Assembly (NCBI GenBank): GCA_017307375.1
Contig: JAFKFH010000011.1
Span: forward strand, 186,001-250,000
Length of the DNA: 64,000 nt
Direction of reading: 5' to 3'
Source: Alphaproteobacteria bacterium
GTDB taxonomy: Bacteria > Pseudomonadota > Alphaproteobacteria > Ferrovibrionales > Ferrovibrionaceae
Shown: piece by piece, positions 1-64,000 of the stretch
Position numbering within the stretch: position 1 is the stretch's first letter
Layout of the letters: the number at the start of each line of letters is the position of its first letter
Notes under the pieces: generated by a model
Database searches by the model: none
Seen by the model: only the letters and a program-made list of their open reading frames with translations
Told to the model about the DNA's origin: nothing
Translations under genes and position numbers: made by a program

Positions 1-421
1 CGGCCAGCGCCTCGACATGGCCCTGGCGCTGGCGGCCGAAGGTGAAATCGTAACCGCAGACGACGTGGCGGGCGCCCAGGCCCGCCACCAGGATCTCGGT
101 GACGAACGCCCGTGCCTCCAGCCCGGCGAAGGCACGGTCGAAGGTCTGGGCGACGACGAAGTCGCAGCCATGGCCATGCAGCAGCCGGGCCTTGGCCGGC
201 AGCGCGGTCAGCCGGAACGGTGCCGTATCGGGCACGAACAGGCTGCGCGGATGCGGCTCGAAGGTCAGCGCGCCGAGCCGGATGCCATCCTGGTCGGCGA
301 CCTGCCGCCCCGCCGCGATGACCGCCTGATGGCCGCGATGCACGCCGTCGAAATTGCCGAGCAGGACGACGCCGCCACGCGCATCCTGGGGCAGGCTGCG
401 GGCGTCGCGGTAGAGCGTCAT
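1..421 (-). CDS. ribF: RibF, bifunctional riboflavin kinase / FAD synthetase (partial, 3' end outside window)
   Basis: N-terminal 140 residues of the enzyme that turns riboflavin into FMN and then FAD. The reverse-strand translation begins MTLYRDARSLP and contains the FAD-synthetase nucleotidyltransferase motifs GNFDGVHRGHQ and TFEPHPRSLF near residues 22-32 and 53-62, which identify the family. The C-terminal kinase domain lies beyond the left edge. The ATG at 421 sits 2 nt after the stop of the upstream MaoC gene, so the two are probably co-transcribed. Nothing abnormal is visible in the part present. Confidence 0.93.
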   Translation of the reverse strand, partial: MTLYRDARSLPQDARGGVVLLGNFDGVHRGHQAVIAAGRQVADQDGIRLGALTFEPHPRSLFVPDTAPFRLTALPAKARLLHGHGCDFVVAQTFDRAFAGLEARAFVTEILVAGLGARHVVCGYDFTFGRQRQGHVEALA

Positions 422-423
422 GA

Positions 424-846
424 TCAGGCCGCCGCCGGAACCATGATGACCGCCTCGCCCTCGACGACGACGGTCTCGCCGACGCGGACGGCGCAGTCGA
501 AGATCACGCGCTTCTTCGGCCGGACGACCTCGCGCGCCGTCACCGTCGCCACCACGGTATCGCCGATGCGGACCGGGGCCTTGAACTTCAGCGTCTGGGA
601 CAGGTAGATGCAGCCCGGACCGGGAAGCCGGGTGCCGAAGACGGTCGACAACAGGCTCGCCGACAGCATGCCGTGGGCGATCCGGCCCTTGAACATCGTA
701 CCCTCGGCATATTCCTGGTCGAGATGGACGGGATTGGTGTCGCCGGACACGCCGGCGAACATGACGATGTCGGCGTCGGTGATCGTCTTGGAGAACCGCG
801 CCTCCATGCCGACGTCGATATCATCGATGGTAAGGCCTTCGGTCAT
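424..846 (-). CDS. MaoC-like (R)-specific enoyl-CoA hydratase, PhaJ type
   Basis: A 140-residue single hot-dog protein predicted to hydrate trans-2-enoyl-CoA to (R)-3-hydroxyacyl-CoA. It carries the hydratase-2 signature FAGVSGDTNPVHLD, where the Asp and His of GDTNPVH are the expected catalytic pair, followed by AEGTMFKGRIAHGML. The ATG at 846 is chosen because AAGGA lies 8 nt upstream; a TTG at 867 would add seven residues of no family similarity. In bacteria with polyhydroxyalkanoate such proteins can link beta-oxidation to polymer synthesis, but the substrate cannot be read here. It is directly upstream of ribF. Confidence 0.85.
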   Translation of the reverse strand: MTEGLTIDDIDVGMEARFSKTITDADIVMFAGVSGDTNPVHLDQEYAEGTMFKGRIAHGMLSASLLSTVFGTRLPGPGCIYLSQTLKFKAPVRIGDTVVATVTAREVVRPKKRVIFDCAVRVGETVVVEGEAVIMVPAAA

Positions 847-1165
847 CTCGGATTCCTTGTGGAACAACGGTTATGGCTTGCGAGCGCGGTCACTCTATGG
901 GGGGCGGCGGGTGGGTGCAAGATCGCGTGGCGCCGCAGGGAAACGCGTCGCAACTGACCGAAAAACGAACTAATGTGTAACGAATTGGAGACGAGGACGG
1001 GCATAGTCTGGCCTGGACTACCGGCCCTGGGTCGCGGTAGGGCTTAGGGCGTGTCGACGGGCTTGGACACTGTCTGGTTTTGAGGCAATGTTCGCGTTTT
1101 GGACGAGTCTGCGATGGCGACGACGGACGCGTGACGGGCGGGGGCGTCGGGAGGTTTAGTTGAGC
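847..1165. other. Intergenic region between divergent maoC-like and cheZ-like genes
   Basis: About 320 bases with no convincing gene on either strand. It must hold the two divergent promoters, but no clear -35/-10 pair or strong inverted repeat is visible. It ends with GGGAGG at 1149-1154, the ribosome binding site of the next gene. Confidence 0.5.
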
Positions 1166-2098
1166 ATGGCGAAACCGGCGGCAAGCAATGCCACGGACCC
1201 GAGGAACGCTACGGATCCGAGAATTGAGGCATTGTACCGGGACTGTCAGGATCTGGCGCGCTACATCGCCCGCGCCCGTGGCGAAATTGCGCGACTACGC
1301 CCGCATGAGTTGAAAACCGACCGCCTGCCGCGCGCCGGCAGGGAACTGGATACCATCGTCCGCGAAACCGAGAGCGCGACGAACGAGATCATGGCCGCCG
1401 CCGAGGAGATCATGGCGGCCGATTCCAGCGATCCCGATGCCTTCAAGTCGCTGGTCGACACCAACTGCCTGCGCATTTTCGAGGCCTGCTCGTTCCAGGA
1501 CATCACCGGGCAGCGTATCCGCAAGGTCGTTTCGACCCTGACGCATATCGAGGACCGACTCGAAGGCCTGCTACGCATCATGGGGCCGGACGTGCATGAC
1601 GCGCCGACCGACGGTCAGCCCGTCGGCGACGCCAAGCTGCTGCATGGCCCGCAATTGCATGGCGAAGGCATCGCCCAGGCCACGGTCGACGAGATCATGG
1701 CCGCCGCGCGCGCCGAACCCGCAAGCGCCCCGGCGCCGGCGCCCAAGGCCGACAATTCGCAGGACGACATCGACGCCCTGTTCGACGACCCGCCGGCCGC
1801 CGCGCCGCCGCCGTCTCCCGCTCCTCCGCCCCCCAAACCCGCGGCGAAGGCGGCCGCGCCCGCCCCGGCACCGAAGCCCGCCGCGCCGAAGGCCGAACCC
1901 AAGCCGCCGCCGAAGCCCGAGCCCAAGCCCGAACCGCCGAAGGCCGCGGCCAAACCGGCCGCGCCGCCGCCGCCGCCGCCGCCTCCAGCGGACCCGAAGA
2001 AAGAAAACAACCAGGACGAGATCGACGCGCTGTTCGGCGATGGGCCACAGCCCGGCCAGTCGCTCGACCAGTCGGCGATCGATTCGCTGTTCGACTGA
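1166..2098 (+). CDS. cheZ: CheZ-like chemotaxis phosphatase with a long Pro/Ala linker and three EIDALF-type motifs
   Basis: Predicted CheY-P phosphatase of 310 residues. The helical core (about residues 15-140) contains FQDITGQRI. Its Asp112 and Gln116 match the catalytic Asp and Gln of E. coli CheZ (FQDLTGQ). Residues about 190-300 are a low-complexity Pro/Ala/Lys linker. Three short acidic peptides stand out: SQDDIDALF at about 198, NQDEIDALF at about 282, and SAIDSLFD at the extreme C terminus. They resemble both the CheY-binding tail of CheZ and the N-terminal CheY-binding peptide of FliM. The start may be ATG 1166 or TTG 1160; GGGAGG at 1149-1154 could serve either. No other che or fli genes lie in the window apart from the chemoreceptor at 27.7 kb. 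Confidence 0.82.
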   Translation: MAKPAASNATDPRNATDPRIEALYRDCQDLARYIARARGEIARLRPHELKTDRLPRAGRELDTIVRETESATNEIMAAAEEIMAADSSDPDAFKSLVDTNCLRIFEACSFQDITGQRIRKVVSTLTHIEDRLEGLLRIMGPDVHDAPTDGQPVGDAKLLHGPQLHGEGIAQATVDEIMAAARAEPASAPAPAPKADNSQDDIDALFDDPPAAAPPPSPAPPPPKPAAKAAAPAPAPKPAAPKAEPKPPPKPEPKPEPPKAAAKPAAPPPPPPPPADPKKENNQDEIDALFGDGPQPGQSLDQSAIDSLFD

Positions 2099-2130
2099 CC
2101 GGCGCCGGGCGTCAGGTCATCCCCGCAGCG

Positions 2131-3432
2131 TCAGAGCGGTGCCCGCCACCGTGCCGGATCCGGGTCGAGGCCGATCAGCGCCAGGCCGGAAGCGATCGAC
2201 TGGAGCTGGTCGCCGGTCGCGAGCTTGTCGGTCGCAAAGCGCTCCTCGAAGATGCGGCGCACCGCCGGCACGAAGGATGAGCCGCCGGTCATGAAGACCT
2301 GATCGACCGCCTCCGGGCCGACGCCCGAGCGCTCGAACACTTCGTCGAGCGCCTGGCCGATTTTGGCCAGTTCCGGGGCGATCCAACCTTCGAAATCCCG
2401 GCGGGCGACAGTCTCGCGGATCTCGATGCCTTCGGCGGAAAAGAACAATTCGGCCTCGTCGGCGCCCGACAGCGCGACCTTGGTATCGGAAACCGAACGA
2501 TAGAGGCTGAAGCCGAGATCGTTCTCGATCACCGTGATGAAATCCTCGAGCGGGCCGGGATCGACGGCATGGCGGACGAGGTCGGCCAGTTCGCGCATCA
2601 CCTTGGGCGATTTCAGCATGGTCAGCTGATGCCACTGCGCGAAACTCGCGTGATAGGTATTCGGCACCGGCAGGATCTTGCCGAGCGACCGGTATGACGC
2701 GTTCTTGCCGAGCCGCGGGGACACGACATTGTCGATGATGCGGTAGTCGAAGGCATCGCCGGCGACACCGACGCCGGAATGGCCGAGCGGCCGGGCCGTC
2801 ACCCCGTCCGCCCCCAGGGTGAACCGCATCAGCGAGAAATCGGAGGTGCCGCCGCCGAAATCGGCGACCAGGATCGTCGCGTCGGCATTCAGCCGGCGCG
2901 CGAAGAAATAGGCGGCCCCGACCGGTTCATAGGCATAGTCGACCGGCGGAAAGCCGGCACGGGCATAGGCCGCGTTCATCCGCTCCAGCGCCAGCGCGGG
3001 ATCGGGATCGAATCCCACGAAGCGCACCGGGCGGCCGGCGATCACCGGCCCGTCGAGCCGTTCGAGGGCCGCGCCGGCATGGCGGCGCAGCAGGCTGAAG
3101 AAGCTTGCCAGAATGTCTTCGTACTGGAAGCGCTTGGCAAAGATCTGGGTCGACTGGAACAGCCGGCTGGCCGCGAACGACTTGAACGACTGGATGAAGC
3201 GGTGTTCGTAGGGCGTGTTCAGGAACTGGTCGATCGCCCAGGGGCCGGCCTCGACCTCGATGCGCCGCGGCCGGACCGAGGAATCGTCCCAGAAGCACAG
3301 GGCCGAGCGGAAGATGTCTTCGATCAGCTCGGCATGGCTGAAGGTGACCGGGGTCACCGTGCCGTCCGCGCGCGCGATCGCCACGACCGTGTTGGTGGTG
3401 CCGAAATCGATTCCGACCGCGTATTCGGGCAT
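2131..3432 (-). CDS. Hsp70-family ATPase, YegD-like, lacking a substrate-binding domain
   Basis: 433 residues beginning MPEYAVGIDFGTTNT, the phosphate-1 loop of the Hsp70/actin fold; VADFGGGTSDFSL near residue 190 is phosphate loop 2 and MTGGSSFVPAVRR near residue 390 is the adenosine-binding motif. The protein ends soon after the ATPase domain, so the beta-sandwich and lid of DnaK are missing, as in YegD-type proteins. Function beyond ATP binding is unknown. It lies just downstream of the terminator that ends the 3-hydroxybutyrate dehydrogenase operon and converges on cheZ with 32 nt between the stops. Confidence 0.85.
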   Translation of the reverse strand: MPEYAVGIDFGTTNTVVAIARADGTVTPVTFSHAELIEDIFRSALCFWDDSSVRPRRIEVEAGPWAIDQFLNTPYEHRFIQSFKSFAASRLFQSTQIFAKRFQYEDILASFFSLLRRHAGAALERLDGPVIAGRPVRFVGFDPDPALALERMNAAYARAGFPPVDYAYEPVGAAYFFARRLNADATILVADFGGGTSDFSLMRFTLGADGVTARPLGHSGVGVAGDAFDYRIIDNVVSPRLGKNASYRSLGKILPVPNTYHASFAQWHQLTMLKSPKVMRELADLVRHAVDPGPLEDFITVIENDLGFSLYRSVSDTKVALSGADEAELFFSAEGIEIRETVARRDFEGWIAPELAKIGQALDEVFERSGVGPEAVDQVFMTGGSSFVPAVRRIFEERFATDKLATGDQLQSIASGLALIGLDPDPARWRAPL

Positions 3433-3450
3433 GACCGCTCTCCGGAGACG

Positions 3451-3480
3451 AAAACGGCGCGATCCCGCAGGATCGCGCCG
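3451..3480 (-). terminator. Rho-independent terminator of the patatin-adc-bdhA operon
   Basis: Perfect 11-bp stem CGGCGCGATCC / GGATCGCGCCG (3455-3465 with 3470-3480) and a 4-nt loop. Read on the minus strand, it is followed by TTTTC (3454-3450). It lies 25 nt past the bdhA stop codon and 19 nt before the Hsp70-like start, so it separates the two transcription units. Confidence 0.8.
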
Positions 3481-3504
3481 CTGGCTGGTGAATGGGGGCG
3501 CGGG

Positions 3505-4287
3505 TTATTGCATGAACCAGCCGTGGCTGACAACCATCGACTGGCCGGTCAGCGCGTTCGACCCGAAGCCGGCGAAGAACAGGCAGGCCTGGGCGACGTC
3601 GTCGACGGTGGTGAACTCGCCGTCGACAGTGTCCTTCAGCATGACGTTCTTGATCACCTGCTCCTCGGTGATGCCGAGGGTCTGCGCCTGCTCGGGGATC
3701 TGCTTGTCGACCAGCGGGGTGCGCACGAAACCGGGGCAGACCACGTTGGCGCGCACGCCGTGCTTGGCGCCTTCCTTGGCGACCACCTTGGCCAGACCGA
3801 TCAGGCCGTGCTTGGCCGTGACATAGGGGGCCTTCAGCAGCGAGGCCTCCTTCGAATGCACCGAGCCCATGTAGACGATCGCCCCGCCCCGCTTCTGGGC
3901 ATACATGTGCTTAAGGCAGGCCTTGGTGGTCAGGAACGACCCGTCCAGATGCACCGAGAGCAGCTTCTTCCAGTCGGCGAACGACAGTTCGTCGACCGGC
4001 GAGATGATCTGGATCCCGGCATTGGCGACCAGGATGTCGATGCCGCCGAAGGCCTTGGCGCCGGCCTCGACGCTCGCATTCACCTGGTCCTCGTCGGTGA
4101 CGTTGACCGCCACGCCCATCGCCTGGCCGCCCGCGGCCTTGATCTCGGCCGCGGCCGCCTCGGCGGCAGCCAAGTTCATATCGGCGATGATGATCTTGGC
4201 GCCTTCGCGGGCGAACAGTTCAGCCACGCCCTTGCCGATGCCGGAAGCCGCACCGGTGATGTAGGCAACCTTGTTCTTGACGCTCAT
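3505..4287 (-). CDS. bdhA: D-3-hydroxybutyrate dehydrogenase (SDR)
   Basis: 260-residue short-chain dehydrogenase that interconverts (R)-3-hydroxybutyrate and acetoacetate with NAD. It has [10 protein letters not shown] (cofactor loop, about residue 11), NAGIQ (about 90), the catalytic Ser in [10 protein letters not shown] and the Tyr-x3-Lys in YVTAKHG. The VHS motif, the [19 protein letters not shown] stretch and the C-terminal HGWFMQ are typical of bacterial BdhA. It is the last gene of a three-gene operon, 25 nt after acetoacetate decarboxylase, so its product acetoacetate could be decarboxylated to acetone. Confidence 0.93.
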
Positions 4288-4312
4288 GTCCGTAGTCCTT
4301 TCACGGAAAACT

Positions 4313-5050
4313 TCAGGCGAGATAGTCGTGAACGACCGAGCCCAGGCCGAGCGTCAGGTCGGAGACGAAATGGGTGCAGCCGAGCACTTCCCGCACCGGC
4401 AGGTCGGCGATCGGGGCCAGCGCATGAGGGTGCAGTTCGAGCGCGGCGGGACCGGTCCAGGCCCCTTTCAGCGTCACATCCTCGGTGTAATAGCGCACCA
4501 GTTCGCAGATCCGCGCAGTCCCGTCGACATGCGGAATGATCTTGAGCAGGAAGTTCGGTTCGGCCAGCGATTTCTCGACCACCGCCGGGTCGACGCCGCG
4601 ATGCTTGTACCCCATCGTGGCGGTGGCGATCCGCACCTGGCCGTAGTCGAGGGTACCGACCAGCGTGTCGATCTCGACCCGCAGCTTGGGTTCGGCCAGC
4701 TTCTTCGGAAACCCCCAGAGCTCGCGCCCGCCGGCGATCGGCGGATGATCGTTCAGGAACATCGCGTGGACGTAGCCGCCCTTCTGCCCCTCGAACTCGA
4801 CCGGGATGACCTGGCCCGATTCCGTATAGTCGCCGAAGCCGGTCGAATCCGGCATGCGGATGAACTCGAACTTCACGATCGGCTCGGGCGCGCGCAGCGG
4901 CGCCGGAAGCACGCGCTCGATCGCCTCCGGGTCGGTGCGGTAGGTGATGACCAGGAATTCGCGATTGACGAAGCGATAGGGGCCGGGCGGAAAGGCCGGG
5001 CTCGTCAACGGCATGGCGAAGGCACGCCGCCTGACTTCAGTTTCGTCCAT
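4313..5050 (-). CDS. adc: Acetoacetate decarboxylase
   Basis: 245 residues matching the Adc family, which decarboxylates acetoacetate to acetone and CO2 through a Schiff base. [15 protein letters not shown] contains the active-site lysine (Lys116, corresponding to Lys115 of the clostridial enzyme), with the adjacent Lys117 of the known Lys-Lys pair. Middle gene of the operon patatin - adc - bdhA, with 27 nt to the gene before it and 25 nt to the gene after it. ADC-like proteins with other activities exist, but the bdhA neighbour and the KK pair favour true decarboxylase activity. Confidence 0.9.
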
Positions 5051-5077
5051 GAATGCCTCTCTTCTTGGAGGGAATGC

Positions 5078-6367
5078 TCAGTCCTTGGCGTCGCGATGCA
5101 CGTCGTGCACCGTGACCCCGTCGATCGACCGCGGCGGCTCGAGCCACTGGGGATGGCGCAGGGTACGAACGGTGTCGTTGTACCCGGCCCGCCAGTGGTC
5201 CTGCATCGACTGCCGCGAGAATTCGTAGTCCTTGGAATCGTTCTCGTAGATCTTCTGGCGATAGATCAGCTGCACGATGTTGAACACGGTCGAGCAGGCA
5301 TGCGGGGCGATCAGCTCGGCGATCACCCGGTCGTTCTGGCGCTCCTCCGGCGGGATCTTTTCCAGCAGATAGCGGATCGCCGCCCGCATCCGCTGCTGGC
5401 GGCGGAAGAGGTCGGTATTGGCGCGGGTGCGGCTGGAATAGATGATGTCCTTCTGGCGCTCCGCCACCTGCGCCATCTCGTTGGGCAATTCGCCCTGGGC
5501 CGAGAACAGGTCGACCTGGAAGGCGAGCGTCGAGATCCGCGGCAGGTCGTCCAGCACGTAGGTCAGCGGCGTATTGGAGACCAGGCCGCCATCCCAGTAG
5601 AACTGGCCATCGATCTCGACCGGGGGGAAGCCCGGCGGCAGCGCGCCGGAAGCCATGATGTGCTCGGGCCGGATCTTGCGGTAGTGGTTGTCGAAATAGC
5701 TGAAATTGCCGGAATGGACGTTGACCGCACCGACCGCCAGCCGGGTTTCGCGCGCGTTGATCCGGTCGAAGTCGACGAGATCCTCCAGCGTGCTCTTCAG
5801 CGGGCTGGTGTCGTAATAGCTGATCGCCTCGATCGTGCCGCGCGGCTGCAGCCAGGGATTGGGGAACCGCGGCTTGAAGAACCCGGCCTGGCCGCGCATC
5901 ACCGAGGTCGCGGCGCTGAACGCGTTGAACCAGCCGCGGATGTCGTCGCCACGCGCCATCGACGGCATCTCGAGCGGCGTGGTCACCCGTTCCCAGAACT
6001 GCTTCAGCCGCGATACGCGATGCTCCGGGGCATTGCCGGCGATGATCGACGAATTGATCGAGCCGATCGAAATGCCGGCGACCCAGTCGGGGTGGATGCC
6101 GACCTCGGCCAGCGCCTCATAGGCGCCGGCCTGGTAGGCGCCGAGCGCGCCGCCCCCCTGCAGGACCAACGCCACCCTGGCATAGTGGCCGATGAATTCG
6201 TACCCCGGCGGCGCCGGGCGGTCCGGCAGCAGCGGCGGCGGCAGCAGGGCTGCGGGAATTTCGGGCAGCGCCGCCGGCGGCAGCGGCGGCGGCTGGGTCT
6301 GCTCGTCCGTGGTCGTGGCCGGCAGCACCACTTTTGTTCCGGTCGTCCGGGCCGGTCGCTTGGCCAT
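5078..6367 (-). CDS. Patatin-like hydrolase with C-terminal DUF3734-type extension
   Basis: 429 residues. A Pro-rich N-terminal tail (about 1-55) precedes a patatin domain with the oxyanion loop QGGGALGAYQAGAYEAL, the nucleophile motif GISIGS (Ser100) and the catalytic Asp in DGGLVSNTP (Asp259), so the Ser-Asp dyad is intact. The C-terminal third resembles the DUF3734 extension. Serine acyl-hydrolases of this fold cleave lipids. First gene of the operon with adc and bdhA, so it may release 3-hydroxybutyrate or its oligomers from polyhydroxybutyrate; that role is inferred from neighbours only. Confidence 0.85.
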   Translation of the reverse strand: MAKRPARTTGTKVVLPATTTDEQTQPPPLPPAALPEIPAALLPPPLLPDRPAPPGYEFIGHYARVALVLQGGGALGAYQAGAYEALAEVGIHPDWVAGISIGSINSSIIAGNAPEHRVSRLKQFWERVTTPLEMPSMARGDDIRGWFNAFSAATSVMRGQAGFFKPRFPNPWLQPRGTIEAISYYDTSPLKSTLEDLVDFDRINARETRLAVGAVNVHSGNFSYFDNHYRKIRPEHIMASGALPPGFPPVEIDGQFYWDGGLVSNTPLTYVLDDLPRISTLAFQVDLFSAQGELPNEMAQVAERQKDIIYSSRTRANTDLFRRQQRMRAAIRYLLEKIPPEERQNDRVIAELIAPHACSTVFNIVQLIYRQKIYENDSKDYEFSRQSMQDHWRAGYNDTVRTLRHPQWLEPPRSIDGVTVHDVHRDAKD

Positions 6368-6565
6368 GGTCTGGCGCCCTCGAAGTCGTTGCGGTGCAAC
6401 GCAACATACCGGTCACCCTGGCCGACGACAACCGACAGACATGTGACGGGGATGACAGGATCGACCGATTCGCGATCCCGGCCCCTGCACATTTGCCCGA
6501 GGCGGCGCCATGGGTTAATCAGGATGAGCGCCCGGACCTTACAAACCTGATTCGGGCCGTCGGGC

Positions 6566-7834
6566 ATGCGCGAACTGCAGGAGCAGCGGCTGATGACTTC
6601 GATCGACGATCTGCGCCGGCGCGCCGAAGCCGTGGAAGGCCGCTTCGGGGCGATGCACGACCGGGCCCGCGACTACAGCGACCGGCTGCTCAAGGTGATG
6701 ACCGGGGTCGAGGGCCGCATGGCCGAGCAGCATGAACGCATCGCCGAGCTGGAAGACCGCCTCGCCCGTTCGGAAGCGGAAAACGAGGAATTGCGGCGGA
6801 TGATGCATTCGCTGCTGCTGGCGATCGAAGGCGGCAGCGTCGGGGCCGAGGAGCCGGAACGACTGGGACCGGCCCTGCGCGACCTCGAAGCCCGGGTCGA
6901 GCAGATGATGGCGCCGCCCGCGTCGCGGCCGGCCCTGGCCGCGGCCGCGGCCGGGATGATGGCCGCGATCGCCGCGCCGGTATCGGCCCAGGCCGACGAC
7001 GAGCCGCATCTCGAACTGACTGCCGACCTGATCGAGCATATCGAGGAAGAGCCGGCCGACGCGCCGCCCCCCGAGCCGGAACCGACGTGGGAGGCTGCCG
7101 CCGATCAGCCGGCGACGGTCGACGAGGATCCGCTGGACCTGGCCATGCCCGCCGAGGCACCTGCAGCGCCGGCCGAAACCGAAGACGAAGCGGGCTTCAC
7201 CTTCTCCGATGACGAACCCGTCGCGCCGGCCGAGGACGACTTCACCTTCGAAGAACCGGCGGTGGCGGTCGACGAGCCGGATACCGCGCCGCTCGGTCAC
7301 GCGGGCGAGCCGGAGGGGCTGAGCCCGGAAGACATTGCCGCCCTGCTCGGCCCCAAGACCGAACCCGCGGCTCAGGTCGCGCCGGAGAGCGCCGGGACGG
7401 CAAGCTGGGACGATGCCCTCGACCTCGATATTGCTGCCGTCCTCGACGAACCGGCCCCCGCCCCGTCGCCAGCCCCGCCGGCCGGCCGGCCGGCGCTGAG
7501 CGATGCCGATACCGCGCTGATGAATTCGATCATGGCGACGATCCGCGAGAATTCGTCGCCTGCCGCGGCGGCACCGGTGGCCGACGCGACGGCCGCCGAC
7601 GACGAGATCGACCTCGAGATCGATCTCGACCGGCTGCTGTCGGAAGCCGCCGACGACGAGCGGGCGAAAGGCCAGGCCGCCATGCCCGTCCGCTCGGCCT
7701 TCGACGACATCGACATTCCCGCGCCACCACCCGAGCCGGAGCGGCCCAACGACGCCCATGCGCCGGACTTCGACCCGGAGATCGACGCGATCCTCCAGCA
7801 TGTCCGCAAGGGCATCGCGATGCCGAAGAGCTAA
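6566..7834 (+). CDS. Acidic coiled-coil protein of unknown function
   Basis: 422 residues with no family I recognise. Residues 1-95 are heptad-like, with many Glu and Arg and almost no Pro or Gly, and predict a coiled coil. The remainder is Ala/Pro/Glu/Asp-rich, low-complexity and presumably disordered. One Ala-rich stretch near residue 130 (AAAAGMMAAIAAPVSA) could be a short hydrophobic segment. Short conserved-looking islands are TALMNSIMATIRENS and the C-terminal DPEIDAILQHVRKGIA, which again contains an EIDA(I/L)L-type peptide as in the CheZ-like protein. An internal ATG at 6593 is an alternative start. It is divergent from the patatin operon and overlaps the stop of the MarR gene by 4 nt. 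Confidence 0.6.
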   Translation: MRELQEQRLMTSIDDLRRRAEAVEGRFGAMHDRARDYSDRLLKVMTGVEGRMAEQHERIAELEDRLARSEAENEELRRMMHSLLLAIEGGSVGAEEPERLGPALRDLEARVEQMMAPPASRPALAAAAAGMMAAIAAPVSAQADDEPHLELTADLIEHIEEEPADAPPPEPEPTWEAAADQPATVDEDPLDLAMPAEAPAAPAETEDEAGFTFSDDEPVAPAEDDFTFEEPAVAVDEPDTAPLGHAGEPEGLSPEDIAALLGPKTEPAAQVAPESAGTASWDDALDLDIAAVLDEPAPAPSPAPPAGRPALSDADTALMNSIMATIRENSSPAAAAPVADATAADDEIDLEIDLDRLLSEAADDERAKGQAAMPVRSAFDDIDIPAPPPEPERPNDAHAPDFDPEIDAILQHVRKGIAMPKS

Positions 7835-8265
7835 TCCGCCGAAAGCCGGTCGATCAACGTCCGCAGGACACTCTTCAGCAACGCCACCTCCTCGGGCGAA
7901 TAGCTCGCCAGCAGTTGCGTCTCATGCATCTTGGCGGCGGGCAGCAGGCCGACGACCGCGGCCGTGCCGGCCGGCGTGATCCGCACCTCGATGCGGCGCC
8001 GGTCGCTTTCCTGTGCAGCGCGGGTGACGAGGCCCCCTTCCTCCATCCGGTCGATCACCTTGGTCAGCGTCGGCTGCTCGTAGAGCACGCGGCGGGCCAA
8101 CTCGCCGATGATCATCGGGCCGCCGTCCGACAGGGTCGCCAGCACCCGCCACTCGGCCACGCCGAGACCCGAACGCTTGACCTGGGCATGGAAGTCGCGG
8201 CTGACCAGGTGGCTCGCGCGAGCCAGCAGGTAGGACAGATAATCGTCGACGAAACCACCGGTCAT
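7831..8265 (-). CDS. MarR-family regulator (candidate NicR-like)
   Basis: 144-residue winged-helix regulator. SGLGVAEWRVLATL, IGELARRVLYEQPTLTKVIDRMEEGGLV and the wing ESDRRRIEVRITPAG are the MarR hallmarks. It is transcribed away from the NicX-like dioxygenase gene across a 222-bp gap that holds two dyads (8422-8453), as expected for a regulator controlling both itself and the catabolic genes. In Pseudomonas nicotinate degradation the regulator NicR is also MarR-type and controls nicX, which fits. The frame stays open far upstream, but the ATG at 8265 begins the family-conserved part. Confidence 0.85.
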   Translation of the reverse strand: MTGGFVDDYLSYLLARASHLVSRDFHAQVKRSGLGVAEWRVLATLSDGGPMIIGELARRVLYEQPTLTKVIDRMEEGGLVTRAAQESDRRRIEVRITPAGTAAVVGLLPAAKMHETQLLASYSPEEVALLKSVLRTLIDRLSAD

Positions 8266-8306
8266 GCGGCACCCGCCCCGGAATCGCCCGTCGCCCCACA
8301 GATCGC

Positions 8307-8347
8307 CGTCGTTCCGGACGAAGCGAGGCGGAGATCCGGAATCCAGG
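8307..8347. repeat. Dispersed palindromic repeat, copy 1
   Basis: The unit begins CGTCGTTCCGGACGAAGCG and continues with GGCGGAGATCCGGAATCCAGG; TTCCGGA and TCCGGAA pair as a hairpin. A diverged copy in reverse orientation lies at 42416-42453, sharing CCGGACG, AGCG and CGGAGATCCGG in the same order. Confidence 0.6.
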
Positions 8348-8421
8348 GAAAGCGCGGCGCCGTTTGCCAGGCCCCTGCCCCGGGCCCCGGCCTGCGCCGG
8401 GGCGACGATGGCATGCCCAAC

Positions 8422-8453
8422 AACGATATTGTCGTTATATGAATTTTCATATA
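8422..8453. promoter_or_regulatory. Tandem dyads, candidate MarR operator and promoter region
   Basis: TATATGAA-TT-TTCATATA (8436-8453) is a perfect 8-bp inverted repeat with a 2-nt centre. Immediately before it, AACGATATTGTCGTT (8422-8436) is a near-perfect dyad. They lie 34-66 bp upstream of the dioxygenase start in the only AT-rich part of this divergent region, the usual place for a MarR operator. Confidence 0.6.
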
Positions 8454-8487
8454 ATCTGGTCTTAATGAACCCAAGGGAGGGCTGACG

Positions 8488-9534
8488 ATGCTGGCCGACC
8501 GCCTCGAAGGCAAGTGGATCGACGCATTCGCCGAGGTCTTCGGCCTGTGCAAGGTCGGGCGCGGCGATGCCGTCGCGATCCTCTCCGAAACCCAATCGCG
8601 ACAGCTGAACGTGCAACTGGCCGAACTGGCGCTGGACCGGCTCGGCGCCCGCTGGTTCCACGTCGTCGTGCCGACGCCGCGCCAGACCGCGCCGGTGGCG
8701 GTGCGGTCGACCGGCGCGTCCGACGCGATCGGCCGCCTGGGACCCGTGGTTTCCGCACTGTCGCAATCGGTGTTCGTCGCCGACCTCACGGTCGAGGGCC
8801 TGCTGCATGCCGTCGAGCTGCCCGAAATCCTGAAGGGTGGCGCCCGCGTGCTGATGGTCTCCAACGAGCATCCGGAAGCGCTGGAGCGGCTGATGCCCGA
8901 TCCCGCCCTGGAGGGCAAGGTGCGCGCCGGGCTGAAGATGCTGCGCGGTGCCCGCGAGATGCGCGTGACCTCGCCCGCCTGCACCGATCTCACCGTCGCC
9001 CTCGAAGGCGCGCGCGTCGGTGGCGGCTGGGGCTTCACCGAGAAACCCGGCACGATCAGCCACTGGCCGGGCGGGCTGTGCCTGTGCTTCCCCAAACGTG
9101 GCAGCGTCTCCGGCCGCCTCGTCATGGCACCGGGCGACATCAACCTCACCTTCAAGCGCGCGATGGAGACGCCGGTCACCCTGAGCGTCGCCGACGACTA
9201 CGTCACCGCGATCGACGGCGACGGCCTCGATGCCGCGCTGATGCGCGACTATTTCGCCGCCTGGGGCGACCGCGACGCCTATGCGGTCAGCCATGTCGGC
9301 TGGGGCATGAACCAGAAGGCGCGCTGGGACAGCCTGGTCATGTACGACCGCAATGAGACCAATGGCACCGAGCAGCGTGCCTTCGGCGGCAACTTCCTCT
9401 ATTCGACCGGCGCCAACGAGGTTGCCGGCCGCCATACGCTCGGCCATTTCGACCTGCCGCTGCGCAACTGCACCGTGACCCTCGACGGTGTCGCCGTCGT
9501 CCGCGACGGCCGGCTGCAGGGGGATCTCGCCTGA
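8488..9534 (+). CDS. NicX-like 2,5-dihydroxypyridine 5,6-dioxygenase family protein
   Basis: 348 residues related to the aminopeptidase-T/M29-fold family that includes NicX, the Fe(II) enzyme opening 2,5-dihydroxypyridine to N-formylmaleamate. NicX uses a 2-His-1-carboxylate triad (His265, His318, Asp320 in the Pseudomonas enzyme, from memory). Here His269, His320 and Asp322 (SHVGWGMN and GHFD) lie at nearly the same positions. GGGAGGG at 8473-8479 supports the ATG. The next gene is an alpha/beta hydrolase, the fold of NicD. The later genes (acyl-CoA dehydrogenase and ligase) do not belong to the nicotinate pathway, so the true substrate may be another N-heterocycle or hydroxylated aromatic. 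A metallo-aminopeptidase is the less likely alternative. Confidence 0.65.
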   Translation: MLADRLEGKWIDAFAEVFGLCKVGRGDAVAILSETQSRQLNVQLAELALDRLGARWFHVVVPTPRQTAPVAVRSTGASDAIGRLGPVVSALSQSVFVADLTVEGLLHAVELPEILKGGARVLMVSNEHPEALERLMPDPALEGKVRAGLKMLRGAREMRVTSPACTDLTVALEGARVGGGWGFTEKPGTISHWPGGLCLCFPKRGSVSGRLVMAPGDINLTFKRAMETPVTLSVADDYVTAIDGDGLDAALMRDYFAAWGDRDAYAVSHVGWGMNQKARWDSLVMYDRNETNGTEQRAFGGNFLYSTGANEVAGRHTLGHFDLPLRNCTVTLDGVAVVRDGRLQGDLA

Positions 9535-10286
9535 TGACCGCGGAACCGGTCGTCCTGCTGCACGGCATCGGCGGCGGGGCGCGCGGTTTCGCGCCCGAGG
9601 TGGCGGCATTGACGGGGCATGGCTACCGCGCCGTGGCCTGGGACCAGCCGGGTTACGGCGACAGCCCGCTGCCGCCGACCAGCGACTGGGCCGTGGCGGT
9701 CGCGGCCTTCATCGCCTTCCTCGATGCGCAGGGGTTCGACCGGGTGACGCTGGTCGGCCATTCGATGGGCGGCATGCTGGCCCAGGAAGTCATCGCCCGC
9801 CACCCCGGGCGGGTCGGGCGGCTGGTGCTGGCCGGGACCAGCCCGGCCTTCGGCGGCGACAGCGAAGCCTGGCGACAGAAATTCCTCAGCGAGCGGCTGG
9901 CGCCACTGGACGCCGGCCAGGGCATGGCCGCACTTGCCCCGGCGCTGGTCGCGGGCATGGTCGGGCCGACCCCCGATCCTGACGGGATGGCACGGGCGAT
10001 CGACTGCATGAGCGCGGTGCCCGAGGCGACCTATCGCGCCTCGCTCGTGCTGCTGACCCGCTTCGACCGCCGCGCCGATCTCGGCCGCATTGCCGTGCCG
10101 ACGCTGGTTCTGGCCGGCGAGAAGGACCGCAACGCCGCCCCCGCGGTGATGCGGCGGATGGCCGAGGCCATTCCCGGCGCGCGCTACGTGGAGCTGGCCG
10201 GCTGTGGCCATGTGATGAGTTTCGATCACCCGGCAGCGTTCCTTGCCGCCCTCGTCGACTTCCTGCCTGGAACGGGAGAGATGTGA
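9534..10286 (+). CDS. Alpha/beta hydrolase (possible NicD-like deformylase or ring-cleavage hydrolase)
   Basis: 250 residues with the oxyanion motif LLHGIGGG, the nucleophile elbow GHSMGG (Ser77), an acid-containing strand LVLAGEKDRNAAP and the catalytic His in GCGHVMSFDHP. The start overlaps the dioxygenase stop (TGATG), implying translational coupling. Hydrolases in this position usually cleave the product of ring opening; NicD removes formate from N-formylmaleamate. The substrate is inferred from the neighbour only. Confidence 0.85.
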   Translation: MTAEPVVLLHGIGGGARGFAPEVAALTGHGYRAVAWDQPGYGDSPLPPTSDWAVAVAAFIAFLDAQGFDRVTLVGHSMGGMLAQEVIARHPGRVGRLVLAGTSPAFGGDSEAWRQKFLSERLAPLDAGQGMAALAPALVAGMVGPTPDPDGMARAIDCMSAVPEATYRASLVLLTRFDRRADLGRIAVPTLVLAGEKDRNAAPAVMRRMAEAIPGARYVELAGCGHVMSFDHPAAFLAALVDFLPGTGEM

Positions 10287-11500
10287 TGGAATTCCGCCTG
10301 AACGATCGCCAGCGCGAGCTGGTCGAGCTGGCCGGCCGTCTCGGCCGCGACAAATTCGCCCCGCGTGCGGCCGAGATCGACCGCGAAGCCCGCTTTCCCT
10401 TCGAAAACTATGCCGACATGCGCGAGGCCGGCCTGCTGGCCCTGTGCGTGCCGAAGGAGTACGGCGGGATGGGCGCCGACTACGAAACCTATTGCCTGGT
10501 CGCCGCCGAGATCGGCCGGCATTGCGGGGCCACCGCCCTGACGCTGAACATGCACAGCTGCGCGATGATGTGGTCGGGCGACCTGGTCGACGCCCTGCCG
10601 CTGACCGCCGAACAGCGTGCCCGTCACCATGCCCATCGCGGCCGGCACTACGAACGGGTGGTGCGCGACGGCGCGATCTATGCCCAGCCGTTCTCCGAGG
10701 GCAACGCCGCCGCGTCGGGCCGGGCCGCCTTCGAGACGACGGCCGTCAAGGTCGACGGCGGCTGGCTGATCAACGGACGCAAGGTCTTCGCCTCGCTGTC
10801 GGGAGCGGCAAACTACTACGGCCTCCTGTGCACCGAGGAGAAACCCGGCAAGGACCATGATCGGCGCGACACGATGTATATCGTGGCGCCGGCCGATGCG
10901 CCCGGCGTATCGGTCGTCGGCGACTGGGATCCGCTGGGCATGCGCGGCACGGTCTCGCGCACGCTGATCCTGAAGGATGTCTTCGTGCCCGAGGACGAGG
11001 AACTGATGCCGCCCGGTGTCTATCACACCGCGGCGCTGTCCTGGCCGCACATGTTCATGACGATGACGCCGACCTACATGGGTGTCGCCCAGGCCGCGGT
11101 CGACTTCACCCGCAACTACCTGCGCGGCGAGGTGCCGGGCATGCCGCCGATCAAGCGGCGCAACATCGTGGCCAAGCAGCTCGCCTTCGGCGAGATGCAG
11201 ATCAAGCTGGAACAGGCCAGCGCCCTGTTCCGCCGCGCAATCTCGGAGGCGAGCTACCAGCCGTCGAAGGAACAGCGGCTGCGCGCCTATGCGACCCAGT
11301 ACACGGTGATGGAGTTCGCCAACGATATCTGCCGCCTGGCGATCCGCACCTGCGGCGGCCATTCGATGCTGAAGTCGCTGCCGCTGGAGCGGCTCTACCG
11401 CGACAGCCGCTGCGGTGCGCTGATGCTGCCCTGGACCGCGGAAATCTGCATCGAGCGCGTCGGGCGCGAAAGCCTGTACGAAGCCGGCGAGACGGACTAG
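10286..11500 (+). CDS. Acyl-CoA dehydrogenase-family flavoprotein lacking the usual YEGT catalytic glutamate
   Basis: 404 residues with the acyl-CoA dehydrogenase order: N-terminal helices, KEYGGMGADY, a mid beta-domain with the (W)LINGRKVFASLSGAANYYG loop, and a C-terminal helical domain with RTCGGHSM. In typical members the base lies in a YEGT(S)E motif near residue 380; here the aligned segment is MLPWTAEI with Pro382 at the Glu position. The base must be elsewhere, as in isovaleryl-CoA dehydrogenase, or the chemistry differs. It starts at the ATG overlapping the hydrolase stop (TGATG). Confidence 0.82.
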   Translation: MEFRLNDRQRELVELAGRLGRDKFAPRAAEIDREARFPFENYADMREAGLLALCVPKEYGGMGADYETYCLVAAEIGRHCGATALTLNMHSCAMMWSGDLVDALPLTAEQRARHHAHRGRHYERVVRDGAIYAQPFSEGNAAASGRAAFETTAVKVDGGWLINGRKVFASLSGAANYYGLLCTEEKPGKDHDRRDTMYIVAPADAPGVSVVGDWDPLGMRGTVSRTLILKDVFVPEDEELMPPGVYHTAALSWPHMFMTMTPTYMGVAQAAVDFTRNYLRGEVPGMPPIKRRNIVAKQLAFGEMQIKLEQASALFRRAISEASYQPSKEQRLRAYATQYTVMEFANDICRLAIRTCGGHSMLKSLPLERLYRDSRCGALMLPWTAEICIERVGRESLYEAGETD

Positions 11501-11504
11501 GCCG

Positions 11505-12932
11505 ATGATGGCGCAGTGGGCCGCCGGCTGGGCGGCCCATCAGCCCGACAAGCCGGCGATCGTCCACGAGGGCGGGATCGTGACCTATGCGGGTCTCGCA
11601 AGGCGCATCGAACGCGCGGCGGCCGCCCTGTCCGAGGCCGGCGTGGGCCGTGGCGACCGGGTGGCGCAGCTCGGCCTGAACAGCCCCGACACCCTGGTGC
11701 TGCTGTTCGCCTGCGCCCGGCTCGGCGCGATCCTGGTGACCCTGAACTGGCGGCTGACACCGGCCGAACTTCAGGCGATCGTCGGCGACTGCACGCCGAA
11801 ACTCGGCTGGATCGATCCCGACTTCGCCGCCGCCCTGCCCGGCCTGCCGCGGCTGGCCAGCCTTGCCGGCAACGGCCCTGCGCCCGCCGACGGCCAGGAC
11901 GACGACGGCGTCCTGCTGGTCTATACCTCGGGCACCACCGGCCGGCCCAAGGGGGCGCTGCTGACCCAGCGTGCCCTGACCTGGAACGCGATCAACGGGC
12001 TGCACGCCAACGACCTGACCGCCGCGGACCGTGTGCTGACGGTGCTGCCGATGTTCCATGTCGGCGGCCTCAACATCCAGACGACGCCGGCCCTGTTCGC
12101 CGGCGCCACCGTCGTGCTGGAGCGCCGCTTCACGCCGGAAGGCTTCTGCGCCGCGCTTGCCGCCCATCGGCCCAGCCTGACCCTGCTGGTGCCGGCGGTG
12201 ATGCAGGCGCTGCTGCGCCATCCGGATTTCGCCATGGCCGATCTGTCCTGCCTGCGGCTGATCATGACCGGTTCGTCGACGGTGCCGGCGGCGCTGATCG
12301 ACCCGTTCCATGCCCGCGGCGTGCCGGTAGGCCAGGTCTACGGCTCGACCGAGACCGGCCCGACCGCGATCTGCCTGCGGGCCGACCGGGCGATGGCCAA
12401 GATCGGTTCCTGCGGCGCCCCCGCCCCCCATGTCGACGTGCGCGTGGTCGACGAAGCGGGCCATGACGTGGCCGACGGCGTCAGCGGCGAAATCCTGGTG
12501 CGCGGGCCCAACGTGATGGCGGGCTACTGGAACGATCCGGGGGCGACGGCGGCGGCGCTGGAGGGCGGCTGGTACCGGACGGGCGACATCGGCCACCGCG
12601 ATGCCGACGGCTGCTTCTGGATCGACGACCGCAAGAAGGACGTGGTGATCTCGGGTGGCGAGAACATCTATCCCGCCGAGCTCGAGGCCGTGCTGGCCGC
12701 ATGCGAGGGCATCGCCGAGGCCACCGTGGTCGGGCGCGCCGATCCACGCTGGGGCGAGGTACCGGTCGCCGTCGTCGTCTCCGCACTGACCGAGGCCGAG
12801 ATCCTGGGGCTGTTCGAGGGGCGGCTGGCTCGCTACAAGCACCCCCGCGCCGTCGCCTTCGTCGACCGCCTGCCCCGGAACGTCATGGGCAAGGTGCTCA
12901 AGCACGAGGTCCGCACATGGCTGGGCGGCTAA
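11505..12932 (+). CDS. AMP-dependent acyl-CoA synthetase / ligase
   Basis: 475 residues of the ANL superfamily, which adenylates a carboxylic acid and transfers it to CoA. Visible motifs are YTSGTTGRPKG (P-loop, about residue 144), YGSTETGP (A5), YRTGDIGHRDADG (A7), DDRKKDVVISGGENIYP (hinge) and the late catalytic Lys in NVMGKVLKHE. It starts 4 nt after the dehydrogenase stop. Its presence means the pathway of this cluster passes through a CoA thioester. The exact acid cannot be read. The stop is interleaved with that of the convergent MarR gene. Confidence 0.92.
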   Translation: MMAQWAAGWAAHQPDKPAIVHEGGIVTYAGLARRIERAAAALSEAGVGRGDRVAQLGLNSPDTLVLLFACARLGAILVTLNWRLTPAELQAIVGDCTPKLGWIDPDFAAALPGLPRLASLAGNGPAPADGQDDDGVLLVYTSGTTGRPKGALLTQRALTWNAINGLHANDLTAADRVLTVLPMFHVGGLNIQTTPALFAGATVVLERRFTPEGFCAALAAHRPSLTLLVPAVMQALLRHPDFAMADLSCLRLIMTGSSTVPAALIDPFHARGVPVGQVYGSTETGPTAICLRADRAMAKIGSCGAPAPHVDVRVVDEAGHDVADGVSGEILVRGPNVMAGYWNDPGATAAALEGGWYRTGDIGHRDADGCFWIDDRKKDVVISGGENIYPAELEAVLAACEGIAEATVVGRADPRWGEVPVAVVVSALTEAEILGLFEGRLARYKHPRAVAFVDRLPRNVMGKVLKHEVRTWLGG

Positions 12933-13441
12933 TCCTCGGCGCCCTGCCCCTCGGGGTCGCCCCCCATATCGGCCAGCGCCACCTCGAGCGCCGCCAGCAT
13001 GCCCTGCAGCTCGGCGAGCCTGGCGGCGCCGAACCGTCGGGTGATCTCGACATAGATCGCCTCGGAATCCGGCGCCACCTCCTCGATCAGGGCAACGCCG
13101 TTCGGCGCAATCGAGATGCGCGCCCGCCGCAGGTCGTTGTCGACCGGCCGGCGTTCGACCAGCTTGCGTGCCTCGAGGTCGCGCAGGATCCGCGACAGCG
13201 ACGGCGGCAGCAGGCAGGTCGCCCTGGCCAGTTCCGTCACTTCCAGTCCATTGCGCGAATGCAGGGCGCGCAGCACCCGCCATTGCTGCTCGGTGACGCC
13301 GTGACGGCGCAAGGTCGGGCGGAATTGCTGCATCACCGCCTCGCGCGCGCGCAGCAGGGCCATCGGCAGCGAGCGGCTGTAAGCCCTGAGGCCGGAGGCC
13401 GCCTCGGCGGTGTCGTCGGATGATGGCAACGGGTTGGGCAT
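12929..13441 (-). CDS. MarR-family regulator, HpaR-like
   Basis: 170 residues. LPMALLRAREAVMQQFRPTLRRHGVTEQQWRVLRAL closely recalls the start of HpaR, the homoprotocatechuate operon repressor; VTELARATCLLPPSLSRILRDLEARKLV is the recognition helix region and NDLRRARISIAPNG the wing. It is divergent from the branched-chain-type ABC importer genes, with an inverted repeat over the importer promoter, so it probably represses the importer and perhaps the catabolic genes. Ligand unknown, likely an aromatic acid. Confidence 0.88.
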   Translation of the reverse strand: MPNPLPSSDDTAEAASGLRAYSRSLPMALLRAREAVMQQFRPTLRRHGVTEQQWRVLRALHSRNGLEVTELARATCLLPPSLSRILRDLEARKLVERRPVDNDLRRARISIAPNGVALIEEVAPDSEAIYVEITRRFGAARLAELQGMLAALEVALADMGGDPEGQGAED

Positions 13442-13575
13442 GCTTTCCTTGGATATCCGGAAGCGGCGGCGATCGACGCACTCTAACCGATCTGCGACCG
13501 ACCGCGAAATCGCCGCCGTCCTGGCCGGGCCGGGCCCGATGGCTTAGGCTGGAGTCAGGGTCGAGAGACAGTCAT

Positions 13576-13617
13576 GTGTCACAAAAATTGACACGAAACG
13601 ATGAATTTCTGTATGGT
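13576..13617 (+). promoter_or_regulatory. Promoter of the ABC importer operon with overlapping inverted repeat
   Basis: GTGTCA-N7-TGACAC (13576-13594) overlaps a consensus -35 TTGACA (13588-13593); TATGGT (13612-13617) follows after 18 nt as a plausible -10. The start codon is 44 nt further on. A repressor bound to the dyad would block RNA polymerase, and the divergent HpaR-like MarR protein is the obvious candidate. Confidence 0.6.
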
Positions 13618-13660
13618 TTCATCCAACGATCGATAACAACTCCAGGGAGGAGTATCCAGA

Positions 13661-14833
13661 ATGACCGCGCGGAATCCGTCTCGCCGTCTGGCGCTGTGCC
13701 TCGGCGTCGCCACTGCCGTGATGCTCGGCGCCCTGGGCGGGGCCCAGGCCCAGCAGGCGCCGATCAAGATCGGCTCGTTCCTGGCCGTCACCGGCCCGGC
13801 CAGCTTCCTCGGCGATCCCGAGGCCAAGACCCTCAAGCTTTATGTCGACCGCATCAACAAGGCCGGCGGCGTCGCCGGCCGCCAGTTGCAACTGGTCGTC
13901 TATGACAGCGCCGGCGATGCCAAGCAGGCGGTCTCGTTCGCCAAGCGCCTGATCGACGAGGACAAGGTCGACCTGATCATCGGCGGTTCGACGACCGGCG
14001 AAACCATGGCCGCCGCCCCGGTGGTGCAGGAAGCCGAATTGCCGTTCATTTCGCTTGCCGGCGCGAACGTCGTGGTCGAGCCGGTGAAGAAGTGGATCTT
14101 CAAGACCCCGCATTCCGACCGGATGGCGATCGAGAAGATCTTCGAGGATGCCCAGAAGCGCGAGTTCAAGAAGGTCGCGGTGATCGGCGGCCCCGGCGGC
14201 TTCGACCAGTCCTGCCGGGCCGAGGCGGTCAAGCTGGCGCCGAGATACGGCCTCGAGGTCGTCGCCAACGAAACCTATGGCGCCAACGATACCGAGATGA
14301 CGCCGCAGTTGACGCGCATCCGCTCGACCCCCGGCGTGCAGGCGATCGTCGGCTGCGGCTTCGGCGCGCCGACGGTGATCACCGCCCGCAACTACAAGCA
14401 GCTGGGCATGCAGAACATCCCGTTCTATTTCAACCACGGCGTCGGCTCGGACCAGTTCATCAAGCAGTCCGAGGGTGCGACCGAGGGCATGCGCGTGCCG
14501 GTCGCCGCCGTCCTGGTCGGCGACCAGCTGAAGGCCGACGACCCGCAGCGCCCGATCGTGACCGACTATCGCAAGACCTACACGGAAGCCTACAACGAGC
14601 CGATCTCGACCTTCGGCGGCCATGCCTTCGACGCGCTGCTGATCGCGACCGAGGCGATCAAGCGGGCCGGCGGCCCGGACAAGGCCAAGGTGCGCGACGA
14701 GATCGAGAAGACCAAGGACCTGATCGGCGTCGACGGCATCTTCACGATGTCGGCGACCGACCACATGGGCCTGGATCTGCGGTCGTTCAAGATGACCGAG
14801 ATCAAGGACGGCAAGTGGGTCCTGCTGTACTGA
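13661..14833 (+). CDS. Branched-chain-type ABC transporter substrate-binding protein (LivK/HAAT family)
   Basis: 390 residues with a signal peptide (basic start, hydrophobic run to GGAQAQQ, cleavage near residue 28) and a type I periplasmic binding domain opening PIKIGSFLAVTGPASFLGDPE. It has two lobes joined in the middle by GGPGGFDQSCRAEAV, as in LivK/HAAT proteins. RBS AGGGAGGAG lies just before the ATG. Followed in order by two permeases and two ATPases. Proteins of this family near aromatic degradation genes often bind aromatic acids rather than amino acids. Confidence 0.93.
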   Translation: MTARNPSRRLALCLGVATAVMLGALGGAQAQQAPIKIGSFLAVTGPASFLGDPEAKTLKLYVDRINKAGGVAGRQLQLVVYDSAGDAKQAVSFAKRLIDEDKVDLIIGGSTTGETMAAAPVVQEAELPFISLAGANVVVEPVKKWIFKTPHSDRMAIEKIFEDAQKREFKKVAVIGGPGGFDQSCRAEAVKLAPRYGLEVVANETYGANDTEMTPQLTRIRSTPGVQAIVGCGFGAPTVITARNYKQLGMQNIPFYFNHGVGSDQFIKQSEGATEGMRVPVAAVLVGDQLKADDPQRPIVTDYRKTYTEAYNEPISTFGGHAFDALLIATEAIKRAGGPDKAKVRDEIEKTKDLIGVDGIFTMSATDHMGLDLRSFKMTEIKDGKWVLLY

Positions 14834-14890
14834 CCCCGGCCTGACCGAAACCAGATCGATGCCCATTGCTCAGGCCGGTGCGACGACAGA

Positions 14891-15763
14891 ATGAGTGACT
14901 TTCTCCAGTTCGTCTTTTCCGGCCTGACGGTGGGCGCGATCTACGCGCTGGTCGGGATCGGTTTCGCGCTGATCTACAACGCCAGCCACGTCATCAACTT
15001 CGCCCAGGGCGAGTTCGTCATGATCGGCGGCATGGCGACCGTCGCCCTGATCGACCTGGGCGTGCCGCTCCTGCCGGCGGCGCTGGTGGCGATCGCCATC
15101 GCCGCCCTGGTCGGCGTGGCGCTCGAAAAACTCGCAATCGAGCCGGCACGGAATGCCGGCGTGGTCACGCTGATCATCATCACCATCGGCGCCTCGATCC
15201 TGGTGCGCGGCGTGGTCGAGGTGGTGCTGGGCAAGCAGTTCCACCGGCTGCCCAGCTTCTCCGGCGACCAGCCGATCCTGGTCGGCGGCGCCACCCTGCA
15301 CCCGCAGTCGCTGTGGATCGTCGGCGCGCTGGTCGTGCTGGTCGTCGGGCTCAAGCTGTTCTTCGACCGCCATCCGTTCGGCAAGGCGATCCTGGCCACT
15401 GCCCATAACCGCCTGGCGGCCCAACTGGTCGGCATCGAGGTCAAGACGGTGCTGGTGGCAAGCTTCGCGCTGTCGGCCGCCTTCGGCGCGATCGGCGGCA
15501 TCCTCACCGCCCCCCTGACCCTGACCCAGTACGACGTCGGGGTCATGCTGGGCGTCAAAGGTTTCTGTGCGGCCATCCTGGGCGGGCTGGGCAGCCCGTT
15601 CGGCGCCGTGCTGGGCGGGCTGATCGTCGGGCTGGCCGAAGCGCTGGCCGCCGGCTACGTCTCGTCCGCCTACAAGGACGTGGTCGCCTTCGTGATGATC
15701 CTGCTGGTGCTGTTCTTCATGCCCTCGGGCCTGTTCGGCACCAAGGGCACGGAACGCGTCTGA
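14891..15763 (+). CDS. livH: Branched-chain-type ABC transporter permease, LivH family
   Basis: 290-residue membrane protein with about eight hydrophobic segments. GLTVGAIYALVGIGFALIYN and VINFAQGEFVMIGG near the N terminus and GGLGSPFGAVLGGLIVG near the C terminus are characteristic of LivH. It is 57 nt downstream of the binding protein and 1 nt overlaps the LivM start. It forms half of the membrane channel of the importer. Confidence 0.93.
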   Translation: MSDFLQFVFSGLTVGAIYALVGIGFALIYNASHVINFAQGEFVMIGGMATVALIDLGVPLLPAALVAIAIAALVGVALEKLAIEPARNAGVVTLIIITIGASILVRGVVEVVLGKQFHRLPSFSGDQPILVGGATLHPQSLWIVGALVVLVVGLKLFFDRHPFGKAILATAHNRLAAQLVGIEVKTVLVASFALSAAFGAIGGILTAPLTLTQYDVGVMLGVKGFCAAILGGLGSPFGAVLGGLIVGLAEALAAGYVSSAYKDVVAFVMILLVLFFMPSGLFGTKGTERV

Positions 15764-16707
15764 TGGCAAATCCGGCTCTCGGCCGCTGGGGCGGCCTGAT
15801 CGTCCTGATCGTGGTGGTCGCGGCGCTGCCGCTGGTCCTGCCCAACAAGTTCTACTACGACATCGCCGTCAAGACCGGCTTGAACGCGCTGGTCTGCGTC
15901 GGGCTGAACCTGCTGATCGGCTATGCCGGCCAGATCAGCCTGGGCCACGCCGCCTTCTTCGCGCTGGGGGGCTATGCCTCGGCCGTCCTGACCACGCGCT
16001 ACGAATGGAACGGCTTCCTGGCGCTCGGCGCCGGCGCGGTCGCGACCGGGATCGTCGCCTATCTCGTCGCCCGGCCGATCCTGCGGCTGAAGGGTCATTA
16101 TCTGGCAATGGCCACGCTGGCCTTCGGCATCATCGTGTCGCTGGTGCTGAATCGCGAAATCTGGCTGACCGGCGGGCCCGACGGGATCACGGTGCCGACC
16201 TTAAGGCTCGGCGACATGCGGCTGCGCTCGGCCGAGACCTGGTACTGGATCACCGGCGGCGCCCTCGTCGTCGTCACCTATCTGGCGCTGAACCTGATTC
16301 ATTCCCCGTCCGGCCGCGCCATCCGGGCCCTGCACGGCTCGGAAGTCGCGGCCGAGACGCTCGGCATCGACGTCGCCCGCACCAAGACGATGGTCTTCGT
16401 GCTGTCGGCGGTGATCGCGGCGATCGCCGGTTCGCTGTTTGCCCATGCCGACCGCTTCATCACCCCGAACGAGGCGGGCTTCCTGCGCTCGGTCGAGCTG
16501 GTCACCATGGTGGTGCTGGGCGGCATGGCCTCGACCTTCGGGGCGATCGTCGGCGCCGCACTGCTGACCGTGCTGCCGCAGGCGCTGGCCGGCTTCGACG
16601 AATTCAAGCATATCGTGCTGGGCGCGATCCTGGTCGGCACCATGATCTTCCTGCCCAAGGGCCTGGTGCCCAGCCTGGGCGCCCTGATCCGGCGGTGGCG
16701 GCGATGA
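15763..16707 (+). CDS. livM: Branched-chain-type ABC transporter permease, LivM family
   Basis: 314-residue membrane protein. NLLIGYAGQISLGHAAFFALGGY and the GGMASTFGAIVGAALL signature identify the LivM family. The start overlaps the livH stop (TGATG) and the stop overlaps the livG start (ATGA). The partner channel subunit of the importer. Confidence 0.93.
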   Translation: MANPALGRWGGLIVLIVVVAALPLVLPNKFYYDIAVKTGLNALVCVGLNLLIGYAGQISLGHAAFFALGGYASAVLTTRYEWNGFLALGAGAVATGIVAYLVARPILRLKGHYLAMATLAFGIIVSLVLNREIWLTGGPDGITVPTLRLGDMRLRSAETWYWITGGALVVVTYLALNLIHSPSGRAIRALHGSEVAAETLGIDVARTKTMVFVLSAVIAAIAGSLFAHADRFITPNEAGFLRSVELVTMVVLGGMASTFGAIVGAALLTVLPQALAGFDEFKHIVLGAILVGTMIFLPKGLVPSLGALIRRWRR

Positions 16708-17464
16708 CCAGCCTGGAAGTCGCGGGCCTGGCCAAGTCGTTCGGCGGGGTCACCGCCGTCGACGACGTCACCTTCTCGATCACGCCCGGCCATATCCATT
16801 CGATCATCGGCCCCAACGGCGCCGGCAAGACGACGCTGTTCAACCTCGTGGCGGGGCTCTACGTGCCGACCTCGGGTACGGTTCGGCTGGCCGGCCAGGA
16901 TGTCACCGCGCTGGCCCCGCATCAGCGGGCCGCCCTGGGGCTCGGCCGCACGTTCCAGAACCTGCAGATCTTCTTCAACATGTCGGCGATCGAGAACGTC
17001 ATGGTCGGCCGCCATCTGCGGCGGCGCGCGGGTTTCCTCGGCTCGCTGTTCGCCCTGCCCTCGGCCTGGGCCGACAACCGCGAGGCGCGCGCCCAGGCGG
17101 CGCGGCTGATGGCCCGCGTCGGCCTCGAGGCCTATCTCGATGCCGAGGCCGACGCGATGCCCTATGGTGCGCTCAAGCGGCTCGAGATCGCGCGGGCACT
17201 GGCCGCGGAACCCAGCCTGCTGATGCTCGACGAGCCGGCGGCCGGCCTGAACCCGACCGAAACCCAGGAGATCGACCGGCTGATCCAGTCGATCGCCGCC
17301 GACGGCATCACCGTCGTGCTGGTCGAGCACGACATGAAGCTGGTCATGGGCATTTCCGACCACATCATCGTGCTCGATCACGGCCGGCTGCTCGCCCAGG
17401 GCACCCCGGCCGAGGTCGCGCGCGACCCGCAGGTCGTCGCCGCCTATCTCGGCGGGGAACCGGC

Positions 17465-17468
<4 letters not shown>
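16704..17468 (+). CDS. livG: ABC transporter ATP-binding protein, LivG family
   Basis: 254 residues: Walker A GPNGAGKTT, a LivG-type insert with FQNLQIFFNMSAIENVMVGRH, a degenerate signature (MPYGALKRLEIARAL), Walker B LLMLDEPAAGLNPTE and the H-loop VEHDMKLVMG. The start ATG overlaps the livM stop (ATGA); an open frame continues far upstream, but it is not the gene. One of two cytoplasmic motor subunits. Confidence 0.93.
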
Positions 17469-18178
<710 letters not shown>

Positions 18179-18229
18179 CAAGTCGCGGGTGTCAGCCCAT
18201 ATCCTCGGTCTCGCAAGAACCGGGGCCCG

Positions 18230-19450
18230 ATGACCGACAGCGATATCGAAGCCATTGCGGCCTGGCTGGTCGAATGCGGCCTGTCCGGCGTCGCCGAGAC
18301 CGAGTTGCTGGACGGGTTCTGCGTCCGCTGCAACAGCGCCGGCCTGCCGCTCGTCCGCGCGCTCACCATCATCGACACGCTGCATCCGATCTACGAAGGC
18401 CGTGCCTTCCGCTGGCGCAACGACGGCGTCGAGGAAAGCGCGATGATCGAATACGGCCGGACCAACGAGGGCGAGGCCGCCGCCGAATGGCAGCGCAGCG
18501 TGTTCTTCCACCTGCTCGATTCCGGGGCGACCGAACTGCGCCGCCGGCTGACCGAGGACGACCGCGGCGACTTCAGCCACCTGACCCGGATGAAGGCCGA
18601 CGGCCTGACCGACTATGTCGCCTTCATTCACCGCTTCACCGGGGACGGTGCGATCGGCGACATGGATTGTCTTTATTCACATTGGACCACGGCCCATCCC
18701 GACGGCTTCGCCGACGCCGGGCTCGGCGCACTGCGCCGGCTGCTTCCGGCCCTGGCGCTGGCGATCAAATGCGCCTCGCTCGCCCGCATCGCCGGGACGC
18801 TGGTGCAGGTCTATCTCGGCCGCGACGCCGGCCAGCGGGTGTTGAACGGCCGGATCGCCCGCGGCGTCTCGGACAAGATCAACGCCGTCCTCTGGTTCTC
18901 CGACCTGCGTGGCTACACCACGATCACCGACACCGCCGCCCCGGACCAGATCATCCCGTTGCTGAACGACTATGGCGACGCGGTGATCTCGGCGATCCAC
19001 GAAGCGGGGGGCGACGTCCTCAAGCTGATCGGCGACGGGGTGCTGGCGATCTTCAAGGCCGACGACCCCGCCGATGCCTGCCGCGCCGCGTTGCAGGCCG
19101 AGGCCGACATGCGCCGCCGCCTGCGCGACCTGAACGAGCGGCGGCGCGCCGAAGGGCGGCCCGTCACTCAAGTCTACCTGGGCTTGCATATCGGCGACGT
19201 GCTCTACGGCAATGTCGGCTCGAACGACCGGCTCGACTTCACCGTGGTAGGCCCGTCAGTGAACGAAGTGAGCCGCATCGCCTCGATGTGCCGCTCGGTC
19301 GATCGCGGCGTCGTGCTGTCCTCCGATTTCGCCGCCGCCACCCCGGACCCCGAGCGGGAACACCTCGTCTCGGTCGGTCGCTATGCGCTGCGCGGGGTGG
19401 GCCGTGCCCAGGAACTCTTTACCCTCGATCCCGGATTGCTGCCACGCTGA
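18230..19450 (+). CDS. Class III adenylate/guanylate cyclase
   Basis: 406 residues. The N-terminal ~200 residues form an unassigned domain without membrane segments. The C-terminal cyclase domain has both metal-binding aspartates (WFSDLRGYT, Asp225; LIGDGVLAIF, Asp269), the substrate-selecting Lys in VLKLIGDG, and GNVGSNDRLDFTVVGPSVNEVSRI, whose Asp-Phe-Thr fits adenylate rather than guanylate specificity. It is predicted to be soluble and to make cAMP. It stands between an importer operon and a hybrid kinase; joint control is possible but not shown. Confidence 0.9.
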   Translation: MTDSDIEAIAAWLVECGLSGVAETELLDGFCVRCNSAGLPLVRALTIIDTLHPIYEGRAFRWRNDGVEESAMIEYGRTNEGEAAAEWQRSVFFHLLDSGATELRRRLTEDDRGDFSHLTRMKADGLTDYVAFIHRFTGDGAIGDMDCLYSHWTTAHPDGFADAGLGALRRLLPALALAIKCASLARIAGTLVQVYLGRDAGQRVLNGRIARGVSDKINAVLWFSDLRGYTTITDTAAPDQIIPLLNDYGDAVISAIHEAGGDVLKLIGDGVLAIFKADDPADACRAALQAEADMRRRLRDLNERRRAEGRPVTQVYLGLHIGDVLYGNVGSNDRLDFTVVGPSVNEVSRIASMCRSVDRGVVLSSDFAAATPDPEREHLVSVGRYALRGVGRAQELFTLDPGLLPR

Positions 19451-19626
19451 GCGGCAAGTTGATATCTGACAATCTATGTAATGTCATCGACGACATATTC
19501 GAATGCCGTCGCATTGACTAAATCAAGTAATTGATAATTATTTACATTCATTACGCCTACCCTGCGGACGCTGCGACGGGTATTTAAGTCAGTCCAGTTT
19601 ACGCAAGGCTCAGCTCCGGTTCTCCC
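19451..19626 (+). promoter_or_regulatory. AT-rich region with several dyads upstream of the hybrid kinase
   Basis: About 100 bp of this gap are clearly AT-richer than the surroundings. ATGTC-ATCGAC-GACAT (19481-19496) and ATCAA-GTAA-TTGAT (19522-19535) are inverted repeats, and TTGACT at 19514-19519 could be a -35 element, though no good -10 is clear. Presumed promoter and operator region of the kinase gene. Confidence 0.4.
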
Positions 19627-21384
19627 ATGGCCATCCTGTCCTTCCGCCGCGCCGCCTGGTTCGGCGTGGCCGACGACAATTCGACACGGGTCGCCCAGTC
19701 CGTTGCCGTCATCCGCCACGCGCCGATGCTGGTGATCGGCAATGCCGTCGGTGCGGTCGCCGGCGTGCTGAGCCTCTACCACTCGTTCCCGCTGCTGGAA
19801 CTGCTGCCGCTGCCGATCATCGTGCTGGCGCTGCAGATTCCCCTGATCCGCTCGGCCGTGAAGCTGCGTGGCGCGCCACTGCCGGCGACGGTATCGCGGC
19901 GCCGGATCAAGCTGATCATCGGCTATTCGGCGATGCTCGGCCTTGTCTGGACCGGCCTGCTGTTCTTCTATCTGCCGCGCGCCCCCTTCCCGCCGGCGGC
20001 CTTCCTGCTGTCCGGGATTGCCTTTCTCTGCCTCGGCGCGGTGACGGCCCTGTCGGCGGTGCCGACCGCATGTCTGGCCTACGCCCTGCCGATGATGGCA
20101 GGCGGGCTGACCGTCGCGCTGCTGGCACCGGATCCCGCCGCCTGGGCGGTGGCCTTCATGCTGGTGCTGATGTTCGCCGGCCAGATGTGGTTCCTGTCCG
20201 GCAACTGGCGGCAGTTCAAGTTCCTGATCGATACCGCCCGCGAGAAGGAACAGCTCGCCGTCGCCGCCCAGGCGTCCAGCACCGCCAAGTCGGAATTCCT
20301 CGCCGTCGTCAGCCATGAACTGCGCACGCCGCTGAACGGCGTGCTGGGCATGATCGGCCTGGCGCTGCAGGACACGCTGGACCCGGTGCAGCGCCAGCGC
20401 CTCGCCTTCGCCGACCAGGCCGCCCGCGACCTGCTGACGCTGGTGAACGACATCCTCGACTATTCGAAGTTCGAAGTCGGCCTCGTGACGATCGAACCGG
20501 TCGACTTCCATCTCGGCGACCTCGTCCAGTCGCTCAGCGAACTGCTTGCCCCGCGCGTCGCCGCCCAGGGCAACCGGCTGAACTGGACGATCGACGAGGC
20601 GGTGCCCGACTGGCTGCGCGCCGATGACGGGCGCTTACGGCAGGTCCTGGTCAACCTGCTGGTCAACGCGATCAAGTTCACCCGCAACGGCAGCATCGAC
20701 GTCCATGTCGGCTGGGTGACGACCGACGAGTTCGGCATCCTCCGCGTCGCCGTGACCGACAGCGGCATCGGCATCCCGCCGGAGAAATTCGACCGGCTGT
20801 TCCAGCCGTTCTCGCAGGTCGATTCGTCGCTGGCGCGCGCGCATGACGGCATGGGCCTCGGGCTGTCGATCTGCCGGCGCCTGATCGAGGCGATGGGCGG
20901 CGAAATCGGCGTCACCAGCAAGGTCGGCCAGGGATCGACCTTCTGGTTCACGATTCCCTGCGCGCCCGCCATGCCGCAGGTCGCAAGCGACCGCCCGGCG
21001 ATGCCGCAGGCCCGTCCCATGCGCGTGCTGGTCGCCGAGGACAACATGATGAACCAGGCGCTGATCCGCGAAATGCTGCGGATGGGCGGCCACTACTGCG
21101 ACGTGGTCGCCGACGGTGTCGAGGCGGTCGAAATGGTCAAGAAGCTGCCCTACGACCTGGTGCTGATGGACGTGCAGATGCCGCGGCTGGACGGCCTCGA
21201 CGCGACGAGGCAGATCCGCGCCCTGCGATCCAAGGCACGTGAGGTCCAGATCGTCGCGCTCACCGCCAACGTGATGCCGGCCCAGCGCCAGGCTTGCCTC
21301 GATGCCGGCATGAACGCCTTCCTGCCCAAGCCGGTCGACGCGGCCGCGCTCAACCGCTTGCTGGCCGAGGTGGCGGGGGCCTGA
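19627..21384 (+). CDS. Membrane hybrid histidine kinase with C-terminal receiver domain
   Basis: 585 residues. Several hydrophobic segments between about residues 30 and 195 anchor it, with no large periplasmic domain. HisKA follows with VVSHELRTPLNG (phospho-His230), then a HATPase domain with N-box NLLVNAIKF, G1 DSGIGIP, and G2 GMGLGLSICRRLIEAMGG. The receiver domain starts at MRVLVAEDNMMNQ, with phospho-Asp515 in LMDVQMP and the conserved Thr/Lys in ALTAN and PKPVD. There is no Hpt domain, so the phosphate must leave through a separate protein. Sensor input probably lies in the membrane part. Confidence 0.92.
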   Translation: MAILSFRRAAWFGVADDNSTRVAQSVAVIRHAPMLVIGNAVGAVAGVLSLYHSFPLLELLPLPIIVLALQIPLIRSAVKLRGAPLPATVSRRRIKLIIGYSAMLGLVWTGLLFFYLPRAPFPPAAFLLSGIAFLCLGAVTALSAVPTACLAYALPMMAGGLTVALLAPDPAAWAVAFMLVLMFAGQMWFLSGNWRQFKFLIDTAREKEQLAVAAQASSTAKSEFLAVVSHELRTPLNGVLGMIGLALQDTLDPVQRQRLAFADQAARDLLTLVNDILDYSKFEVGLVTIEPVDFHLGDLVQSLSELLAPRVAAQGNRLNWTIDEAVPDWLRADDGRLRQVLVNLLVNAIKFTRNGSIDVHVGWVTTDEFGILRVAVTDSGIGIPPEKFDRLFQPFSQVDSSLARAHDGMGLGLSICRRLIEAMGGEIGVTSKVGQGSTFWFTIPCAPAMPQVASDRPAMPQARPMRVLVAEDNMMNQALIREMLRMGGHYCDVVADGVEAVEMVKKLPYDLVLMDVQMPRLDGLDATRQIRALRSKAREVQIVALTANVMPAQRQACLDAGMNAFLPKPVDAAALNRLLAEVAGA

Positions 21385-21456
21385 CCCGCCTCCGCCGCGC
21401 GCCCTCGGCGCGTTACCTGCCGTCCCGCAGGCGCGTGCCCCCGGGTCGGTTGATGA

Positions 21457-22263
21457 TCAGCCGAGACCGAAAGTTCTCCTGAGGCCCCGCTCGACCGGAC
21501 CGGCGGGCATGAAGCGACGCAAAGTAGCGAGCAGGGAAGCCTCGCCCTTGGGCGTACGGCGCATTTTCCATCCCTGCAACGCGGCTTCAACAATCGTCCT
21601 TGCGACGAGGTCTGGCTCAGGCGCCTTTCGGACATTCCTGCGGATCGCCTGGGCAACGACATTACGCTCGGTCTGGTAGGCGGGAATAGCGGATGTTGCC
21701 TGCGGTGCATTGAGATCAAGATTGGTCTTTGTAAACGATGGCTCGACAAGCGTGACCCGTATGCCGAACTGCCGCACCTCGTGATCCAGGGTCTCGGACA
21801 AGCCTTCGACAGCGTGCTTGGAAGCGGAATAGAGCGCCATGTATGGCGCAGGCAGGAAGCCCAGCACCGAACTGACATTGACGATGCGGCCGGAACCTCG
21901 CTCCCGCATATATGGCAGCACGGACCTGATCATGCGCAAGGGCCCGAACAGATTCGTGTCGAACAGGGCCTGGGCTTCGGCTATCGAGGTCTCTTCCGCA
22001 GCGCCAAGCAGCGCGACGCCGGCGCTGTTTACAAGGACATCGATCCGCTGAGCCTCCGCAATGACCGTCCGAACTGCGTGCTGGACCGATCCCTCGTCAC
22101 GCACGTCCATTTCGACGATGCCCACACCGGGGATATCAGCGACCCGGCTCCTGTCGCGTACCGTTCCATAGACCCGGCAGCCTTGCTCGGAGAATCTTTC
22201 CGCTGCGGCGCGACCTATACCCGACGAGACACCGGTAATCAGGACGACTTTCGAGCCAGACAT
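21457..22263 (-). CDS. Short-chain dehydrogenase/reductase
   Basis: 268 residues; [15 protein letters not shown] cofactor loop, NSAGVALLG, catalytic Ser in VNVSSVLGF and Tyr/Lys in [13 protein letters not shown]. The substrate is unknown; the [22 protein letters not shown] stretch resembles retinol-dehydrogenase/YusZ-like SDRs. The ATG at 22263 follows AGAGGA and starts the conserved fold; an upstream in-frame extension to 22335 is unlikely. Downstream of the RND genes on the same strand, with a 209-bp gap in which no gene is seen. Codon use is less GC-extreme than in flanking genes. Confidence 0.85.
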
Positions 22264-22472
22264 GATCGATCCTCTGTTCAGTGGCGCTTGATCCCGTCCG
22301 CCGCCGGCGGCTGACACGACCGGAGCGCGGTCCATTGACGAGTGACAGGGAGCCGTCCCGGTTCAGGAGCTCCGTACCGACAAGGTTGGTCGTCCGGCTT
22401 CGCCGACACGCATAAGATTATCATCCTGCTTCGGCCAGAATGGCACGGGCAAGAAATTCCGGCGCAGCTCGC

Positions 22473-25400
22473 TCATTCCGCCGCCAACGCGGCTCGGCCA
22501 GCCGGCTTCGCTTCGGCCGCGGCACGGGCTTCGTCCGGTGTCGGCCTGATACCGAACCATGCGGCATACAACGCGGGAAGGAACAGCAGGATCAGGGCCG
22601 TGCCAACGGCCGTACCGCCGATCAGGGTGTATGCCATCGACCCCCAGAACACGGAATGCGTAAGGGGTATGAAGGCGAGCACCGCTGCCAATGCCGTGAG
22701 AATCACCGGGCGCGTCCGCTGGACGGTCGCTTCAACTATCGCATGGTAGTCATCAAGCCCGGATGCCCGATTTTCCTTGATCTGCTCCGTAAGGATCAAG
22801 GTATTCCGCATCAGGATGCCGGCAAGTCCGATTAGTCCAAGAATGGCGTTGAAGCCAAACGGTTGATTGAAGATGAGCAGCGTCGGAACCACGCCGGCAA
22901 GACCGAGCGGTGCCGTCAACATGACCATGGTCATTGCCGACAGGCTGCGCACCTGCAGAATGACGACGACGAGCATCGCGGCGATCATCAACGGGAATAT
23001 CTTGGCCAGGGCAACGTTCGCTTTCATCGATTCCTCGATGTTTCCTGCCATCTCAATGCGGTATCCCGGAGGAAGCGAGGCGATAAGTGGCTGCAGCGCC
23101 TTCATTACCTGCTGCGACACCTCGGGCGGCTGCGTCGCTTCGTTGACATCGGCACGCGCGGTGATGACGGGTATACGGTCGCGACGCTTGAGGATCGGCT
23201 CCTCGAGCCGGATTTCGTAACGCCCGACCTGGTCCAGCGGCACCTGTCGTCCGCTCCGGCTCGTCAGCGAGAAATCGGCCAGACGCTCGGGATCAAGGCG
23301 GTTTTCGCCGGCACTGCGCGCAATGACGGGGACGTTGCGAATATTTTCTCGAACCTGCGTGACAGGAATGCCACTCAGCAGCATCTGCAGCTGCTGGGCG
23401 GCCTCTGCGGGCGACAGGCCGATGAGATTCAGACGGTCCTGGTCGGGTACAAAGCGGACGACGGGCGCCCGGTTGCCCCAATCCCGATTGGCCTGCCGGA
23501 TGTCCGGAATGCCGTTCATGACGCCAAGGACTTGCTGGCTGATGCCATACAGCTTGACCGGGTCGGGCCCCATGATCCGGAACTCGACTGGAAACGGCGT
23601 ATAGGGACCGAATACGAGTTGCGTGACCCGCACGTTTGCCTCGGGGGCAAGGCCGGCCGCCAGTGCGGCGCGAAGTGCATGCTTCAGAGTCTCGCGCGCG
23701 CCGGCGTCCGGCGTCAGCACCACGATCTTGGCAAAGGACGGATCCGGCAGCTCCGGCGCCATGGCGAAGAAGAAGCGTGGCGCCCCCTGGCCGACATAGC
23801 TCGTGACGATCGCGGCCTCCGGACGTTCCTTGAGCCAGCGCTCGAGCTTTTCCACGACGGCTTCAGTGCTCTCGATACTGGCCCCTTCCGGCATGCGCAC
23901 TTCGACCAGGACCTCGGGACGATCCGACGTCGGAAAGAACTGCTGCTTGACGGCCCCCATGCCTGCGACCGAGAGGGCCATCGCCAGGCCGACCACGGCG
24001 CAGGTCACGAACTTGTGCCGCACCGCGAACTTTATTGCGCCACGCAGGCGCTGATAGTTCGGCGTATCGTAGATCGCGTGATGGCCGCCCTCGACCGGTT
24101 TGATGACTGGCAGCAGCTTCACGCCCAGAAACGGTGTGAAGACGACGGCGACGATCCACGAGACGATCAATGCGAAGCCGACGACCCAGAAGATGTTGCC
24201 GGCGTATTCGCCGGCGCTCGAACTGGCGAAGCCGACCGGCATCAGGCCGATGATGGTCACGAGCGTACCGGACAACATCGGTGCGGCCGTATGGCTCCAG
24301 GCATAGGCCGCGGCCTTGATGCGGTCCATGCCTTCTTCCATCTTCACCACCATGACCTCGATGGCGATGATGGCGTCGTCGACAAGCAGGCCGAGAGCCA
24401 GGATCAGCGCGCCGAGCGTGATACGATCAAAGAAGCGGCCGGTTTCGAGCATGATGAGAAAGACGACGGCCAGCGTCAGCGGTACCGCAAGCGCGACGAC
24501 AATGCCGACGCGCCAGCCAAGGCTGAGCAGGCTGACGAGCAGGACGACACCAAGCGCCATGGCGAATTTCAGCATGAACTCGCTCACGGCGGCGTCGATA
24601 TTCACGGCCTGGTCGCTGACTTTGGCTAGGGTGATGCCGAGCGGCAAGGCCTCGGCGATCGCCCCGGCTCGCGCTTCCAGCGCCTTGCCGAGTTCGAGAC
24701 CGTTCCACCCTTGCTGCATCACGACCGCCAGCATGATCGCGGGTTCGCCGTCATGGCGGATGATGTAGGTTTCCGGATCCTGGTAACCGCGGCGAACTTC
24801 GGCGACGTCGGACAGTTTCAGCGTCCGTCCACCAGCAACGATCGGTGTGGCAGCGATCGCACCAACGCTGGCATAGGCCCCATCAAGGCGAATGAAGACC
24901 TGTGGCCCGCGCGTATCGATCGAACCGGCGGGAACAACCGTGTTCTGCCGCTGTAGCGCGCTGGCAATATCCTGGGCGGATACCCCGAGGGTCGCGAGTT
25001 TGGCATAGGAGAACTCAACGAAGATCTGTTCCGGACGCTCCCCGAGAATGTTGATCTTCTTGACGCCAGGTACATGGAGCAGGTCCTGCCGGATAGCTTC
25101 GGCCTGCCGGGCGAGTTCGCGCATCGGCATACCCTTGGCCTTGAGGGCGTACAGGCCGAAGCTGACATCGGAGAATTCATCATTCACGAAGGGACCGAGG
25201 ACGCCGGACGGCAGATTGCGTGCCTCGTCGCCGAGCTTCTTCCGAGCCTGATAGAATTCCTCCTCGACGGCCGCGGGCGGCGTGCTGTCCTTAAGCGTGA
25301 CCATCAGGAAGGCAAGGCCAGGGCGGGACATGGTTTCGACACGGTCATACCAGGTCAGCTCCTGGATACGCTTCTCCAGTGGTTCTGCCACCAGATCCTG

Positions 25401-25583
25401 CATCTCGCGCGCGGTCGCCCCCGGCCATGCGACAGTGACCGTCAGGGTCTTGATTGTGAACGATGGATCCTCCGCCCGGCCAAGCTTGACGAAAGCGTAG
25501 GCGCCTGCGGCGGCAAGAAGGACGATGAAGAACAGAGTGACGGCCCGCTCGCGTACGGCGATCGCCGAGAGATTGAGAGTCAT
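22473..25583 (-). CDS. RND efflux transporter, inner-membrane permease
   Basis: 1036 residues, full length for the family. It starts MTLNLSAIAVRERAVTLF, as RND pumps do, with large periplasmic loops after TM1 and TM7. The proton-relay region LGLLVDDAIIAIEVMVVKMEEG carries the paired acidic residues of TM4. The C-terminal bundle has LIGLAGILMRNTLILTEQI. It exports drugs, dyes or solvents with the adaptor encoded upstream (overlap of 4 nt); no outer-membrane factor gene is next to it. Regulated in all likelihood by the divergent TetR protein. Confidence 0.93.
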   Translation of the reverse strand: MTLNLSAIAVRERAVTLFFIVLLAAAGAYAFVKLGRAEDPSFTIKTLTVTVAWPGATAREMQDLVAEPLEKRIQELTWYDRVETMSRPGLAFLMVTLKDSTPPAAVEEEFYQARKKLGDEARNLPSGVLGPFVNDEFSDVSFGLYALKAKGMPMRELARQAEAIRQDLLHVPGVKKINILGERPEQIFVEFSYAKLATLGVSAQDIASALQRQNTVVPAGSIDTRGPQVFIRLDGAYASVGAIAATPIVAGGRTLKLSDVAEVRRGYQDPETYIIRHDGEPAIMLAVVMQQGWNGLELGKALEARAGAIAEALPLGITLAKVSDQAVNIDAAVSEFMLKFAMALGVVLLVSLLSLGWRVGIVVALAVPLTLAVVFLIMLETGRFFDRITLGALILALGLLVDDAIIAIEVMVVKMEEGMDRIKAAAYAWSHTAAPMLSGTLVTIIGLMPVGFASSSAGEYAGNIFWVVGFALIVSWIVAVVFTPFLGVKLLPVIKPVEGGHHAIYDTPNYQRLRGAIKFAVRHKFVTCAVVGLAMALSVAGMGAVKQQFFPTSDRPEVLVEVRMPEGASIESTEAVVEKLERWLKERPEAAIVTSYVGQGAPRFFFAMAPELPDPSFAKIVVLTPDAGARETLKHALRAALAAGLAPEANVRVTQLVFGPYTPFPVEFRIMGPDPVKLYGISQQVLGVMNGIPDIRQANRDWGNRAPVVRFVPDQDRLNLIGLSPAEAAQQLQMLLSGIPVTQVRENIRNVPVIARSAGENRLDPERLADFSLTSRSGRQVPLDQVGRYEIRLEEPILKRRDRIPVITARADVNEATQPPEVSQQVMKALQPLIASLPPGYRIEMAGNIEESMKANVALAKIFPLMIAAMLVVVILQVRSLSAMTMVMLTAPLGLAGVVPTLLIFNQPFGFNAILGLIGLAGILMRNTLILTEQIKENRASGLDDYHAIVEATVQRTRPVILTALAAVLAFIPLTHSVFWGSMAYTLIGGTAVGTALILLFLPALYAAWFGIRPTPDEARAAAEAKPAGRAALAAE

Positions 25584-26698
25584 CGGTCTGCGCCTTCTGC
25601 GTCCACGCTGGTTCTGACCGTGGCGCCGTCATTCAGAAGATGGGCGCCCAGCGCCACGACTTCGGTGCCGCGTCCGACACCGGTGACGCTGGCGTTTTCC
25701 GCGCCGACCCGCTTGATCTGTACAGGCGCGAAATGCACGGTCGAGGATTGACGCTCAAAGACCCAGACGCCGGTACGCGAGCCGTCATCCAGCACCGCGC
25801 CGATCGGCACGCTCACAGTCGATTGCGCGCTGTCATTGGCGATGGTGACGGTAACGGTCGAGCCGAGCGGCGCCGTGGCCGCGGCGCCTTCGAGCACGTA
25901 TCGCGCCTCATAGGTTCGCGTCTGCGGATCGGCCGCGTCGGAAATCTGGCGCAGGCGTGCCACGGTCGGCTCGGAGCCGCTGCCGTAGACACTGGCTTTT
26001 GCCGCTGACCCAAGGACCGGCCGCATCGTTTCGGGAAGCGCCACCACGGCCTCACGCGGCCCGGCATGGGCAAGCTGGACCACGATCTGGCCTGCGGCGA
26101 CGACCTGCCCCGGCTCGCCGAGCGTCGCAACGACAGTTCCGTCTGCCCCGGCCACCAGGGTCGAATAGGTCGCTTCATTCTCGGACACGCTTGCTTCCGC
26201 CCGCGCAGCGGCCAGCCGTGCCTGGGCCGTGTCGAGCGCCGCCCTCGCCTGCTCGTAGCGCTGGGGCGTCGCCGCGAGACCAGCCTTGGAAAGCGTGGCG
26301 TACCGACTTTCGTCCGCGCTTGCCTGTGTCACCTGCGCGCGGGCAACGGCAACGGCATTGCGCTTGGCCGCGAGCGCCAGACGCAAGTCGGCATCGTCAA
26401 TCCGCATCAACGGCTGGCCAGCCTTGACCTGCTGGCCGACATCGACCAGCCGCTCGACGATCTTGCCTGGCACCCGGAAGCCGAGGTTGCTCTGCACCCT
26501 CGCCGCGACAAGACCGGTAAAGGACCGATCCTCACCGTTCGCGGGCACGACGGTCGCCAGTCGAACCAGCGGGGGTTTCTGTCTCGGATCGCCAACCGCC
26601 TTGGCAGATTGCGAGAGAAACGACGGCGCGATGAATGCGGCGGCTCCAGCCCCGGCGATCAGCACCCCTGCCAGCAAGGTTCCCGGCCTCATTCTCAT
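25580..26698 (-). CDS. RND efflux periplasmic adaptor (membrane fusion protein)
   Basis: 372 residues: N-terminal hydrophobic anchor, then GFRVPGKIVERLVDVGQQVKAGQPLMRID (lipoyl/barrel-sandwich half), a coiled-coil hairpin with ARAALDTAQARLAAARAE, the second half (VVATLGEPGQVVAAGQIVV), then beta-barrel and membrane-proximal domains. It bridges the RND pump to an outer-membrane channel. No lipobox is present. A second ATG at 26692 is an alternative start. First gene of the efflux operon. Confidence 0.92.
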   Translation of the reverse strand: MRMRPGTLLAGVLIAGAGAAAFIAPSFLSQSAKAVGDPRQKPPLVRLATVVPANGEDRSFTGLVAARVQSNLGFRVPGKIVERLVDVGQQVKAGQPLMRIDDADLRLALAAKRNAVAVARAQVTQASADESRYATLSKAGLAATPQRYEQARAALDTAQARLAAARAEASVSENEATYSTLVAGADGTVVATLGEPGQVVAAGQIVVQLAHAGPREAVVALPETMRPVLGSAAKASVYGSGSEPTVARLRQISDAADPQTRTYEARYVLEGAAATAPLGSTVTVTIANDSAQSTVSVPIGAVLDDGSRTGVWVFERQSSTVHFAPVQIKRVGAENASVTGVGRGTEVVALGAHLLNDGATVRTSVDAEGADR

Positions 26699-26714
26699 AT
26701 GCGACGCCCACCGA

Positions 26715-26767
26715 ATTAGATTGCGTTCGAACTCTATATCCCTTATAGATTATGAACGCAATCTAAT
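26715..26767. promoter_or_regulatory. 53-bp symmetric operator between the efflux operon and its TetR regulator
   Basis: ATTAGATTGCGTTC (26715-26728) and GAACGCAATCTAAT (26754-26767) are perfect 14-bp inverted repeats. Inside, CTATA-TCCCT-TATAG forms a second dyad about the same centre. It ends 13 bp before the tetR start and lies 17 bp from the adaptor start, so a bound repressor would shut both divergent promoters. Confidence 0.75.
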
Positions 26768-26780
26768 TATGGAGACAGCT

Positions 26781-27386
26781 ATGAGGGTCAGTCGGGTTCA
26801 GGCAGAGGAGAACCGGCAGACGGTGATCAGCGTCGCGAGCCGTCTTTTCCGTCAGCACGGCTTCGACGGGATCGGCCTGAAGGACCTGATGGCCGGCGCG
26901 GGCATGACGCAAGGGGCCTTCTATAAACAATTCGAATCAAAGGATGATCTTGCTGCACAAGCCTCCAGCCGAGCCCTGGAAGGTGCGTTGGAAAGATGGT
27001 CTGCCGCTGCAGCTTCGCGTCTGGACGATCCCCTGTCCGCCGTGATCGACTTCTATCTCAGCATGGATCATTGCGCCGAACGGGCGGAGGGCTGCGCCGT
27101 CGTCGCGCTCGGTTCGGATGCCGCCCGGCAGGGTCCGGAAGTGAAGGCGGTGTTCGAAGCCGGCATCAAGCAGCATCTCGCGAAACTGGCGGCCTGGATC
27201 GGTGCCGAAACTGGTGGCGACCCGGACAATAGGGCGATGGCCATCCTGGCAACGATGGTGGGGGCGGTGCTAATCGCCCGCGCCGTGAATGACCAGGACC
27301 TGTCGCGGCGGTTCTTGAGTGCCGCCGCGAACAGTGTGATGGCTCAGCCTTCTGGGGCTGCCGCGTGTGCCGAGCATCGGCAATGA
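26781..27386 (+). CDS. TetR/AcrR-family regulator of the efflux operon
   Basis: 201 residues; the HTH (about 15-60) reads ISVASRLFRQHGFDGIGLKDLMAGAGMTQGAFYKQFESKDDL, typical of TetR. The ligand domain has the CAVVALGSDAARQGPEV segment seen in TetR subfamilies with a conserved Cys. Start at ATG 26781 with GGAG 6 nt upstream; ATG 26769 is an alternative adding four residues. Divergent from the RND genes across the symmetric operator, hence presumably their autoregulated repressor. Confidence 0.9.
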   Translation: MRVSRVQAEENRQTVISVASRLFRQHGFDGIGLKDLMAGAGMTQGAFYKQFESKDDLAAQASSRALEGALERWSAAAASRLDDPLSAVIDFYLSMDHCAERAEGCAVVALGSDAARQGPEVKAVFEAGIKQHLAKLAAWIGAETGGDPDNRAMAILATMVGAVLIARAVNDQDLSRRFLSAAANSVMAQPSGAAACAEHRQ

Positions 27387-27408
27387 CCCAGGCAGCGGAG
27401 ATGCTCAG

Positions 27409-27621
27409 ATGAAGAATTCGAAGTCCGAGGCATTGTTGTCGGGAACGACATGGCATGGCTGGCTGAGAACCCTGCAGCGATGGCTGGCGGCCATGGACTT
27501 CAGCCATAGTGACCATCTTGAGCGCCGGATCGAAAGCCTCGAGATCAAGATCTTCGAACTGCAATCGAAGCCCGGAATCGTCGGCAATACGTGTCACCGC
27601 GCGCCACCGGGCGCCGAGTGA
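27409..27621 (+). CDS. Small hypothetical protein downstream of tetR
   Basis: 70 residues with no recognised family. GGAG 8 nt before ATG 27409 supports expression, and the gene begins 22 nt after the tetR stop. It has a Trp-rich N-terminal part (GTTWHGWLRTLQRWLAAMDF), a charged amphipathic helix (HLERRIESLEIKIFELQSK) and a Pro-rich tail. A shadow or chance frame cannot be excluded. Confidence 0.42.
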   Translation: MKNSKSEALLSGTTWHGWLRTLQRWLAAMDFSHSDHLERRIESLEIKIFELQSKPGIVGNTCHRAPPGAE

Positions 27622-27688
27622 ACCAGACCGGAGCTTGCCGTCGGTCAGGCCGCCGGCAGGGTTGCAGGTGGCGTACCCGGGGCCACGC

Positions 27689-29803
27689 TCACGCGGCCTT
27701 GACGCGGTCGAGGAACTGGTCGACGGCCTGCCGCAGGTCGACTGCGACCCGGTCGAGTTCGACCGAGGCGTTGCGCACGCCGGTTGCGCCATTGCTCGTC
27801 ACCTCGGCCGCTTCCGAGACGGTGCCGATGCGACGGTAGACCTGCTCGGTCCCCGCCGCGGCTTCCTGGGCATTGCGCGCCATCTCGCCGGTGGCCGCGC
27901 CCTGCTCGGTAACCGCCGAGGAAATGGCCGATGACGACGCGGCGACATCGCCGATCGTCTCGACGATCGCGCGGATTGCGCCGACCGCCTCGTCGGTCGC
28001 ACCCTGGACTTCGGCAACCTGGCCGTTGATCTCCTCGGTCGCCTTCGCCGTCTGGTTGGCCAACGACTTGACCTCCGAGGCGACGACGGCAAAGCCCTTG
28101 CCGGCTTCCCCGGCCCGCGCCGCCTCGATCGTCGCGTTGAGCGCCAGCAGGTTGGTCTGGGCGGCGATCGTCGAGATCAGCCCGACCACCTCGCCGATCC
28201 GCTGCGACGCACCGCTCAGCCGCGCGACCAGCGCCGAGACCTGCTCGGCCTGCGATCGTGCCTGGCTCATCGCATCGCTCGACTGCACGACCTGGCGGTT
28301 GATCTCCGAAATCGACGCGGCCAGTTCCTCGGTGGCCTGCGCCATCGCGGTCACGCTGGCGCTCGATTGCTGGGCGGCGGCAGCCACCGCCGCGACCTCC
28401 TGGCCCGCCGTCGCCGCCGCGGCCAACATCCGGGTCGAACCGCTACCCAACGTACCCGACGCGTCGGCGAGCTGGGTGATCGCCACGGCGACGTCGCGCT
28501 CGAACTCGCCGATCAGCGCGGCGATGCGGGCCGCGCGGGCCTCGCGGGCGGCGACCTCACGCTGTTCGCGGGCCCGTTCCTCGGCGGCACGCGCCGCCTT
28601 CTCGGCTTCGGCCCGGCGCTCCGCCTCGGCCTCGCGCCGCGCTTCCTCGGCCCGGCGCTCGGCCTCGGCGCGCAGCCGCTCCTGCTCGCGCGCCGCCGCC
28701 TGCTTTTCGCGCTCGCGCTCGATTTCGGCCTGCCGCGCGGCTTCGGCTTCCAGTTGCCGGCGTTGCTCGGCGCCTTCCTTGAACACCTGCAGCGCGCGGG
28801 CCATCGCCCCGATCTCGTCCTGCCGCTCGCGCCCCGAGATCTCGACCGACAGATCGCCGCCGGCCAGGGCCGCCATCGCCGACTTGATCCGGTTCAGCAA
28901 GCCCCCGATGTTGCGGCCGAGCAGCAGGCTGGCCGCCAGCGACAGCACGACGGTCAGGACGATCGCGGCCAGCATCGCCCCGCGGATCCAGTTGCCGGCC
29001 TCGACCCGCGCCCGCTCGGCACGCGCGGCCAGTTCCCCGGCCTCGGCCGCGATCGCCTCGAGCCGCGGCTGGGCATCGGCGAAGGCGGCCGACAGCTTCG
29101 CCCCCGCCACCCGCGCCGCCCCGGCCAGTTCGACCACCTTGCGGAAGTCGGCCGCGTAAGCGACGAGATCCTCGCTCACTGCCGCCCGGGTCGCGGGCGG
29201 CACCGCAGGGTCGGCCAAGCGGGTGTTGAGGTCGGCGACGGCAGCGTCGAACTTCTTCAAGTAGCTGTCGTCCCGCCGGAGGAGAAAATCCTTTTCGTGG
29301 CGGCGCAATTGCAGGATGGCGGCGGTCAACTGCGGCTGCCCCGCCGCCGTGGCGTCGGCTTCGGCCTTGTGGGCCGAGGCGCGCAGGCGGCCCATCAGCC
29401 CCTGGTTCTCGTCGAAGCCGAATTCGCGATAGGCTGTTGTCATCGCAGCAAAAGCCTGGCCGCTCTCGGCGATGCCCCGCCCGACCTCGGCGCCGGCGGA
29501 AGCAATCGAAGGCTGCGGCGCCGCGGCCAGTTCCGCGGCAAGGCGGGCTGCGGTTTCGCGGGCCTTCTCGTACTGCGTCAGGTAGCTTTCCGCCATCCGC
29601 AGCAGGAAGTCCTTCTCGGCCCGTCGCATCATCAGGAACGTGCGGTCCAGCCGTTCGGCGCGATCCTGCATCTCCGTGGCGCGCCGCGCGCTTTCGAGAT
29701 CGGCATCCAACCGGTTCTGCCCGATAAGCACGACGGTGCCGATGACGACGGCACCGGCCACCCCGATCAGTGCCTGACCGAGGATCTTGGTTGAAATCAG
29801 CAT
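27689..29803 (-). CDS. Methyl-accepting chemotaxis protein with helical bimodular-type sensor
   Basis: 704 residues. TM1 (about 8-28), a periplasmic helical domain to about 265, TM2, a HAMP domain, a long charged Glu/Arg/Ala coiled coil (about 360-450), then the MCP signalling domain whose hairpin tip reads [35 protein letters not shown]. The sensor contains the motif EKDFLLR twice ([13 protein letters not shown] and [13 protein letters not shown]), as in HBM domains with two stacked modules. It has no C-terminal CheB/CheR-tethering pentapeptide. ATG 29803 is preferred, preceded by GGGGGG; a TTG at 29854 would add 17 residues from the AT-rich leader. Confidence 0.93.
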
Positions 29804-30038
29804 ATGCCCCCCGACTTTCGGAGGAGCGATACTATTGATGATAAATTTATTCAACTATGTAATTTATGTAAAATCTGCACAGGAATTAACCAGTCGGCAC
29901 CACGGAGCCGAGGGCGCGGCGTTCCTGAAATGGCGCCCGAAGAGGCACCGATGTGCCTGATTTTCCTACATCACGGCCGTTGATTGCGGTCCGGTAGCGG
30001 CGATAGCATCACCGCCATGCGTCACCGGACGCGACTCG

Positions 30039-30049
30039 TTGTCTATACA
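30039..30049 (+). promoter_or_regulatory. GntR-type operator-like site upstream of an SsuA/TauA-type importer
   Basis: TTGTCTATACA (30039-30049) is close to the TTGTCTATACAA-type sites bound by HutC-subfamily GntR regulators and is nearly palindromic. It lies 28 bp before the start of the binding-protein gene and includes TATACA, a fair -10. No HutC-type regulator is encoded nearby. Confidence 0.35.
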
Positions 30050-30077
30050 TGCACAGCCTAAACAGGGGGCAGGTTAC

Positions 30078-31031
30078 ATGAAGATCCGTTCGATGCTGGC
30101 GGCCACCGCCGCGATTCTCGCCTTGTCGGCCGGCAGCGCCATGGCCCAGTCGATGCCCAAGGCGGTCATCGGGATGAGCGGCTGGACCGGCTTTTCGCCG
30201 CTGTCGCTGGCCGAGAAGGCCGGGCTGTTCAAGAAGCATGGCGTCGACGTCGAGGTTAAGTTCATCCCGCAGAAGGAACGCCACCTGGCGCTGGCCGCCG
30301 GCTCGGTGCAGGTGATCGCGACGACGGTCGACACCCAGATCGCCTACGCCGCCTCGGGCGTCGAACTGACGCAGATCCTGTTGCTGGACAAGTCCAAGGG
30401 CGGCGACGGCCTGGCCGTGCGCGGCGCGACCAATTCGCTGGCCGAACTGAAGGGCAAGCAGATCGCCGTCGACGGCGCGGGCACCACGCCTTACTTCATG
30501 TTCGCCTACATCCTGAAGAAGAACGGCCTCAGCCCCAAGGACTTCACGTTGAACACCCTGTCGCCGCAGGCCGCTGCGACCGCGTTCGTCGCCGGCCAGT
30601 TCGACGGCGCGGTGACCTACGAACCCTATCTGAGCCAGATCCGCGCCAAGCCCGAATCGGGCAAGATCCTCTACACCACGATCGATTATCCGGTGGTCGT
30701 CGACACCGTCTCGATGCAGCCCAAATACATCGAGGCCAATCCGGCCGTCGCCAAGGGCATCGTCGCGGGCTTCTTCGATGCCCTCGACATGATCGCCAAG
30801 GAGCCGGACAAGTCCTACGAGATCATGGGGTCGGTGGTGAAGCAGTCGGGCCCGGATTTCGCCAAGTCGGCCGCCTTCATCGCCTGGCAGGACAAGGCCG
30901 CCAACAAGGCCTATTTCGCCGACGGCATGAACCAGTTCCTGCAGGAAGCCGCCCAGATCCAGCTCGAGACCGGCGTGATCAAGCAGATCCCCGACCTGAA
31001 GAAGCTGGTCGACACCCGCTTCCTCGACTGA
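30078..31031 (+). CDS. ABC transporter substrate-binding protein, nitrate/sulfonate/taurine type
   Basis: 317 residues with a signal peptide (MKIRSMLAATAAILALSAGSAMAQ, cleavage after AMA) and a type II periplasmic fold of the SsuA/TauA/NMT1 group: GWTGFSPLSLAEKAGLFKKHGVDVEV, AVDGAGTTPYFMFAYILKKNGL and GQFDGAVTYEPYLSQI. GGGGGC lies before the ATG. First gene of a four-gene operon. Possible ligands are sulfonates, nitrate, pyrimidines or aromatic acids; the sequence does not decide. Confidence 0.9.
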   Translation: MKIRSMLAATAAILALSAGSAMAQSMPKAVIGMSGWTGFSPLSLAEKAGLFKKHGVDVEVKFIPQKERHLALAAGSVQVIATTVDTQIAYAASGVELTQILLLDKSKGGDGLAVRGATNSLAELKGKQIAVDGAGTTPYFMFAYILKKNGLSPKDFTLNTLSPQAAATAFVAGQFDGAVTYEPYLSQIRAKPESGKILYTTIDYPVVVDTVSMQPKYIEANPAVAKGIVAGFFDALDMIAKEPDKSYEIMGSVVKQSGPDFAKSAAFIAWQDKAANKAYFADGMNQFLQEAAQIQLETGVIKQIPDLKKLVDTRFLD

Positions 31032-31052
31032 TCCAGCGGAGCCTGCTTCAGC

Positions 31053-31832
31053 GTGTTCGAACCTTTGAAACCGGTGTCCCCAGGGCTGCGCATCGCCCTG
31101 GGGATTCTCTTCTTCGTCCTGTTCGTCGCCGTCTGGGCGGGGCTGACGCTGGGCGGCGTCGTGCCCAGCCTGTTCCTGGCCGACCCGGTCAAGACGCTGA
31201 TCGCGGGATGGAGCCTGTTTGCCGAATACGGCTTCCTGACCGATATCGCCTGGACGGTCTGGCGCGTGCTGGGCGGTTTTGTCGTCGCCGCGCTGATCGC
31301 CGTGCCGCTCGGCATCCTGATGGGCACGTTCAAGACGATCGAGGCGCTGCTCGAACCGTTCGTGTCCTTCGCCCGCTACCTGCCGGCCTCGGCCTTCATC
31401 CCGCTGCTGATCCTGTGGGCGGGCGTCGGTGAGGCGCAGAAGCTCGCGGTCATCTTCATCGGCTCGGTCTTCCAGATCATCCTGATGATCGCCGTCATCG
31501 TCGGCGCCACGCGTCGCGACCTGGTCGAGGCGGCGCGCACGCTGGGCGCCCGGCGCGACGGCATCGTCTATCGGGTGATCCTGCCCGGTGCCGCGCCACA
31601 GATCGCGGAGACGCTGCGCCTCGTGCTGGGCTGGGCCTGGACCTACGTCATCGTCGCCGAGCTGATCGGGGCCAGCCGCGGCATCGGCCACATGATCATG
31701 GACAGCCAGCGGCTGCTCGATACCGGGCAGATGATCTTCGGCATCGTCGTCATCGGGCTGATCGGGCTGATTTCCGACTTCCTGTTCAAGCTCGGCAACG
31801 AGCGCCTGTTTCCCTGGAGCCTCAGCCGGTGA
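31053..31832 (+). CDS. ABC transporter permease, SsuC/TauC type
   Basis: 259 residues, GTG start, about six membrane helices, and the EAA loop EAARTLGARRDGIVYRVILPGAAPQIAETLRL of the BPD_transp_1 family. TYVIVAELIGASRGIGHMIMDSQ is typical of the SsuC/TauC/NrtB branch. It is 22 nt after the binding protein and overlaps the ATPase gene by 4 nt. Confidence 0.92.
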   Translation: MFEPLKPVSPGLRIALGILFFVLFVAVWAGLTLGGVVPSLFLADPVKTLIAGWSLFAEYGFLTDIAWTVWRVLGGFVVAALIAVPLGILMGTFKTIEALLEPFVSFARYLPASAFIPLLILWAGVGEAQKLAVIFIGSVFQIILMIAVIVGATRRDLVEAARTLGARRDGIVYRVILPGAAPQIAETLRLVLGWAWTYVIVAELIGASRGIGHMIMDSQRLLDTGQMIFGIVVIGLIGLISDFLFKLGNERLFPWSLSR

Positions 31833-32620
31833 GCAAGCTGGTCATTCAAGGCGTCTCGCGCCAGTTTCCCGGCGTGCGCGGGGCCGAACCGACGCGCGCG
31901 CTGGAACCGGTGACGCTCAGCGTCGCCGACAACGACTTCATCACCATCCTGGGGCCGTCGGGCTGCGGCAAGTCGACGATGCTGCGCATCGTCGCCGGCC
32001 TCGACCAGCCATCGACCGGCCGGGTGCTGCTCGACGGCACGCCGGTCGCCGGCCCCGGCCCCGATCGCGGCATGGTCTTCCAGTCCTATACGCTGTTCCC
32101 CTGGCTGACGGTGAAGCAGAACATCTGCTTCGGCCTGCGCGAGAAAGGCATGGCCCAAGCGGAACAGGACCGGATTGCCGAACGTTTCATCGCCCAGGTC
32201 GGCCTGAAAGGTTTCGAGAACCATTACCCCAAGATGCTGTCGGGCGGCATGCAGCAGCGTACGGCGCTGGCCCGGGCCTTGGCCAACGACCCCAAGATCC
32301 TGCTGCTGGACGAGCCCTTCGGCGCCCTGGACAACCAGACCCGCGCCCTGATGCAGGAACTGCTGCTCGGCATATGGGAGGCGGACCGCAAGACCGTGAT
32401 GTTCGTCACCCATGACATCGACGAGGCGATCTTCATGGCGAACCGGGTGGTGGTGATGACCGCGCGGCCCGGCCGGATCAAGTGCGACATCGCCATCGAC
32501 CTGCCGCATCCGCGTGCCTACACGATCAAGACGACGCCAGAATTTGCCGCCTACAAGGCCCGCCTGACCGAGGAGATCCGCACCGAGGCGATCGCTGCCG
32601 CCGGGCAGGAAGGGCATTGA
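31829..32620 (+). CDS. ABC transporter ATP-binding protein, SsuB/TauB type
   Basis: 263 residues, GTG start; Walker A GPSGCGKST, signature LSGGMQQRTALARAL, Walker B ILLLDEPFGALDNQTR, H-loop VTHDIDEAIFMANRVVVM. The GGMQQR signature and IDEAIFLA-like segment fit the nitrate/sulfonate/taurine group. The stop overlaps the start of the phospholipase D-like gene (TGATG). Confidence 0.93.
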   Translation: MSKLVIQGVSRQFPGVRGAEPTRALEPVTLSVADNDFITILGPSGCGKSTMLRIVAGLDQPSTGRVLLDGTPVAGPGPDRGMVFQSYTLFPWLTVKQNICFGLREKGMAQAEQDRIAERFIAQVGLKGFENHYPKMLSGGMQQRTALARALANDPKILLLDEPFGALDNQTRALMQELLLGIWEADRKTVMFVTHDIDEAIFMANRVVVMTARPGRIKCDIAIDLPHPRAYTIKTTPEFAAYKARLTEEIRTEAIAAAGQEGH

Positions 32621-33600
32621 TGGCCGAAGCGGCGATCCCGCCCCGCATCCTGGTGCTGCCCGACGACGGCATCAATGTGGTGACCGGCTTCATCGCCGCT
32701 GCGCGCGAAACCCTCCTGGTCAAGCAGTTCAACATGGGCGACGGGCGCATCGTCAAGGCGCTGCTCGATGCCCACAAGCGCGGCGTCCGGCTGCGGGTGA
32801 TGCTGAACCCGTCCAGTGCTTCCGGCGAACGCTACAACGACCAGCCGTTCGCGATCTTCGGCAACGCCGGCATTCCGGTGCGCTGGTCCAGCCCGGCCTT
32901 CTCGGTCACCCACGAGAAATCGATGGTTGCCGACGGCGCCCGCGCCCTGATCGCCACGTTCAACATGACGCCGAAGAATTTCGAGAGTGCCCGCGATTAC
33001 GGCGTGATCACCGAGGATCCCAGGCTGGTCGGCGAGATCATCAGGGGGTTCGAGGCCGACTGGACCCGCCAGGCCTTCGAACCCGATCCCGCCCTGCCCC
33101 TGGTCTGGGGCGGGCCCACCACCCGGCGGCGCATGGCCGCGTTGATCGACGGGGCCAAGCAGACGCTCTATATCCAGCACGCCAAGTTCGTCGACGCGAC
33201 GATCGTCGACCGGCTGGGTCTTGCCGCGCGGCGCGGCGTCCGGGTGCTGGTGCTGTGCGGCACGCAGAAGGCGATCCGGCCGACCGACTTCGCCGATACC
33301 ATGGCCTCGCTGCGCCTGCTGATCCAACTCGGCGCCCAGGTCCGCAGCCAGACCCCGCTGAAGCTGCACGCCAAGCTGATCATCGCCGACGAGCGTCGCG
33401 CGCTCGTCGGTTCGGTGAACATTCACCGCACCGCCTTCGAAAGCCGGCGCGAGCTCGCCCTTTTGCTGGACGAGCCGCAGGCGCTGTCGCGGCTGGTCCA
33501 CCAGTTCGGCCAGGACTGGGAGCAGTCCCAGCCCTACGTTCCGCTCGATCCGCTGACCGATATCGGCCCGGAGGTCGGCACCGCCGCCGGCGACGGCTGA
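32620..33600 (+). CDS. Phospholipase D-like protein with two HKD motifs
   Basis: 326 residues, no signal peptide or membrane segment. The first HKD motif is HEKSMVADGARALIATFN (about residue 101), diverged in its GSxN tail; the second, HAKLIIADERRALVGSVN (about 248), is canonical. Both His/Lys/Asp sets are intact, so a single-chain phosphodiesterase or transphosphatidylase is expected. Substrates in the family range from phospholipids to nucleic acids. The TGATG overlap with the importer ATPase suggests co-translation, an unusual pairing. Confidence 0.88.
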   Translation: MAEAAIPPRILVLPDDGINVVTGFIAAARETLLVKQFNMGDGRIVKALLDAHKRGVRLRVMLNPSSASGERYNDQPFAIFGNAGIPVRWSSPAFSVTHEKSMVADGARALIATFNMTPKNFESARDYGVITEDPRLVGEIIRGFEADWTRQAFEPDPALPLVWGGPTTRRRMAALIDGAKQTLYIQHAKFVDATIVDRLGLAARRGVRVLVLCGTQKAIRPTDFADTMASLRLLIQLGAQVRSQTPLKLHAKLIIADERRALVGSVNIHRTAFESRRELALLLDEPQALSRLVHQFGQDWEQSQPYVPLDPLTDIGPEVGTAAGDG

Positions 33601-33614
33601 CGCGGCCTGCCCGG

Positions 33615-34499
33615 TCAGGCGCGCAGGCGCTGGATCCGGCGCGCGGCCCGCATCAGCGCCGGGTTGTCGTAGATCGCGGTCTTGACCCGGGCCTTCAGGT
33701 CGTTGGCCAGCGAATATTCCGGCTGGTTGGCGAAATAGCGATGCTTGCCATAGGCCCGCAGCGTCACCCAGTCCTTGGCGACGAACAGATTGCCGAAGCG
33801 CAGATCGGCCGGCAGGAAATGGGCGGTCAGCGATTTTCGCGACCGGCCGGGATCGCGGGTCGGCAGCGCGCCATGGATGGTCCGCGAATTCCAGATGATC
33901 ATGTCGCCCCTGGCCAGCGCCGGCGCGGCCAGGCGGTCCGGATTGGCCGCGCAATAGTCGGCCATCAGCGCCAGCCAGTCGTCATGCCGCAGCCGGCGGA
34001 GGTCCTGGTGCAGCACGACCTCGTGGGTCCCGCTCATCAGATAGAACCGCCCGGCCGCCTCGGCGATGTCCTCCAACGCGATCCAGGCCGCCGCCAGCCG
34101 TCCGTTCGGCACGCTGTCGAGATACCACCAGTCCTGATGGGCCGGGGTGGCCGCGTTCTTGTCGAACAGCATCGACTGCATCAGGTGGAAACGGTCGAAG
34201 CCGGTCGCCTCGGCCAGGTATCGCTGCAACCCGTCGTCGAACAGCAGATCCAGGATCGCTTCGCGAATCGACGGGATGGTCTCGTAGTTATGGGGATCGA
34301 GGAACGAATTGGTGACGTGGCCATGGCCGTCGACCGCGTTCGGCTCGTAGCGATTGGTATTCTGCCGGAAGAACTTGGCCCGCGACGGCCGCAGATCGCC
34401 GGCATAGGCGGCCATCAGCCGGTCGATGCGGGCCGGCGCCACCGCACCCGGCACCAGCACCCAGCCATCCCGTTCATAGGCATCGCGCAACGCCGACAA
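33615..34499 (-). CDS. Phytanoyl-CoA dioxygenase (PhyH) family protein
   Basis: 294 residues of the Fe(II)/2-oxoglutarate oxygenase fold. HQDWWYLDS supplies the HxD metal pair, TIHGALPTRD the distal His, and RSRKSLTAHF the Arg that binds 2-oxoglutarate. RDGWVLVPGAV at the N terminus is typical. The start is TTG at 34499, preceded by GGAGG at a 5-nt spacing; that GGAGG is inside a perfect hairpin. It lies 71 bp downstream of the anthraniloyl-CoA monooxygenase gene on the same strand, so it may be the last gene of that operon. Substrate unknown. Confidence 0.87.
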   Translation of the reverse strand: MSALRDAYERDGWVLVPGAVAPARIDRLMAAYAGDLRPSRAKFFRQNTNRYEPNAVDGHGHVTNSFLDPHNYETIPSIREAILDLLFDDGLQRYLAEATGFDRFHLMQSMLFDKNAATPAHQDWWYLDSVPNGRLAAAWIALEDIAEAAGRFYLMSGTHEVVLHQDLRRLRHDDWLALMADYCAANPDRLAAPALARGDMIIWNSRTIHGALPTRDPGRSRKSLTAHFLPADLRFGNLFVAKDWVTLRAYGKHRYFANQPEYSLANDLKARVKTAIYDNPALMRAARRIQRLRA

Positions 34500-34503
34500 G
34501 CCG

Positions 34504-34531
34504 ACCTCCGCCCAATCGCTTGGGCGGAGGT
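34504..34531 (-). promoter_or_regulatory. Hairpin sequestering the ribosome binding site of the PhyH-family gene
   Basis: ACCTCCGCCCAA and TTGGGCGGAGGT form a perfect 12-bp stem with a 4-nt loop. On the minus-strand mRNA the 3' arm contains GGAGG (34509-34505), ending 5 nt before the TTG start, and the 5' arm pairs CCTCC to it. No U-run follows, so it is not an ordinary terminator. It would hide the ribosome binding site unless melted or disrupted. Confidence 0.65.
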
Positions 34532-34570
34532 ATAGCAGCAGACGATCGGCTTCGATAGCCGGGGGCGCGG

Positions 34571-36919
34571 CTATTCCGCCGCGTCGAGGCGCCGGATCTC
34601 GGGCCGTTTCGGGGTGGCCAGCTTGCGCAACTCGGCCATGTCCTGGCGTTCACGCTCGGCCAGGCTGAAGGCCTGGTCGCGGCCGGCCAGGTACTGCCTG
34701 GGCCAGGCCTGGCCCTTGAAGCCGTATTCGGCCGAGGCATGCAGCGTGAAGTACGGGTCGGCCAGATGCGGCCGGGCCAGGCAGCAGAGATCGGCGCGCC
34801 CCGAGGCGACGATCGTGTTGACCTGGTCGGCCGAGGTGATGGCGCCGACCGCCATGGTCGCGATGCCGGCTTCCTGGCGGATCTGGTCGGCGAACGGCGT
34901 CTGGAACATGCGGCCGTAGACCGGCTTGGCATCGACCGTGGTCTGGCCGGCCGAAACGTCGACGATGTCGGCGCCATGGGCCTTCAGCATCCGCGCCACG
35001 GCGACGGACTCCTCGGGCGTCAGCCCGGCATCGGGTACCCAGTCGGTCGCCGACACGCGGACCGAGATCGGGCGGTCGGCCGGCCAGGCGGCCCGCACCG
35101 CGTCGAACACCTCGAGCGGGAAACGCATGCGGTTCTCGATCGAGCCGCCGTATTCGTCCGTGCGCTGGTTGGTCAGCGGCGAAATGAAGCTGGCCAGCAG
35201 ATAGCCATGCGCCATGTGGACTTCGATCATGTCGAAGCCGGCATCGACCGCGCGGCGGGCGGCGGCGGCGAAGTCGTCGCGCACCCGGTCCATGTCGGCC
35301 CGCGTCATCTCGCGCGGCACCTGGCTATGCGGATAATAGGGCAGCGGCGAAGCCGCGATGATTTCCCAGCCGCCTTCCTTCAGCGGCTGGTCGTAGCCCC
35401 CCTCCCACGGCAGGCAGGTCGCCCCCTTGCGGCCGGCATGGGCGAGCTGGACGCAGATCCGTGCCGCCGAATTGCCGTGGACGAAATCGGTGATCCGGCG
35501 CCAGGCCTTGGCCTGTTCGTCGTTCCACAGCCCGGTGCAGCCCGGGGTGATCCGGGCATCGGCGCTGACGTCGGTCATCTCGGTGATGATCAGCCCGGCG
35601 CCGCCGATGGCGCGGCTGCCCAGATGCACCATGTGCCAGTCGTTCGGCACGCCATCCTGCGCCGAATACTGGCACATCGGCGAGACGACCACGCGGTTGG
35701 CCAGCATCATCCCGCGCAGCTTGAACGGCGTGAACATCGGCGGCGGCGGATTGTCGGCCGGCAGGGCAATCCCGGTCTGCTTGGTCGCCTGCGCGGCAAA
35801 CCAGCGATCGATCGCCCCCATGAAGACGGGGTCGCGCAGCCGCAGGTTGTCATAGGTGATGCGCTTGGAGCGCGACAGGAGCGACAGGGCCAGCTGGATC
35901 GGCTCCATCTCGCGATAGCGCGGGGTCGACTCGAACCATTCGAGCGAGACCTGGGCGGTATGCTGCAGCAGCGAGGCTTCGTCGCGGCGCTTCTTCTCGT
36001 AGGCGGCCAGGCCCTGCGCGACCGTCGCATTGTCGCGGATCGCATTCGCCAGGGCGATCGCATCCTCCATGGCCAGCTTGGTACCGGACCCGATCGAGAA
36101 ATGCGCGGTGTGGACGGCATCGCCCATCAGGACGACGTTCCCATGCACCCAGCGTTCGCACTTGATCGTCGGGAAGGTGCGCCACAGCGAGCGGTTGGTG
36201 ATCAGCGGATGGCCGTCGAGGTCGCCGGCGAACAGCTTTTCGCAATAGGCGACGGTGTCGGCCTCGGTCGCCTTGTCCAGCCCGGCCTTCAGCCAGGTTT
36301 CCTCGGTCGTCTCGACGATCCAGGTCGCGGTGGTCTTGTTGAACTGGTAGGCGTGGACCTGGAACAGGCCGTCCTGGTTTTCGCGGAAGACGAAGGTGAA
36401 GGTCTTCAGCGGCTTGGTCGTGCCGAGCCAGACGAACTTGTTGCGCCGCCAGTCGAAGGACGGGCGGAATTCGTCCTTCCACGTCTCGCGCACCAGACTG
36501 TTGATGCCGTCGGCGCCGACCAGCAGGTCGCAATCGCGGCGCAGCGCGTCGAAATCGGCCACTTCATGCTGGAAATGCAGCTTGACTCCGAGGCTTGCCG
36601 CCCGGCGCTGCAGGATGTCGAGCAGCTTCTGGCGGGCGATGCCGCAGAAACCGTGCCCGCCCGACCGGATCGTCTCGTTGCCGGCGACGACGTCGATCTC
36701 GTCCCACCAGGCGAAGTTGTCGATGATGTCGCGATAGGTCCCCTCGTCCTCGCCGAGGAACTGCGACAGCGTCTCGTCTGAGAACACGACGCCGAAGCCG
36801 AAGGTGTCGTCCGGCCGGTTGCGCTCGTAGATCGTGATGTCGTGCGCGGGATTGTCGCGCTTCAGGAGGATCGAGAGATAGAGGCCGGCCGGGCCGGCGC
36901 CGACGATGGTGATCTTCAT
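34571..36919 (-). CDS. Anthraniloyl-CoA (2-aminobenzoyl-CoA) monooxygenase/reductase, fused flavoprotein
   Basis: 782 residues with two flavin domains. Residues about 1-380 form an FAD aromatic hydroxylase ([48 protein letters not shown]). From about 395 an old-yellow-enzyme domain follows ([57 protein letters not shown]). This exact order and length match the Azoarcus 2-aminobenzoyl-CoA monooxygenase/reductase, which hydroxylates and reduces the ring. The adjoining 2-aminobenzoate-CoA ligase supports it. The single-domain salicylyl-CoA 5-hydroxylase is an alternative for the N-terminal half only. Confidence 0.88.
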
Positions 36920-36932
36920 GATGTCAGTCCTC

Positions 36933-38567
36933 TCAACTCGCGCTCTTGGCGAATTCCTGGTCGCGCAGCACGAAGCGCTGGATCTTGCCGGTCTGGGTAC
37001 GCGGCAGGGTTTCGACGAATTCGATCGCGCGCGGATATTTGTAGGGGGCGATCTCGGCCTTCACGTAGTCCTGCAGGGCCTTGACGGTCTCGGGCGTCGC
37101 GTGGGCGTGGTCCTTGAGGATGATGAAGGCCTTGACCAGCATGCCGCGGCCCTGGTCGGGGGCGCCGATCACCGCGCATTCGGCGACCAGCGGATGGGTC
37201 ATCAGCACCGTCTCGACCTCGGGGCCGGAAATGTTGTAGCCGGCCGAGATGATCATGTCGTCGGCGCGGGCCTGGAACCAGAAATACCCGTCCTGGTCCA
37301 TCATGTAGGCGTCGCCGGTGAGGTTCCAGCCGTCGCGCACATAGGCCGCCTGGCGTTCCGGATTGTCGAGATAACGGCAGCCGGTCGGCCCGCGCACCGC
37401 AAGCTTGCCGACCGTGCCCGGCGGCACCGGCTCGCCCGCGTCGTCGACCACCCGCGCCTCGAAGCCCGGCACCGGCTTGCCCGTCGATCCCGGGCGGATA
37501 TCGTCGTCGGCCGCCGAGATGAAGATATGCAGCATCTCGGTCGCGCCGATGCCGTCGATGATCTTGATCCCGGTCGCCTCATGCCAGCCCTCCCAGGTCG
37601 GCCTGGGCAGAGTTTCACCGGCCGAGACGCAGCGGCGCAACGAGGAAAGGTCGTAGTTCCTCGCCAGCGACGTCATGCCGCGATAGGCGGTCGGTGCGGT
37701 GAACAGTACCGTGACCTTGCGGTCCTGGATGGTCTTCAGCATCTTCTCGGGGTTGTACTGCTCGATCAGCAGCGTCGAGGCGCCGGCCCGGAACGGAAAG
37801 GTGACCAGCGCGCCGAGCCCGAAGGTAAAGGCCAGCGGCGGGCTGCCCGCGAAGATGTCGCTGGCCTGCGGCTTCAGCACATGGCGGCTGAAGGTGTCGC
37901 AGATCGCCAGCACGTCCTGGTGACCGTGCATGCAGCCCTTCGGGTTGCCGGTGGTGCCCGAGGTGAAGGCGATCAGGCAGATATCGTCGGCCGCGGTGTC
38001 GACCGCGTCGAAGCGCGTGGGCTTGCCCGCCATGCGCGCTTCCAGCGAGGTATCGCCGCCGCCGTTGAAATAGACCGCCGTCTTCATCATGACGGCTTTT
38101 TCCATCGTCGTTTCGAGCTCGTCGCGCAGGCGCCAGTCGCAGAGCGCCACCTTGATCTCGGCCTTGTCGGCCATGAACAGAAGCTCGCGCCAGCGCAGCA
38201 GCGGCATGGTGGCGACCGCGATGGCCCCGACCTTCATCACCGCAAACCAGCAGGCGACGTACATCAGGTTGTTCGGCGCCCGCAGCAGCACGCGATTGCC
38301 CGGCCGCACGCCGAGATCGTCGACCAGCACATGGGCGATGCGGTCGACCTTCTCGCGCAGGTCGGCATAGCTCCAGGTCACGGTCTCGTCATGCAGCGCC
38401 GGCCGGTCGCCGTGCGCGGCCGCCGGCTTGTCGAGCAGTTCGACCGCGCAATTGAGCCGCGGCGGGTAATTCACCTCCGGCAGGGTGCGCAGGATGACCG
38501 GACAGGCTGCCGGGGGCGGCAGGCGGTCACGGGCGAACGTATCCTCGTAGGCCGACGGTTCAGACAT
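36933..38567 (-). CDS. 2-Aminobenzoate-CoA ligase (benzoate-CoA ligase family)
   Basis: 544 residues of the ANL superfamily; [19 protein letters not shown] is the P-loop, [14 protein letters not shown] the A5 region, [34 protein letters not shown] spans A7/A8, and [13 protein letters not shown] carries the catalytic Lys. [13 protein letters not shown] and the IGATEMLH motif fit the 2-aminobenzoate-CoA ligase branch. It should activate anthranilate to the thioester used by the monooxygenase encoded 13 bp downstream. Confidence 0.88.
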
Positions 38568-38570
38568 GGC

Positions 38571-39755
38571 TCACCTCGTATTGCCGCCTTCGCCCAACCA
38601 GTTGCGGGTGGTGTGATCGGCGATGATCAGACGATTGACTTCGGTAGTGCCCTCGTAGATCCGCAGGGCGCGGATTTCGCGATAGAGGCTTTCGACCATG
38701 ATCCCCGACTTGACCCCGAGACCGCCCCAGAGCTGGACGGCCTCGTCGATCACCTTCTGGGCGATCTCGGTGGCGAACATCTTGGCCATCGACGCTTCGC
38801 GGGTGACGCGCGCCGCCCCCGAATCCTTGGTCCAGGCCGAGCGGTAGACCAGCAGTGCGGCGGCATCGACCTGGGTCGCCATCTCGCCGATCTTCTGCTG
38901 GGTGATCTGGAAATCGGCCAGCTTCTGGCCGAACAGCTTGCGCTCCTGCCCGCGGGCCAGCGCCTCGTCCAGCGCGCGGCGGGCAAAACCCAGCGCCGCC
39001 GCTCCGACGGTCGAGCGGAAGATGTCCAGGTTGCTCATCGCCACCCGGAAGCCGTCGCCCGGCCGGCCCAGCATGTTGGCCTTCGGCACCTTCATGTCGG
39101 TGAACTTCAGCGTGCCCAGCGGATGCGGTGCGATCACGTCGATGCGCTCGGGCACGGTGAAGCCGGGCGTGCCGGCCTCGACGACGAAGGCCGACAGGCC
39201 CTTGGCCCCCGGTGCATCGCTGGTACGGGCGAAAACCGTGTAGGTATCGGCAATGCCGCCGTTCGAAATCCAGGTCTTGACGCCGTTGACGAGGTAGTGG
39301 TCGCCGCGATCCTCGGCCGTCGTCGACATCGCCGCCACGTCGGAGCCGGCATCGGGCTCGGACATCGCCAGCGCGGCGATCTTCTCGCCACGCCCGATCG
39401 GCGGCAGGTACCTGGCCTTCTGCTCGGCCGTGCCGAACAGCGAGATCGGGCCGGATCCCAGCCCCTGCATCACGAAGGCGAAATCGGCCAGGCCGTGGTG
39501 ATAGGCCAGGTGCTCGCGCGCCAGGCACAGCGAGCGGACGTCGAGCTTCTCGTACTCGCCGCCCGCCTCGGCCGGCACGGTCAGCCGCAGGAACCCGTCA
39601 CGGCCCAGCGCCCGCACCGCGCGGATGCAGAAGTCGTCGGCATCGGCATGGTCATGCTCGTCGATATTGGCCCGGGCCCAGTCGCGCAGGCGGGCGGCCA
39701 GCGCGCGGTGCCGGTCTTCCAGGAACGGCCAGTCGAGATAGCTGCGGTCGGCCAT
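38571..39755 (-). CDS. Acyl-CoA dehydrogenase of the anthranilate-CoA operon
   Basis: 394 residues. It has [54 protein letters not shown] near the C terminus (intact catalytic Glu in YEGT) and the FAD-binding Arg/Gln stretch. It is expected to oxidise an alicyclic CoA thioester formed after ring reduction. ATG 39755 is chosen because it lies 1 nt after the enoyl-CoA hydratase stop; an upstream frame encodes only an Arg/Ser-rich tail. Confidence 0.92.
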
Positions 39756-39756
39756 T

Positions 39757-40590
39757 TCAGTCGCCCTCGAAGACGGGCTTCTGCTTGGCGACGAAGGCAT
39801 GGTAGGCGCGCGCGAAATCGCGCGTCTGCATGCAGATCGCCTGGGCCTGCGCCTCGGCCTCGATCGCCTGGTCGATATCCATCGCCCATTCCTGGTGCAG
39901 GCACTTCTTGGTCATGCCGTGGGCGAAGGTCGGGCCGTCGGCCAGCTGGGTCGCCAGCGCCGTGGCTTCGCCGTTCAGCGCCTCGGGGGCGACGAGCCGG
40001 TTGAAGAAGCCCCAGCGCTCGCCCTCCTCGCCCGAGAACGAGCGGCCGGTATAGAGCAGCTCGGCGGCGCGGCCCGAGCCGATGATGCGCGGCAGGATGT
40101 TGCAGGCGCCCATGTCGGCGCCGGCGAGGCCGACACGCACGAACAGGAAGGCGGTCTTGGACCGCGCGGTGCCCAGCCGCAGGTCGGCGGCCATCGCGAC
40201 GATGGCGCCGGCCCCGGCGCAGACGCCGTCGACCGCGGCGACGATCGGCTGCGGACAGGCGCGCATCGCCTTGACCAGGTCGCCGGTCATCCGGGTGAAA
40301 TCGAGCAGGCCGCCCATGTCGTTGGCTTCCTGCATCCGCACCAGCGGCCCGATGATGTCGTGGACATCGCCGCCCGAGCAGAAATTCTCGCCGGCGCCGG
40401 TTACCACGACGGTCTTCACGTCACGGGCATAGACGAGGTCGCGGAAGGTGTCGCGCAGTTCGGCGTAGGACTCGAAGGTCAGCGGGTTCTTGCGCTCGGG
40501 ACGGTTCAGGGTGATCGTCGCCACCTTGCCCGACACTTCCCACTTGAAATGCTGCTTCTGCCAAGCGGCAGCGCTGCCGACGTCCTTCAT
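39757..40590 (-). CDS. Enoyl-CoA hydratase/isomerase family protein
   Basis: 277 residues of the crotonase fold: [14 protein letters not shown] (first oxyanion element), [27 protein letters not shown] (second), and [19 protein letters not shown], where typical hydratases carry a catalytic Glu. That position reads GLAGADMGA, with Asp in place of Glu, as in some ring-opening crotonases. It overlaps the MarR stop by 4 nt. In the Azoarcus aminobenzoate clusters a hydratase gene accompanies the same ligase and monooxygenase. Confidence 0.88.
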
Positions 40591-41090
40591 CCCTGGTCAC
40601 TCCCATTGTGCAAGGCCACCTTCAATTCCCCGAGGCGGCTGTAGAGGTCACGCAGGCCCGCCTTGCCGATGCCGGCAAAGGCCTGCTCGATCAAACCCTG
40701 GTGGGCCGGCGCCATCTCGGCGAACTGGCGGCGCCCGGCATCGGTCAGGCGCACGCGCTGGCTGCGCCGGTCGGTCGCATCGGTCTCGCGGCTGACCAGG
40801 CCTTCCTGAACCAGCCGGTCGATCAGGCCGGTGACGTTGCCGTTCGAGACCATCAGATGGCCCGACAGCTCGCTCATCGTCATGCCCTGCGGCGCGCGGT
40901 CGAGCTGAGCGATGATGTCGAAGCGCGGCAGGGTGATGTCGAACCGTTCGCGCAGGAAGGCGCGGACGCGCTGCTCCATCATCGTCGAGCAGGTCAGGAG
41001 GCGCAGCCAGGCGCGCAGTTCCAGCTTGTCGTCGACGCTGGTCGACGTCTCGCGATCGGTCAGCGGCGCGGCCGAGCCGGCATCCGTCAT
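40587..41090 (-). CDS. MarR-family regulator of the anthranilate-CoA operon
   Basis: 167 residues: [68 protein letters not shown] contains the MarR HTH and wing. It lies inside the operon, overlapping both the SDR gene before it (ATGA) and the hydratase gene after it. A likely CoA-thioester-responsive repressor, by analogy with other MarR proteins in CoA-dependent aromatic pathways. The dyad at 41891-41918 is its probable site. Confidence 0.9.
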
Positions 41091-41872
41091 TTCGCGACCT
41101 CGCCGCCATCGACCGGGATGGCCTGACCGGTCACCGCGCCGGCATCGGGCAGGCAGAGGAACCGGACCGCGGCCGCCACTTCCTGCGGTTGCACCAGCCG
41201 CCCCTGCGGATTGTCCTTGGTCAGTTCGGCCATTGCCTGCTCGGGCGAACGGCCGGTCTTCTCGACGATGTTGGCGATGGTCTCGCCGGTCATCTCGGTA
41301 TCGACATAGCCGGGGCAGACCGCGTTCACCGTGATTTTCTTGCGCGCCAGTTCCTTGGCCAGGCCCCGGGTGAGACCGACGACGCCGTGCTTGGCGGCGC
41401 AATAGGCGACCACGTAGCCATAGCCGGTCAGCCCGGCGGTCGAGGCGACGTTGACGATACGCCCCTGCCCCGCCGCCAGCATGCCCGGCACCGCCGCGCG
41501 GGCGCAGAGATAGGCCGAGGTCAGGTTGATCGCCACCATCTCGTTCCAGTGGGCGAGATCCATCCTGGCGAAGGGCTTCGAGGTGCCGCGGCCGGCATTG
41601 TTGACCAGGATCGTCACCGGCCCGCGCGCCGCCGCCGCGCGCTCGAAGGCACCGGCGACCGACGCCTCGTCGGTCACGTCGATCGCTTCGAACCCCGCCG
41701 GCACGCCGAACTCGGCGATCAGGCTCGCCGTCCGCTCGGCCAGCAGCGCGGCGTCGCGCGCGACCAGGGTAACGGCCGCCCCTTCCGCCGCAAGCGACCG
41801 GGCAATCGCCCAGCCGATCCCGCGGCTCGCCCCCGTCACCAGCGCCTGGCTTCCCTGCAGTCGACCCGTCAC
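41087..41872 (-). CDS. Short-chain dehydrogenase (probable 3-hydroxyacyl-CoA dehydrogenase of the operon)
   Basis: 261 residues; TGASRGIGWAIARSLA, NNAGRGTSKPF, VNVASTAGLTGYGYVVAYCAAKHGVVG (Ser, Tyr, Lys) and VCPGYVDTEMT. First gene of the operon, with a GTG start preceded by AGGAGG at 7 nt. Its position with a ligase, dehydrogenase and hydratase suggests oxidation of a 3-hydroxyacyl-CoA intermediate, like the cyclohexane-carboxyl-CoA SDRs. Confidence 0.87.
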   Translation of the reverse strand: MTGRLQGSQALVTGASRGIGWAIARSLAAEGAAVTLVARDAALLAERTASLIAEFGVPAGFEAIDVTDEASVAGAFERAAAARGPVTILVNNAGRGTSKPFARMDLAHWNEMVAINLTSAYLCARAAVPGMLAAGQGRIVNVASTAGLTGYGYVVAYCAAKHGVVGLTRGLAKELARKKITVNAVCPGYVDTEMTGETIANIVEKTGRSPEQAMAELTKDNPQGRLVQPQEVAAAVRFLCLPDAGAVTGQAIPVDGGEVAK

Positions 41873-41890
41873 GGCTCGGCCTCCTGATTC

Positions 41891-41918
41891 CGATTTGTTT
41901 TAAACCTAAAATAAATCG
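41891..41918. promoter_or_regulatory. Inverted repeat upstream of the anthranilate-CoA operon, candidate MarR operator
   Basis: CGATTT-g-TTTTA-aacc-TAAAA-t-AAATCG is a 28-bp dyad in an AT-rich patch 19 bp upstream of the GTG start of the SDR gene and about 90 bp upstream of the divergent ArsR-type gene. Size, symmetry and place fit a MarR dimer site. Confidence 0.65.
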
Positions 41919-42007
41919 GCGCGGCCGGCAAGGAGATGAAATGCAACCATTCAGTTGCATGATCGGGCCCCTCGGCCTAACGTCGATGGCTCCGGGAGGT
42001 GCGGACC

Positions 42008-42334
42008 ATGGCTGGACACACGGCGAAGACGATGGCCCCGATTTTCGCCGCCCTGGGCGACCCGACCCGCCTGGCGCTGTTCATCCGCCTCGCCGACGGC
42101 CAGGGCCGCTCGATCGCCACGCTCTCGGCCGACGCGGCGATAACCCGCCAGGCGGTGACCAGGCATCTGCGGGTGCTGGAAGCGGCCGGGCTGGTCGCCT
42201 CGCTGCGGCTGGGCCGCGAAACCCGGTTCACCTTCAGGCCGGAACCGATCGCTTGGATGCGCGGCTATCTCGACGACGTCTCGCGGCAATCGAATGACGC
42301 GCCGGGACGGCTGAAGGGCATCCTGGAAGATTGA
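42008..42334 (+). CDS. ArsR-family winged-helix regulator
   Basis: 108 residues; IFAALGDPTRLALFIRLADG, then ITRQAVTRHLRVLEAAGLVASLRLGRETRFTF are the ArsR helix-turn-helix and wing. No metal-binding Cys pair is seen, so it is of the non-metal type often found beside SRPBCC or enzyme genes. GGGAGG lies 8 nt before the ATG. Divergent from the anthranilate-CoA operon; its target is unknown. Confidence 0.9.
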   Translation: MAGHTAKTMAPIFAALGDPTRLALFIRLADGQGRSIATLSADAAITRQAVTRHLRVLEAAGLVASLRLGRETRFTFRPEPIAWMRGYLDDVSRQSNDAPGRLKGILED

Positions 42335-42352
42335 GGATCATATTCTTACGAT

Positions 42353-42453
42353 CGTCATTCCGGCAAAAGCCGGAATCCAGGGTATGCGCCGCACCGCTTG
42401 CGACACCCTTGCCCCGGATCCCGGATCTCCGCTTCGCTACGTCCGGGATGACG
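42353..42453. repeat. Dispersed palindromic repeat, two units (copy 2)
   Basis: Unit a: ATTCCGGC-AAAA-GCCGGAAT hairpin (42357-42376) followed by CCAGG. Unit b (42416-42453), read in reverse, CGTCATCCCGGACGTAGCG then AAGCGGAGATCCGGGATCC, matches copy 1 at 8307-8347. Unit b overlaps the end of the NmrA-like gene and provides its last codons and stop. Confidence 0.65.
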
Positions 42454-43348
42454 ACGATGGCTTGAGGAAACGGCCCTCCTTCAGCCATGCCGCAAGCGGT
42501 GTCGTCCTGCTGCCGGTGACCTGTTCGAACAGGTCGTTGGCCGGCAAGGCTTGGCGCAGCGCGATGCCGACCGTCGCTATGTGGGCCGCCATGTCGCTGC
42601 CGATGCGCGGGTCCGTGGCTGCGAGCGCGTTCAGCCGATCGCGCCAGGCTTCGGGCGCGATGGTCTCGTGCCGCAGGTCACGGCCGAGATGCCGCCCGAT
42701 GATGGCCGCGGCCTCGCCATGGGTCAGGCGCTGGTCGCCGGTCGGATAGACGGCTTTCGCATCGCCGAAACGTTCGGGATGCAGCAAAGCCGCGGCGGCG
42801 AACCGCCCGGCATCGGTGCCCGACATCCAGGCCATCGGCACATCGCCGAAGGAATTCCGGATCACGCCGTCGCCCAGAATGTCGGCCCGGTGCAACAGGT
42901 CGAGGTTTTCCAGGAACAGTGCCGCGATCCGCAGGTGCAGGCAGGCGAAACCGGCCCATTCCAGGATCTCCTCGGCGAGGAACTGTGCGCGGCCGAGATG
43001 GCTGGGGCTGTCCGGGCGCGAGACGCCCATCGACATGACGACGACGCGCCGCAGCCCCGCGGCCCTGCCCGCCGCGGCAAAATTCGCCGCAGCCTCGACG
43101 ATGCCGGCGGCGACCGGATAGGTGAAATAGGCGGTTTCGACCCCGCCAAGCGCGGGTGCCAGCGCGCGACGGTCATGCAGGTCGCCGGCCACCACCTCGA
43201 TGCCCTGCCCGGCCAGCACCTCGCTTCGTTCGTCGAGACGGCGCACCAGGGCCCGCACCGGCCGCCCGGCCTCGCGCAGCGCCCGGATCACCGTCATGCC
43301 CGTACCGCCATGGCGCCCGGCCGCACCGACAACCAGAATGGGTTTCAT
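42437..43348 (-). CDS. NmrA-like NAD(P)-binding protein
   Basis: 303 residues of the atypical SDR fold: VVGAAGRHGGTGMTVIRAL (Gly-rich loop), VVAGDLHDRRAL, and a HLRIAALFLENL segment typical of NmrA/HSCARG or NAD(P)H:quinone oxidoreductase 2-like proteins. Without a catalytic Tyr-x3-Lys it may be a redox sensor or reductase. ATG 43348 is preceded by GGAG at 9 nt. The C-terminal SSSSRT and the stop codon derive from a dispersed repeat. Confidence 0.85.
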   Translation of the reverse strand: MKPILVVGAAGRHGGTGMTVIRALREAGRPVRALVRRLDERSEVLAGQGIEVVAGDLHDRRALAPALGGVETAYFTYPVAAGIVEAAANFAAAGRAAGLRRVVVMSMGVSRPDSPSHLGRAQFLAEEILEWAGFACLHLRIAALFLENLDLLHRADILGDGVIRNSFGDVPMAWMSGTDAGRFAAAALLHPERFGDAKAVYPTGDQRLTHGEAAAIIGRHLGRDLRHETIAPEAWRDRLNALAATDPRIGSDMAAHIATVGIALRQALPANDLFEQVTGSRTTPLAAWLKEGRFLKPSSSSRT

Positions 43349-43357
43349 CGTTTCTCG

Positions 43358-43387
43358 CTCCATATAGTGTATATGCACTATATGGAG
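43358..43387. promoter_or_regulatory. 30-bp perfect-arm palindrome, probable operator
   Basis: CTCCATATAGTG-tatatg-CACTATATGGAG: two perfect 12-bp arms and a 6-nt centre, itself partly symmetric (GTGTATATGCAC). It sits in the 60-bp gap between the MarR-type gene and the NmrA-like gene and ends 10 bp from the NmrA start. The sequence resembles operators of MarR/PadR proteins. Confidence 0.65.
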
Positions 43388-43408
43388 CGGAGAGGCGGCG
43401 GGCAAGCG

Positions 43409-43855
43409 TCATCGCACGGCGCGCCGCAAGGCCTCCAGCGCATGGCGCACCGCGCTCGCCTGCCCGCTTGCCAGCCGCTCGGTGGTCGCGCGCTGCGCCT
43501 GCCGCCATTTCGGCACGGCCTGATCGAGCAAGGCGCGGCCGGCCGGGGTCAGCCGGTAGTTCACGGCCCGGCCGCGGTCGCCGTCGCGCTCGATCAACCC
43601 GCGTTCGACCAGGCGCTTGAAGTTGCGCACCAGCGTCGTCCGCTCATAGGCCAGCCGTTCGGCCAGTTCGGTGATCGAGTTGGCCCGGCCGCGCGCGACG
43701 ACGCCGAGCAGCGTGAACTCGGTCACCTCGAGATCGAGCGGCGCCAGCACGTCGTTATAGGCGCGCGTCACCGCCCGCGCCGTCATCCGGCTGCCCAGGC
43801 AGAAGCAGTCGCGCACGATGGCGTCGAGGACGTCGTCAAGGTCGGGGGCGGTCAT
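43409..43855 (-). CDS. MarR-family regulator
   Basis: 148 residues; VTEFTLLGVVARGRANSITELAERLAYERTTLVRNFKRLVERGLIERDGDRGRAVNYRLTPAGR gives the HTH and wing. IVRDCFCLGSRM at the N terminus holds two Cys, which in some MarR proteins (OhrR/DUF24-like logic) sense oxidants. It overlaps the LysR stop by 4 nt and is followed by the palindrome and the NmrA-like gene. Confidence 0.88.
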   Translation of the reverse strand: MTAPDLDDVLDAIVRDCFCLGSRMTARAVTRAYNDVLAPLDLEVTEFTLLGVVARGRANSITELAERLAYERTTLVRNFKRLVERGLIERDGDRGRAVNYRLTPAGRALLDQAVPKWRQAQRATTERLASGQASAVRHALEALRRAVR

Positions 43856-44709
43856 GGCAGCAGCGCCAGGAAGGCACGCACCGCCGGCTCCTGCGCCGCG
43901 GTCTCGCGGGTGACGACATGGAGCTTGCGGCGCAGATTGGGCCTGAGCCGCAGGGCCGTGAGATCGGCGGCATCGGACAGCGCCAGCTCGGGCAGGATGG
44001 TGAAGCCGAGGCCTTCCCGGACCATGGCGATCAGCGTGGTGTTGTCGCGCACCATGCAGACGATCTCGGGCCGGCTGCCGGCCAGCCCCAGCAGTTCCTC
44101 GATCATCGTCTCACACCCGCCGCCCGACATCACCATCCGATCGCCGTCGAGATCGGCGAGCGTGGCTTCGCGCCGGTTGCCGAGGCGATGGCCCGGCGGC
44201 AGCAGCACGACATACTGATCCTCCGCGACCGTCCGGGCCACCAGCCCCGGCGCCAGATGGTTGGTGATGCCGATGTCGATGGCGCCGGCCAGCGCCCAGT
44301 CGCGCACCTCCGGGTCGTTGCCTTCATAGAGGCTGACCGCGACCTTGGGGTAGCGCGCCCGGAACTGGCGCAGCCAGCCCGGCACCAGGCGGATCGCCGC
44401 ACTCTGCACCGCGCCCAGCCGCAGCCTGGCACCGGCGAGGTCGGCCCCGCCGCCACAGGCGGCCAGCCGCTCGATGGCGGCGAGCGCCGCGCGCACCTCG
44501 ACCAGCGCGGTCTCGCCGGCCTGGGTCGGGATGACGCCGTCGCGCCCGCGGCGGAACAAGGTCACGCCCAACCCGGCCTCGACCGCGCCCACCGCCTGGC
44601 TGACGGCCGACTGGGTCAGGCCGAGGCGGCTGGCCGCGGCGGTGAAGCCCTGCGTCTCGGCGACGGCGGCAAGGCAGCGCAATTGCGGAATCGAGATATT
44701 AGCCAGCAT
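43852..44709 (-). CDS. LysR-family regulator
   Basis: 285 residues; the N-terminal HTH reads FTAAASRLGLTQSAVSQAVGAVEAGLGVTLFRR, followed by a two-lobed ligand domain. Transcribed divergently from the nitrilase gene with 89 bp between the start codons, the classic LysR arrangement, so it probably controls the nitrilase. No strong T-N11-A dyad is obvious in the gap, though it is AT-richer than its flanks. Confidence 0.92.
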   Translation of the reverse strand: MLANISIPQLRCLAAVAETQGFTAAASRLGLTQSAVSQAVGAVEAGLGVTLFRRGRDGVIPTQAGETALVEVRAALAAIERLAACGGGADLAGARLRLGAVQSAAIRLVPGWLRQFRARYPKVAVSLYEGNDPEVRDWALAGAIDIGITNHLAPGLVARTVAEDQYVVLLPPGHRLGNRREATLADLDGDRMVMSGGGCETMIEELLGLAGSRPEIVCMVRDNTTLIAMVREGLGFTILPELALSDAADLTALRLRPNLRRKLHVVTRETAAQEPAVRAFLALLP

Positions 44710-44798
44710 GATCTGTCGATATCAGGACGATTAATTTCCCTTATTCTCGCCCGGGCCCTACACCATGGCAATCGTCTTCCTCGCCAGGAGTGGCCGCC

Positions 44799-45749
44799 AT
44801 GACCGACAGCCTTGTCGTTGCCGTAGCCCAGATCGCCCCCGTGTGGCTCGACCGTCACCGCACCACCGCCAAGATCGTCGAGCGGATGCAGCAGGCGGCG
44901 GCACAAGGCGCCCGTCTCGTCACCTTCGGCGAGACGCTGCTGCCCGGCTATCCGTTCTGGCTGGAACGCACCGACGGTGCCCGCTTCAACTCGCCCCGGC
45001 AGAAGGAAATCCACGCCCTCTATCTCGACCAGGCGGTCCAGATCGAGGTCGGCCATCTGAGCCTCGTGACCGAGGCCGCGGCCGACCTCAAGCTCGCAGT
45101 CACGCTGGGCATCGCCGAGCGCCCGGCCGATCGCGGCGGCCACAGCGTCTATTGCTCGGCGGTGCAGATCGGGGCGGACGGCCGCATCCTCTCGGTCCAC
45201 CGCAAGCTGATGCCGACCTATGAGGAGCGGCTGTGCTGGTCGCCCGGCGACGGCCACGGCCTGCAAGTCCACGACCTCGCCCCGTTCCGTATCGGCGCGT
45301 TGAACTGCTGGGAGAACTGGATGCCGCTGAGCCGTGCCGCGCTCTATGCGCTGGGCGAGGACCTCCATATCGGGCTGTGGCCGGGGGGCGAGCACAACAC
45401 CCACGACCTGACCCGCGTCCAGGCCAAGGAAGGCCGCAGCTACGTCATCGCCGCCTGCGGCCTGATGCGGCCCGGAGACGTGCCGGCCGACCTGCCGCAT
45501 CGCGACGTCATGCTGGCGGAGACGGCCCCCTACTGGGCCAATGGCGGATCCTGCATCGCCGCGCCCGACGGCTCGTGGGTGGTGCCGCCGGCCGTCGGCG
45601 AGGAAACCCTGCTGGTCGCAACCCTCGACCATGCCGCGGTCCGCCGCGAACGCCAGAACTTCGACCCCGCCGGGCATTACTCCCGGCCTGACGTCACCCG
45701 CCTGGTCGTCGACCGCCGACGGCAGGCGATCGCGGAATTCGTCGACTGA
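44799..45749 (+). CDS. Nitrilase-family C-N hydrolase
   Basis: 316 residues with the complete nitrilase triad: Glu45 (FGETLLPGYPFWL), Lys136 (HRKLMPTYEER) and Cys170 (GALNCWENWMP). The CWEN and HRKLMPT motifs place it in branch 1, the true nitrilases that convert nitriles to acids and ammonia. Start ATG 44799 with AGGAG 8 nt before it; a GTG at 44790 is less likely. Divergent LysR regulator. The substrate (aromatic or aliphatic nitrile) cannot be told. Confidence 0.9.
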   Translation: MTDSLVVAVAQIAPVWLDRHRTTAKIVERMQQAAAQGARLVTFGETLLPGYPFWLERTDGARFNSPRQKEIHALYLDQAVQIEVGHLSLVTEAAADLKLAVTLGIAERPADRGGHSVYCSAVQIGADGRILSVHRKLMPTYEERLCWSPGDGHGLQVHDLAPFRIGALNCWENWMPLSRAALYALGEDLHIGLWPGGEHNTHDLTRVQAKEGRSYVIAACGLMRPGDVPADLPHRDVMLAETAPYWANGGSCIAAPDGSWVVPPAVGEETLLVATLDHAAVRRERQNFDPAGHYSRPDVTRLVVDRRRQAIAEFVD

Positions 45750-45759
45750 CTGCGCCTTC

Positions 45760-45805
45760 CCCGCCGGCAACATGCCGTATGAAACAGCGGCATGTTGCCG
45801 GCGGG
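45760..45805. promoter_or_regulatory. 18-bp perfect inverted repeat upstream of a degraded antitoxin gene
   Basis: CCCGCCGGCAACATGCCG (45760-45777) and CGGCATGTTGCCGGCGGG (45788-45805) pair perfectly around a 10-nt spacer. It begins 10 nt after the nitrilase stop and ends 9 nt before the antitoxin ATG. It could be a remaining autoregulatory operator of the toxin-antitoxin locus or serve as a hairpin at the nitrilase mRNA end; no U-run follows on the plus strand. Confidence 0.6.
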
Positions 45806-45814
45806 AGCATGCAA

Positions 45815-46130
45815 ATGTCGACCACGATCGTCGAGGCCGTCGCGCGGAAGCTGGGAGGCGCCAGTGTCCTTGGCGTTGCCATACGCTCTCAGGCCGACCT
45901 GGCGCTGGCGGTTCGCAATCGCCTGCCGCCGGCGGCGTCGAGGGGGTTGAGCCGTGCCGGGCTGACCGAGCAGGAAATCGAGAAGTTTGTCATTCCGACT
46001 AGGCCGCCAGATGGCTGCGCCGCGGACTGGCCGAACTGGGCGGGGAAAGCCCGCTCGGCATGGCCCAGACCGAGGCGGGAGCCCGCGTGATCGAGACCAT
46101 CCTGGGGAGAGCGTCAGGCACCGTTCACGC
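45815..46130 (+). pseudogene. Broken Xre/MbcA/ParS-family antitoxin
   Basis: The first frame, from ATG 45815 (GGGAG 7 nt upstream), encodes an antitoxin-like segment: LAVRNRLPPAASRGLSRAGLTEQEIEKFVIPTR. The family then normally continues for about 40 residues to a conserved C-terminal block. That block exists here in another frame just downstream: ARWLRRGLAELGGES, then TEAGARVIETILGR (about 46006-46110). The middle is missing and the frame is shifted, so an internal deletion has inactivated the gene. A RES-type toxin would be expected next; instead the convergent importer gene begins. End coordinate approximate. Confidence 0.72.
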
Positions 46131-46157
46131 TGGATCACCGACTGTCCGACCCGCCCC

Positions 46158-46958
46158 TCACTTGATGCCGGCGCGCATGAAGCTCTGCACGAACTGGCGC
46201 TGGAACAGCAGGAAGGCGATCAGCAGCGGGCCGGAGGTGATCAGCGTCGCCGCCGTGATGATCGCCCAGTCGATGCCCTGGTCGACCGAGGCGAAGACCT
46301 GCAACCCGACGGTCAGCGGCCGCGCGTTGACCGAATTGGTCACGATCAGCGGCCACAGGAAGTTGTTCCAGTGATAGCTGACCGAGACCAGCGCATAGGC
46401 GAGGTAGACCGGCTTGGCCAGCGGGACGTAGACCTTCCACAGGATCTGGACCGGGCCGCAGCCTTCGACGCGCGCGGCCTCGTCCAGTTCCTTGGGCACG
46501 GTCTTGAAGGTCTGGCGCAGCAGGAAGATGCCGAAGGCAGAGGCCATGTAGGGCAGGCCGATGCCGAAGATGGTATCGAGCAGGCCGAGCCTGGACAGCG
46601 TCTGGTAATTCTCGACGATCAGCACGTCCGGCATGATCATCAGCTGCACCAGCACCAGCAGGAAGGCGAGCGTCTTGCCCCAGAAATCGAAGCGGGCGAA
46701 GGCGTAGCCGGCGAAGGTGCAGAGGATCAGCTGGCCGACCAGCACCAGCGCGCAGAGCAGGATGGTGTTGAGGATATAGCGCGCGAACGGCGCGGCGTTC
46801 CACGCGGTCACCAGGTTCTGCACCGTCCACGGCGCCGACAGGTCGAAGCGGGTCGAGAACTCGGTCGGGTGCAGCGCGGTCCAGAAGGCATAGACCAGCG
46901 GCAGGATCCAGGCGATGCCCAGCACCCAGGCGGCGATCGTTTCCAGCGCGCGGTTCAT
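46158..46958 (-). CDS. Carbohydrate-type ABC transporter permease (UgpE/MalG family)
   Basis: 266 residues, about six membrane helices, EAA loop DEAARVEGCGPVQILWKVYVPLAKP and C-terminal RQFVQSFMRAGIK, which is a typical MalG/UgpE ending (G-I-K). Start ATG 46958 overlaps the first permease gene by 4 nt; the frame is open further upstream but is not coding. YHWNNFLWPLIVT also fits UgpE. Last gene of the importer operon. Confidence 0.92.
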   Translation of the reverse strand: MNRALETIAAWVLGIAWILPLVYAFWTALHPTEFSTRFDLSAPWTVQNLVTAWNAAPFARYILNTILLCALVLVGQLILCTFAGYAFARFDFWGKTLAFLLVLVQLMIMPDVLIVENYQTLSRLGLLDTIFGIGLPYMASAFGIFLLRQTFKTVPKELDEAARVEGCGPVQILWKVYVPLAKPVYLAYALVSVSYHWNNFLWPLIVTNSVNARPLTVGLQVFASVDQGIDWAIITAATLITSGPLLIAFLLFQRQFVQSFMRAGIK

Positions 46959-47833
46959 TGGTAATGCGTCCGCTTGTCGAGATAGGTGAACTGGAACACC
47001 GCGACCGCGGCGAGCAGCACCAGCAGCACCACCGTCAGCGTCGAGGCGTAGGCCGTGTCCCAGTACTTGAAGCCGATCTCGTAGATGTAGAACAGCAGCA
47101 GCGACGAGGCATTGTCGGGCCCGCCCTTGGTCATCACCACGACATGGTCGACCAGGCGGAAGGCGCCGATCACGGCATTGATCAGCACGAACAGCGTGGT
47201 CGGCATCAGCAAGGGCCAGGTGATGCGGCGGAACACCGTCCAGCGCGACGCGCCCTCGAGCGAGGCGGCCTCGTAGAGGCTGGGGTTGATGCCCTGCAGC
47301 GCGGCCAGATAGAAGATCATGAAGAACCCGGCCTCCTTCCACACCGTCACCACCATCAGGCAGTACAGCGCGGTCGACTGCTGGCCGAGCCAGTTGACCG
47401 GCCCGCCGCCGAACAGGCCGCGGATCTGGTCGATCAGCCCGTAATCGGGGGTGAAGAAGAACATCCAGATATTGGCCACCGCGATCATCGGCAGCACGGT
47501 CGGGGTGAAATAGGCCATGCGCAGGAAGCCGCGGCCCTTCAGCTTGCCGTTGACCAGCAGCGCCATCGCGATCGCCAGCGCGATCGAGGCCGGGATCGTC
47601 CACACCGCGAACAGGATGTTGTTGCCCAGCACCCGCCAGAAGATCGGATCCTCGATCAGCGTCTCGTACTGCATCAGCCCGACGAAGCGGGCCGGCCGCG
47701 CGCCCTTCGGCGTCGACATGAACGAATCGACGAAGGCCGAGACCATCGGCGCATGGGTGAAGGCAACGAGCAGCACTGCCGCGGGCAGCAGCAGAAGCCA
47801 GCCGTAGATATGGGCGCTGTAGCGTGTCTGCAT
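46955..47833 (-). CDS. Carbohydrate-type ABC transporter permease (UgpA/MalF family)
   Basis: 292 residues; YGWLLLLPAAVLLVAF opening, six predicted helices, EAA loop EAASLEGASRWTVFRRITWPLLMPTT and VMTKGGPDNASSLLLFYIYEIGF, all characteristic of UgpA-like permeases. It partners the downstream UgpE-like permease. A strong hairpin (47844-47868) lies between this gene and the binding protein gene. Confidence 0.92.
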   Translation of the reverse strand: MQTRYSAHIYGWLLLLPAAVLLVAFTHAPMVSAFVDSFMSTPKGARPARFVGLMQYETLIEDPIFWRVLGNNILFAVWTIPASIALAIAMALLVNGKLKGRGFLRMAYFTPTVLPMIAVANIWMFFFTPDYGLIDQIRGLFGGGPVNWLGQQSTALYCLMVVTVWKEAGFFMIFYLAALQGINPSLYEAASLEGASRWTVFRRITWPLLMPTTLFVLINAVIGAFRLVDHVVVMTKGGPDNASSLLLFYIYEIGFKYWDTAYASTLTVVLLVLLAAVAVFQFTYLDKRTHYQ

Positions 47834-47843
47834 GGTCGTCGGA

Positions 47844-47868
47844 GGCGCCGGCCAATCGTGCCGGCGCC
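47844..47868. other. Intercistronic hairpin between binding-protein and permease genes
   Basis: GGCGCCGGC and GCCGGCGCC form a perfect 9-bp stem around a 7-nt loop in the 50-bp gap. No U-run follows on the minus strand, so it is more likely an mRNA-stabilising or partial-termination hairpin, as is common after binding-protein genes that need higher expression. Confidence 0.5.
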
Positions 47869-47883
47869 CCCTTTCACCTCGTC

Positions 47884-49173
47884 TTATTTGTAGGGCTTCA
47901 GGATGCGGTCGGCTTCGCGCTGGGCATCCTTCATCGCGGCTTCCGGCGTCTTGGTGCCGGTCAGCGCCGCCTGCAGGTTGTCGTTCAGCGCCTTGGCGAC
48001 CCGCTGGTTCTCATGGGTCGAGAATTCGGCCACCGCGTATTGCAACTGGTCGCGGGCGACCGCCGCCGGCGGGAAGCCCGCGACGTAGTCCTTCATCACC
48101 TTGGTCTCCCAGGCCGCCGGGCTGACCGCGACATAGCCGGTGTCGATGCCCCACTGGGCAGCGCGCTCGGGCTGGGTCATCCACTTGGCGAAGGCGAAGG
48201 CGGCTTCGCGCTGGGCCTGGCTGGCCTTCTTGAAGACGTAGAAGTTGCCGCCGCCGGTGGGCGAGCCGAAACGCTTGCCGGCCGGCAGCATGCCGACGCC
48301 GAAGTCGAACTTGGCGTTCGCCTTCACGTTGGTCAGGTTGCCGGTGGTGGTCCACATCATCGCCACCTTGCGCTCGAAGAAGTCCTTCGGCGTGGTGCCC
48401 CATTCGACGATGCCGGGCGGCTGCACCTTGTGCTTGGTCGACAGGTCGACCCAGTATTGCAGCGCCTGGACGACGCCGGGCTTGTCGAAATAGACCTCGT
48501 TGCCGGCCTGGTTCATCAGGATGGCGTCGGCCTGGGTGGTCAGGCCCTGGAACAGCCAGTAGGGGAAGCCCGACGACGGGATCTGGATGCCCCACTGGGT
48601 CACGTTGCCAGAGGCGTCACGCTTGGTCAGCTTCTGGGCGAAGGCGACCTGCTCGTCCCAGTTCTTCGGGGCGACGTCCGGGTTGAGGCCGGCCTCCTTG
48701 AAGGCTTCCTTGTTCCAGTAGAGCACGACGGTCGAGCGCTGGAACGGGATGCCCCAGGTCTTGCCGCCGGTCTGGCTGTTTTCCATGAACGCCGGGTAGA
48801 ACGACTTCAGCCACGCCTTGTCGTCGTCGGTCTTGGCGAGGTCGTCGAAGGGTACGACCGCATCCTCGTCGATCAGGGTGAACATGTCGGTCGACAGCAG
48901 GATCGAGACCTGCGGGGGTTCATTGCCCTTCAGCGCGGTCAGGACCTTGGTGATCGTGTCCTGGTAGGTGCCGGCATAGACCGGCTTGATCTTGACGTTC
49001 GGATTGTCCTTCTCGAAGGCCGCCGCCATGCCGTCGATGATCTTGGTGACCGGGCCGCCGACGGCGACCGGGTAGTAGAAGCTCAGTTCGACCGGCTGGG
49101 CCTGCGCCCCGCCGATGCCGAATGCGGCGGCCAGCGCGACGGCGCCGACGCTGCCCTTCAACCAATGCATCAT
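47884..49173 (-). CDS. ABC transporter substrate-binding protein, UgpB type
   Basis: 429 residues with a signal peptide ending GGAQAQ and a family 1 extracellular solute-binding domain: VELSFYYPVAVGGPVTKIIDGMAAAFEKDNP, GIPFQRSTVVLYWNKEAFKEAGL and PTGGGNFYVFKKASQAQREAAFAFAKWMTQPERAAQW. FYYPVAVGGPVTKIIDG is close to glycerol-3-phosphate-type UgpB proteins, but a sugar or polyol ligand is also possible. ATG 49173 or 49170. Confidence 0.92.
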   Translation of the reverse strand: MMHWLKGSVGAVALAAAFGIGGAQAQPVELSFYYPVAVGGPVTKIIDGMAAAFEKDNPNVKIKPVYAGTYQDTITKVLTALKGNEPPQVSILLSTDMFTLIDEDAVVPFDDLAKTDDDKAWLKSFYPAFMENSQTGGKTWGIPFQRSTVVLYWNKEAFKEAGLNPDVAPKNWDEQVAFAQKLTKRDASGNVTQWGIQIPSSGFPYWLFQGLTTQADAILMNQAGNEVYFDKPGVVQALQYWVDLSTKHKVQPPGIVEWGTTPKDFFERKVAMMWTTTGNLTNVKANAKFDFGVGMLPAGKRFGSPTGGGNFYVFKKASQAQREAAFAFAKWMTQPERAAQWGIDTGYVAVSPAAWETKVMKDYVAGFPPAAVARDQLQYAVAEFSTHENQRVAKALNDNLQAALTGTKTPEAAMKDAQREADRILKPYK

Positions 49174-49198
49174 GTCCCTCTCCCTTTGGCGATAGTAC

Positions 49199-50257
49199 TC
49201 AATCGACGCTACGCCGCCGGCCGGTGCCGGCGTCGAACAGATGGGCCGCCCCCTCGTTCCAGCCCAGGCGGACCGGCGTGCCCGGCGGCAGCAGTCGGTT
49301 GCCGGGGCAGCGGATCAGCGCGGTCTCGGTACCGACGCGGCAGGCGACGATGGTATCGGCGCCGAAATACTCGGAACTGTCCACCGTGCCGGCCAGGCCG
49401 TCGCCGCTGTCGACGGCCAGCACCATGTCCTCGGGCCGCACGCCCAGCACCAGGCCGGTGCCACCGCTGTCGCCGATCACCGCCTCGGGCGCGCCCTTGA
49501 TGCAGGCGCCGTGCGGACCGTCGGCCAGGGCCAGGCGGTTCATCGGCGGCGTGCCGATGAACGAGGCGACGAACAGCGTGGCCGGGCGGGCATAAAGCTC
49601 GGCCGGTGTCGCATCCTGCTCGACCCGGCCGTCGCGCAGCAGCACGACCTGGTCGGCCATGCTCATCGCTTCGGTCTGGTCGTGGGTGACATAGATCATC
49701 GTGACACCCAGCTCGCGCTGCAGCGCGCGGATCTCGCGGCGCATATCCTGGCGCAATTGGGCGTCGAGATTGGAGAGCGGCTCGTCCATCAGGCAGACCG
49801 GCTGCTCGGCGATGATGGCGCGGCCCAGCGCCACGCGCTGCTGCTGGCCACCGGAAAGCTGGCCGGGCTTGCGGTCGAGCAGATGGCCGATCGCCAGCAG
49901 CTCGGCCACCCGCTTCAGCCGCCGGTCGCGGTCGGCGGCACCGACCTTGCGCACCTTCAGCCCGAACAGGATGTTCTCGCGCACGTCGAGATGCGGAAAC
50001 AGTGCATAGTTCTGGAAGACCATCGCGAGATGGCGGCGCGCCGGCGGCAGCTTGGTGACGTCCTCGCCGCCGATGCGGATCGAGCCGTCGGTGACTTCCT
50101 CCAGGCCCGCGATCAGGCGCAGCAATGTCGACTTGCCGCAGCCCGACGGGCCGAGCAGCACGACAAGGCTGCCTTGCCGCGCGGTAAGGTTGATGCCGTC
50201 GACCGCCCTGGTCGTCCCCCAGTGCTTGGCCACGCCGCGAAGTTCGATTGCCGACAG
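49199..50257 (-). CDS. ABC transporter ATP-binding protein, UgpC/MalK type, with a non-standard start codon
   Basis: About 352 residues: Walker A GPSGCGKST, signature LSGGQQQRVALGRAI, Walker B VCLMDEPLSNLDAQLR, H-loop VTHDQTEAMSMADQVV, C-terminal TOBE domain (VLGVRPEDMVL). The conserved N terminus reads SAIELRGVAKHWG, but no ATG or GTG lies in frame there. CTG at 50257 has GGGGGAGG 5 nt before it and is the best start. TTG at 50278 or 50311 are alternatives giving an Arg-rich tail. First gene of the importer operon. Confidence 0.88.
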   Translation of the reverse strand: MSAIELRGVAKHWGTTRAVDGINLTARQGSLVVLLGPSGCGKSTLLRLIAGLEEVTDGSIRIGGEDVTKLPPARRHLAMVFQNYALFPHLDVRENILFGLKVRKVGAADRDRRLKRVAELLAIGHLLDRKPGQLSGGQQQRVALGRAIIAEQPVCLMDEPLSNLDAQLRQDMRREIRALQRELGVTMIYVTHDQTEAMSMADQVVLLRDGRVEQDATPAELYARPATLFVASFIGTPPMNRLALADGPHGACIKGAPEAVIGDSGGTGLVLGVRPEDMVLAVDSGDGLAGTVDSSEYFGADTIVACRVGTETALIRCPGNRLLPPGTPVRLGWNEGAAHLFDAGTGRRRSVD

Positions 50258-50303
50258 ACTCGCCTCCCCCAGACGCAAGACCCGGCGCCCGTGTGAAGGG
50301 CGC

Positions 50304-50323
50304 TGTAACAAGCCACAATTACA
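50304..50323. promoter_or_regulatory. Inverted repeat upstream of the Ugp-type importer operon
   Basis: TGTAA-N10-TTACA (50304-50323) in the 80-bp gap between the MocR stop and the ATPase start, the only AT-rich part of that gap. Candidate operator for the importer operon; no dedicated repressor is adjacent. Confidence 0.35.
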
Positions 50324-50337
50324 TTCTTATGACTGTT

Positions 50338-51690
50338 CTATGACAGTCCGGCGGCCGATGTCATCATCCGATCGAAGGCGCGGGCGAGCTGACGGCGATC
50401 ACGCGCCGAAGCAAGACAGATACGCACGCCGTCCGGGGCACCGCGCCCGGCGGCAAAGGCCGAGGCGGCCGCGACGATGACCCCGCGCCCGGCCGCCGCC
50501 GCCGCGAAACCATCGCCGTCGTCGCGGGCCAGCCAAAGATGCGGCGCGATGCCCGGTGCGACACCCAGCACCCGGGCGGCGAGCCGCTGGCGCGCCGCGA
50601 TTTCCCTGATCTGCCAGCGCACCCGGCGCGCCGCCGTGCCATCGCCGATCCAGCGCGCGGCCAGCGCCAGCATCACCGGCGCGATCTGCCAGGTGGTAGC
50701 ATGCCCCTCGGCGCCCAGCGCCGGGACCAGCGCCGGCGGCGCCGCGACGAAGCCGAAGCGCAGCCCCGGCGCCACCGCCTTCGACAGGCTAGAGACCAGC
50801 ACCGCCCGATCCGGGATCCGCGCCGACAGCGGCGGCATGTCGCACAAGGCGCCGTAGACATCGTCCTCGACCAGCGTCAGCCCGGCGCGGACCAGCGCGG
50901 CCGCGACCTCGGCCTGGCGGCCGGCCCCCATCAGCGCGCCGGTCGGATTCTGCAGGCAGGGGGTCAGCACCGCGACGCGCGCACCCGACGCCCGGGCGGC
51001 ACGCAGCAGATCGGCGGCCACCACGCCCTCGGCATCCAGCGCCACCGGCACCAGCCGCAGGCCGAACTGGCGCGCCGCGGCCAGCATGCCGGGAAAGGTC
51101 AGCGCCTCGACCAGCACCGCGTCGCCCGGCCGGGTCAGGATGCTCAAGGTCGCGGCAAGCCCGGCCTGCGCCCCGGCGGCCAGCGTCACCCGGTCGGCCG
51201 CCACTGCCCAGCCGCGCCCGGCCAGCCAGGCGGCGGCGGCGAGGCGGCCGCGGGCCACGGCCGGACCCGACGCATAACCCAGCGCATCGTCGGGCAGGCC
51301 TTCGGCCAGCATCTGGCCGAGGGTCTCGGCAAAGCTGCGATCCTGGCCGTCGATCGCCGGCAGGTTGACGGCCAGGTCGATCGCGCCGGCGGCCCCGCGC
51401 ACGCCGAACAGTTCCGGGCCGCACGGCTCGGCCCGGACATAGGTGCCGCGCCCGACCTCGCCGCCGACCAGGCCCTGGCGCGCCGCCTCGCGATAGGCTT
51501 CGGTGACGGTCGCGACGTTGACGCCGAGCCGCCAGGCCAGATCGCGCTGGGGCGGCAGGCGGTCGCCCGGCTGCAGCCGGCCGGCGGCGATGTCAGCGGC
51601 CAGCGCGGCGGCGATGGCGCGATACTTGACCGGATCGCGGCCGGTGAGATCGGGCAGCCAGGCAGTCTTCGCCACGCAATTGCTTCCCAT
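50338..51690 (-). CDS. MocR-family regulator (GntR HTH fused to aminotransferase fold)
   Basis: 450 residues. The N-terminal GntR domain (about 15-80) reads IAAGRLQPGDRLPPQRDLAWRLGVNVATVTEAYREAARQGLVGGEVGRGTYV. It is followed by a fold-type I aminotransferase domain with LTPCLQNPTGALM, EDDVYGAL and the PLP lysine in SSLSKAVAPGLRFGFV. MocR proteins sense PLP-linked amines or amino acids. It is divergent from the threonine dehydratase gene, 82 bp apart, with two direct repeats between them, so it probably controls that gene. Confidence 0.9.
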   Translation of the reverse strand: MGSNCVAKTAWLPDLTGRDPVKYRAIAAALAADIAAGRLQPGDRLPPQRDLAWRLGVNVATVTEAYREAARQGLVGGEVGRGTYVRAEPCGPELFGVRGAAGAIDLAVNLPAIDGQDRSFAETLGQMLAEGLPDDALGYASGPAVARGRLAAAAWLAGRGWAVAADRVTLAAGAQAGLAATLSILTRPGDAVLVEALTFPGMLAAARQFGLRLVPVALDAEGVVAADLLRAARASGARVAVLTPCLQNPTGALMGAGRQAEVAAALVRAGLTLVEDDVYGALCDMPPLSARIPDRAVLVSSLSKAVAPGLRFGFVAAPPALVPALGAEGHATTWQIAPVMLALAARWIGDGTAARRVRWQIREIAARQRLAARVLGVAPGIAPHLWLARDDGDGFAAAAAGRGVIVAAASAFAAGRGAPDGVRICLASARDRRQLARAFDRMMTSAAGLS

Positions 51691-51716
51691 ACAATGTCCA
51701 GATTGACCAATACAAT
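51689..51716. promoter_or_regulatory. Direct repeats ATACAAT, candidate MocR binding sites
   Basis: ATACAAT at 51689-51695 and again at 51710-51716, 21 bp apart (two helical turns), in the gap between the MocR gene and the divergent dehydratase gene. MocR regulators commonly bind tandem direct repeats at such spacing. The first copy overlaps the MocR start codon. Confidence 0.5.
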
Positions 51717-51771
51717 CCGGCCTGCCACCGTCATGGTCAAGGACGAACACTTCAGGCCAGAGGTTATAAGC

Positions 51772-52740
51772 ATGTTTTCCCATGACGAGCTGACTGCCGC
51801 CGCCGAGCTGGTTCACGGCGTGATGACGCCGACGCCGCAGATCGCCTGGCCGCTCCTGGCCCAGCGGCTGGGCGCCGAAGTCTGGGTCAAGCACGAGAAC
51901 CACACGCCGATCGGCGCCTTCAAGGTGCGCGGCGGCCTCGTCCATCTCGACCGGCTGAAGCGCGAGCGGCCGGACCTGCCCGGCATCGTCAGCGCCACCC
52001 GCGGCAATCACGGCCAGAGCATCGGGCTGGCCGCCCGCCGGCTGGGCCTCAAGGCCACGATCGTCGTGCCCGAGGGCAACTCGATCGAGAAAAACCGGGC
52101 GATGCGCGCGCTGGGCGTCGAACTGATCGAGGCCGGCCATGATTTCGAGGCCAGCCGCGCCACCGCCGCCCGCATCGGTGACGAGCGCGGCTACGTCATG
52201 GTGCCGCCCTTCGTGCCCGACCTGATGCTCGGCGTCGCCACCTATGCGCTGGAATTCCTCGGCACGGTCGGCGATCTCGACACCGTCTATGTCCCCATCG
52301 GCATGGGGTCGGGCATCTGCGGCATGATCCGCACCCGCGACCTGCTCGGCCTGAAGACCGAGATCGTCGGGGTGGTGGCCGAGGGTGCGCCCGCCTATGC
52401 GCTGTCGTTCTCGGCCGGCAAGCCCATCGCCACCAACCAGGCGGTGACGATGGCCGACGGCCTGGCCTGCCGCAACCCGGATGCGGCCGCGGTCGAGATC
52501 ATCAACAAGGGGGCGGCCCGCATCGTCACGGTATCGGACGAAGAGATCGCCCGGGCCATGCGGGTCTATTATGCCGACACCCATAACCTGGCCGAGGGGG
52601 CCGGCGCCGCGCCGCTGGCCGCGCTGATGCAGGAACAGGCGGCGATGCGCGGAAAAAAGCTTGGCGTTATCCTCTCGGGCGGCAATATCGATCGCGATCT
52701 CTATCTTTCGATTCTCGGTGCAGCGGACGAGGCAAGATGA
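51772..52740 (+). CDS. Threonine/serine dehydratase-like PLP enzyme
   Basis: 322 residues of fold type II: VWVKHENHTPIGAFKVRGG holds the PLP lysine, SATRGNHGQSIGLAARRLG the substrate loop, and PIGMGSGICGMI the phosphate-binding glycines. There is no C-terminal ACT domain, so a catabolic or specialised dehydratase rather than the allosteric IlvA is expected. An upstream ATG at 51733 is possible. Divergent MocR regulator; overlaps the HAD gene by 4 nt. Related hydroxy-amino-acid dehydratases, such as hydroxyectoine-associated EutB, remain possible. Confidence 0.88.
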   Translation: MFSHDELTAAAELVHGVMTPTPQIAWPLLAQRLGAEVWVKHENHTPIGAFKVRGGLVHLDRLKRERPDLPGIVSATRGNHGQSIGLAARRLGLKATIVVPEGNSIEKNRAMRALGVELIEAGHDFEASRATAARIGDERGYVMVPPFVPDLMLGVATYALEFLGTVGDLDTVYVPIGMGSGICGMIRTRDLLGLKTEIVGVVAEGAPAYALSFSAGKPIATNQAVTMADGLACRNPDAAAVEIINKGAARIVTVSDEEIARAMRVYYADTHNLAEGAGAAPLAALMQEQAAMRGKKLGVILSGGNIDRDLYLSILGAADEAR

Positions 52741-53393
52741 CCAACCCGGCATTCAAGGCGGTCCTGTGGGATTTCGGCGGCGTCATCCTCGACAGTCCCT
52801 TCACCGCCTTCGGCCGGTACGAGGAAGCGCGCGGCCTGCCGCGCGACTTCCTGCGCCGGGTCAATTCGGTCAACCCGGATAGCAATGCCTGGGCGCGGCT
52901 CGAACGTTCCGAAGTCACGCCGGAGGAATTCGACGGCCTGTTCGCCGCCGAGAGCGAGGCGCTCGGCCATCGCGTCGCCGGGGCCGACATCCTGCCGCTG
53001 CTGTCGGGATCGGTGCGGCCCGAGATGGTCGAGGCGCTGCGCCGCGTCCGCCGCCATTATCGCATCGCCTGCCTGACCAACAACGTCGCGACCGGCTCCG
53101 GGCCGGGCATGGCGCGCGATCCACACCGCGCCGCCGAGATCGCCGAGGTGATGACGCTGTTCGAACAGGTCTTCGAATCCTCGAAGGTCGGGACCCGCAA
53201 GCCCGACCCGGCCTTCTACCGCCATGCCTGCGCGACCATGGATCTCGATCCCGCCGACTGCATCTATCTCGACGACCTCGGCATCAACCTGAAGCCGGCC
53301 AAGGCGATGGGGATGACGACGATCAAGGTGCTCGACGCGCCCCAGGCGCTGGTCGAACTGGAAGCGCTGCTCGACCTGCCGCTGCGGGCCTGA
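52737..53393 (+). CDS. HAD-superfamily hydrolase, subfamily IA
   Basis: 218 residues: motif I VLWDFGGVILDSPF, where the Asp nucleophile (Asp12) is kept and the second motif Asp is Gly; motif II CLTNN; motif III Lys in SSKVGTRKPDPAFY; motif IV YLDDLGINLKPAKAMGM. The DFGG form is common in HAD-IA phosphatases and the phosphatase-like domain of ACAD10/epoxide-hydrolase relatives. Translationally coupled to the dehydratase (ATGA). Substrate unknown. Confidence 0.9.
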   Translation: MTNPAFKAVLWDFGGVILDSPFTAFGRYEEARGLPRDFLRRVNSVNPDSNAWARLERSEVTPEEFDGLFAAESEALGHRVAGADILPLLSGSVRPEMVEALRRVRRHYRIACLTNNVATGSGPGMARDPHRAAEIAEVMTLFEQVFESSKVGTRKPDPAFYRHACATMDLDPADCIYLDDLGINLKPAKAMGMTTIKVLDAPQALVELEALLDLPLRA

Positions 53394-54071
53394 TCAGCCC
53401 AGCCGGTTCCAGCTGATCGCGCGGCTGCGCCAGTGGCCCTCGATCGCCTGGGTGAAGTCGGCGCGCACCAGCTTGGCCCGCGCCAGGCAGTGATCGGCGT
53501 CGTCGCTGCGGATCACCAGCCCTTCCGGCGGTCCCTGCCGGTAGCGGCTGGGCACGCCGGCCAGCAGGTCCTTCAGCCGGGGCACGGTGAACCGCCCCTC
53601 GGCCAGCCGCGGCACGTGGTCGAAGCCGAGCGCCTCGGCCATCGCGTTGCGGCGGGCCACGCTCCAGAACCGGCCGGCCTCGCGGTCGTAGACGTCGAAC
53701 AGCAGGAACCAGTCGGGCAGATGGTCGTAGTCGAGCGAATGACGCGCCGCGCACCATTCGCCGAACAGGATCAGCCCGGGGGTGATCACCCGGGCCAGCG
53801 CCTCGCCATGGGCGGCGATCCAGCCGGGCAGCCGGGCGAACTGGCCCGAGTAAGGCGGAATCAGGTACTGGCCGCGATTCTGCGCCCGCAACATGCCGCC
53901 CTCGCCCAGCGACAGGCCGAGATTGGCGCCGTCGACCTTCTCCTCGACGATCACCTCGCCCGACAAGAGCGCCGCGACCTCCGGCGGCGACAGCACCTTG
54001 TCGTCGCGCGGCTGCCCCGCCCCCAGCCAGGCCAAGTGAGGAACGTGAGGAAAGCGAAAGAACTCAGTCAT
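53394..54071 (-). CDS. RNA ligase-family nucleotidyltransferase
   Basis: 225 residues, a minimal ATP-dependent ligase adenylation domain. Motif I is EEKVDGANLG with the AMP-accepting Lys45; motif III FGEWCAARHSL (Glu105); motif IV PEGLVIR (Glu183); motif V ARAKLVR (Lys200). It matches the RNA_ligase/Rnl2-like group more than DNA ligases, and no OB domain follows. High GC like the host, yet its ATG is only 2 nt after the stop of the AT-rich PIN nuclease gene, so it reads as the third gene of that operon. Its stop abuts the HAD stop (TGATCA). Confidence 0.85.
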   Translation of the reverse strand: MTEFFRFPHVPHLAWLGAGQPRDDKVLSPPEVAALLSGEVIVEEKVDGANLGLSLGEGGMLRAQNRGQYLIPPYSGQFARLPGWIAAHGEALARVITPGLILFGEWCAARHSLDYDHLPDWFLLFDVYDREAGRFWSVARRNAMAEALGFDHVPRLAEGRFTVPRLKDLLAGVPSRYRQGPPEGLVIRSDDADHCLARAKLVRADFTQAIEGHWRSRAISWNRLG

Positions 54072-54073
54072 AA

Positions 54074-54604
54074 CTATGGCAAACTAGGTGCGGGGCGATT
54101 AGGGAACTTTCGTTGATAGAACCGGCAAGCATCCTCGGCACATAAAAATTTCACCTGCACTCCAGCAGCCTGCAGCGACTTCCACCAATCAAGCCACTTG
54201 CAATCTGCCGCTTGCAAAACTGTGGGTTTATCTGGGTGACAGTGGGCAACAGCCGCAAACTTTCTATCTGGTGGATCAAAATGAGGCTGCAAATCCAAAT
54301 CTGGAAACTCTTCAAAAATACTATCTTCTACTTCAGTCAACTTCACTTGATGTACGAATTCTTCATTTTTCCTATTCTGAAGCAGCCACTTTAGAAAAGC
54401 ATCACCAGCACCCTTGGGTTGATTAGGTTTAGTTTTGTTCAAATACTCACGCAGTATAAGAAAAGAGTCATCGATTACCACCACCCCATATTTCTTTGAA
54501 TTTGATAGAACTTCAATACAAATTCGCCTGCACGCCGACGAAACATCAGGATGATCGCCATTAGCGACAAGGAGTACGTTCGTGTCTATGACAACCTTGG
54601 CCAT
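54074..54604 (-). CDS. PIN-like nuclease partner of an AAA ATPase
   Basis: 176 residues. VVIDTNVLL at the N terminus and a spaced set of acidic residues (Asp7, Glu53 in LREYL, Asp113 in PPDRKFAAVAHC, Asp134 in AADCKWLDW) match the PIN active site, predicting a metal-dependent RNase. Its ATG overlaps the stop of the ATPase gene (TAATG), so the two are translated together. Base composition is AT-rich and unlike the surrounding genome, suggesting transfer. A toxin role is inferred, not shown. Confidence 0.78.
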   Translation of the reverse strand: MAKVVIDTNVLLVANGDHPDVSSACRRICIEVLSNSKKYGVVVIDDSFLILREYLNKTKPNQPKGAGDAFLKWLLQNRKNEEFVHQVKLTEVEDSIFEEFPDLDLQPHFDPPDRKFAAVAHCHPDKPTVLQAADCKWLDWWKSLQAAGVQVKFLCAEDACRFYQRKFPNRPAPSLP

Positions 54605-55992
54605 TAGGTCGCCTTGCCATTCGAACCAGGCGATCGATCAAGAGCCGCCAACGCCCGGGCTGCTATATCTGCCATTTCATCACCGAAGAAATTTTCGGGC
54701 CAGTTTAGGATCTCTCCTGTGGGATCTACCTTTAAAGTTTCCAACTCCGCATCGCCATGGGAATTTCTAACAAAGTAGATTGCTATTTCACTTGGCTGAA
54801 CGACCCCCTCAGCCACGCGTCGCTGCAATCGGGTAAGAAAATGCTCAGAGTGGGTTTCAATGATAAGCTGTGTCTGTCTTGGCGTTCCGTTTTCATACGC
54901 CTGAATAGCACTTATGAACGCATCAGCTAGATTTGATTGGGCCATGGGATGAAGATGAATTTCTGGTTGTTCCATCCAGATCGTCGACCCAGGCGCAGCG
55001 TAAAACGCCTGCACCAATGCGGGTAAAACTTGAGAAACGCCGAAGCCTACATCAGTGAGTTTGACCTGAGATGCCTTAGAGTGAGTTCTAACAAGAACTT
55101 CATATTCCTTGCGACCCTTTGCAACAGGCACTACATCAAATTCAGCAATGACGCCAAGATCAACAAGCCAAGCCGCAATAAATGCATCGAAACGCTGGCG
55201 ACGCTGCTTATATCCTCTGTTCAATACGCGCCCCTGCTCACTTGCCGCGAGTAGTGCAGCAATTGAATATTCCCCTTGCTGTCCAACATCCGCCGGCATT
55301 TCACCGGCCCATTGATACACGCGCTTCGGTGGACTACGAAGAGGTCCAAGGTAATAAACTCGATCCAAGACGCGCTCTGTTTCCAAAGCAAATCCAGCTA
55401 AGAAATCTGCGTTCTGATATCGCAGCAGTGTGCGATCGGCAAAGCGGTAGAACTTCTCAGGCGGCTCAGCGGGCCACTTACGGCCTGGAGCATGGTAAAG
55501 CTTCAAAGGCGTACACTCTAATGTACCCCCCGCCCCACTTCTACCATGAACCACTGAAATTTGTTCCATTCCCTCATTTAGCAATGCGTATGAGATAGAA
55601 TTAATCTGCGGTTGTTCTGATTTATCGGCGACCAATTCCGCCGACAAGAGCATTTCATTACCGGAGAAAATCTCCTTATTTGCTAGAGAATTTTTTACAG
55701 TCGTAGGCTTTGACAACCGCCAACGCAAAGAAAAGCTTAGTGTCTCATTCAAATTATGGCCATGCATGCAATCAGAGAATGTTCCTAAATCAATGAGAGA
55801 GTTCTCATCACCCAAATGTAGTGCTCGCTTGCGGTCAGACATCTGGACAGTTTGCTTAAGAGCCAACAGAATGTGACCAAGACTGGATTTTCCAGAACTA
55901 TTTGTTCCAAATATTACAGTCAGAGGAGCCAAGCGAATACGGCCAGTGTCTCGCCAAGCTTTAAAATTCTTCACCTGCATCTCAGTCAGCAT
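54604..55992 (-). CDS. AAA15/AAA21-type ATPase with DUF3696-like C terminus (OLD/SMC-like)
   Basis: 462 residues. LTEMQVKNFKAW then Walker A FGTNSSGKSS (29-37), an ABC-like signature LTDVGFGVSQVLPALVQAF, Walker B STIWMEQPEIHLHP and the H-loop ETHSEHFLTRLQRR; the C terminus WPENFFGDEMADIAARAL is DUF3696-like. There is no TOPRIM domain. ATG 55992 is chosen because AGGGG lies 6 nt upstream; an 18-residue extension to 56046 is unlikely. AT-rich. Pairing of such ATPases with a small nuclease recalls phage-defence modules such as Septu and PARIS. Confidence 0.85.
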   Translation of the reverse strand: MLTEMQVKNFKAWRDTGRIRLAPLTVIFGTNSSGKSSLGHILLALKQTVQMSDRKRALHLGDENSLIDLGTFSDCMHGHNLNETLSFSLRWRLSKPTTVKNSLANKEIFSGNEMLLSAELVADKSEQPQINSISYALLNEGMEQISVVHGRSGAGGTLECTPLKLYHAPGRKWPAEPPEKFYRFADRTLLRYQNADFLAGFALETERVLDRVYYLGPLRSPPKRVYQWAGEMPADVGQQGEYSIAALLAASEQGRVLNRGYKQRRQRFDAFIAAWLVDLGVIAEFDVVPVAKGRKEYEVLVRTHSKASQVKLTDVGFGVSQVLPALVQAFYAAPGSTIWMEQPEIHLHPMAQSNLADAFISAIQAYENGTPRQTQLIIETHSEHFLTRLQRRVAEGVVQPSEIAIYFVRNSHGDAELETLKVDPTGEILNWPENFFGDEMADIAARALAALDRSPGSNGKAT

Positions 55993-56240
55993 AAATAACC
56001 CCTTGAGTAGCAATTTTCTTATATCGAAAAACAGCCGAGTAGGCAATTCTCCCCCTTGAGAAAATCTAAGTTTAATTGCTCTCCGTCGATCACGGCAATA
56101 TTGGCCGAAAATTCTGATAATATGGCACGCAATTCCTCGCTGACGACCTAGCCTGCCACAAGCAGGACGTCCTATTTTTTTGAAAAAATCCGATAGAGTA
56201 AGGCAATTTTATAGTCATCTATTATTAGAAGAGGCAATCT

Positions 56241-57383
56241 ATGAACAAGGGCCTGCGTCTCTCAGAAAAGTGGTTTCAGCGCGGGCTGTGGCTGATCGCC
56301 GTGGTCTTCGCCCTGTTCCTGATCGGGCTGGGCGGGCTGATCGTCGACGACCTGCCGAAGGTCGAGCAAAGCTATCGGCTGGAAGATTTCCTCGACCAGG
56401 CGGCAGCCGGCCCGCTGAAGGCCGAGATCGCCAGGATCGACGCCGATACTAAGGCGAAGGGCGAGGCGCTGCAGACCGCCCGGCAGGTCGTGGCTGCCGC
56501 GGCCGGAGACACGCGCCAGGGCCGGCAAAGCTTCGATGCCTGGGTCAGGACCCGGACCGCCACCGGCAATGCCGGCCAGGATGCCGAACTGCTGGAACGC
56601 ACGCGGCAGATGGATGCCCTGGTCGCCCGCCAGCGGGCCGCCGAACGCGAGGTCGAGGCGCTCGACCAGGCGACGAGCGAGCTGAGCCGGCAACGTCTGC
56701 AGGCGACGAGCCAGCTCAACGCGCTGAACGTCGAGGCGCGCACAAAACTCGGCGCGGCGCGGCGCTGGCAGGAAATGCGCGTCTTCGGCATCCGCCTGGC
56801 CTTCACCCTGCCGCCATTGGTGATCGCCGGCTGGCTGTTTGCGAAATACCGCAAGAGCACCTACTGGCCGTTCGTGTGGGGATTCATCTTCTTCGCGCTG
56901 TTCGGCTTTTTCGTCGAACTGGTGCCCTACCTGCCGTCCTATGGCGGCTATGTCCGCTATATCGTCGGCATCGTCGTCACGCTGGTGGTCGGCCGCTACC
57001 TGATCGTCGCCCTGCAGCGCTACCTCGCCCGCCAGCGCGAGGTCGAGGCCCAGCCCGACGAGCAGCGGCGCGAGGCGCTGGACTACGAACTCGCGCACAG
57101 CCGGATGATCAAGAACATCTGTCCCGGCTGCGAACGCCCGATCGACACGGCGGATGCGACGCGCAATTTCTGCACCCATTGCGGCATCTGCCTGTTCGAT
57201 CATTGCCAGGCCTGCTCGGCCCGCAAGAACGCCTTCGCCCGCTACTGCTATTCATGCGGCACCCCGGCCCGCCCCGACGCGCGCGCCACGGTACCGCCGG
57301 CGACGGTGAGCGGCGATACCATGCCGCCGCTGGGCAGCGGCGGCTCCCTGAGCAACCCGGCGCCCGATCTGACCCCTGGCTGA
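56241..57383 (+). CDS. Membrane protein with coiled coil and double zinc ribbon
   Basis: 380 residues of unknown function. One membrane helix near the N terminus (LWLIAVVFALFLIGLGGLIV), a periplasm-side coiled coil (about 50-170) rich in Gln/Glu/Arg, and three further hydrophobic segments (about 185-270). Then comes a cytoplasmic tail with CPGCERPID, CTHCGICLFDHCQACS and CYSCG, which read as two zinc ribbons, and a Pro-rich end. GAGG 6 nt before ATG. First gene to the right of the AT-rich island; its 190-bp upstream region is still AT-rich. Confidence 0.7.
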   Translation: MNKGLRLSEKWFQRGLWLIAVVFALFLIGLGGLIVDDLPKVEQSYRLEDFLDQAAAGPLKAEIARIDADTKAKGEALQTARQVVAAAAGDTRQGRQSFDAWVRTRTATGNAGQDAELLERTRQMDALVARQRAAEREVEALDQATSELSRQRLQATSQLNALNVEARTKLGAARRWQEMRVFGIRLAFTLPPLVIAGWLFAKYRKSTYWPFVWGFIFFALFGFFVELVPYLPSYGGYVRYIVGIVVTLVVGRYLIVALQRYLARQREVEAQPDEQRREALDYELAHSRMIKNICPGCERPIDTADATRNFCTHCGICLFDHCQACSARKNAFARYCYSCGTPARPDARATVPPATVSGDTMPPLGSGGSLSNPAPDLTPG

Positions 57384-57452
57384 GCGTAGACACGGGACAC
57401 CATCCTCGGCATAGTCGCGGGCGGCAGAACGCTTGAGGGAATGGAAATCGGC

Positions 57453-58151
57453 ATGAAGCTGATGCGAGTTGTGTGCGGCGCCATGGTGTTGCCGCTGGTC
57501 ATTGCGTGTGCGTCCGTCGCGATCAACCCTGCCGACGAGGCCAAGCCCAAGATCGGCATGGAGCCCGCGATCGGCACGGAAACCACTGCCAATGTCGGCG
57601 GACTGATGTTCAGCCAGTACGATTATCTGGTGGGCCGCGGCGCAACCACCCGACTGGCCTTCCACGACACAATCGGACCGGGCGCGATGGTCGACGTGCC
57701 GGCCGGGGCATCGCTGGTCAGTGCGATGGTCAATGGCCGGCAGGCCTATTGCACCACCTGGAATGCCTATGTCACCTGGAACGTGCGCTCGCCCGTCTGC
57801 ATGTTCGACACGAACAATGATGGCGTCCTCGATAAGTACTACGTCACCGGGACGTTCTCAGGCATCGAATTCAATGCGCACGTGCCCTACGTGGTGGGCG
57901 AAGTGCCAGTTGATGCTGCCGGCTACAAATACGAACTCTACTACCAAGGCGCCGACCGGGATGTGGTGCGGCTGACCTTCCGCGAGTTCAAGGACAAGTT
58001 CTCACAGGCCGCGATGCAGCAGGACATCACCTACACGCTGCAGTCGCCTGGCCCCACACAGGTGTCTTTTCGCAACGTTCGGCTGACCATCATCTCGGCC
58101 GACAACCACGCCATACGGTATTCCGTGCAGTCGCCTTTCGTCTCAAAATAG
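57453..58151 (+). CDS. Putative lipoprotein of unknown function
   Basis: 232 residues. MKLMRVVCGAMVLPLVIACAS is a lipoprotein signal with lipobox LVIAC (Cys19 predicted to be lipidated). The mature part has no recognised domain; FDTNNDGVLDKYYVTG resembles a calcium-loop-like (DxNNDG) segment. ATG 57441 four residues upstream is an alternative. Codon use is mixed and slightly less GC-biased than its neighbours. It is followed by the iron-type importer but is not clearly linked to it. Confidence 0.65.
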   Translation: MKLMRVVCGAMVLPLVIACASVAINPADEAKPKIGMEPAIGTETTANVGGLMFSQYDYLVGRGATTRLAFHDTIGPGAMVDVPAGASLVSAMVNGRQAYCTTWNAYVTWNVRSPVCMFDTNNDGVLDKYYVTGTFSGIEFNAHVPYVVGEVPVDAAGYKYELYYQGADRDVVRLTFREFKDKFSQAAMQQDITYTLQSPGPTQVSFRNVRLTIISADNHAIRYSVQSPFVSK

Positions 58152-58234
58152 GCGGGCTTTCGCCGAAGCGTCATGCTCCTGTAACATCGCTACGCTCAAT
58201 AGCGGGGCATCCAGCCCTGGAATTCAGGAAGCCC

Positions 58235-59224
58235 ATGATGCGCGCCCGCCTCGCTACCCTCGCCATCGTCCTGGCCGCCGCCGGCTTTGCCGGCACGGCC
58301 GTCGCCCAGGACGGCAAGCTCGTGGTCTACACCTCCCAGCCGTCCGACCAGATGGCCGAGGTGGTCAAGGCGTTCAATGCCGATTACCCGAATGTAAAGG
58401 TCGAGCTGTTCCGCTCCGGCACCACCGAGGTGATGAGCAAGCTGAAGGCCGAATTCGCCGCCGGCAGCCCGCAGGCCGATGTGGTGCTGATCGCCGATTC
58501 GGTCGCCGCGACCCAGTTGAAGCAGGAAGGCCGCCTGCTGGCCTATCCGGAGGCGCCGGTCGCCCGCCTGCCCAAGGCGCTGGTCGATCCGGACATGACC
58601 TTCTTCGGCACCAAGCTGATCACCACCGGCATCGTCTACAACACAAGACTGGTGACGAAGGCGCCGACCTCGTGGAACGACCTGCTGCCCAAGGAGGCCG
58701 CGAAGTCGACGATCATGCCGAGCCCGCTCTATTCCGGTGCGGCCGCCATCCATGTCGGCACCGTCGTCCAGCAGCCGGCCTTCGGCTGGAAATGGTTCGA
58801 GACTGTCGCCGACGGCGGCGGCGCCGCCGGCAAGGGCAACGGCTCGGTGATCGATGCGGTCGCGCGCGGCGAGAAGGCCTACGGCATCATCGTCGAATAC
58901 ATGGCCTACAATGCCGCCGCCAAGGGTTCGCCGGTCGCCTTCGCCTTCCCCGCCGAGGGCATCACCGCCGTGACCCAGCCGGTCGCGATCCTCAAGACCA
59001 CGAAGAATCCGGCCGCGGCCAAGGCCTTCGTCAACTGGCAGCTCGGCGAGGCCGCGCAGCGCCAGTCGGTCGCCCAGGGCTATTTCCCGATCCTGCCCGA
59101 CATCACCCCGCCGCCCGGCTACCCCTCGCCCGCCGGGCTGAAGATCATCGAGGCCGACCCCGCCAAACTGCTGGCCGAGGACGAGGCCAACAAGAAGAAG
59201 TTCGCAGACCTCTACGGTGGTTGA
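58235..59224 (+). CDS. Iron-type ABC transporter substrate-binding protein (AfuA/FbpA family)
   Basis: 329 residues with a signal peptide (to GTAVAQ). KLVVYTSQPSDQMAEVVKAFNADYPNVKVELFRSGTTEV is the family opening, and YGIIVEYMAYN and NPAAAKAFVNWQLGEAAQ are typical. Ligands in this family include ferric iron, 2-aminoethylphosphonate and small organic anions; no clear Tyr-Tyr iron-binding pair is seen (only VEYMAYN), so iron is not certain. First gene of a three-gene importer operon. Confidence 0.88.
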   Translation: MMRARLATLAIVLAAAGFAGTAVAQDGKLVVYTSQPSDQMAEVVKAFNADYPNVKVELFRSGTTEVMSKLKAEFAAGSPQADVVLIADSVAATQLKQEGRLLAYPEAPVARLPKALVDPDMTFFGTKLITTGIVYNTRLVTKAPTSWNDLLPKEAAKSTIMPSPLYSGAAAIHVGTVVQQPAFGWKWFETVADGGGAAGKGNGSVIDAVARGEKAYGIIVEYMAYNAAAKGSPVAFAFPAEGITAVTQPVAILKTTKNPAAAKAFVNWQLGEAAQRQSVAQGYFPILPDITPPPGYPSPAGLKIIEADPAKLLAEDEANKKKFADLYGG

Positions 59225-60935
59225 CGCCTCCCTTACCAATCCGGTCCAGCGCCGCCGGCCGTTCCGCCTCGATCCGGCGGCGCTGCTGATCCTGGCGCTC
59301 GCCCTTTACGTCGGCGTGCTGATCGTCTGGCCGCTGGGCCGGCTGCTGGCCGAGGCCGTGGCCGGCCCGGGCGGGCTGATCGGCGAGGTCTGGTCGTCGC
59401 GCGCCACCCGGCGCGCCCTGGCCAACACGCTGGAATCGGGGTTGTGGGCCACGGCGCTCGCCACCCTGCTCGGCCTCGGTTTCGCGCTGCTGCTGGCGCT
59501 GACCGACCTGCGCGGCCGCGGCGCCGTTGCCTTCCTGCTGCTGATCCCGCTCCTGGTGCCGCCGCAGATCACCGCGATGGCCTGGGCCGACCTCGTCGGG
59601 CCGGGCAGCCCGGTGCTGGGCCTCGTCGGCCTCGGCCCCCCGGCCGGCCAGGCCAATCCGCTGCATTCGGGCGCCGGGGTCGCACTGGTGATGGGCGTCG
59701 AGCACATGACCATCGTCTTTCTCGCGGTCATGGCCGGCGCCCGCCAGGTGCCGCGCGACCTCATCGAGGCGGCGCGGCTCAACGGGGCCGGCCCGTGGCG
59801 TACCCTGCGGGCGGTCATCCTGCCGCTGCTGCGGCCGGCGATCCTGTCGGGCGCGGCGCTGGCCTTCGTCGCCGCGATCGGCAATTTCGGCGTGCCCGCC
59901 CTGCTCGGCATTCCCGGCCGCTATCCGACCCTGACCACGCTGGTCTATCAGCGGCTGAACGGCTTCGGCCCCGGCGTGCTGGGCGAGGTTGCGGCGATCG
60001 CGCTGCTGCTGATGCTGCTGGCCGGGGCGGGGCTGGCCCTGCGCGGCCTGGCCGCCCGCGGATCGCGCATTGCGGTCGATCGCGTCGGCCCGTCGCTCGC
60101 CCCCTTCCCCCTCGGCCGCTGGCGCGCGCCGGTCGAGTTCGCGGCCTGGACGCTGGCCGGCCTGCTGGCGCTGCTGCCGCTTGCGGCGCTGGTCGGCACG
60201 GCGCTGGTTCCAGCGCTCGGCGTCGCGCTCAGCTGGGAAACCGCCACGCTCGACAATCTGCGCCTCGTGCTGTTCGAACAGGACGCGACGCGGCGGGCAC
60301 TGGCCAATTCGCTGTTTCTCGCCGCCATCGCCGCGGTGGTCAGTGCGGTCGTGGCGCTGCCGCTCGGCTATCTCGCGGTGCTGCGCCGCTCCGGCGCCGC
60401 CCGCGCACTCGACATCGTCGCCGACGCGCCCTATGCGATCCCCGGTATCGCGCTGGCCATCGCGCTGATCCTGGTGTTCCTCAAGCCGCTGCCCGTCATC
60501 GGCATCAGCCTCTACGGCACGCTCGGCATCCTGGCCGTCGCCTATCTGTCGCGGTTCCTGAGCCTGGCGCTGCGCCCGACCGCCGCCGCCTTCGCCCAGA
60601 TCGATCCGGCTCTGGAAGAAGCGGCCAGCATCGCCGGTGCCGGGCTGCTGCGCCGGCTTGCCCGCATCCTGGCGCCGCAGGCCGCCGCCGCCGCGGCCGC
60701 CGGCGCGGTGCTCGTGTTCATCAACGCGGCCAACGAACTGACGCTGTCGGCGCTGCTGTGGTCGACCGGGCACGAGACCCTGGGGGTCACCGTGTTCTCG
60801 CTGCACTACGAGGGCAATGCGCCGGCCGCGGCCGCCATGGCGCTGGTATCGGTCGCCGTGGTGCTGCTGCTCGCGGCCGCCCTGGCCCGGCTGGGCCGCC
60901 ACCTGCCGCGCGGGACCCTGCCATGGCAAGCCTGA
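59217..60935 (+). CDS. ABC transporter permease, double-length (FbpB/AfuB type)
   Basis: 572 residues made of two homologous permease halves. EAA loops are EAARLNGAGPWRTLRAVILPLLRP (about 180-205) and EEAASIAGAGLLRRLARILAPQA (about 465-488). About twelve hydrophobic segments. The GTG start overlaps the binding-protein stop by 8 nt, and the end overlaps the ATPase start by 13 nt. Such fused permeases are the rule in the ferric-iron importer family. Confidence 0.92.
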   Translation: MVDASLTNPVQRRRPFRLDPAALLILALALYVGVLIVWPLGRLLAEAVAGPGGLIGEVWSSRATRRALANTLESGLWATALATLLGLGFALLLALTDLRGRGAVAFLLLIPLLVPPQITAMAWADLVGPGSPVLGLVGLGPPAGQANPLHSGAGVALVMGVEHMTIVFLAVMAGARQVPRDLIEAARLNGAGPWRTLRAVILPLLRPAILSGAALAFVAAIGNFGVPALLGIPGRYPTLTTLVYQRLNGFGPGVLGEVAAIALLLMLLAGAGLALRGLAARGSRIAVDRVGPSLAPFPLGRWRAPVEFAAWTLAGLLALLPLAALVGTALVPALGVALSWETATLDNLRLVLFEQDATRRALANSLFLAAIAAVVSAVVALPLGYLAVLRRSGAARALDIVADAPYAIPGIALAIALILVFLKPLPVIGISLYGTLGILAVAYLSRFLSLALRPTAAAFAQIDPALEEAASIAGAGLLRRLARILAPQAAAAAAAGAVLVFINAANELTLSALLWSTGHETLGVTVFSLHYEGNAPAAAAMALVSVAVVLLLAAALARLGRHLPRGTLPWQA

Positions 60936-61966
60936 GCCTGGAGGGCGTCAGCCGGCGCTTCGGCCCGACCACGGCGGTCGATCGCGTCTCGCTCGAGGTC
61001 GCCGATGGCAGCTTCGTCGCGCTGCTCGGCCCCTCCGGTTGCGGCAAGACCACGCTGCTGCGGCTGATTGCGGGATTCGAGGCGGCCGATGACGGGCTGA
61101 TCCGCATCGGCGGCGACGACGTCACCGGCTTGGCCCCGGAGGCGCGCGACCTCGGCATGGTGTTCCAGTCCTACGCGCTGTGGCCGCATATGACGGTGGC
61201 CGAGAACGTCGGCTTCGCCAAGGCCTTGTGGACGCTGCCCAAGGCCGAGGCGGCGGCGCGGGTCGGCGCCGCCCTCGACCTGGTCGGGCTGGCCGATTAC
61301 GGCCGACGGCGACCGGCCGAGCTGTCGGGCGGCCAGCGCCAGCGCGTCGCGCTTGCGCGCTGTTTCGCCAAGCGCCCCCGCGTCGTGCTGCTCGACGAGC
61401 CGCTGGCCAATCTCGACGCGCATCTGCGCGAGGCGATGCTGGTCGAATTCCGCCGTTTCCACCGCGAGACCGCCGCCACCTTCGTCTATGTCACCCATGA
61501 TCAGGCCGAGGCGATGTCGCTGGCCGATCGCATTGCGGTGATGAACGGTGGCCGGCTGGAACAGGTCGCCGCCCCCGAACGGCTCTATGCCGAACCGGCG
61601 ACCGCGATGGTCGCCCGCTTCGTCGGCGCCGGGCAGCTCGTGCCCGTCACCGTCGCCGGCAGCGTCGGGCCGGGGCGGCTCGCCGCCGATCTCTGGGGAT
61701 GCCGGGTCGAACTGCGCGGCGACGATGTGACCGGCCCGGCCACCGGCTGCCTGCGGCCCCGCGACCTCGCCCTGGCCGACGGCCCCGACGCCATTCCCGC
61801 CCGCCTGGCCTTCAGCACCTACCAGGGCGGCTTCTGGCATCTGGAGCTGGTTCCGGAAGCGGACGCGAGCCAGCGCCTGCGGCTGGAAAGCGACCGCCCG
61901 CCGCCGGCACCGGGCAGCCGGCTGGGACTGGCCGTGCGCGACGGCTGGGTGCTGCCGGGGCGTTAG
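60923..61966 (+). CDS. ABC transporter ATP-binding protein (FbpC/PotA type)
   Basis: 347 residues; Walker A GPSGCGKTT, signature LSGGQRQRVALARCF, Walker B VVLLDEPLANLDAHLR, H-loop VTHDQAEAMSLADRIAVM and a C-terminal TOBE domain (GCLRPRDLALA). Motor subunit of the preceding permease. The stop codon is interleaved with that of the convergent HMA gene. Confidence 0.93.
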   Translation: MASLSLEGVSRRFGPTTAVDRVSLEVADGSFVALLGPSGCGKTTLLRLIAGFEAADDGLIRIGGDDVTGLAPEARDLGMVFQSYALWPHMTVAENVGFAKALWTLPKAEAAARVGAALDLVGLADYGRRRPAELSGGQRQRVALARCFAKRPRVVLLDEPLANLDAHLREAMLVEFRRFHRETAATFVYVTHDQAEAMSLADRIAVMNGGRLEQVAAPERLYAEPATAMVARFVGAGQLVPVTVAGSVGPGRLAADLWGCRVELRGDDVTGPATGCLRPRDLALADGPDAIPARLAFSTYQGGFWHLELVPEADASQRLRLESDRPPPAPGSRLGLAVRDGWVLPGR

Positions 61967-62178
61967 GCGGCCTCGACGCCCTTCCAGGTGAATCCGGCGG
62001 CATCGATCGCCGCCCCCACCGCGGCCGGCTCGGCCCCGCCGCGCACCGTCACCCGGCCGCGATCGAGATCGACGGCGACCGAAGCGCCGGGGTCCAGCCG
62101 CTGCACCGCCCGGGTCACCGACCGGGCACAGCCGTCGCAGGTCATCCCCTCGACCAGATGGATCGTCGTCTCGCTCAT
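61963..62178 (-). CDS. Heavy-metal-associated (HMA) domain protein, CopZ-like
   Basis: 71 residues forming a single ferredoxin-like HMA fold with GMTCDGCARSVTRAV, the CxxC copper-binding motif. Start ATG 62178 preceded by a perfect AAGGAG at 6 nt. Likely a copper chaperone or sensor, but no copper P-type ATPase or CueR regulator is in the window, so it is an orphan here. Confidence 0.88.
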   Translation of the reverse strand: MSETTIHLVEGMTCDGCARSVTRAVQRLDPGASVAVDLDRGRVTVRGGAEPAAVGAAIDAAGFTWKGVEAA

Positions 62179-62276
62179 CGCCTGCTCCTTCACATTCCCG
62201 GCAGACATCGCCCGGACGGCGCCGGCCGTCAAGGTGGCGGGTTGCCTCGGGGGGACGGCTCCGCGATAACTGGGCG

Positions 62277-62882
62277 ATGCTCGACCCCTGGTCCCGCCGC
62301 CTGATCGACCCGCCGCTGAACGCCGTGGGCGCCCTGCTCGCCCGTGCCGGACTGGGGGCGGATGCCGTCACGCTCGTCGGCCTCGTCATCGGCCTCGGCG
62401 CCGTGCCGGCGCTGGCCTTCGGGCAATTCTGGCTGGCGCTCGGCCTGATCCTCGCCAACCGGCTAGCCGACGGCCTCGACGGGGCGATCGCCCGGGCCGC
62501 GGGCGCGTCGGACCGCGGCGGCTATCTCGACATCGTCGCCGATTTCGCCTTCTACGGCCTGATCCCCTTCGGCTTCGCCCTGGCCGACCCGGTGCGCAAC
62601 GCGCTGCCCGCGGCCTTCGTGCTGGCAAGCTTCATGGGCACCGCCTCGTCGTTCCTGGCCTTCGCCGCGCTGGCGGCCAAGCGCGGGCTGACAACCACCC
62701 GCCGCGGGCAGAAGTCGTTCTACCACCTGGGCGGCCTCGCCGAGGGCAGCGAGACCATCCTGTTCCTCGTCGCCGGCTGCCTGTTTCCGGCCTGGTTCCC
62801 CTGGCTGGCCTGGGGCTTCGGCACGCTGTGCTGGCTGACGACGCTCGGCCGCGTCGCGGCGGGCTGGCGCGACCTCGCATGA
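62277..62882 (+). CDS. CDP-alcohol phosphatidyltransferase family protein
   Basis: 201 residues, about five or six membrane helices. The CAP signature is complete: DGLDGAIARAAGASDRGGYLDIVADF (DGxxAR-x8-G-x3-D-x3-D, with an extra residue tolerated). It joins a CDP-activated lipid to an alcohol; the alcohol (glycerol phosphate, inositol or other) cannot be read. Short gap to the VOC gene, probably co-transcribed. Confidence 0.9.
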   Translation: MLDPWSRRLIDPPLNAVGALLARAGLGADAVTLVGLVIGLGAVPALAFGQFWLALGLILANRLADGLDGAIARAAGASDRGGYLDIVADFAFYGLIPFGFALADPVRNALPAAFVLASFMGTASSFLAFAALAAKRGLTTTRRGQKSFYHLGGLAEGSETILFLVAGCLFPAWFPWLAWGFGTLCWLTTLGRVAAGWRDLA

Positions 62883-62900
62883 TCTGCCACTAATTTGGGC

Positions 62901-63677
62901 ATGAAACGGATCGATCATCTCGTCGTCGCGGTCCATGACCTCGACGCGGCAGGTGCGCTGTGCCAGCGGCTGGGTTTCCAGGTCGGGGCGCGCAACCGCC
63001 ATCCCTGGGGCACCGAGAACCGGCTGGTCCAGTTCGCCTCGTCGTTCATCGAGCTGATCACCGTGGCCGACCCGGCCGGCATCCCGCCGCATGGCGCCGG
63101 CAAATTCTCGTTCGGCGCCTTCGTCCGCGACTACCTGCAGCGCCGCGAGGGCCTGGCGATGCTGGTGCTGGACAGCGACGACGCCCGGGCCGATGCGGCG
63201 CGCTTCGCCGCCGCCGGGATCGGCGCCTTCGAGCCGTTCTTCTTCGAACGCCGGGGCCGCCGGCCGGACGGCAGCGAGACCCATGTCGCCTTCACCCTGG
63301 CCTTCGCCAATGCCGCACCCGACGCGGCGTTCTTCGTCTGCCAGCAGCATTTCCCCGAGAATTTCTGGAACCCGGCATTCCAGCGCCACGAGAACGGGGC
63401 CGCCAACATCACGGCAGTGACGTTGCGCCTGCCCGACCCGGCCCGGCATCGCGCCTTCCTCGCCGCCTTCACCGGCGACCCGGGCGCGGGGCTGATCGGC
63501 GGCCGGATCGAGGTCGCGGCCGGCGACGACACGATGTTCCCCGACTTCACCGTGGCCGTGCCCGACCTGGCCGCCCAGGCCGCGCGGCTCGACGCCGCGG
63601 CCATCGATTACGACCAACGCGACGGCCGGCTTGCGCTGCCGGCCTTCGGCACCACCCTGATCTTCGAGGAGATTTGA
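62901..63677 (+). CDS. VOC-family (glyoxalase-like) protein
   Basis: 258 residues of two paired beta-alpha-beta units: MKRIDHLVVAVHDLDAAGALCQRLGFQVGARNRHPWGTENRLVQF at the start matches the Glyoxalase_3 domain, with ANITAVTLRLPDPARHRAFLAAFTG beginning the second half. Metal-binding His/Glu residues seem partly present (IDHLVV; FIELI). Reaction unknown. ATG 62901 preferred over TTG 62895. Confidence 0.85.
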   Translation: MKRIDHLVVAVHDLDAAGALCQRLGFQVGARNRHPWGTENRLVQFASSFIELITVADPAGIPPHGAGKFSFGAFVRDYLQRREGLAMLVLDSDDARADAARFAAAGIGAFEPFFFERRGRRPDGSETHVAFTLAFANAAPDAAFFVCQQHFPENFWNPAFQRHENGAANITAVTLRLPDPARHRAFLAAFTGDPGAGLIGGRIEVAAGDDTMFPDFTVAVPDLAAQAARLDAAAIDYDQRDGRLALPAFGTTLIFEEI

Positions 63678-63679
63678 CG

Positions 63680-64000
63680 TTGTCCGTGCGTTTCGACTTC
63701 GACGAAATCATCGATCGCAAGCAGTCGCATTCGATGAAGTGGGCGGTGCCCGAAAAGCTGCTCGAACCCGACGAGGCCGCGGCCGACCCGCTGCCGATGT
63801 GGGTGGCCGACATGGATTTCCGCGCACCGCAACCCGTGCTCGACGCGCTGGCCGAAGCGGTGCGCCACGGCGTCTTCGGCTATCCCGGCGGGGCGACAAC
63901 ATCGTATCTGAAGGCCATCACCGACTGGCAGGGCAAGCGCTTCGGCTGGGAGGTTGCACCAGGCTGGATCGTGCAGACCGCCGGGATCGTCGCGACGCTG
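63680..64000 (+). CDS. PatB/MalY-type C-S lyase (aminotransferase fold), partial
   Basis: First 107 residues of a fold-type I PLP enzyme, cut by the window edge. FDEIIDRKQSHSMKW, LPMWVADMDF and GVFGYPGGATTSYLKAITDW are typical of cystathionine beta-lyase PatB/MalY, which cleaves C-S bonds of cysteine conjugates. The start is TTG 63680 with GAGGAG 8 nt upstream; GTG 63686 is an alternative. The gene is 2 nt after the VOC stop. Confidence 0.85.
   Translation, partial: MSVRFDFDEIIDRKQSHSMKWAVPEKLLEPDEAAADPLPMWVADMDFRAPQPVLDALAEAVRHGVFGYPGGATTSYLKAITDWQGKRFGWEVAPGWIVQTAGIVATL

Follow-up and report, generated by a model that had tools for sequence, protein, structure and literature searches.

A NicX-type dioxygenase operon with a possible role in the breakdown of tryptophan- and anthranilate-related compounds

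Introduction

In the Aqd pathway of alkylquinolone breakdown, a monooxygenase, a dioxygenase and a hydrolase yield anthranilate and a fatty acid. The dioxygenase, AqdC, has an alpha/beta-hydrolase fold, and to our knowledge no NicX-type enzyme takes part in this pathway. Indoles are attacked by enzymes of the iif/ind and iac clusters, and the steps that follow may be taken by Rieske enzymes. The passages of PMC6221969 and PMC7225977 that concern these clusters describe a flavin-dependent oxygenase acting on indoles together with a flavin reductase, with SDR and cofactor-independent enzymes for the next steps, anthranilate as the iif product and an acyl-CoA dehydrogenase (ACAD) fold for IacA. 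NicX of Pseudomonas putida KT2440 (PDB 7cn3), a 2,5-dihydroxypyridine (DHP) 5,6-dioxygenase, appears in the relevant sections of PMC7910607 as the enzyme that defines its subtype of dioxygenases, strongly specific for a single pyridine substrate and with Glu177 binding N1 and O1 of DHP.

The locus considered here lies in a stretch of 64,000 nucleotides of alphaproteobacterial DNA, referred to as the window, and consists of four genes named DOX, HYD, ACM and LIG3. Unlike this operon, the iif/ind and iac clusters, as far as the sections on them in PMC6221969 and PMC7225977 go, have neither a NicX-type dioxygenase nor a CoA ligase; ACM does share the ACAD fold of IacA, whereas IifC is a group E enzyme and not of that fold. 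Nor are DOX, HYD, ACM and LIG3 named as parts of the 2-aminobenzoyl-CoA (anthranilate-CoA) pathway in the portion of PMC6221969 that deals with it. None of the papers listed in searches of the open-licence PMC literature described a gene set of this make-up, which agrees with the view of the initial annotation, made from the window sequence, that the mixture matched no known pathway.

Results

Organisation and regulation of the operon

The four genes form a tight operon on the + strand at 8488-12932. DOX (8488-9534) encodes a predicted NicX-type non-heme Fe(II) ring-cleavage dioxygenase and HYD (9534-10286) an alpha/beta hydrolase of the PcaD-like superfamily (Pfam Abhydrolase_1, 5.4e-33), while ACM (10283-11500) encodes an acyl-CoA-dehydrogenase-fold flavoprotein with Pfam Acyl-CoA_dh domains and LIG3 (11505-12932) an AMP-forming acyl-CoA ligase (AMP-binding, 3.5e-87), the nearest solved chains to which are the fatty-acyl/feruloyl-CoA synthetases 8weu and 8wev (365 bits). 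DOX and HYD overlap by 1 nt and HYD and ACM by 4 nt, and 4 nt separate ACM from LIG3, so that the placement and close coupling of the genes in the initial annotation are borne out, as is its description of an unusual acyl-CoA dehydrogenase, which lacks the catalytic Glu (see below), followed by an acyl-CoA ligase. The best NCBIfam models for HYD are PcaD types, far under their cut-off. Azospirillum hydrolases in the NicD position share 23-25% identity with HYD, on which ground HYD was ruled out as a close NicD relative and its possible role as a deformylase is a guess.

The divergent MarR-family gene claimed earlier was confirmed at 7833-8265 on the - strand (P0006, translation starting MTGGFVDDYLSYLLARASHLVSRDFH), and between it and DOX, at 8435-8454, lies a perfect palindrome, TTATATGAATTTTCATATAA, which is a candidate MarR operator; both marks of MarR control, an adjacent MarR gene and an inverted-repeat candidate operator, are thus present. 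A relative of this regulator (tblastn, 43-62% identity) occurs within 3 kb upstream of DOX at 30 of 83 loci, window included. The motif ATGAANNTTCAT was found at most 300 bp upstream of DOX at 10 of the 83, as against a mean of 0.1 and a maximum of 1 in 200 shuffles, and all 10 belong to the 30 with a MarR relative. With up to 2 mismatches allowed, TATATGAANNTTCATATA has a single site in the 7.54 Mb genome, at the DOX operon.

Iron site and pocket of DOX

DOX matches NicX over near-full length, and NicX was the single matching sequence when the PDB was searched with DOX at E values up to 10 (7cn3, E 6.8e-54), as expected from the earlier description of a NicX-like dioxygenase. At E 0.001, DOX matched no model of Pfam or NCBIfam, and the Peptidase_M29 profile had no match in the whole genome. 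The iron ligands previously proposed, His269, His320 and Asp322, are in place and are joined by a fourth, Ser306, the equivalent of NicX Ser302; DOX further keeps Arg297, His107 and His192. In an alignment of 85 DOX rows (84 distinct sequences, the window sequence having been entered twice), the NicX ligands His265, Ser302 and His318 are present in all rows and Asp320 in 84, and NicX His189 is also retained in every row, as are Arg293 and His105.

The pocket differs from that of NicX. Glu177 is Gly180 in DOX, and across the 85 rows this position holds Gly (37), Val (36), Ser (7) or Thr (5) and never Glu, whereas the four NicX references of the tree retain it; a paralogue in the same genome has Gln there. 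The position of NicX Glu183 is Arg or Lys in 80 of the 85 rows, and that of Glu308 mostly Val or Thr. The retained His189 and the basic residue at position 183 would fit an acidic substrate, or one that carries CoA, better than they would neutral indoxyl. In a midpoint-rooted tree NicX and DOX fall in separate clades. Such a phylogeny had been suggested by the initial annotation, which named clustering with true aminopeptidases as the outcome that would count against its reading; what was seen is a clade apart from NicX, with no Peptidase_M29 match and no M29 peptidase among the PDB matches. On sequence, the assignment of DOX as a NicX-type ring-cleavage enzyme, and not an aminopeptidase, is supported.

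ACM as a probable monooxygenase

Two alignment columns, which we take to be the ACAD catalytic-Glu positions (YEGT, and the alternative WERL-type), were inspected in one MAFFT alignment containing 72 ACM rows. At the first, ACM has Pro in 69 rows and a gap in 3; at the second, Met in 68, Phe in 1, Ile in 1 and a gap in 2. Glu was present at one of the two columns in all 20 control ACADs, although at the first column alone 12 of 13 controls from one cluster also have no Glu. A flavin reductase lies near DOX at 27 of 65 loci; none was found beside the window operon, and the genome has two distant candidates at 32-35%. The missing Glu at both positions, along with the frequent proximity of a flavin reductase, suggests that ACM is probably a monooxygenase of the group D type. 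In a search of plasmids, the 50 ACM relatives listed out of 103 matches fall into its own family, at 50-59%, and others at no more than 31%.

Distribution of the operon

A single scan yielded 331 relatives of DOX, and the loci of the best 80 were kept; the remaining 251 may include NicX-type genes. At least 4.2 kb of sequence follows DOX at 66 of the 80 loci, and in 45 of these 66 DOX is followed on its own strand by all three partners, invariably in the order DOX-HYD-ACM-LIG3 (45/45). The operon is widespread, ranging from Alpha- and Betaproteobacteria to Acidimicrobiia. Two variant loci (L154 and L155) have no ligase or ACM beside DOX.

When 192 loci and the window were searched by tblastn at E 1e-3, NicF was found in three nic control loci only (L170-L172), and NicE in the same controls and at the variant locus L154, where DOX is followed at a distance of 4 kb by a NicE-like gene (28% identity, E 1e-10). 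The latter may be a trace of nic-type chemistry, and it counts against the explanation that we favour below. A DNA-level search of the window with Azospirillum NicE and NicF gave no match, and the absence of nicE and nicF stated in the initial annotation is upheld.

Association with anthranilate and tryptophan genes

At 34571-36919 on the - strand the window carries ABM, an FAD monooxygenase/OYE fusion (FAD_binding_3 and Oxidored_FMN) of the 2-aminobenzoyl-CoA or salicylyl-CoA 5-hydroxylase kind (NF006101, 1175.5 bits against a cut-off of 1078). Its companions at 36933-41872, on the same strand, are an aryl-CoA ligase (ABCL), an acyl-CoA dehydrogenase, an enoyl-CoA hydratase, a MarR regulator and an SDR, the last named by eye from its N-terminus. 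ABM relatives occur in the DOX flanking sequence at 7 of 80 loci, and the division of ABM into two clades varies with the rooting of the tree.

Among 240 genomes of the same class, ABCL is present in 16 of 17 with DOX (E up to 1e-80) as against 31 of 223 without it, and full-length ABM (counted by eye from matches scoring roughly 700 bits and above, 42 genomes in all) in 14 of 17 as against 28 of 223; these counts ignore kinship, genome size is handled only through a KynU stratum, and the 17 include four divergent DOX of 45-56% identity (G157, G213, G194 and G001). ABM was likewise found in 25 of 28 genomes with DOX hand-picked across phyla from the 80 loci (about ten Polaromonas and four Pandoraea), or in 22 of 25 if three known beforehand to carry ABM (L014, L057 and L072) are left aside; the 25 ABM genes of the full set include three that are split in two pieces. 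None of the 28 has an AntA match over cut-off, and 13 have weaker ring-dioxygenase matches. In a set of 39 genomes having DOX, made up of the 17 and 22 of the 28, an ABCL relative is present in 36, and the other three (G213, G249 and G262) have neither ABCL nor full-length ABM, so that the DOX operon can apparently stand alone. By equal coordinates, some genomes bear two handles (G197/G244, G082/G259 and G187/G263; L028 is G087).

Tryptophan dioxygenase (TDO), kynureninase (KynU) and KynB neighbour DOX in Pandoraea, an island in Shinella joins TDO, KynU, ABCL, HAAT and ABM with DOX, TDO neighbours DOX in G015, and KynU and ABCL do so at L053, while at L028 the DOX set and the ABM/ABCL set are consecutive on one strand. 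Four genomes of the class that have no DOX (G029, G160, G154 and G196) carry ABM or ABCL no more than 5 kb from KynU. Many of the names given to neighbours (among them KynB, TRAP, SDR, amidase, formamidase and molybdenum hydroxylase) come from reading N-termini by eye, and KynU was additionally identified by the profile TIGR01814. The associations of the operon point to tryptophan and anthranilate rather than pyridine. Presumed genes of the 2-aminobenzoyl-CoA pathway, with its 2-aminobenzoyl-CoA monooxygenase/reductase, are present in most examined DOX genomes, sometimes close by, and this pathway is the probable downstream route, distinct from the DOX operon.

Discussion

We consider it somewhat probable that the operon specifies a new oxygenolytic pathway, in which a re-tooled NicX opens either a benzo-fused N-heterocycle (indoxyl or a hydroxyquinolone) or a hydroxyanthraniloyl-CoA thioester. 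The possibility of a new N-heterocycle or aromatic pathway, raised in the initial annotation, is partly supported in that the dioxygenase is of NicX type by sequence, the nicotinate partners are missing, CoA-linked genes are present and no paper listed in the open-licence PMC searches describes the set; the associations of the operon now point to a substrate class related to tryptophan or anthranilate rather than to pyridine. Tentatively, we favour a peripheral route in which a compound of the indole or quinolone type is hydroxylated and its ring opened, with anthranilate as the outcome. The operon would then be a self-contained catabolic unit under its own MarR repressor, with a tryptophan-linked benzo-fused N-heterocycle, of indole or quinolone type, as the best substrate class. 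LIG3 would convert an acid to its CoA thioester, either first or last on the released acid; ACM would hydroxylate the aromatic ring, with a flavin reductase supplied from nearby or from elsewhere in the genome; DOX would open the ring, in NicX-like oxygenolytic fashion, between the C-OH carbon and the adjacent carbon; and HYD would hydrolyse the ring-opened product. The net product, most likely anthranilate (or 2-aminobenzoyl-CoA), would pass to the aryl-CoA ligase and ABM route, and the simplest single case would be 3-hydroxyindole to N-formylanthranilate to anthranilate. What the sequences show is which families the enzymes belong to, that the iron site is retained in a changed pocket, that ACM lacks the dehydrogenase base, that gene order is conserved, that a regulator and a candidate operator accompany the operon and that it is linked in genomes to anthranilate genes; each reaction, the order of steps and the substrate are inferred. 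Against a plain indoxyl route stands the retention of LIG3, for which such a route has no need, even though ABCL is almost always present.

A rather less likely alternative, though it employs all four enzymes in order, is a parallel anthranilate route that replaces ABM: LIG3 would form anthraniloyl-CoA, ACM would hydroxylate C5, DOX would open 5-hydroxyanthraniloyl-CoA and HYD would remove a fragment. The change of Glu177 to Gly or Val would free a ring position for the thioester, with the amino group opposite His189 and the CoA perhaps in contact with the Arg/Lys at 183, and the route accounts both for genomes that have DOX without ABM or ABCL and for the TDO-KynU-KynB neighbours. However, genomes with DOX for the most part already own ABCL and ABM, the consecutive arrangement of both sets at L028 would be odd for alternatives, and at L154 and L155 no ligase or ACM stands beside DOX.

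It is improbable that the substrate is instead a non-nitrogen aromatic acid of the salicylate, gentisate or hydroxybenzoate family with ABM acting as a genuine salicylyl-CoA 5-hydroxylase beside it. Salicylyl-CoA 5-hydroxylase is indeed the NCBIfam name, over cut-off, of the 782-aa ABM homologue, ABCL scores just below the cut-off of the benzoate-CoA ligase family, and a second MarR regulator, of the HpaR type, adjoins the operon at 12929-13363 on the - strand (TIGR02337, 155.1 bits against a cut-off of 121.2; Pfam MarR). Yet a nitrogen compound is indicated both by the TDO, KynU or KynB genes that neighbour DOX in several lineages and by the position of ABM or ABCL beside KynU in genomes that have no DOX.

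That DOX is a true NicX, serving the lower part of nicotinate breakdown or a different route through 2,5-dihydroxypyridine, is very improbable, in spite of the shared family and iron site, the alpha/beta hydrolase that follows DOX, the HAAT importer that also occurs in Azospirillum nic clusters and the NicE-like gene downstream at L154; we ruled it out because the DHP-binding Glu177 is lost in 85/85 rows and no NicE or NicF homologue accompanies the operon in the window. That DOX is an M29-type aminopeptidase, as the 'peptidase M29' annotation of its Ensifer and Aminobacter homologues would have it, is hardly credible and was dismissed on the missing profile and PDB matches and the catabolic operon around it.

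A large sister family of NicX, with the same iron site and another pocket, would widen the chemistry of NicX. If the favoured route into anthranilate breakdown is correct, a carbon route related to tryptophan or indole would gain assigned genes in many environmental bacteria, and database entries named 'peptidase M29' and 'acyl-CoA dehydrogenase' would be corrected. A new pathway would be one more set of genes by which bacteria bring tryptophan-related rings into central metabolism, and the compact operon with its own candidate operator makes the substrate directly testable.

A complete HAAT (branched-chain amino acid type) ABC importer was also reported near the operon in the initial annotation. 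It is indeed complete, with an SBP, two permeases and two ATPases (Pfam) at 13661-18178 on the + strand, but as a partner of the operon it is weak: the genome search with TATATGAANNTTCATATA (up to 2 mismatches) gave the DOX operon only, hence no operator shared with the importer, and a HAAT SBP of 80 bits or more lies near DOX at 2 of 80 kept loci, by which a fixed partnership was ruled out. A HAAT SBP also lies near DOX in the window and in Shinella, with weaker cases besides, and the importer is a possible uptake system.

Dioxygenase and its relation to NicX

The operon encodes, on the plus strand, a NicX-type dioxygenase (DOX, 8488-9534), an alpha/beta hydrolase (HYD, 9534-10286), a protein of the acyl-CoA dehydrogenase fold (ACM, 10283-11500) and an acyl-CoA ligase (LIG3, 11505-12932), tightly packed as the initial annotation had described them. 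Its contig, C20, is part of a 7.54 Mb genome. NicX was the sole sequence matched by DOX in a PDB search to E 10 (7cn3, 7cnt and 7cup; E 6.8e-54), and no Pfam or NCBIfam family was found for it at E 0.001. A Peptidase_M29 identity was rejected, its profile being without a match; the public records NZ_CP083351.1 and NZ_CP015007.1 nevertheless call DOX homologues 'peptidase M29', a label that is probably wrong and inherited from remote similarity.

According to the available part of PMC7910607, the iron ligands of NicX are His265, Ser302, His318 and Asp320, and its substrate contacts Leu104, His105, Glu177 and His189. In our alignment of the DOX group (85 rows, 84 distinct, the window being entered twice and locus L085 absent), His265, Ser302, His318, Arg293, His105 and His189 are conserved in every row and Asp320 in 84. 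The position of Glu177 is held by Gly (37 rows), Val (36), Ser (7) or Thr (5) and is never acidic, while the Glu that NicX has at position 183 is replaced by Arg or Lys in 80 rows. Since Glu177 is lost and the iron ligands are conserved, the ligand residues first proposed for DOX are right but, as judged from the aligned residues, the pocket by which NicX recognises 2,5-dihydroxypyridine (DHP) is not kept; the iron ligands are common to both proteins, whereas the DHP-contacting Glu177 belongs to NicX alone. The phylogenetic comparison with NicX that had been called for agrees: in a midpoint-rooted FastTree phylogeny the NicX sequences and a paralogue from the same genome separate from the DOX group with support 0.93. 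The finding is real, and by sequence DOX is a sister of NicX within a new operon.

The nicotinate pathway itself is a very unlikely role for the operon, given the loss of Glu177 together with the absence of NicE and NicF from the window, an absence noted initially and upheld at the DNA level. Our controls, nic clusters from Azospirillum plasmids, carry a HAAT (branched-chain amino acid type ABC) importer, FAD monooxygenase, Asp/Glu racemase, alpha/beta hydrolase, DHP dioxygenase and isochorismatase, and their NicX retains Glu177. Across 192 loci and the window, NicF was found in the three control loci only, and NicE there; the one other match is a NicE-like gene (28% identity, E 1e-10) at 13992-14648 of the variant locus L154, roughly 4 kb past DOX. 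The paralogue in the window's own genome (G000:C28:118000-137000) is approximately 40% identical to DOX and has Gln at 177; genes nearby include a HAAT importer, a hydrolase and two gene sets that look by eye like molybdenum hydroxylases, and the locus probably represents a further N-heteroaromatic acid pathway.

Partner enzymes

The catalytic Glu of acyl-CoA dehydrogenases occupies either of two positions. ACM has acyl-CoA dehydrogenase domains. Among its 72 aligned rows, the first of these columns shows Pro 69 times and 3 gaps, and the second Met 68 times, Phe and Ile once each and 2 gaps; each of the 20 control dehydrogenases aligned with them has Glu in one column or the other. Where 2.6 kb or more was available upstream of DOX (65 loci), a flavin reductase lies near DOX in 27; none was found beside the window operon, and its genome has two distant candidates. 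The missing Glu and the nearby reductases suggest that ACM is a two-component monooxygenase resembling IacA, with which it has the dehydrogenase fold in common and which the accessible text of PMC7225977 describes as a group D flavin monooxygenase. HYD groups with PcaD-like hydrolases at scores far under their cut-offs, and shares no more than 23-25% identity with the Azospirillum hydrolases that occupy the NicD position. The nearest solved proteins to LIG3 are fatty-acyl/feruloyl-CoA synthetases.

Distribution and variants of the operon

A tblastn scan of genome contigs (E 1e-3) returned 331 DOX relatives, of which the best 80 loci (66-75% identity) were retained; their record titles include Beta- and Alphaproteobacteria, Pseudomonadales, Acidimicrobiia and others. 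Among the 66 with at least 4.2 kb after DOX, 45 carry HYD, ACM and LIG3 in the next 4 kb of that strand, in identical order in every case, and the remaining 21 lack one to three partners from that stretch. Of the possible new pathway first suggested, what stands is a broad family that is not described in the open-licence PMC papers listed by our searches; its biochemical role is a reasoned guess.

In Rhizobiaceae (Shinella, L165:3320-11048, and loci L003-L006) LIG3 is replaced by an APC permease and a gene resembling glutamine synthetase, and HYD has an additional N-terminal stretch. In genomes G194 and G001 a FAD hydroxylase replaces ACM and LIG3 after DOX and HYD (the G001 contig stops there), and His189 of DOX is Tyr. 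These variants speak for a flexible entry into the pathway. In the variant loci L154:8759-14648 and L155:9178-13021, His189 is Tyr, and DOX and HYD are followed by a YCII-like small protein (by eye) and a FAD hydroxylase.

A possible route to anthranilate

Several neighbours of DOX belong to tryptophan or anthranilate metabolism. In Pandoraea the operon is divergent from tryptophan dioxygenase (TDO), kynureninase (KynU) and KynB, and near DOX TDO is found in 4 and KynU in 5 of the 80 loci. Within 27 kb after the variant operon, Shinella sp. PSBB067 has a formamidase-like gene, an aryl-CoA ligase (ABCL), TDO, a HAAT importer, KynU, MarR, a FAD monooxygenase/OYE fusion (ABM), SDR, ECH and ACAD. 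TDO follows the operon in genome G015, KynU and ABCL lie near it at L053, the operon runs into an ABM gene set at L028 and L041, and ABM is upstream in five betaproteobacterial loci. In the acidimicrobial locus L150:12923-18028, the ABM genes are followed by an ACM paralogue (43%) and a gene that by eye is of the oxoprolinase/hydantoinase type (1286 aa).

The window has its own CoA-linked aromatic cluster at 33615-41872 (ABM, ABCL, acyl-CoA dehydrogenase, enoyl-CoA hydratase, MarR and SDR), and KynU lies at C20:251874-253031, 1.9 kb past the window's right end and 56 kb from DOX. NCBIfam names this ABM salicylyl-CoA 5-hydroxylase; because ABM or ABCL lies within 5 kb of KynU in four genomes of the same class that have no DOX (G029 and G160, of one genus, G154 and G196), the context suggests that the cluster instead handles 2-aminobenzoyl-CoA.

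In 240 genomes of the class, ABCL is present in 16/17 with DOX vs 31/223 without (Fisher 6e-12), full-length ABM in 14/17 vs 28/223 (1.5e-9) and KynU in 9/17 vs 33/223 (6e-4), all ignoring kinship. Within the 42 KynU genomes, and likewise ignoring kinship, ABM is found in 9/9 with DOX vs 17/33 without (p 0.008) and ABCL in 9/9 vs 19/33 (p 0.02); within ABCL genomes DOX showed no further association with ABM or KynU. ABM was present in 25 of 28 DOX genomes chosen across phyla (22 of 25 after dropping three previously known carriers), and AntA reached its cut-off in none of the 28, with weaker matches in 13. Genomes G213, G249 and G262 have DOX without ABCL or full-length ABM. The strongest rival explanation is a parallel route acting on anthraniloyl-CoA; the nesting of DOX genomes within those with ABCL and ABM is as expected if a peripheral route supplied a central one.

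The peripheral route we favour, as a reasoned guess, is one of hydroxylation, ring opening and hydrolysis: ACM would hydroxylate the substrate ring, DOX would open it, and HYD would hydrolyse the product, ending at anthranilate. NicX cuts DHP between C5, which bears the hydroxyl, and C6, leaving an N-formyl group, and cleavage of this type on 3-hydroxyindole would yield N-formylanthranilate. A 1953 proposal, according to the available part of PMC6221969, placed that compound among the intermediates of indole breakdown, via isatin, and one later strain was unable to use it. LIG3 does not fit the simple 3-hydroxyindole case, because ABCL is already present in 36 of 39 genomes with DOX; its role may be to activate either an acidic substrate at the start or an acid released last.

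Regulation and flanking genes

The MarR gene reported next to DOX is present and divergent from it (7833-8265, minus strand), with a perfect 20-bp palindrome between the two at 8435-8454. A related MarR lies within 3 kb upstream of DOX in 30 of 83 loci, and ATGAANNTTCAT is upstream of DOX in 10, all among those 30 (Fisher 1.2e-5, ignoring kinship), compared with a mean of 0.1 and a maximum of 1 in 200 shuffles. The palindrome longer than ATGAANNTTCAT has a single occurrence in its own genome with up to two mismatches permitted, and the regulator, with this one candidate operator, therefore looks local. A second MarR, of HpaR type (TIGR02337, 155 bits vs a cut-off of 121), stands at the far end of the operon on the opposite strand. 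It is followed by the HAAT importer, complete as first described (13661-18178), and then by a guanylate/adenylate cyclase-domain protein (18230-19450) and a hybrid histidine kinase (19627-21384).
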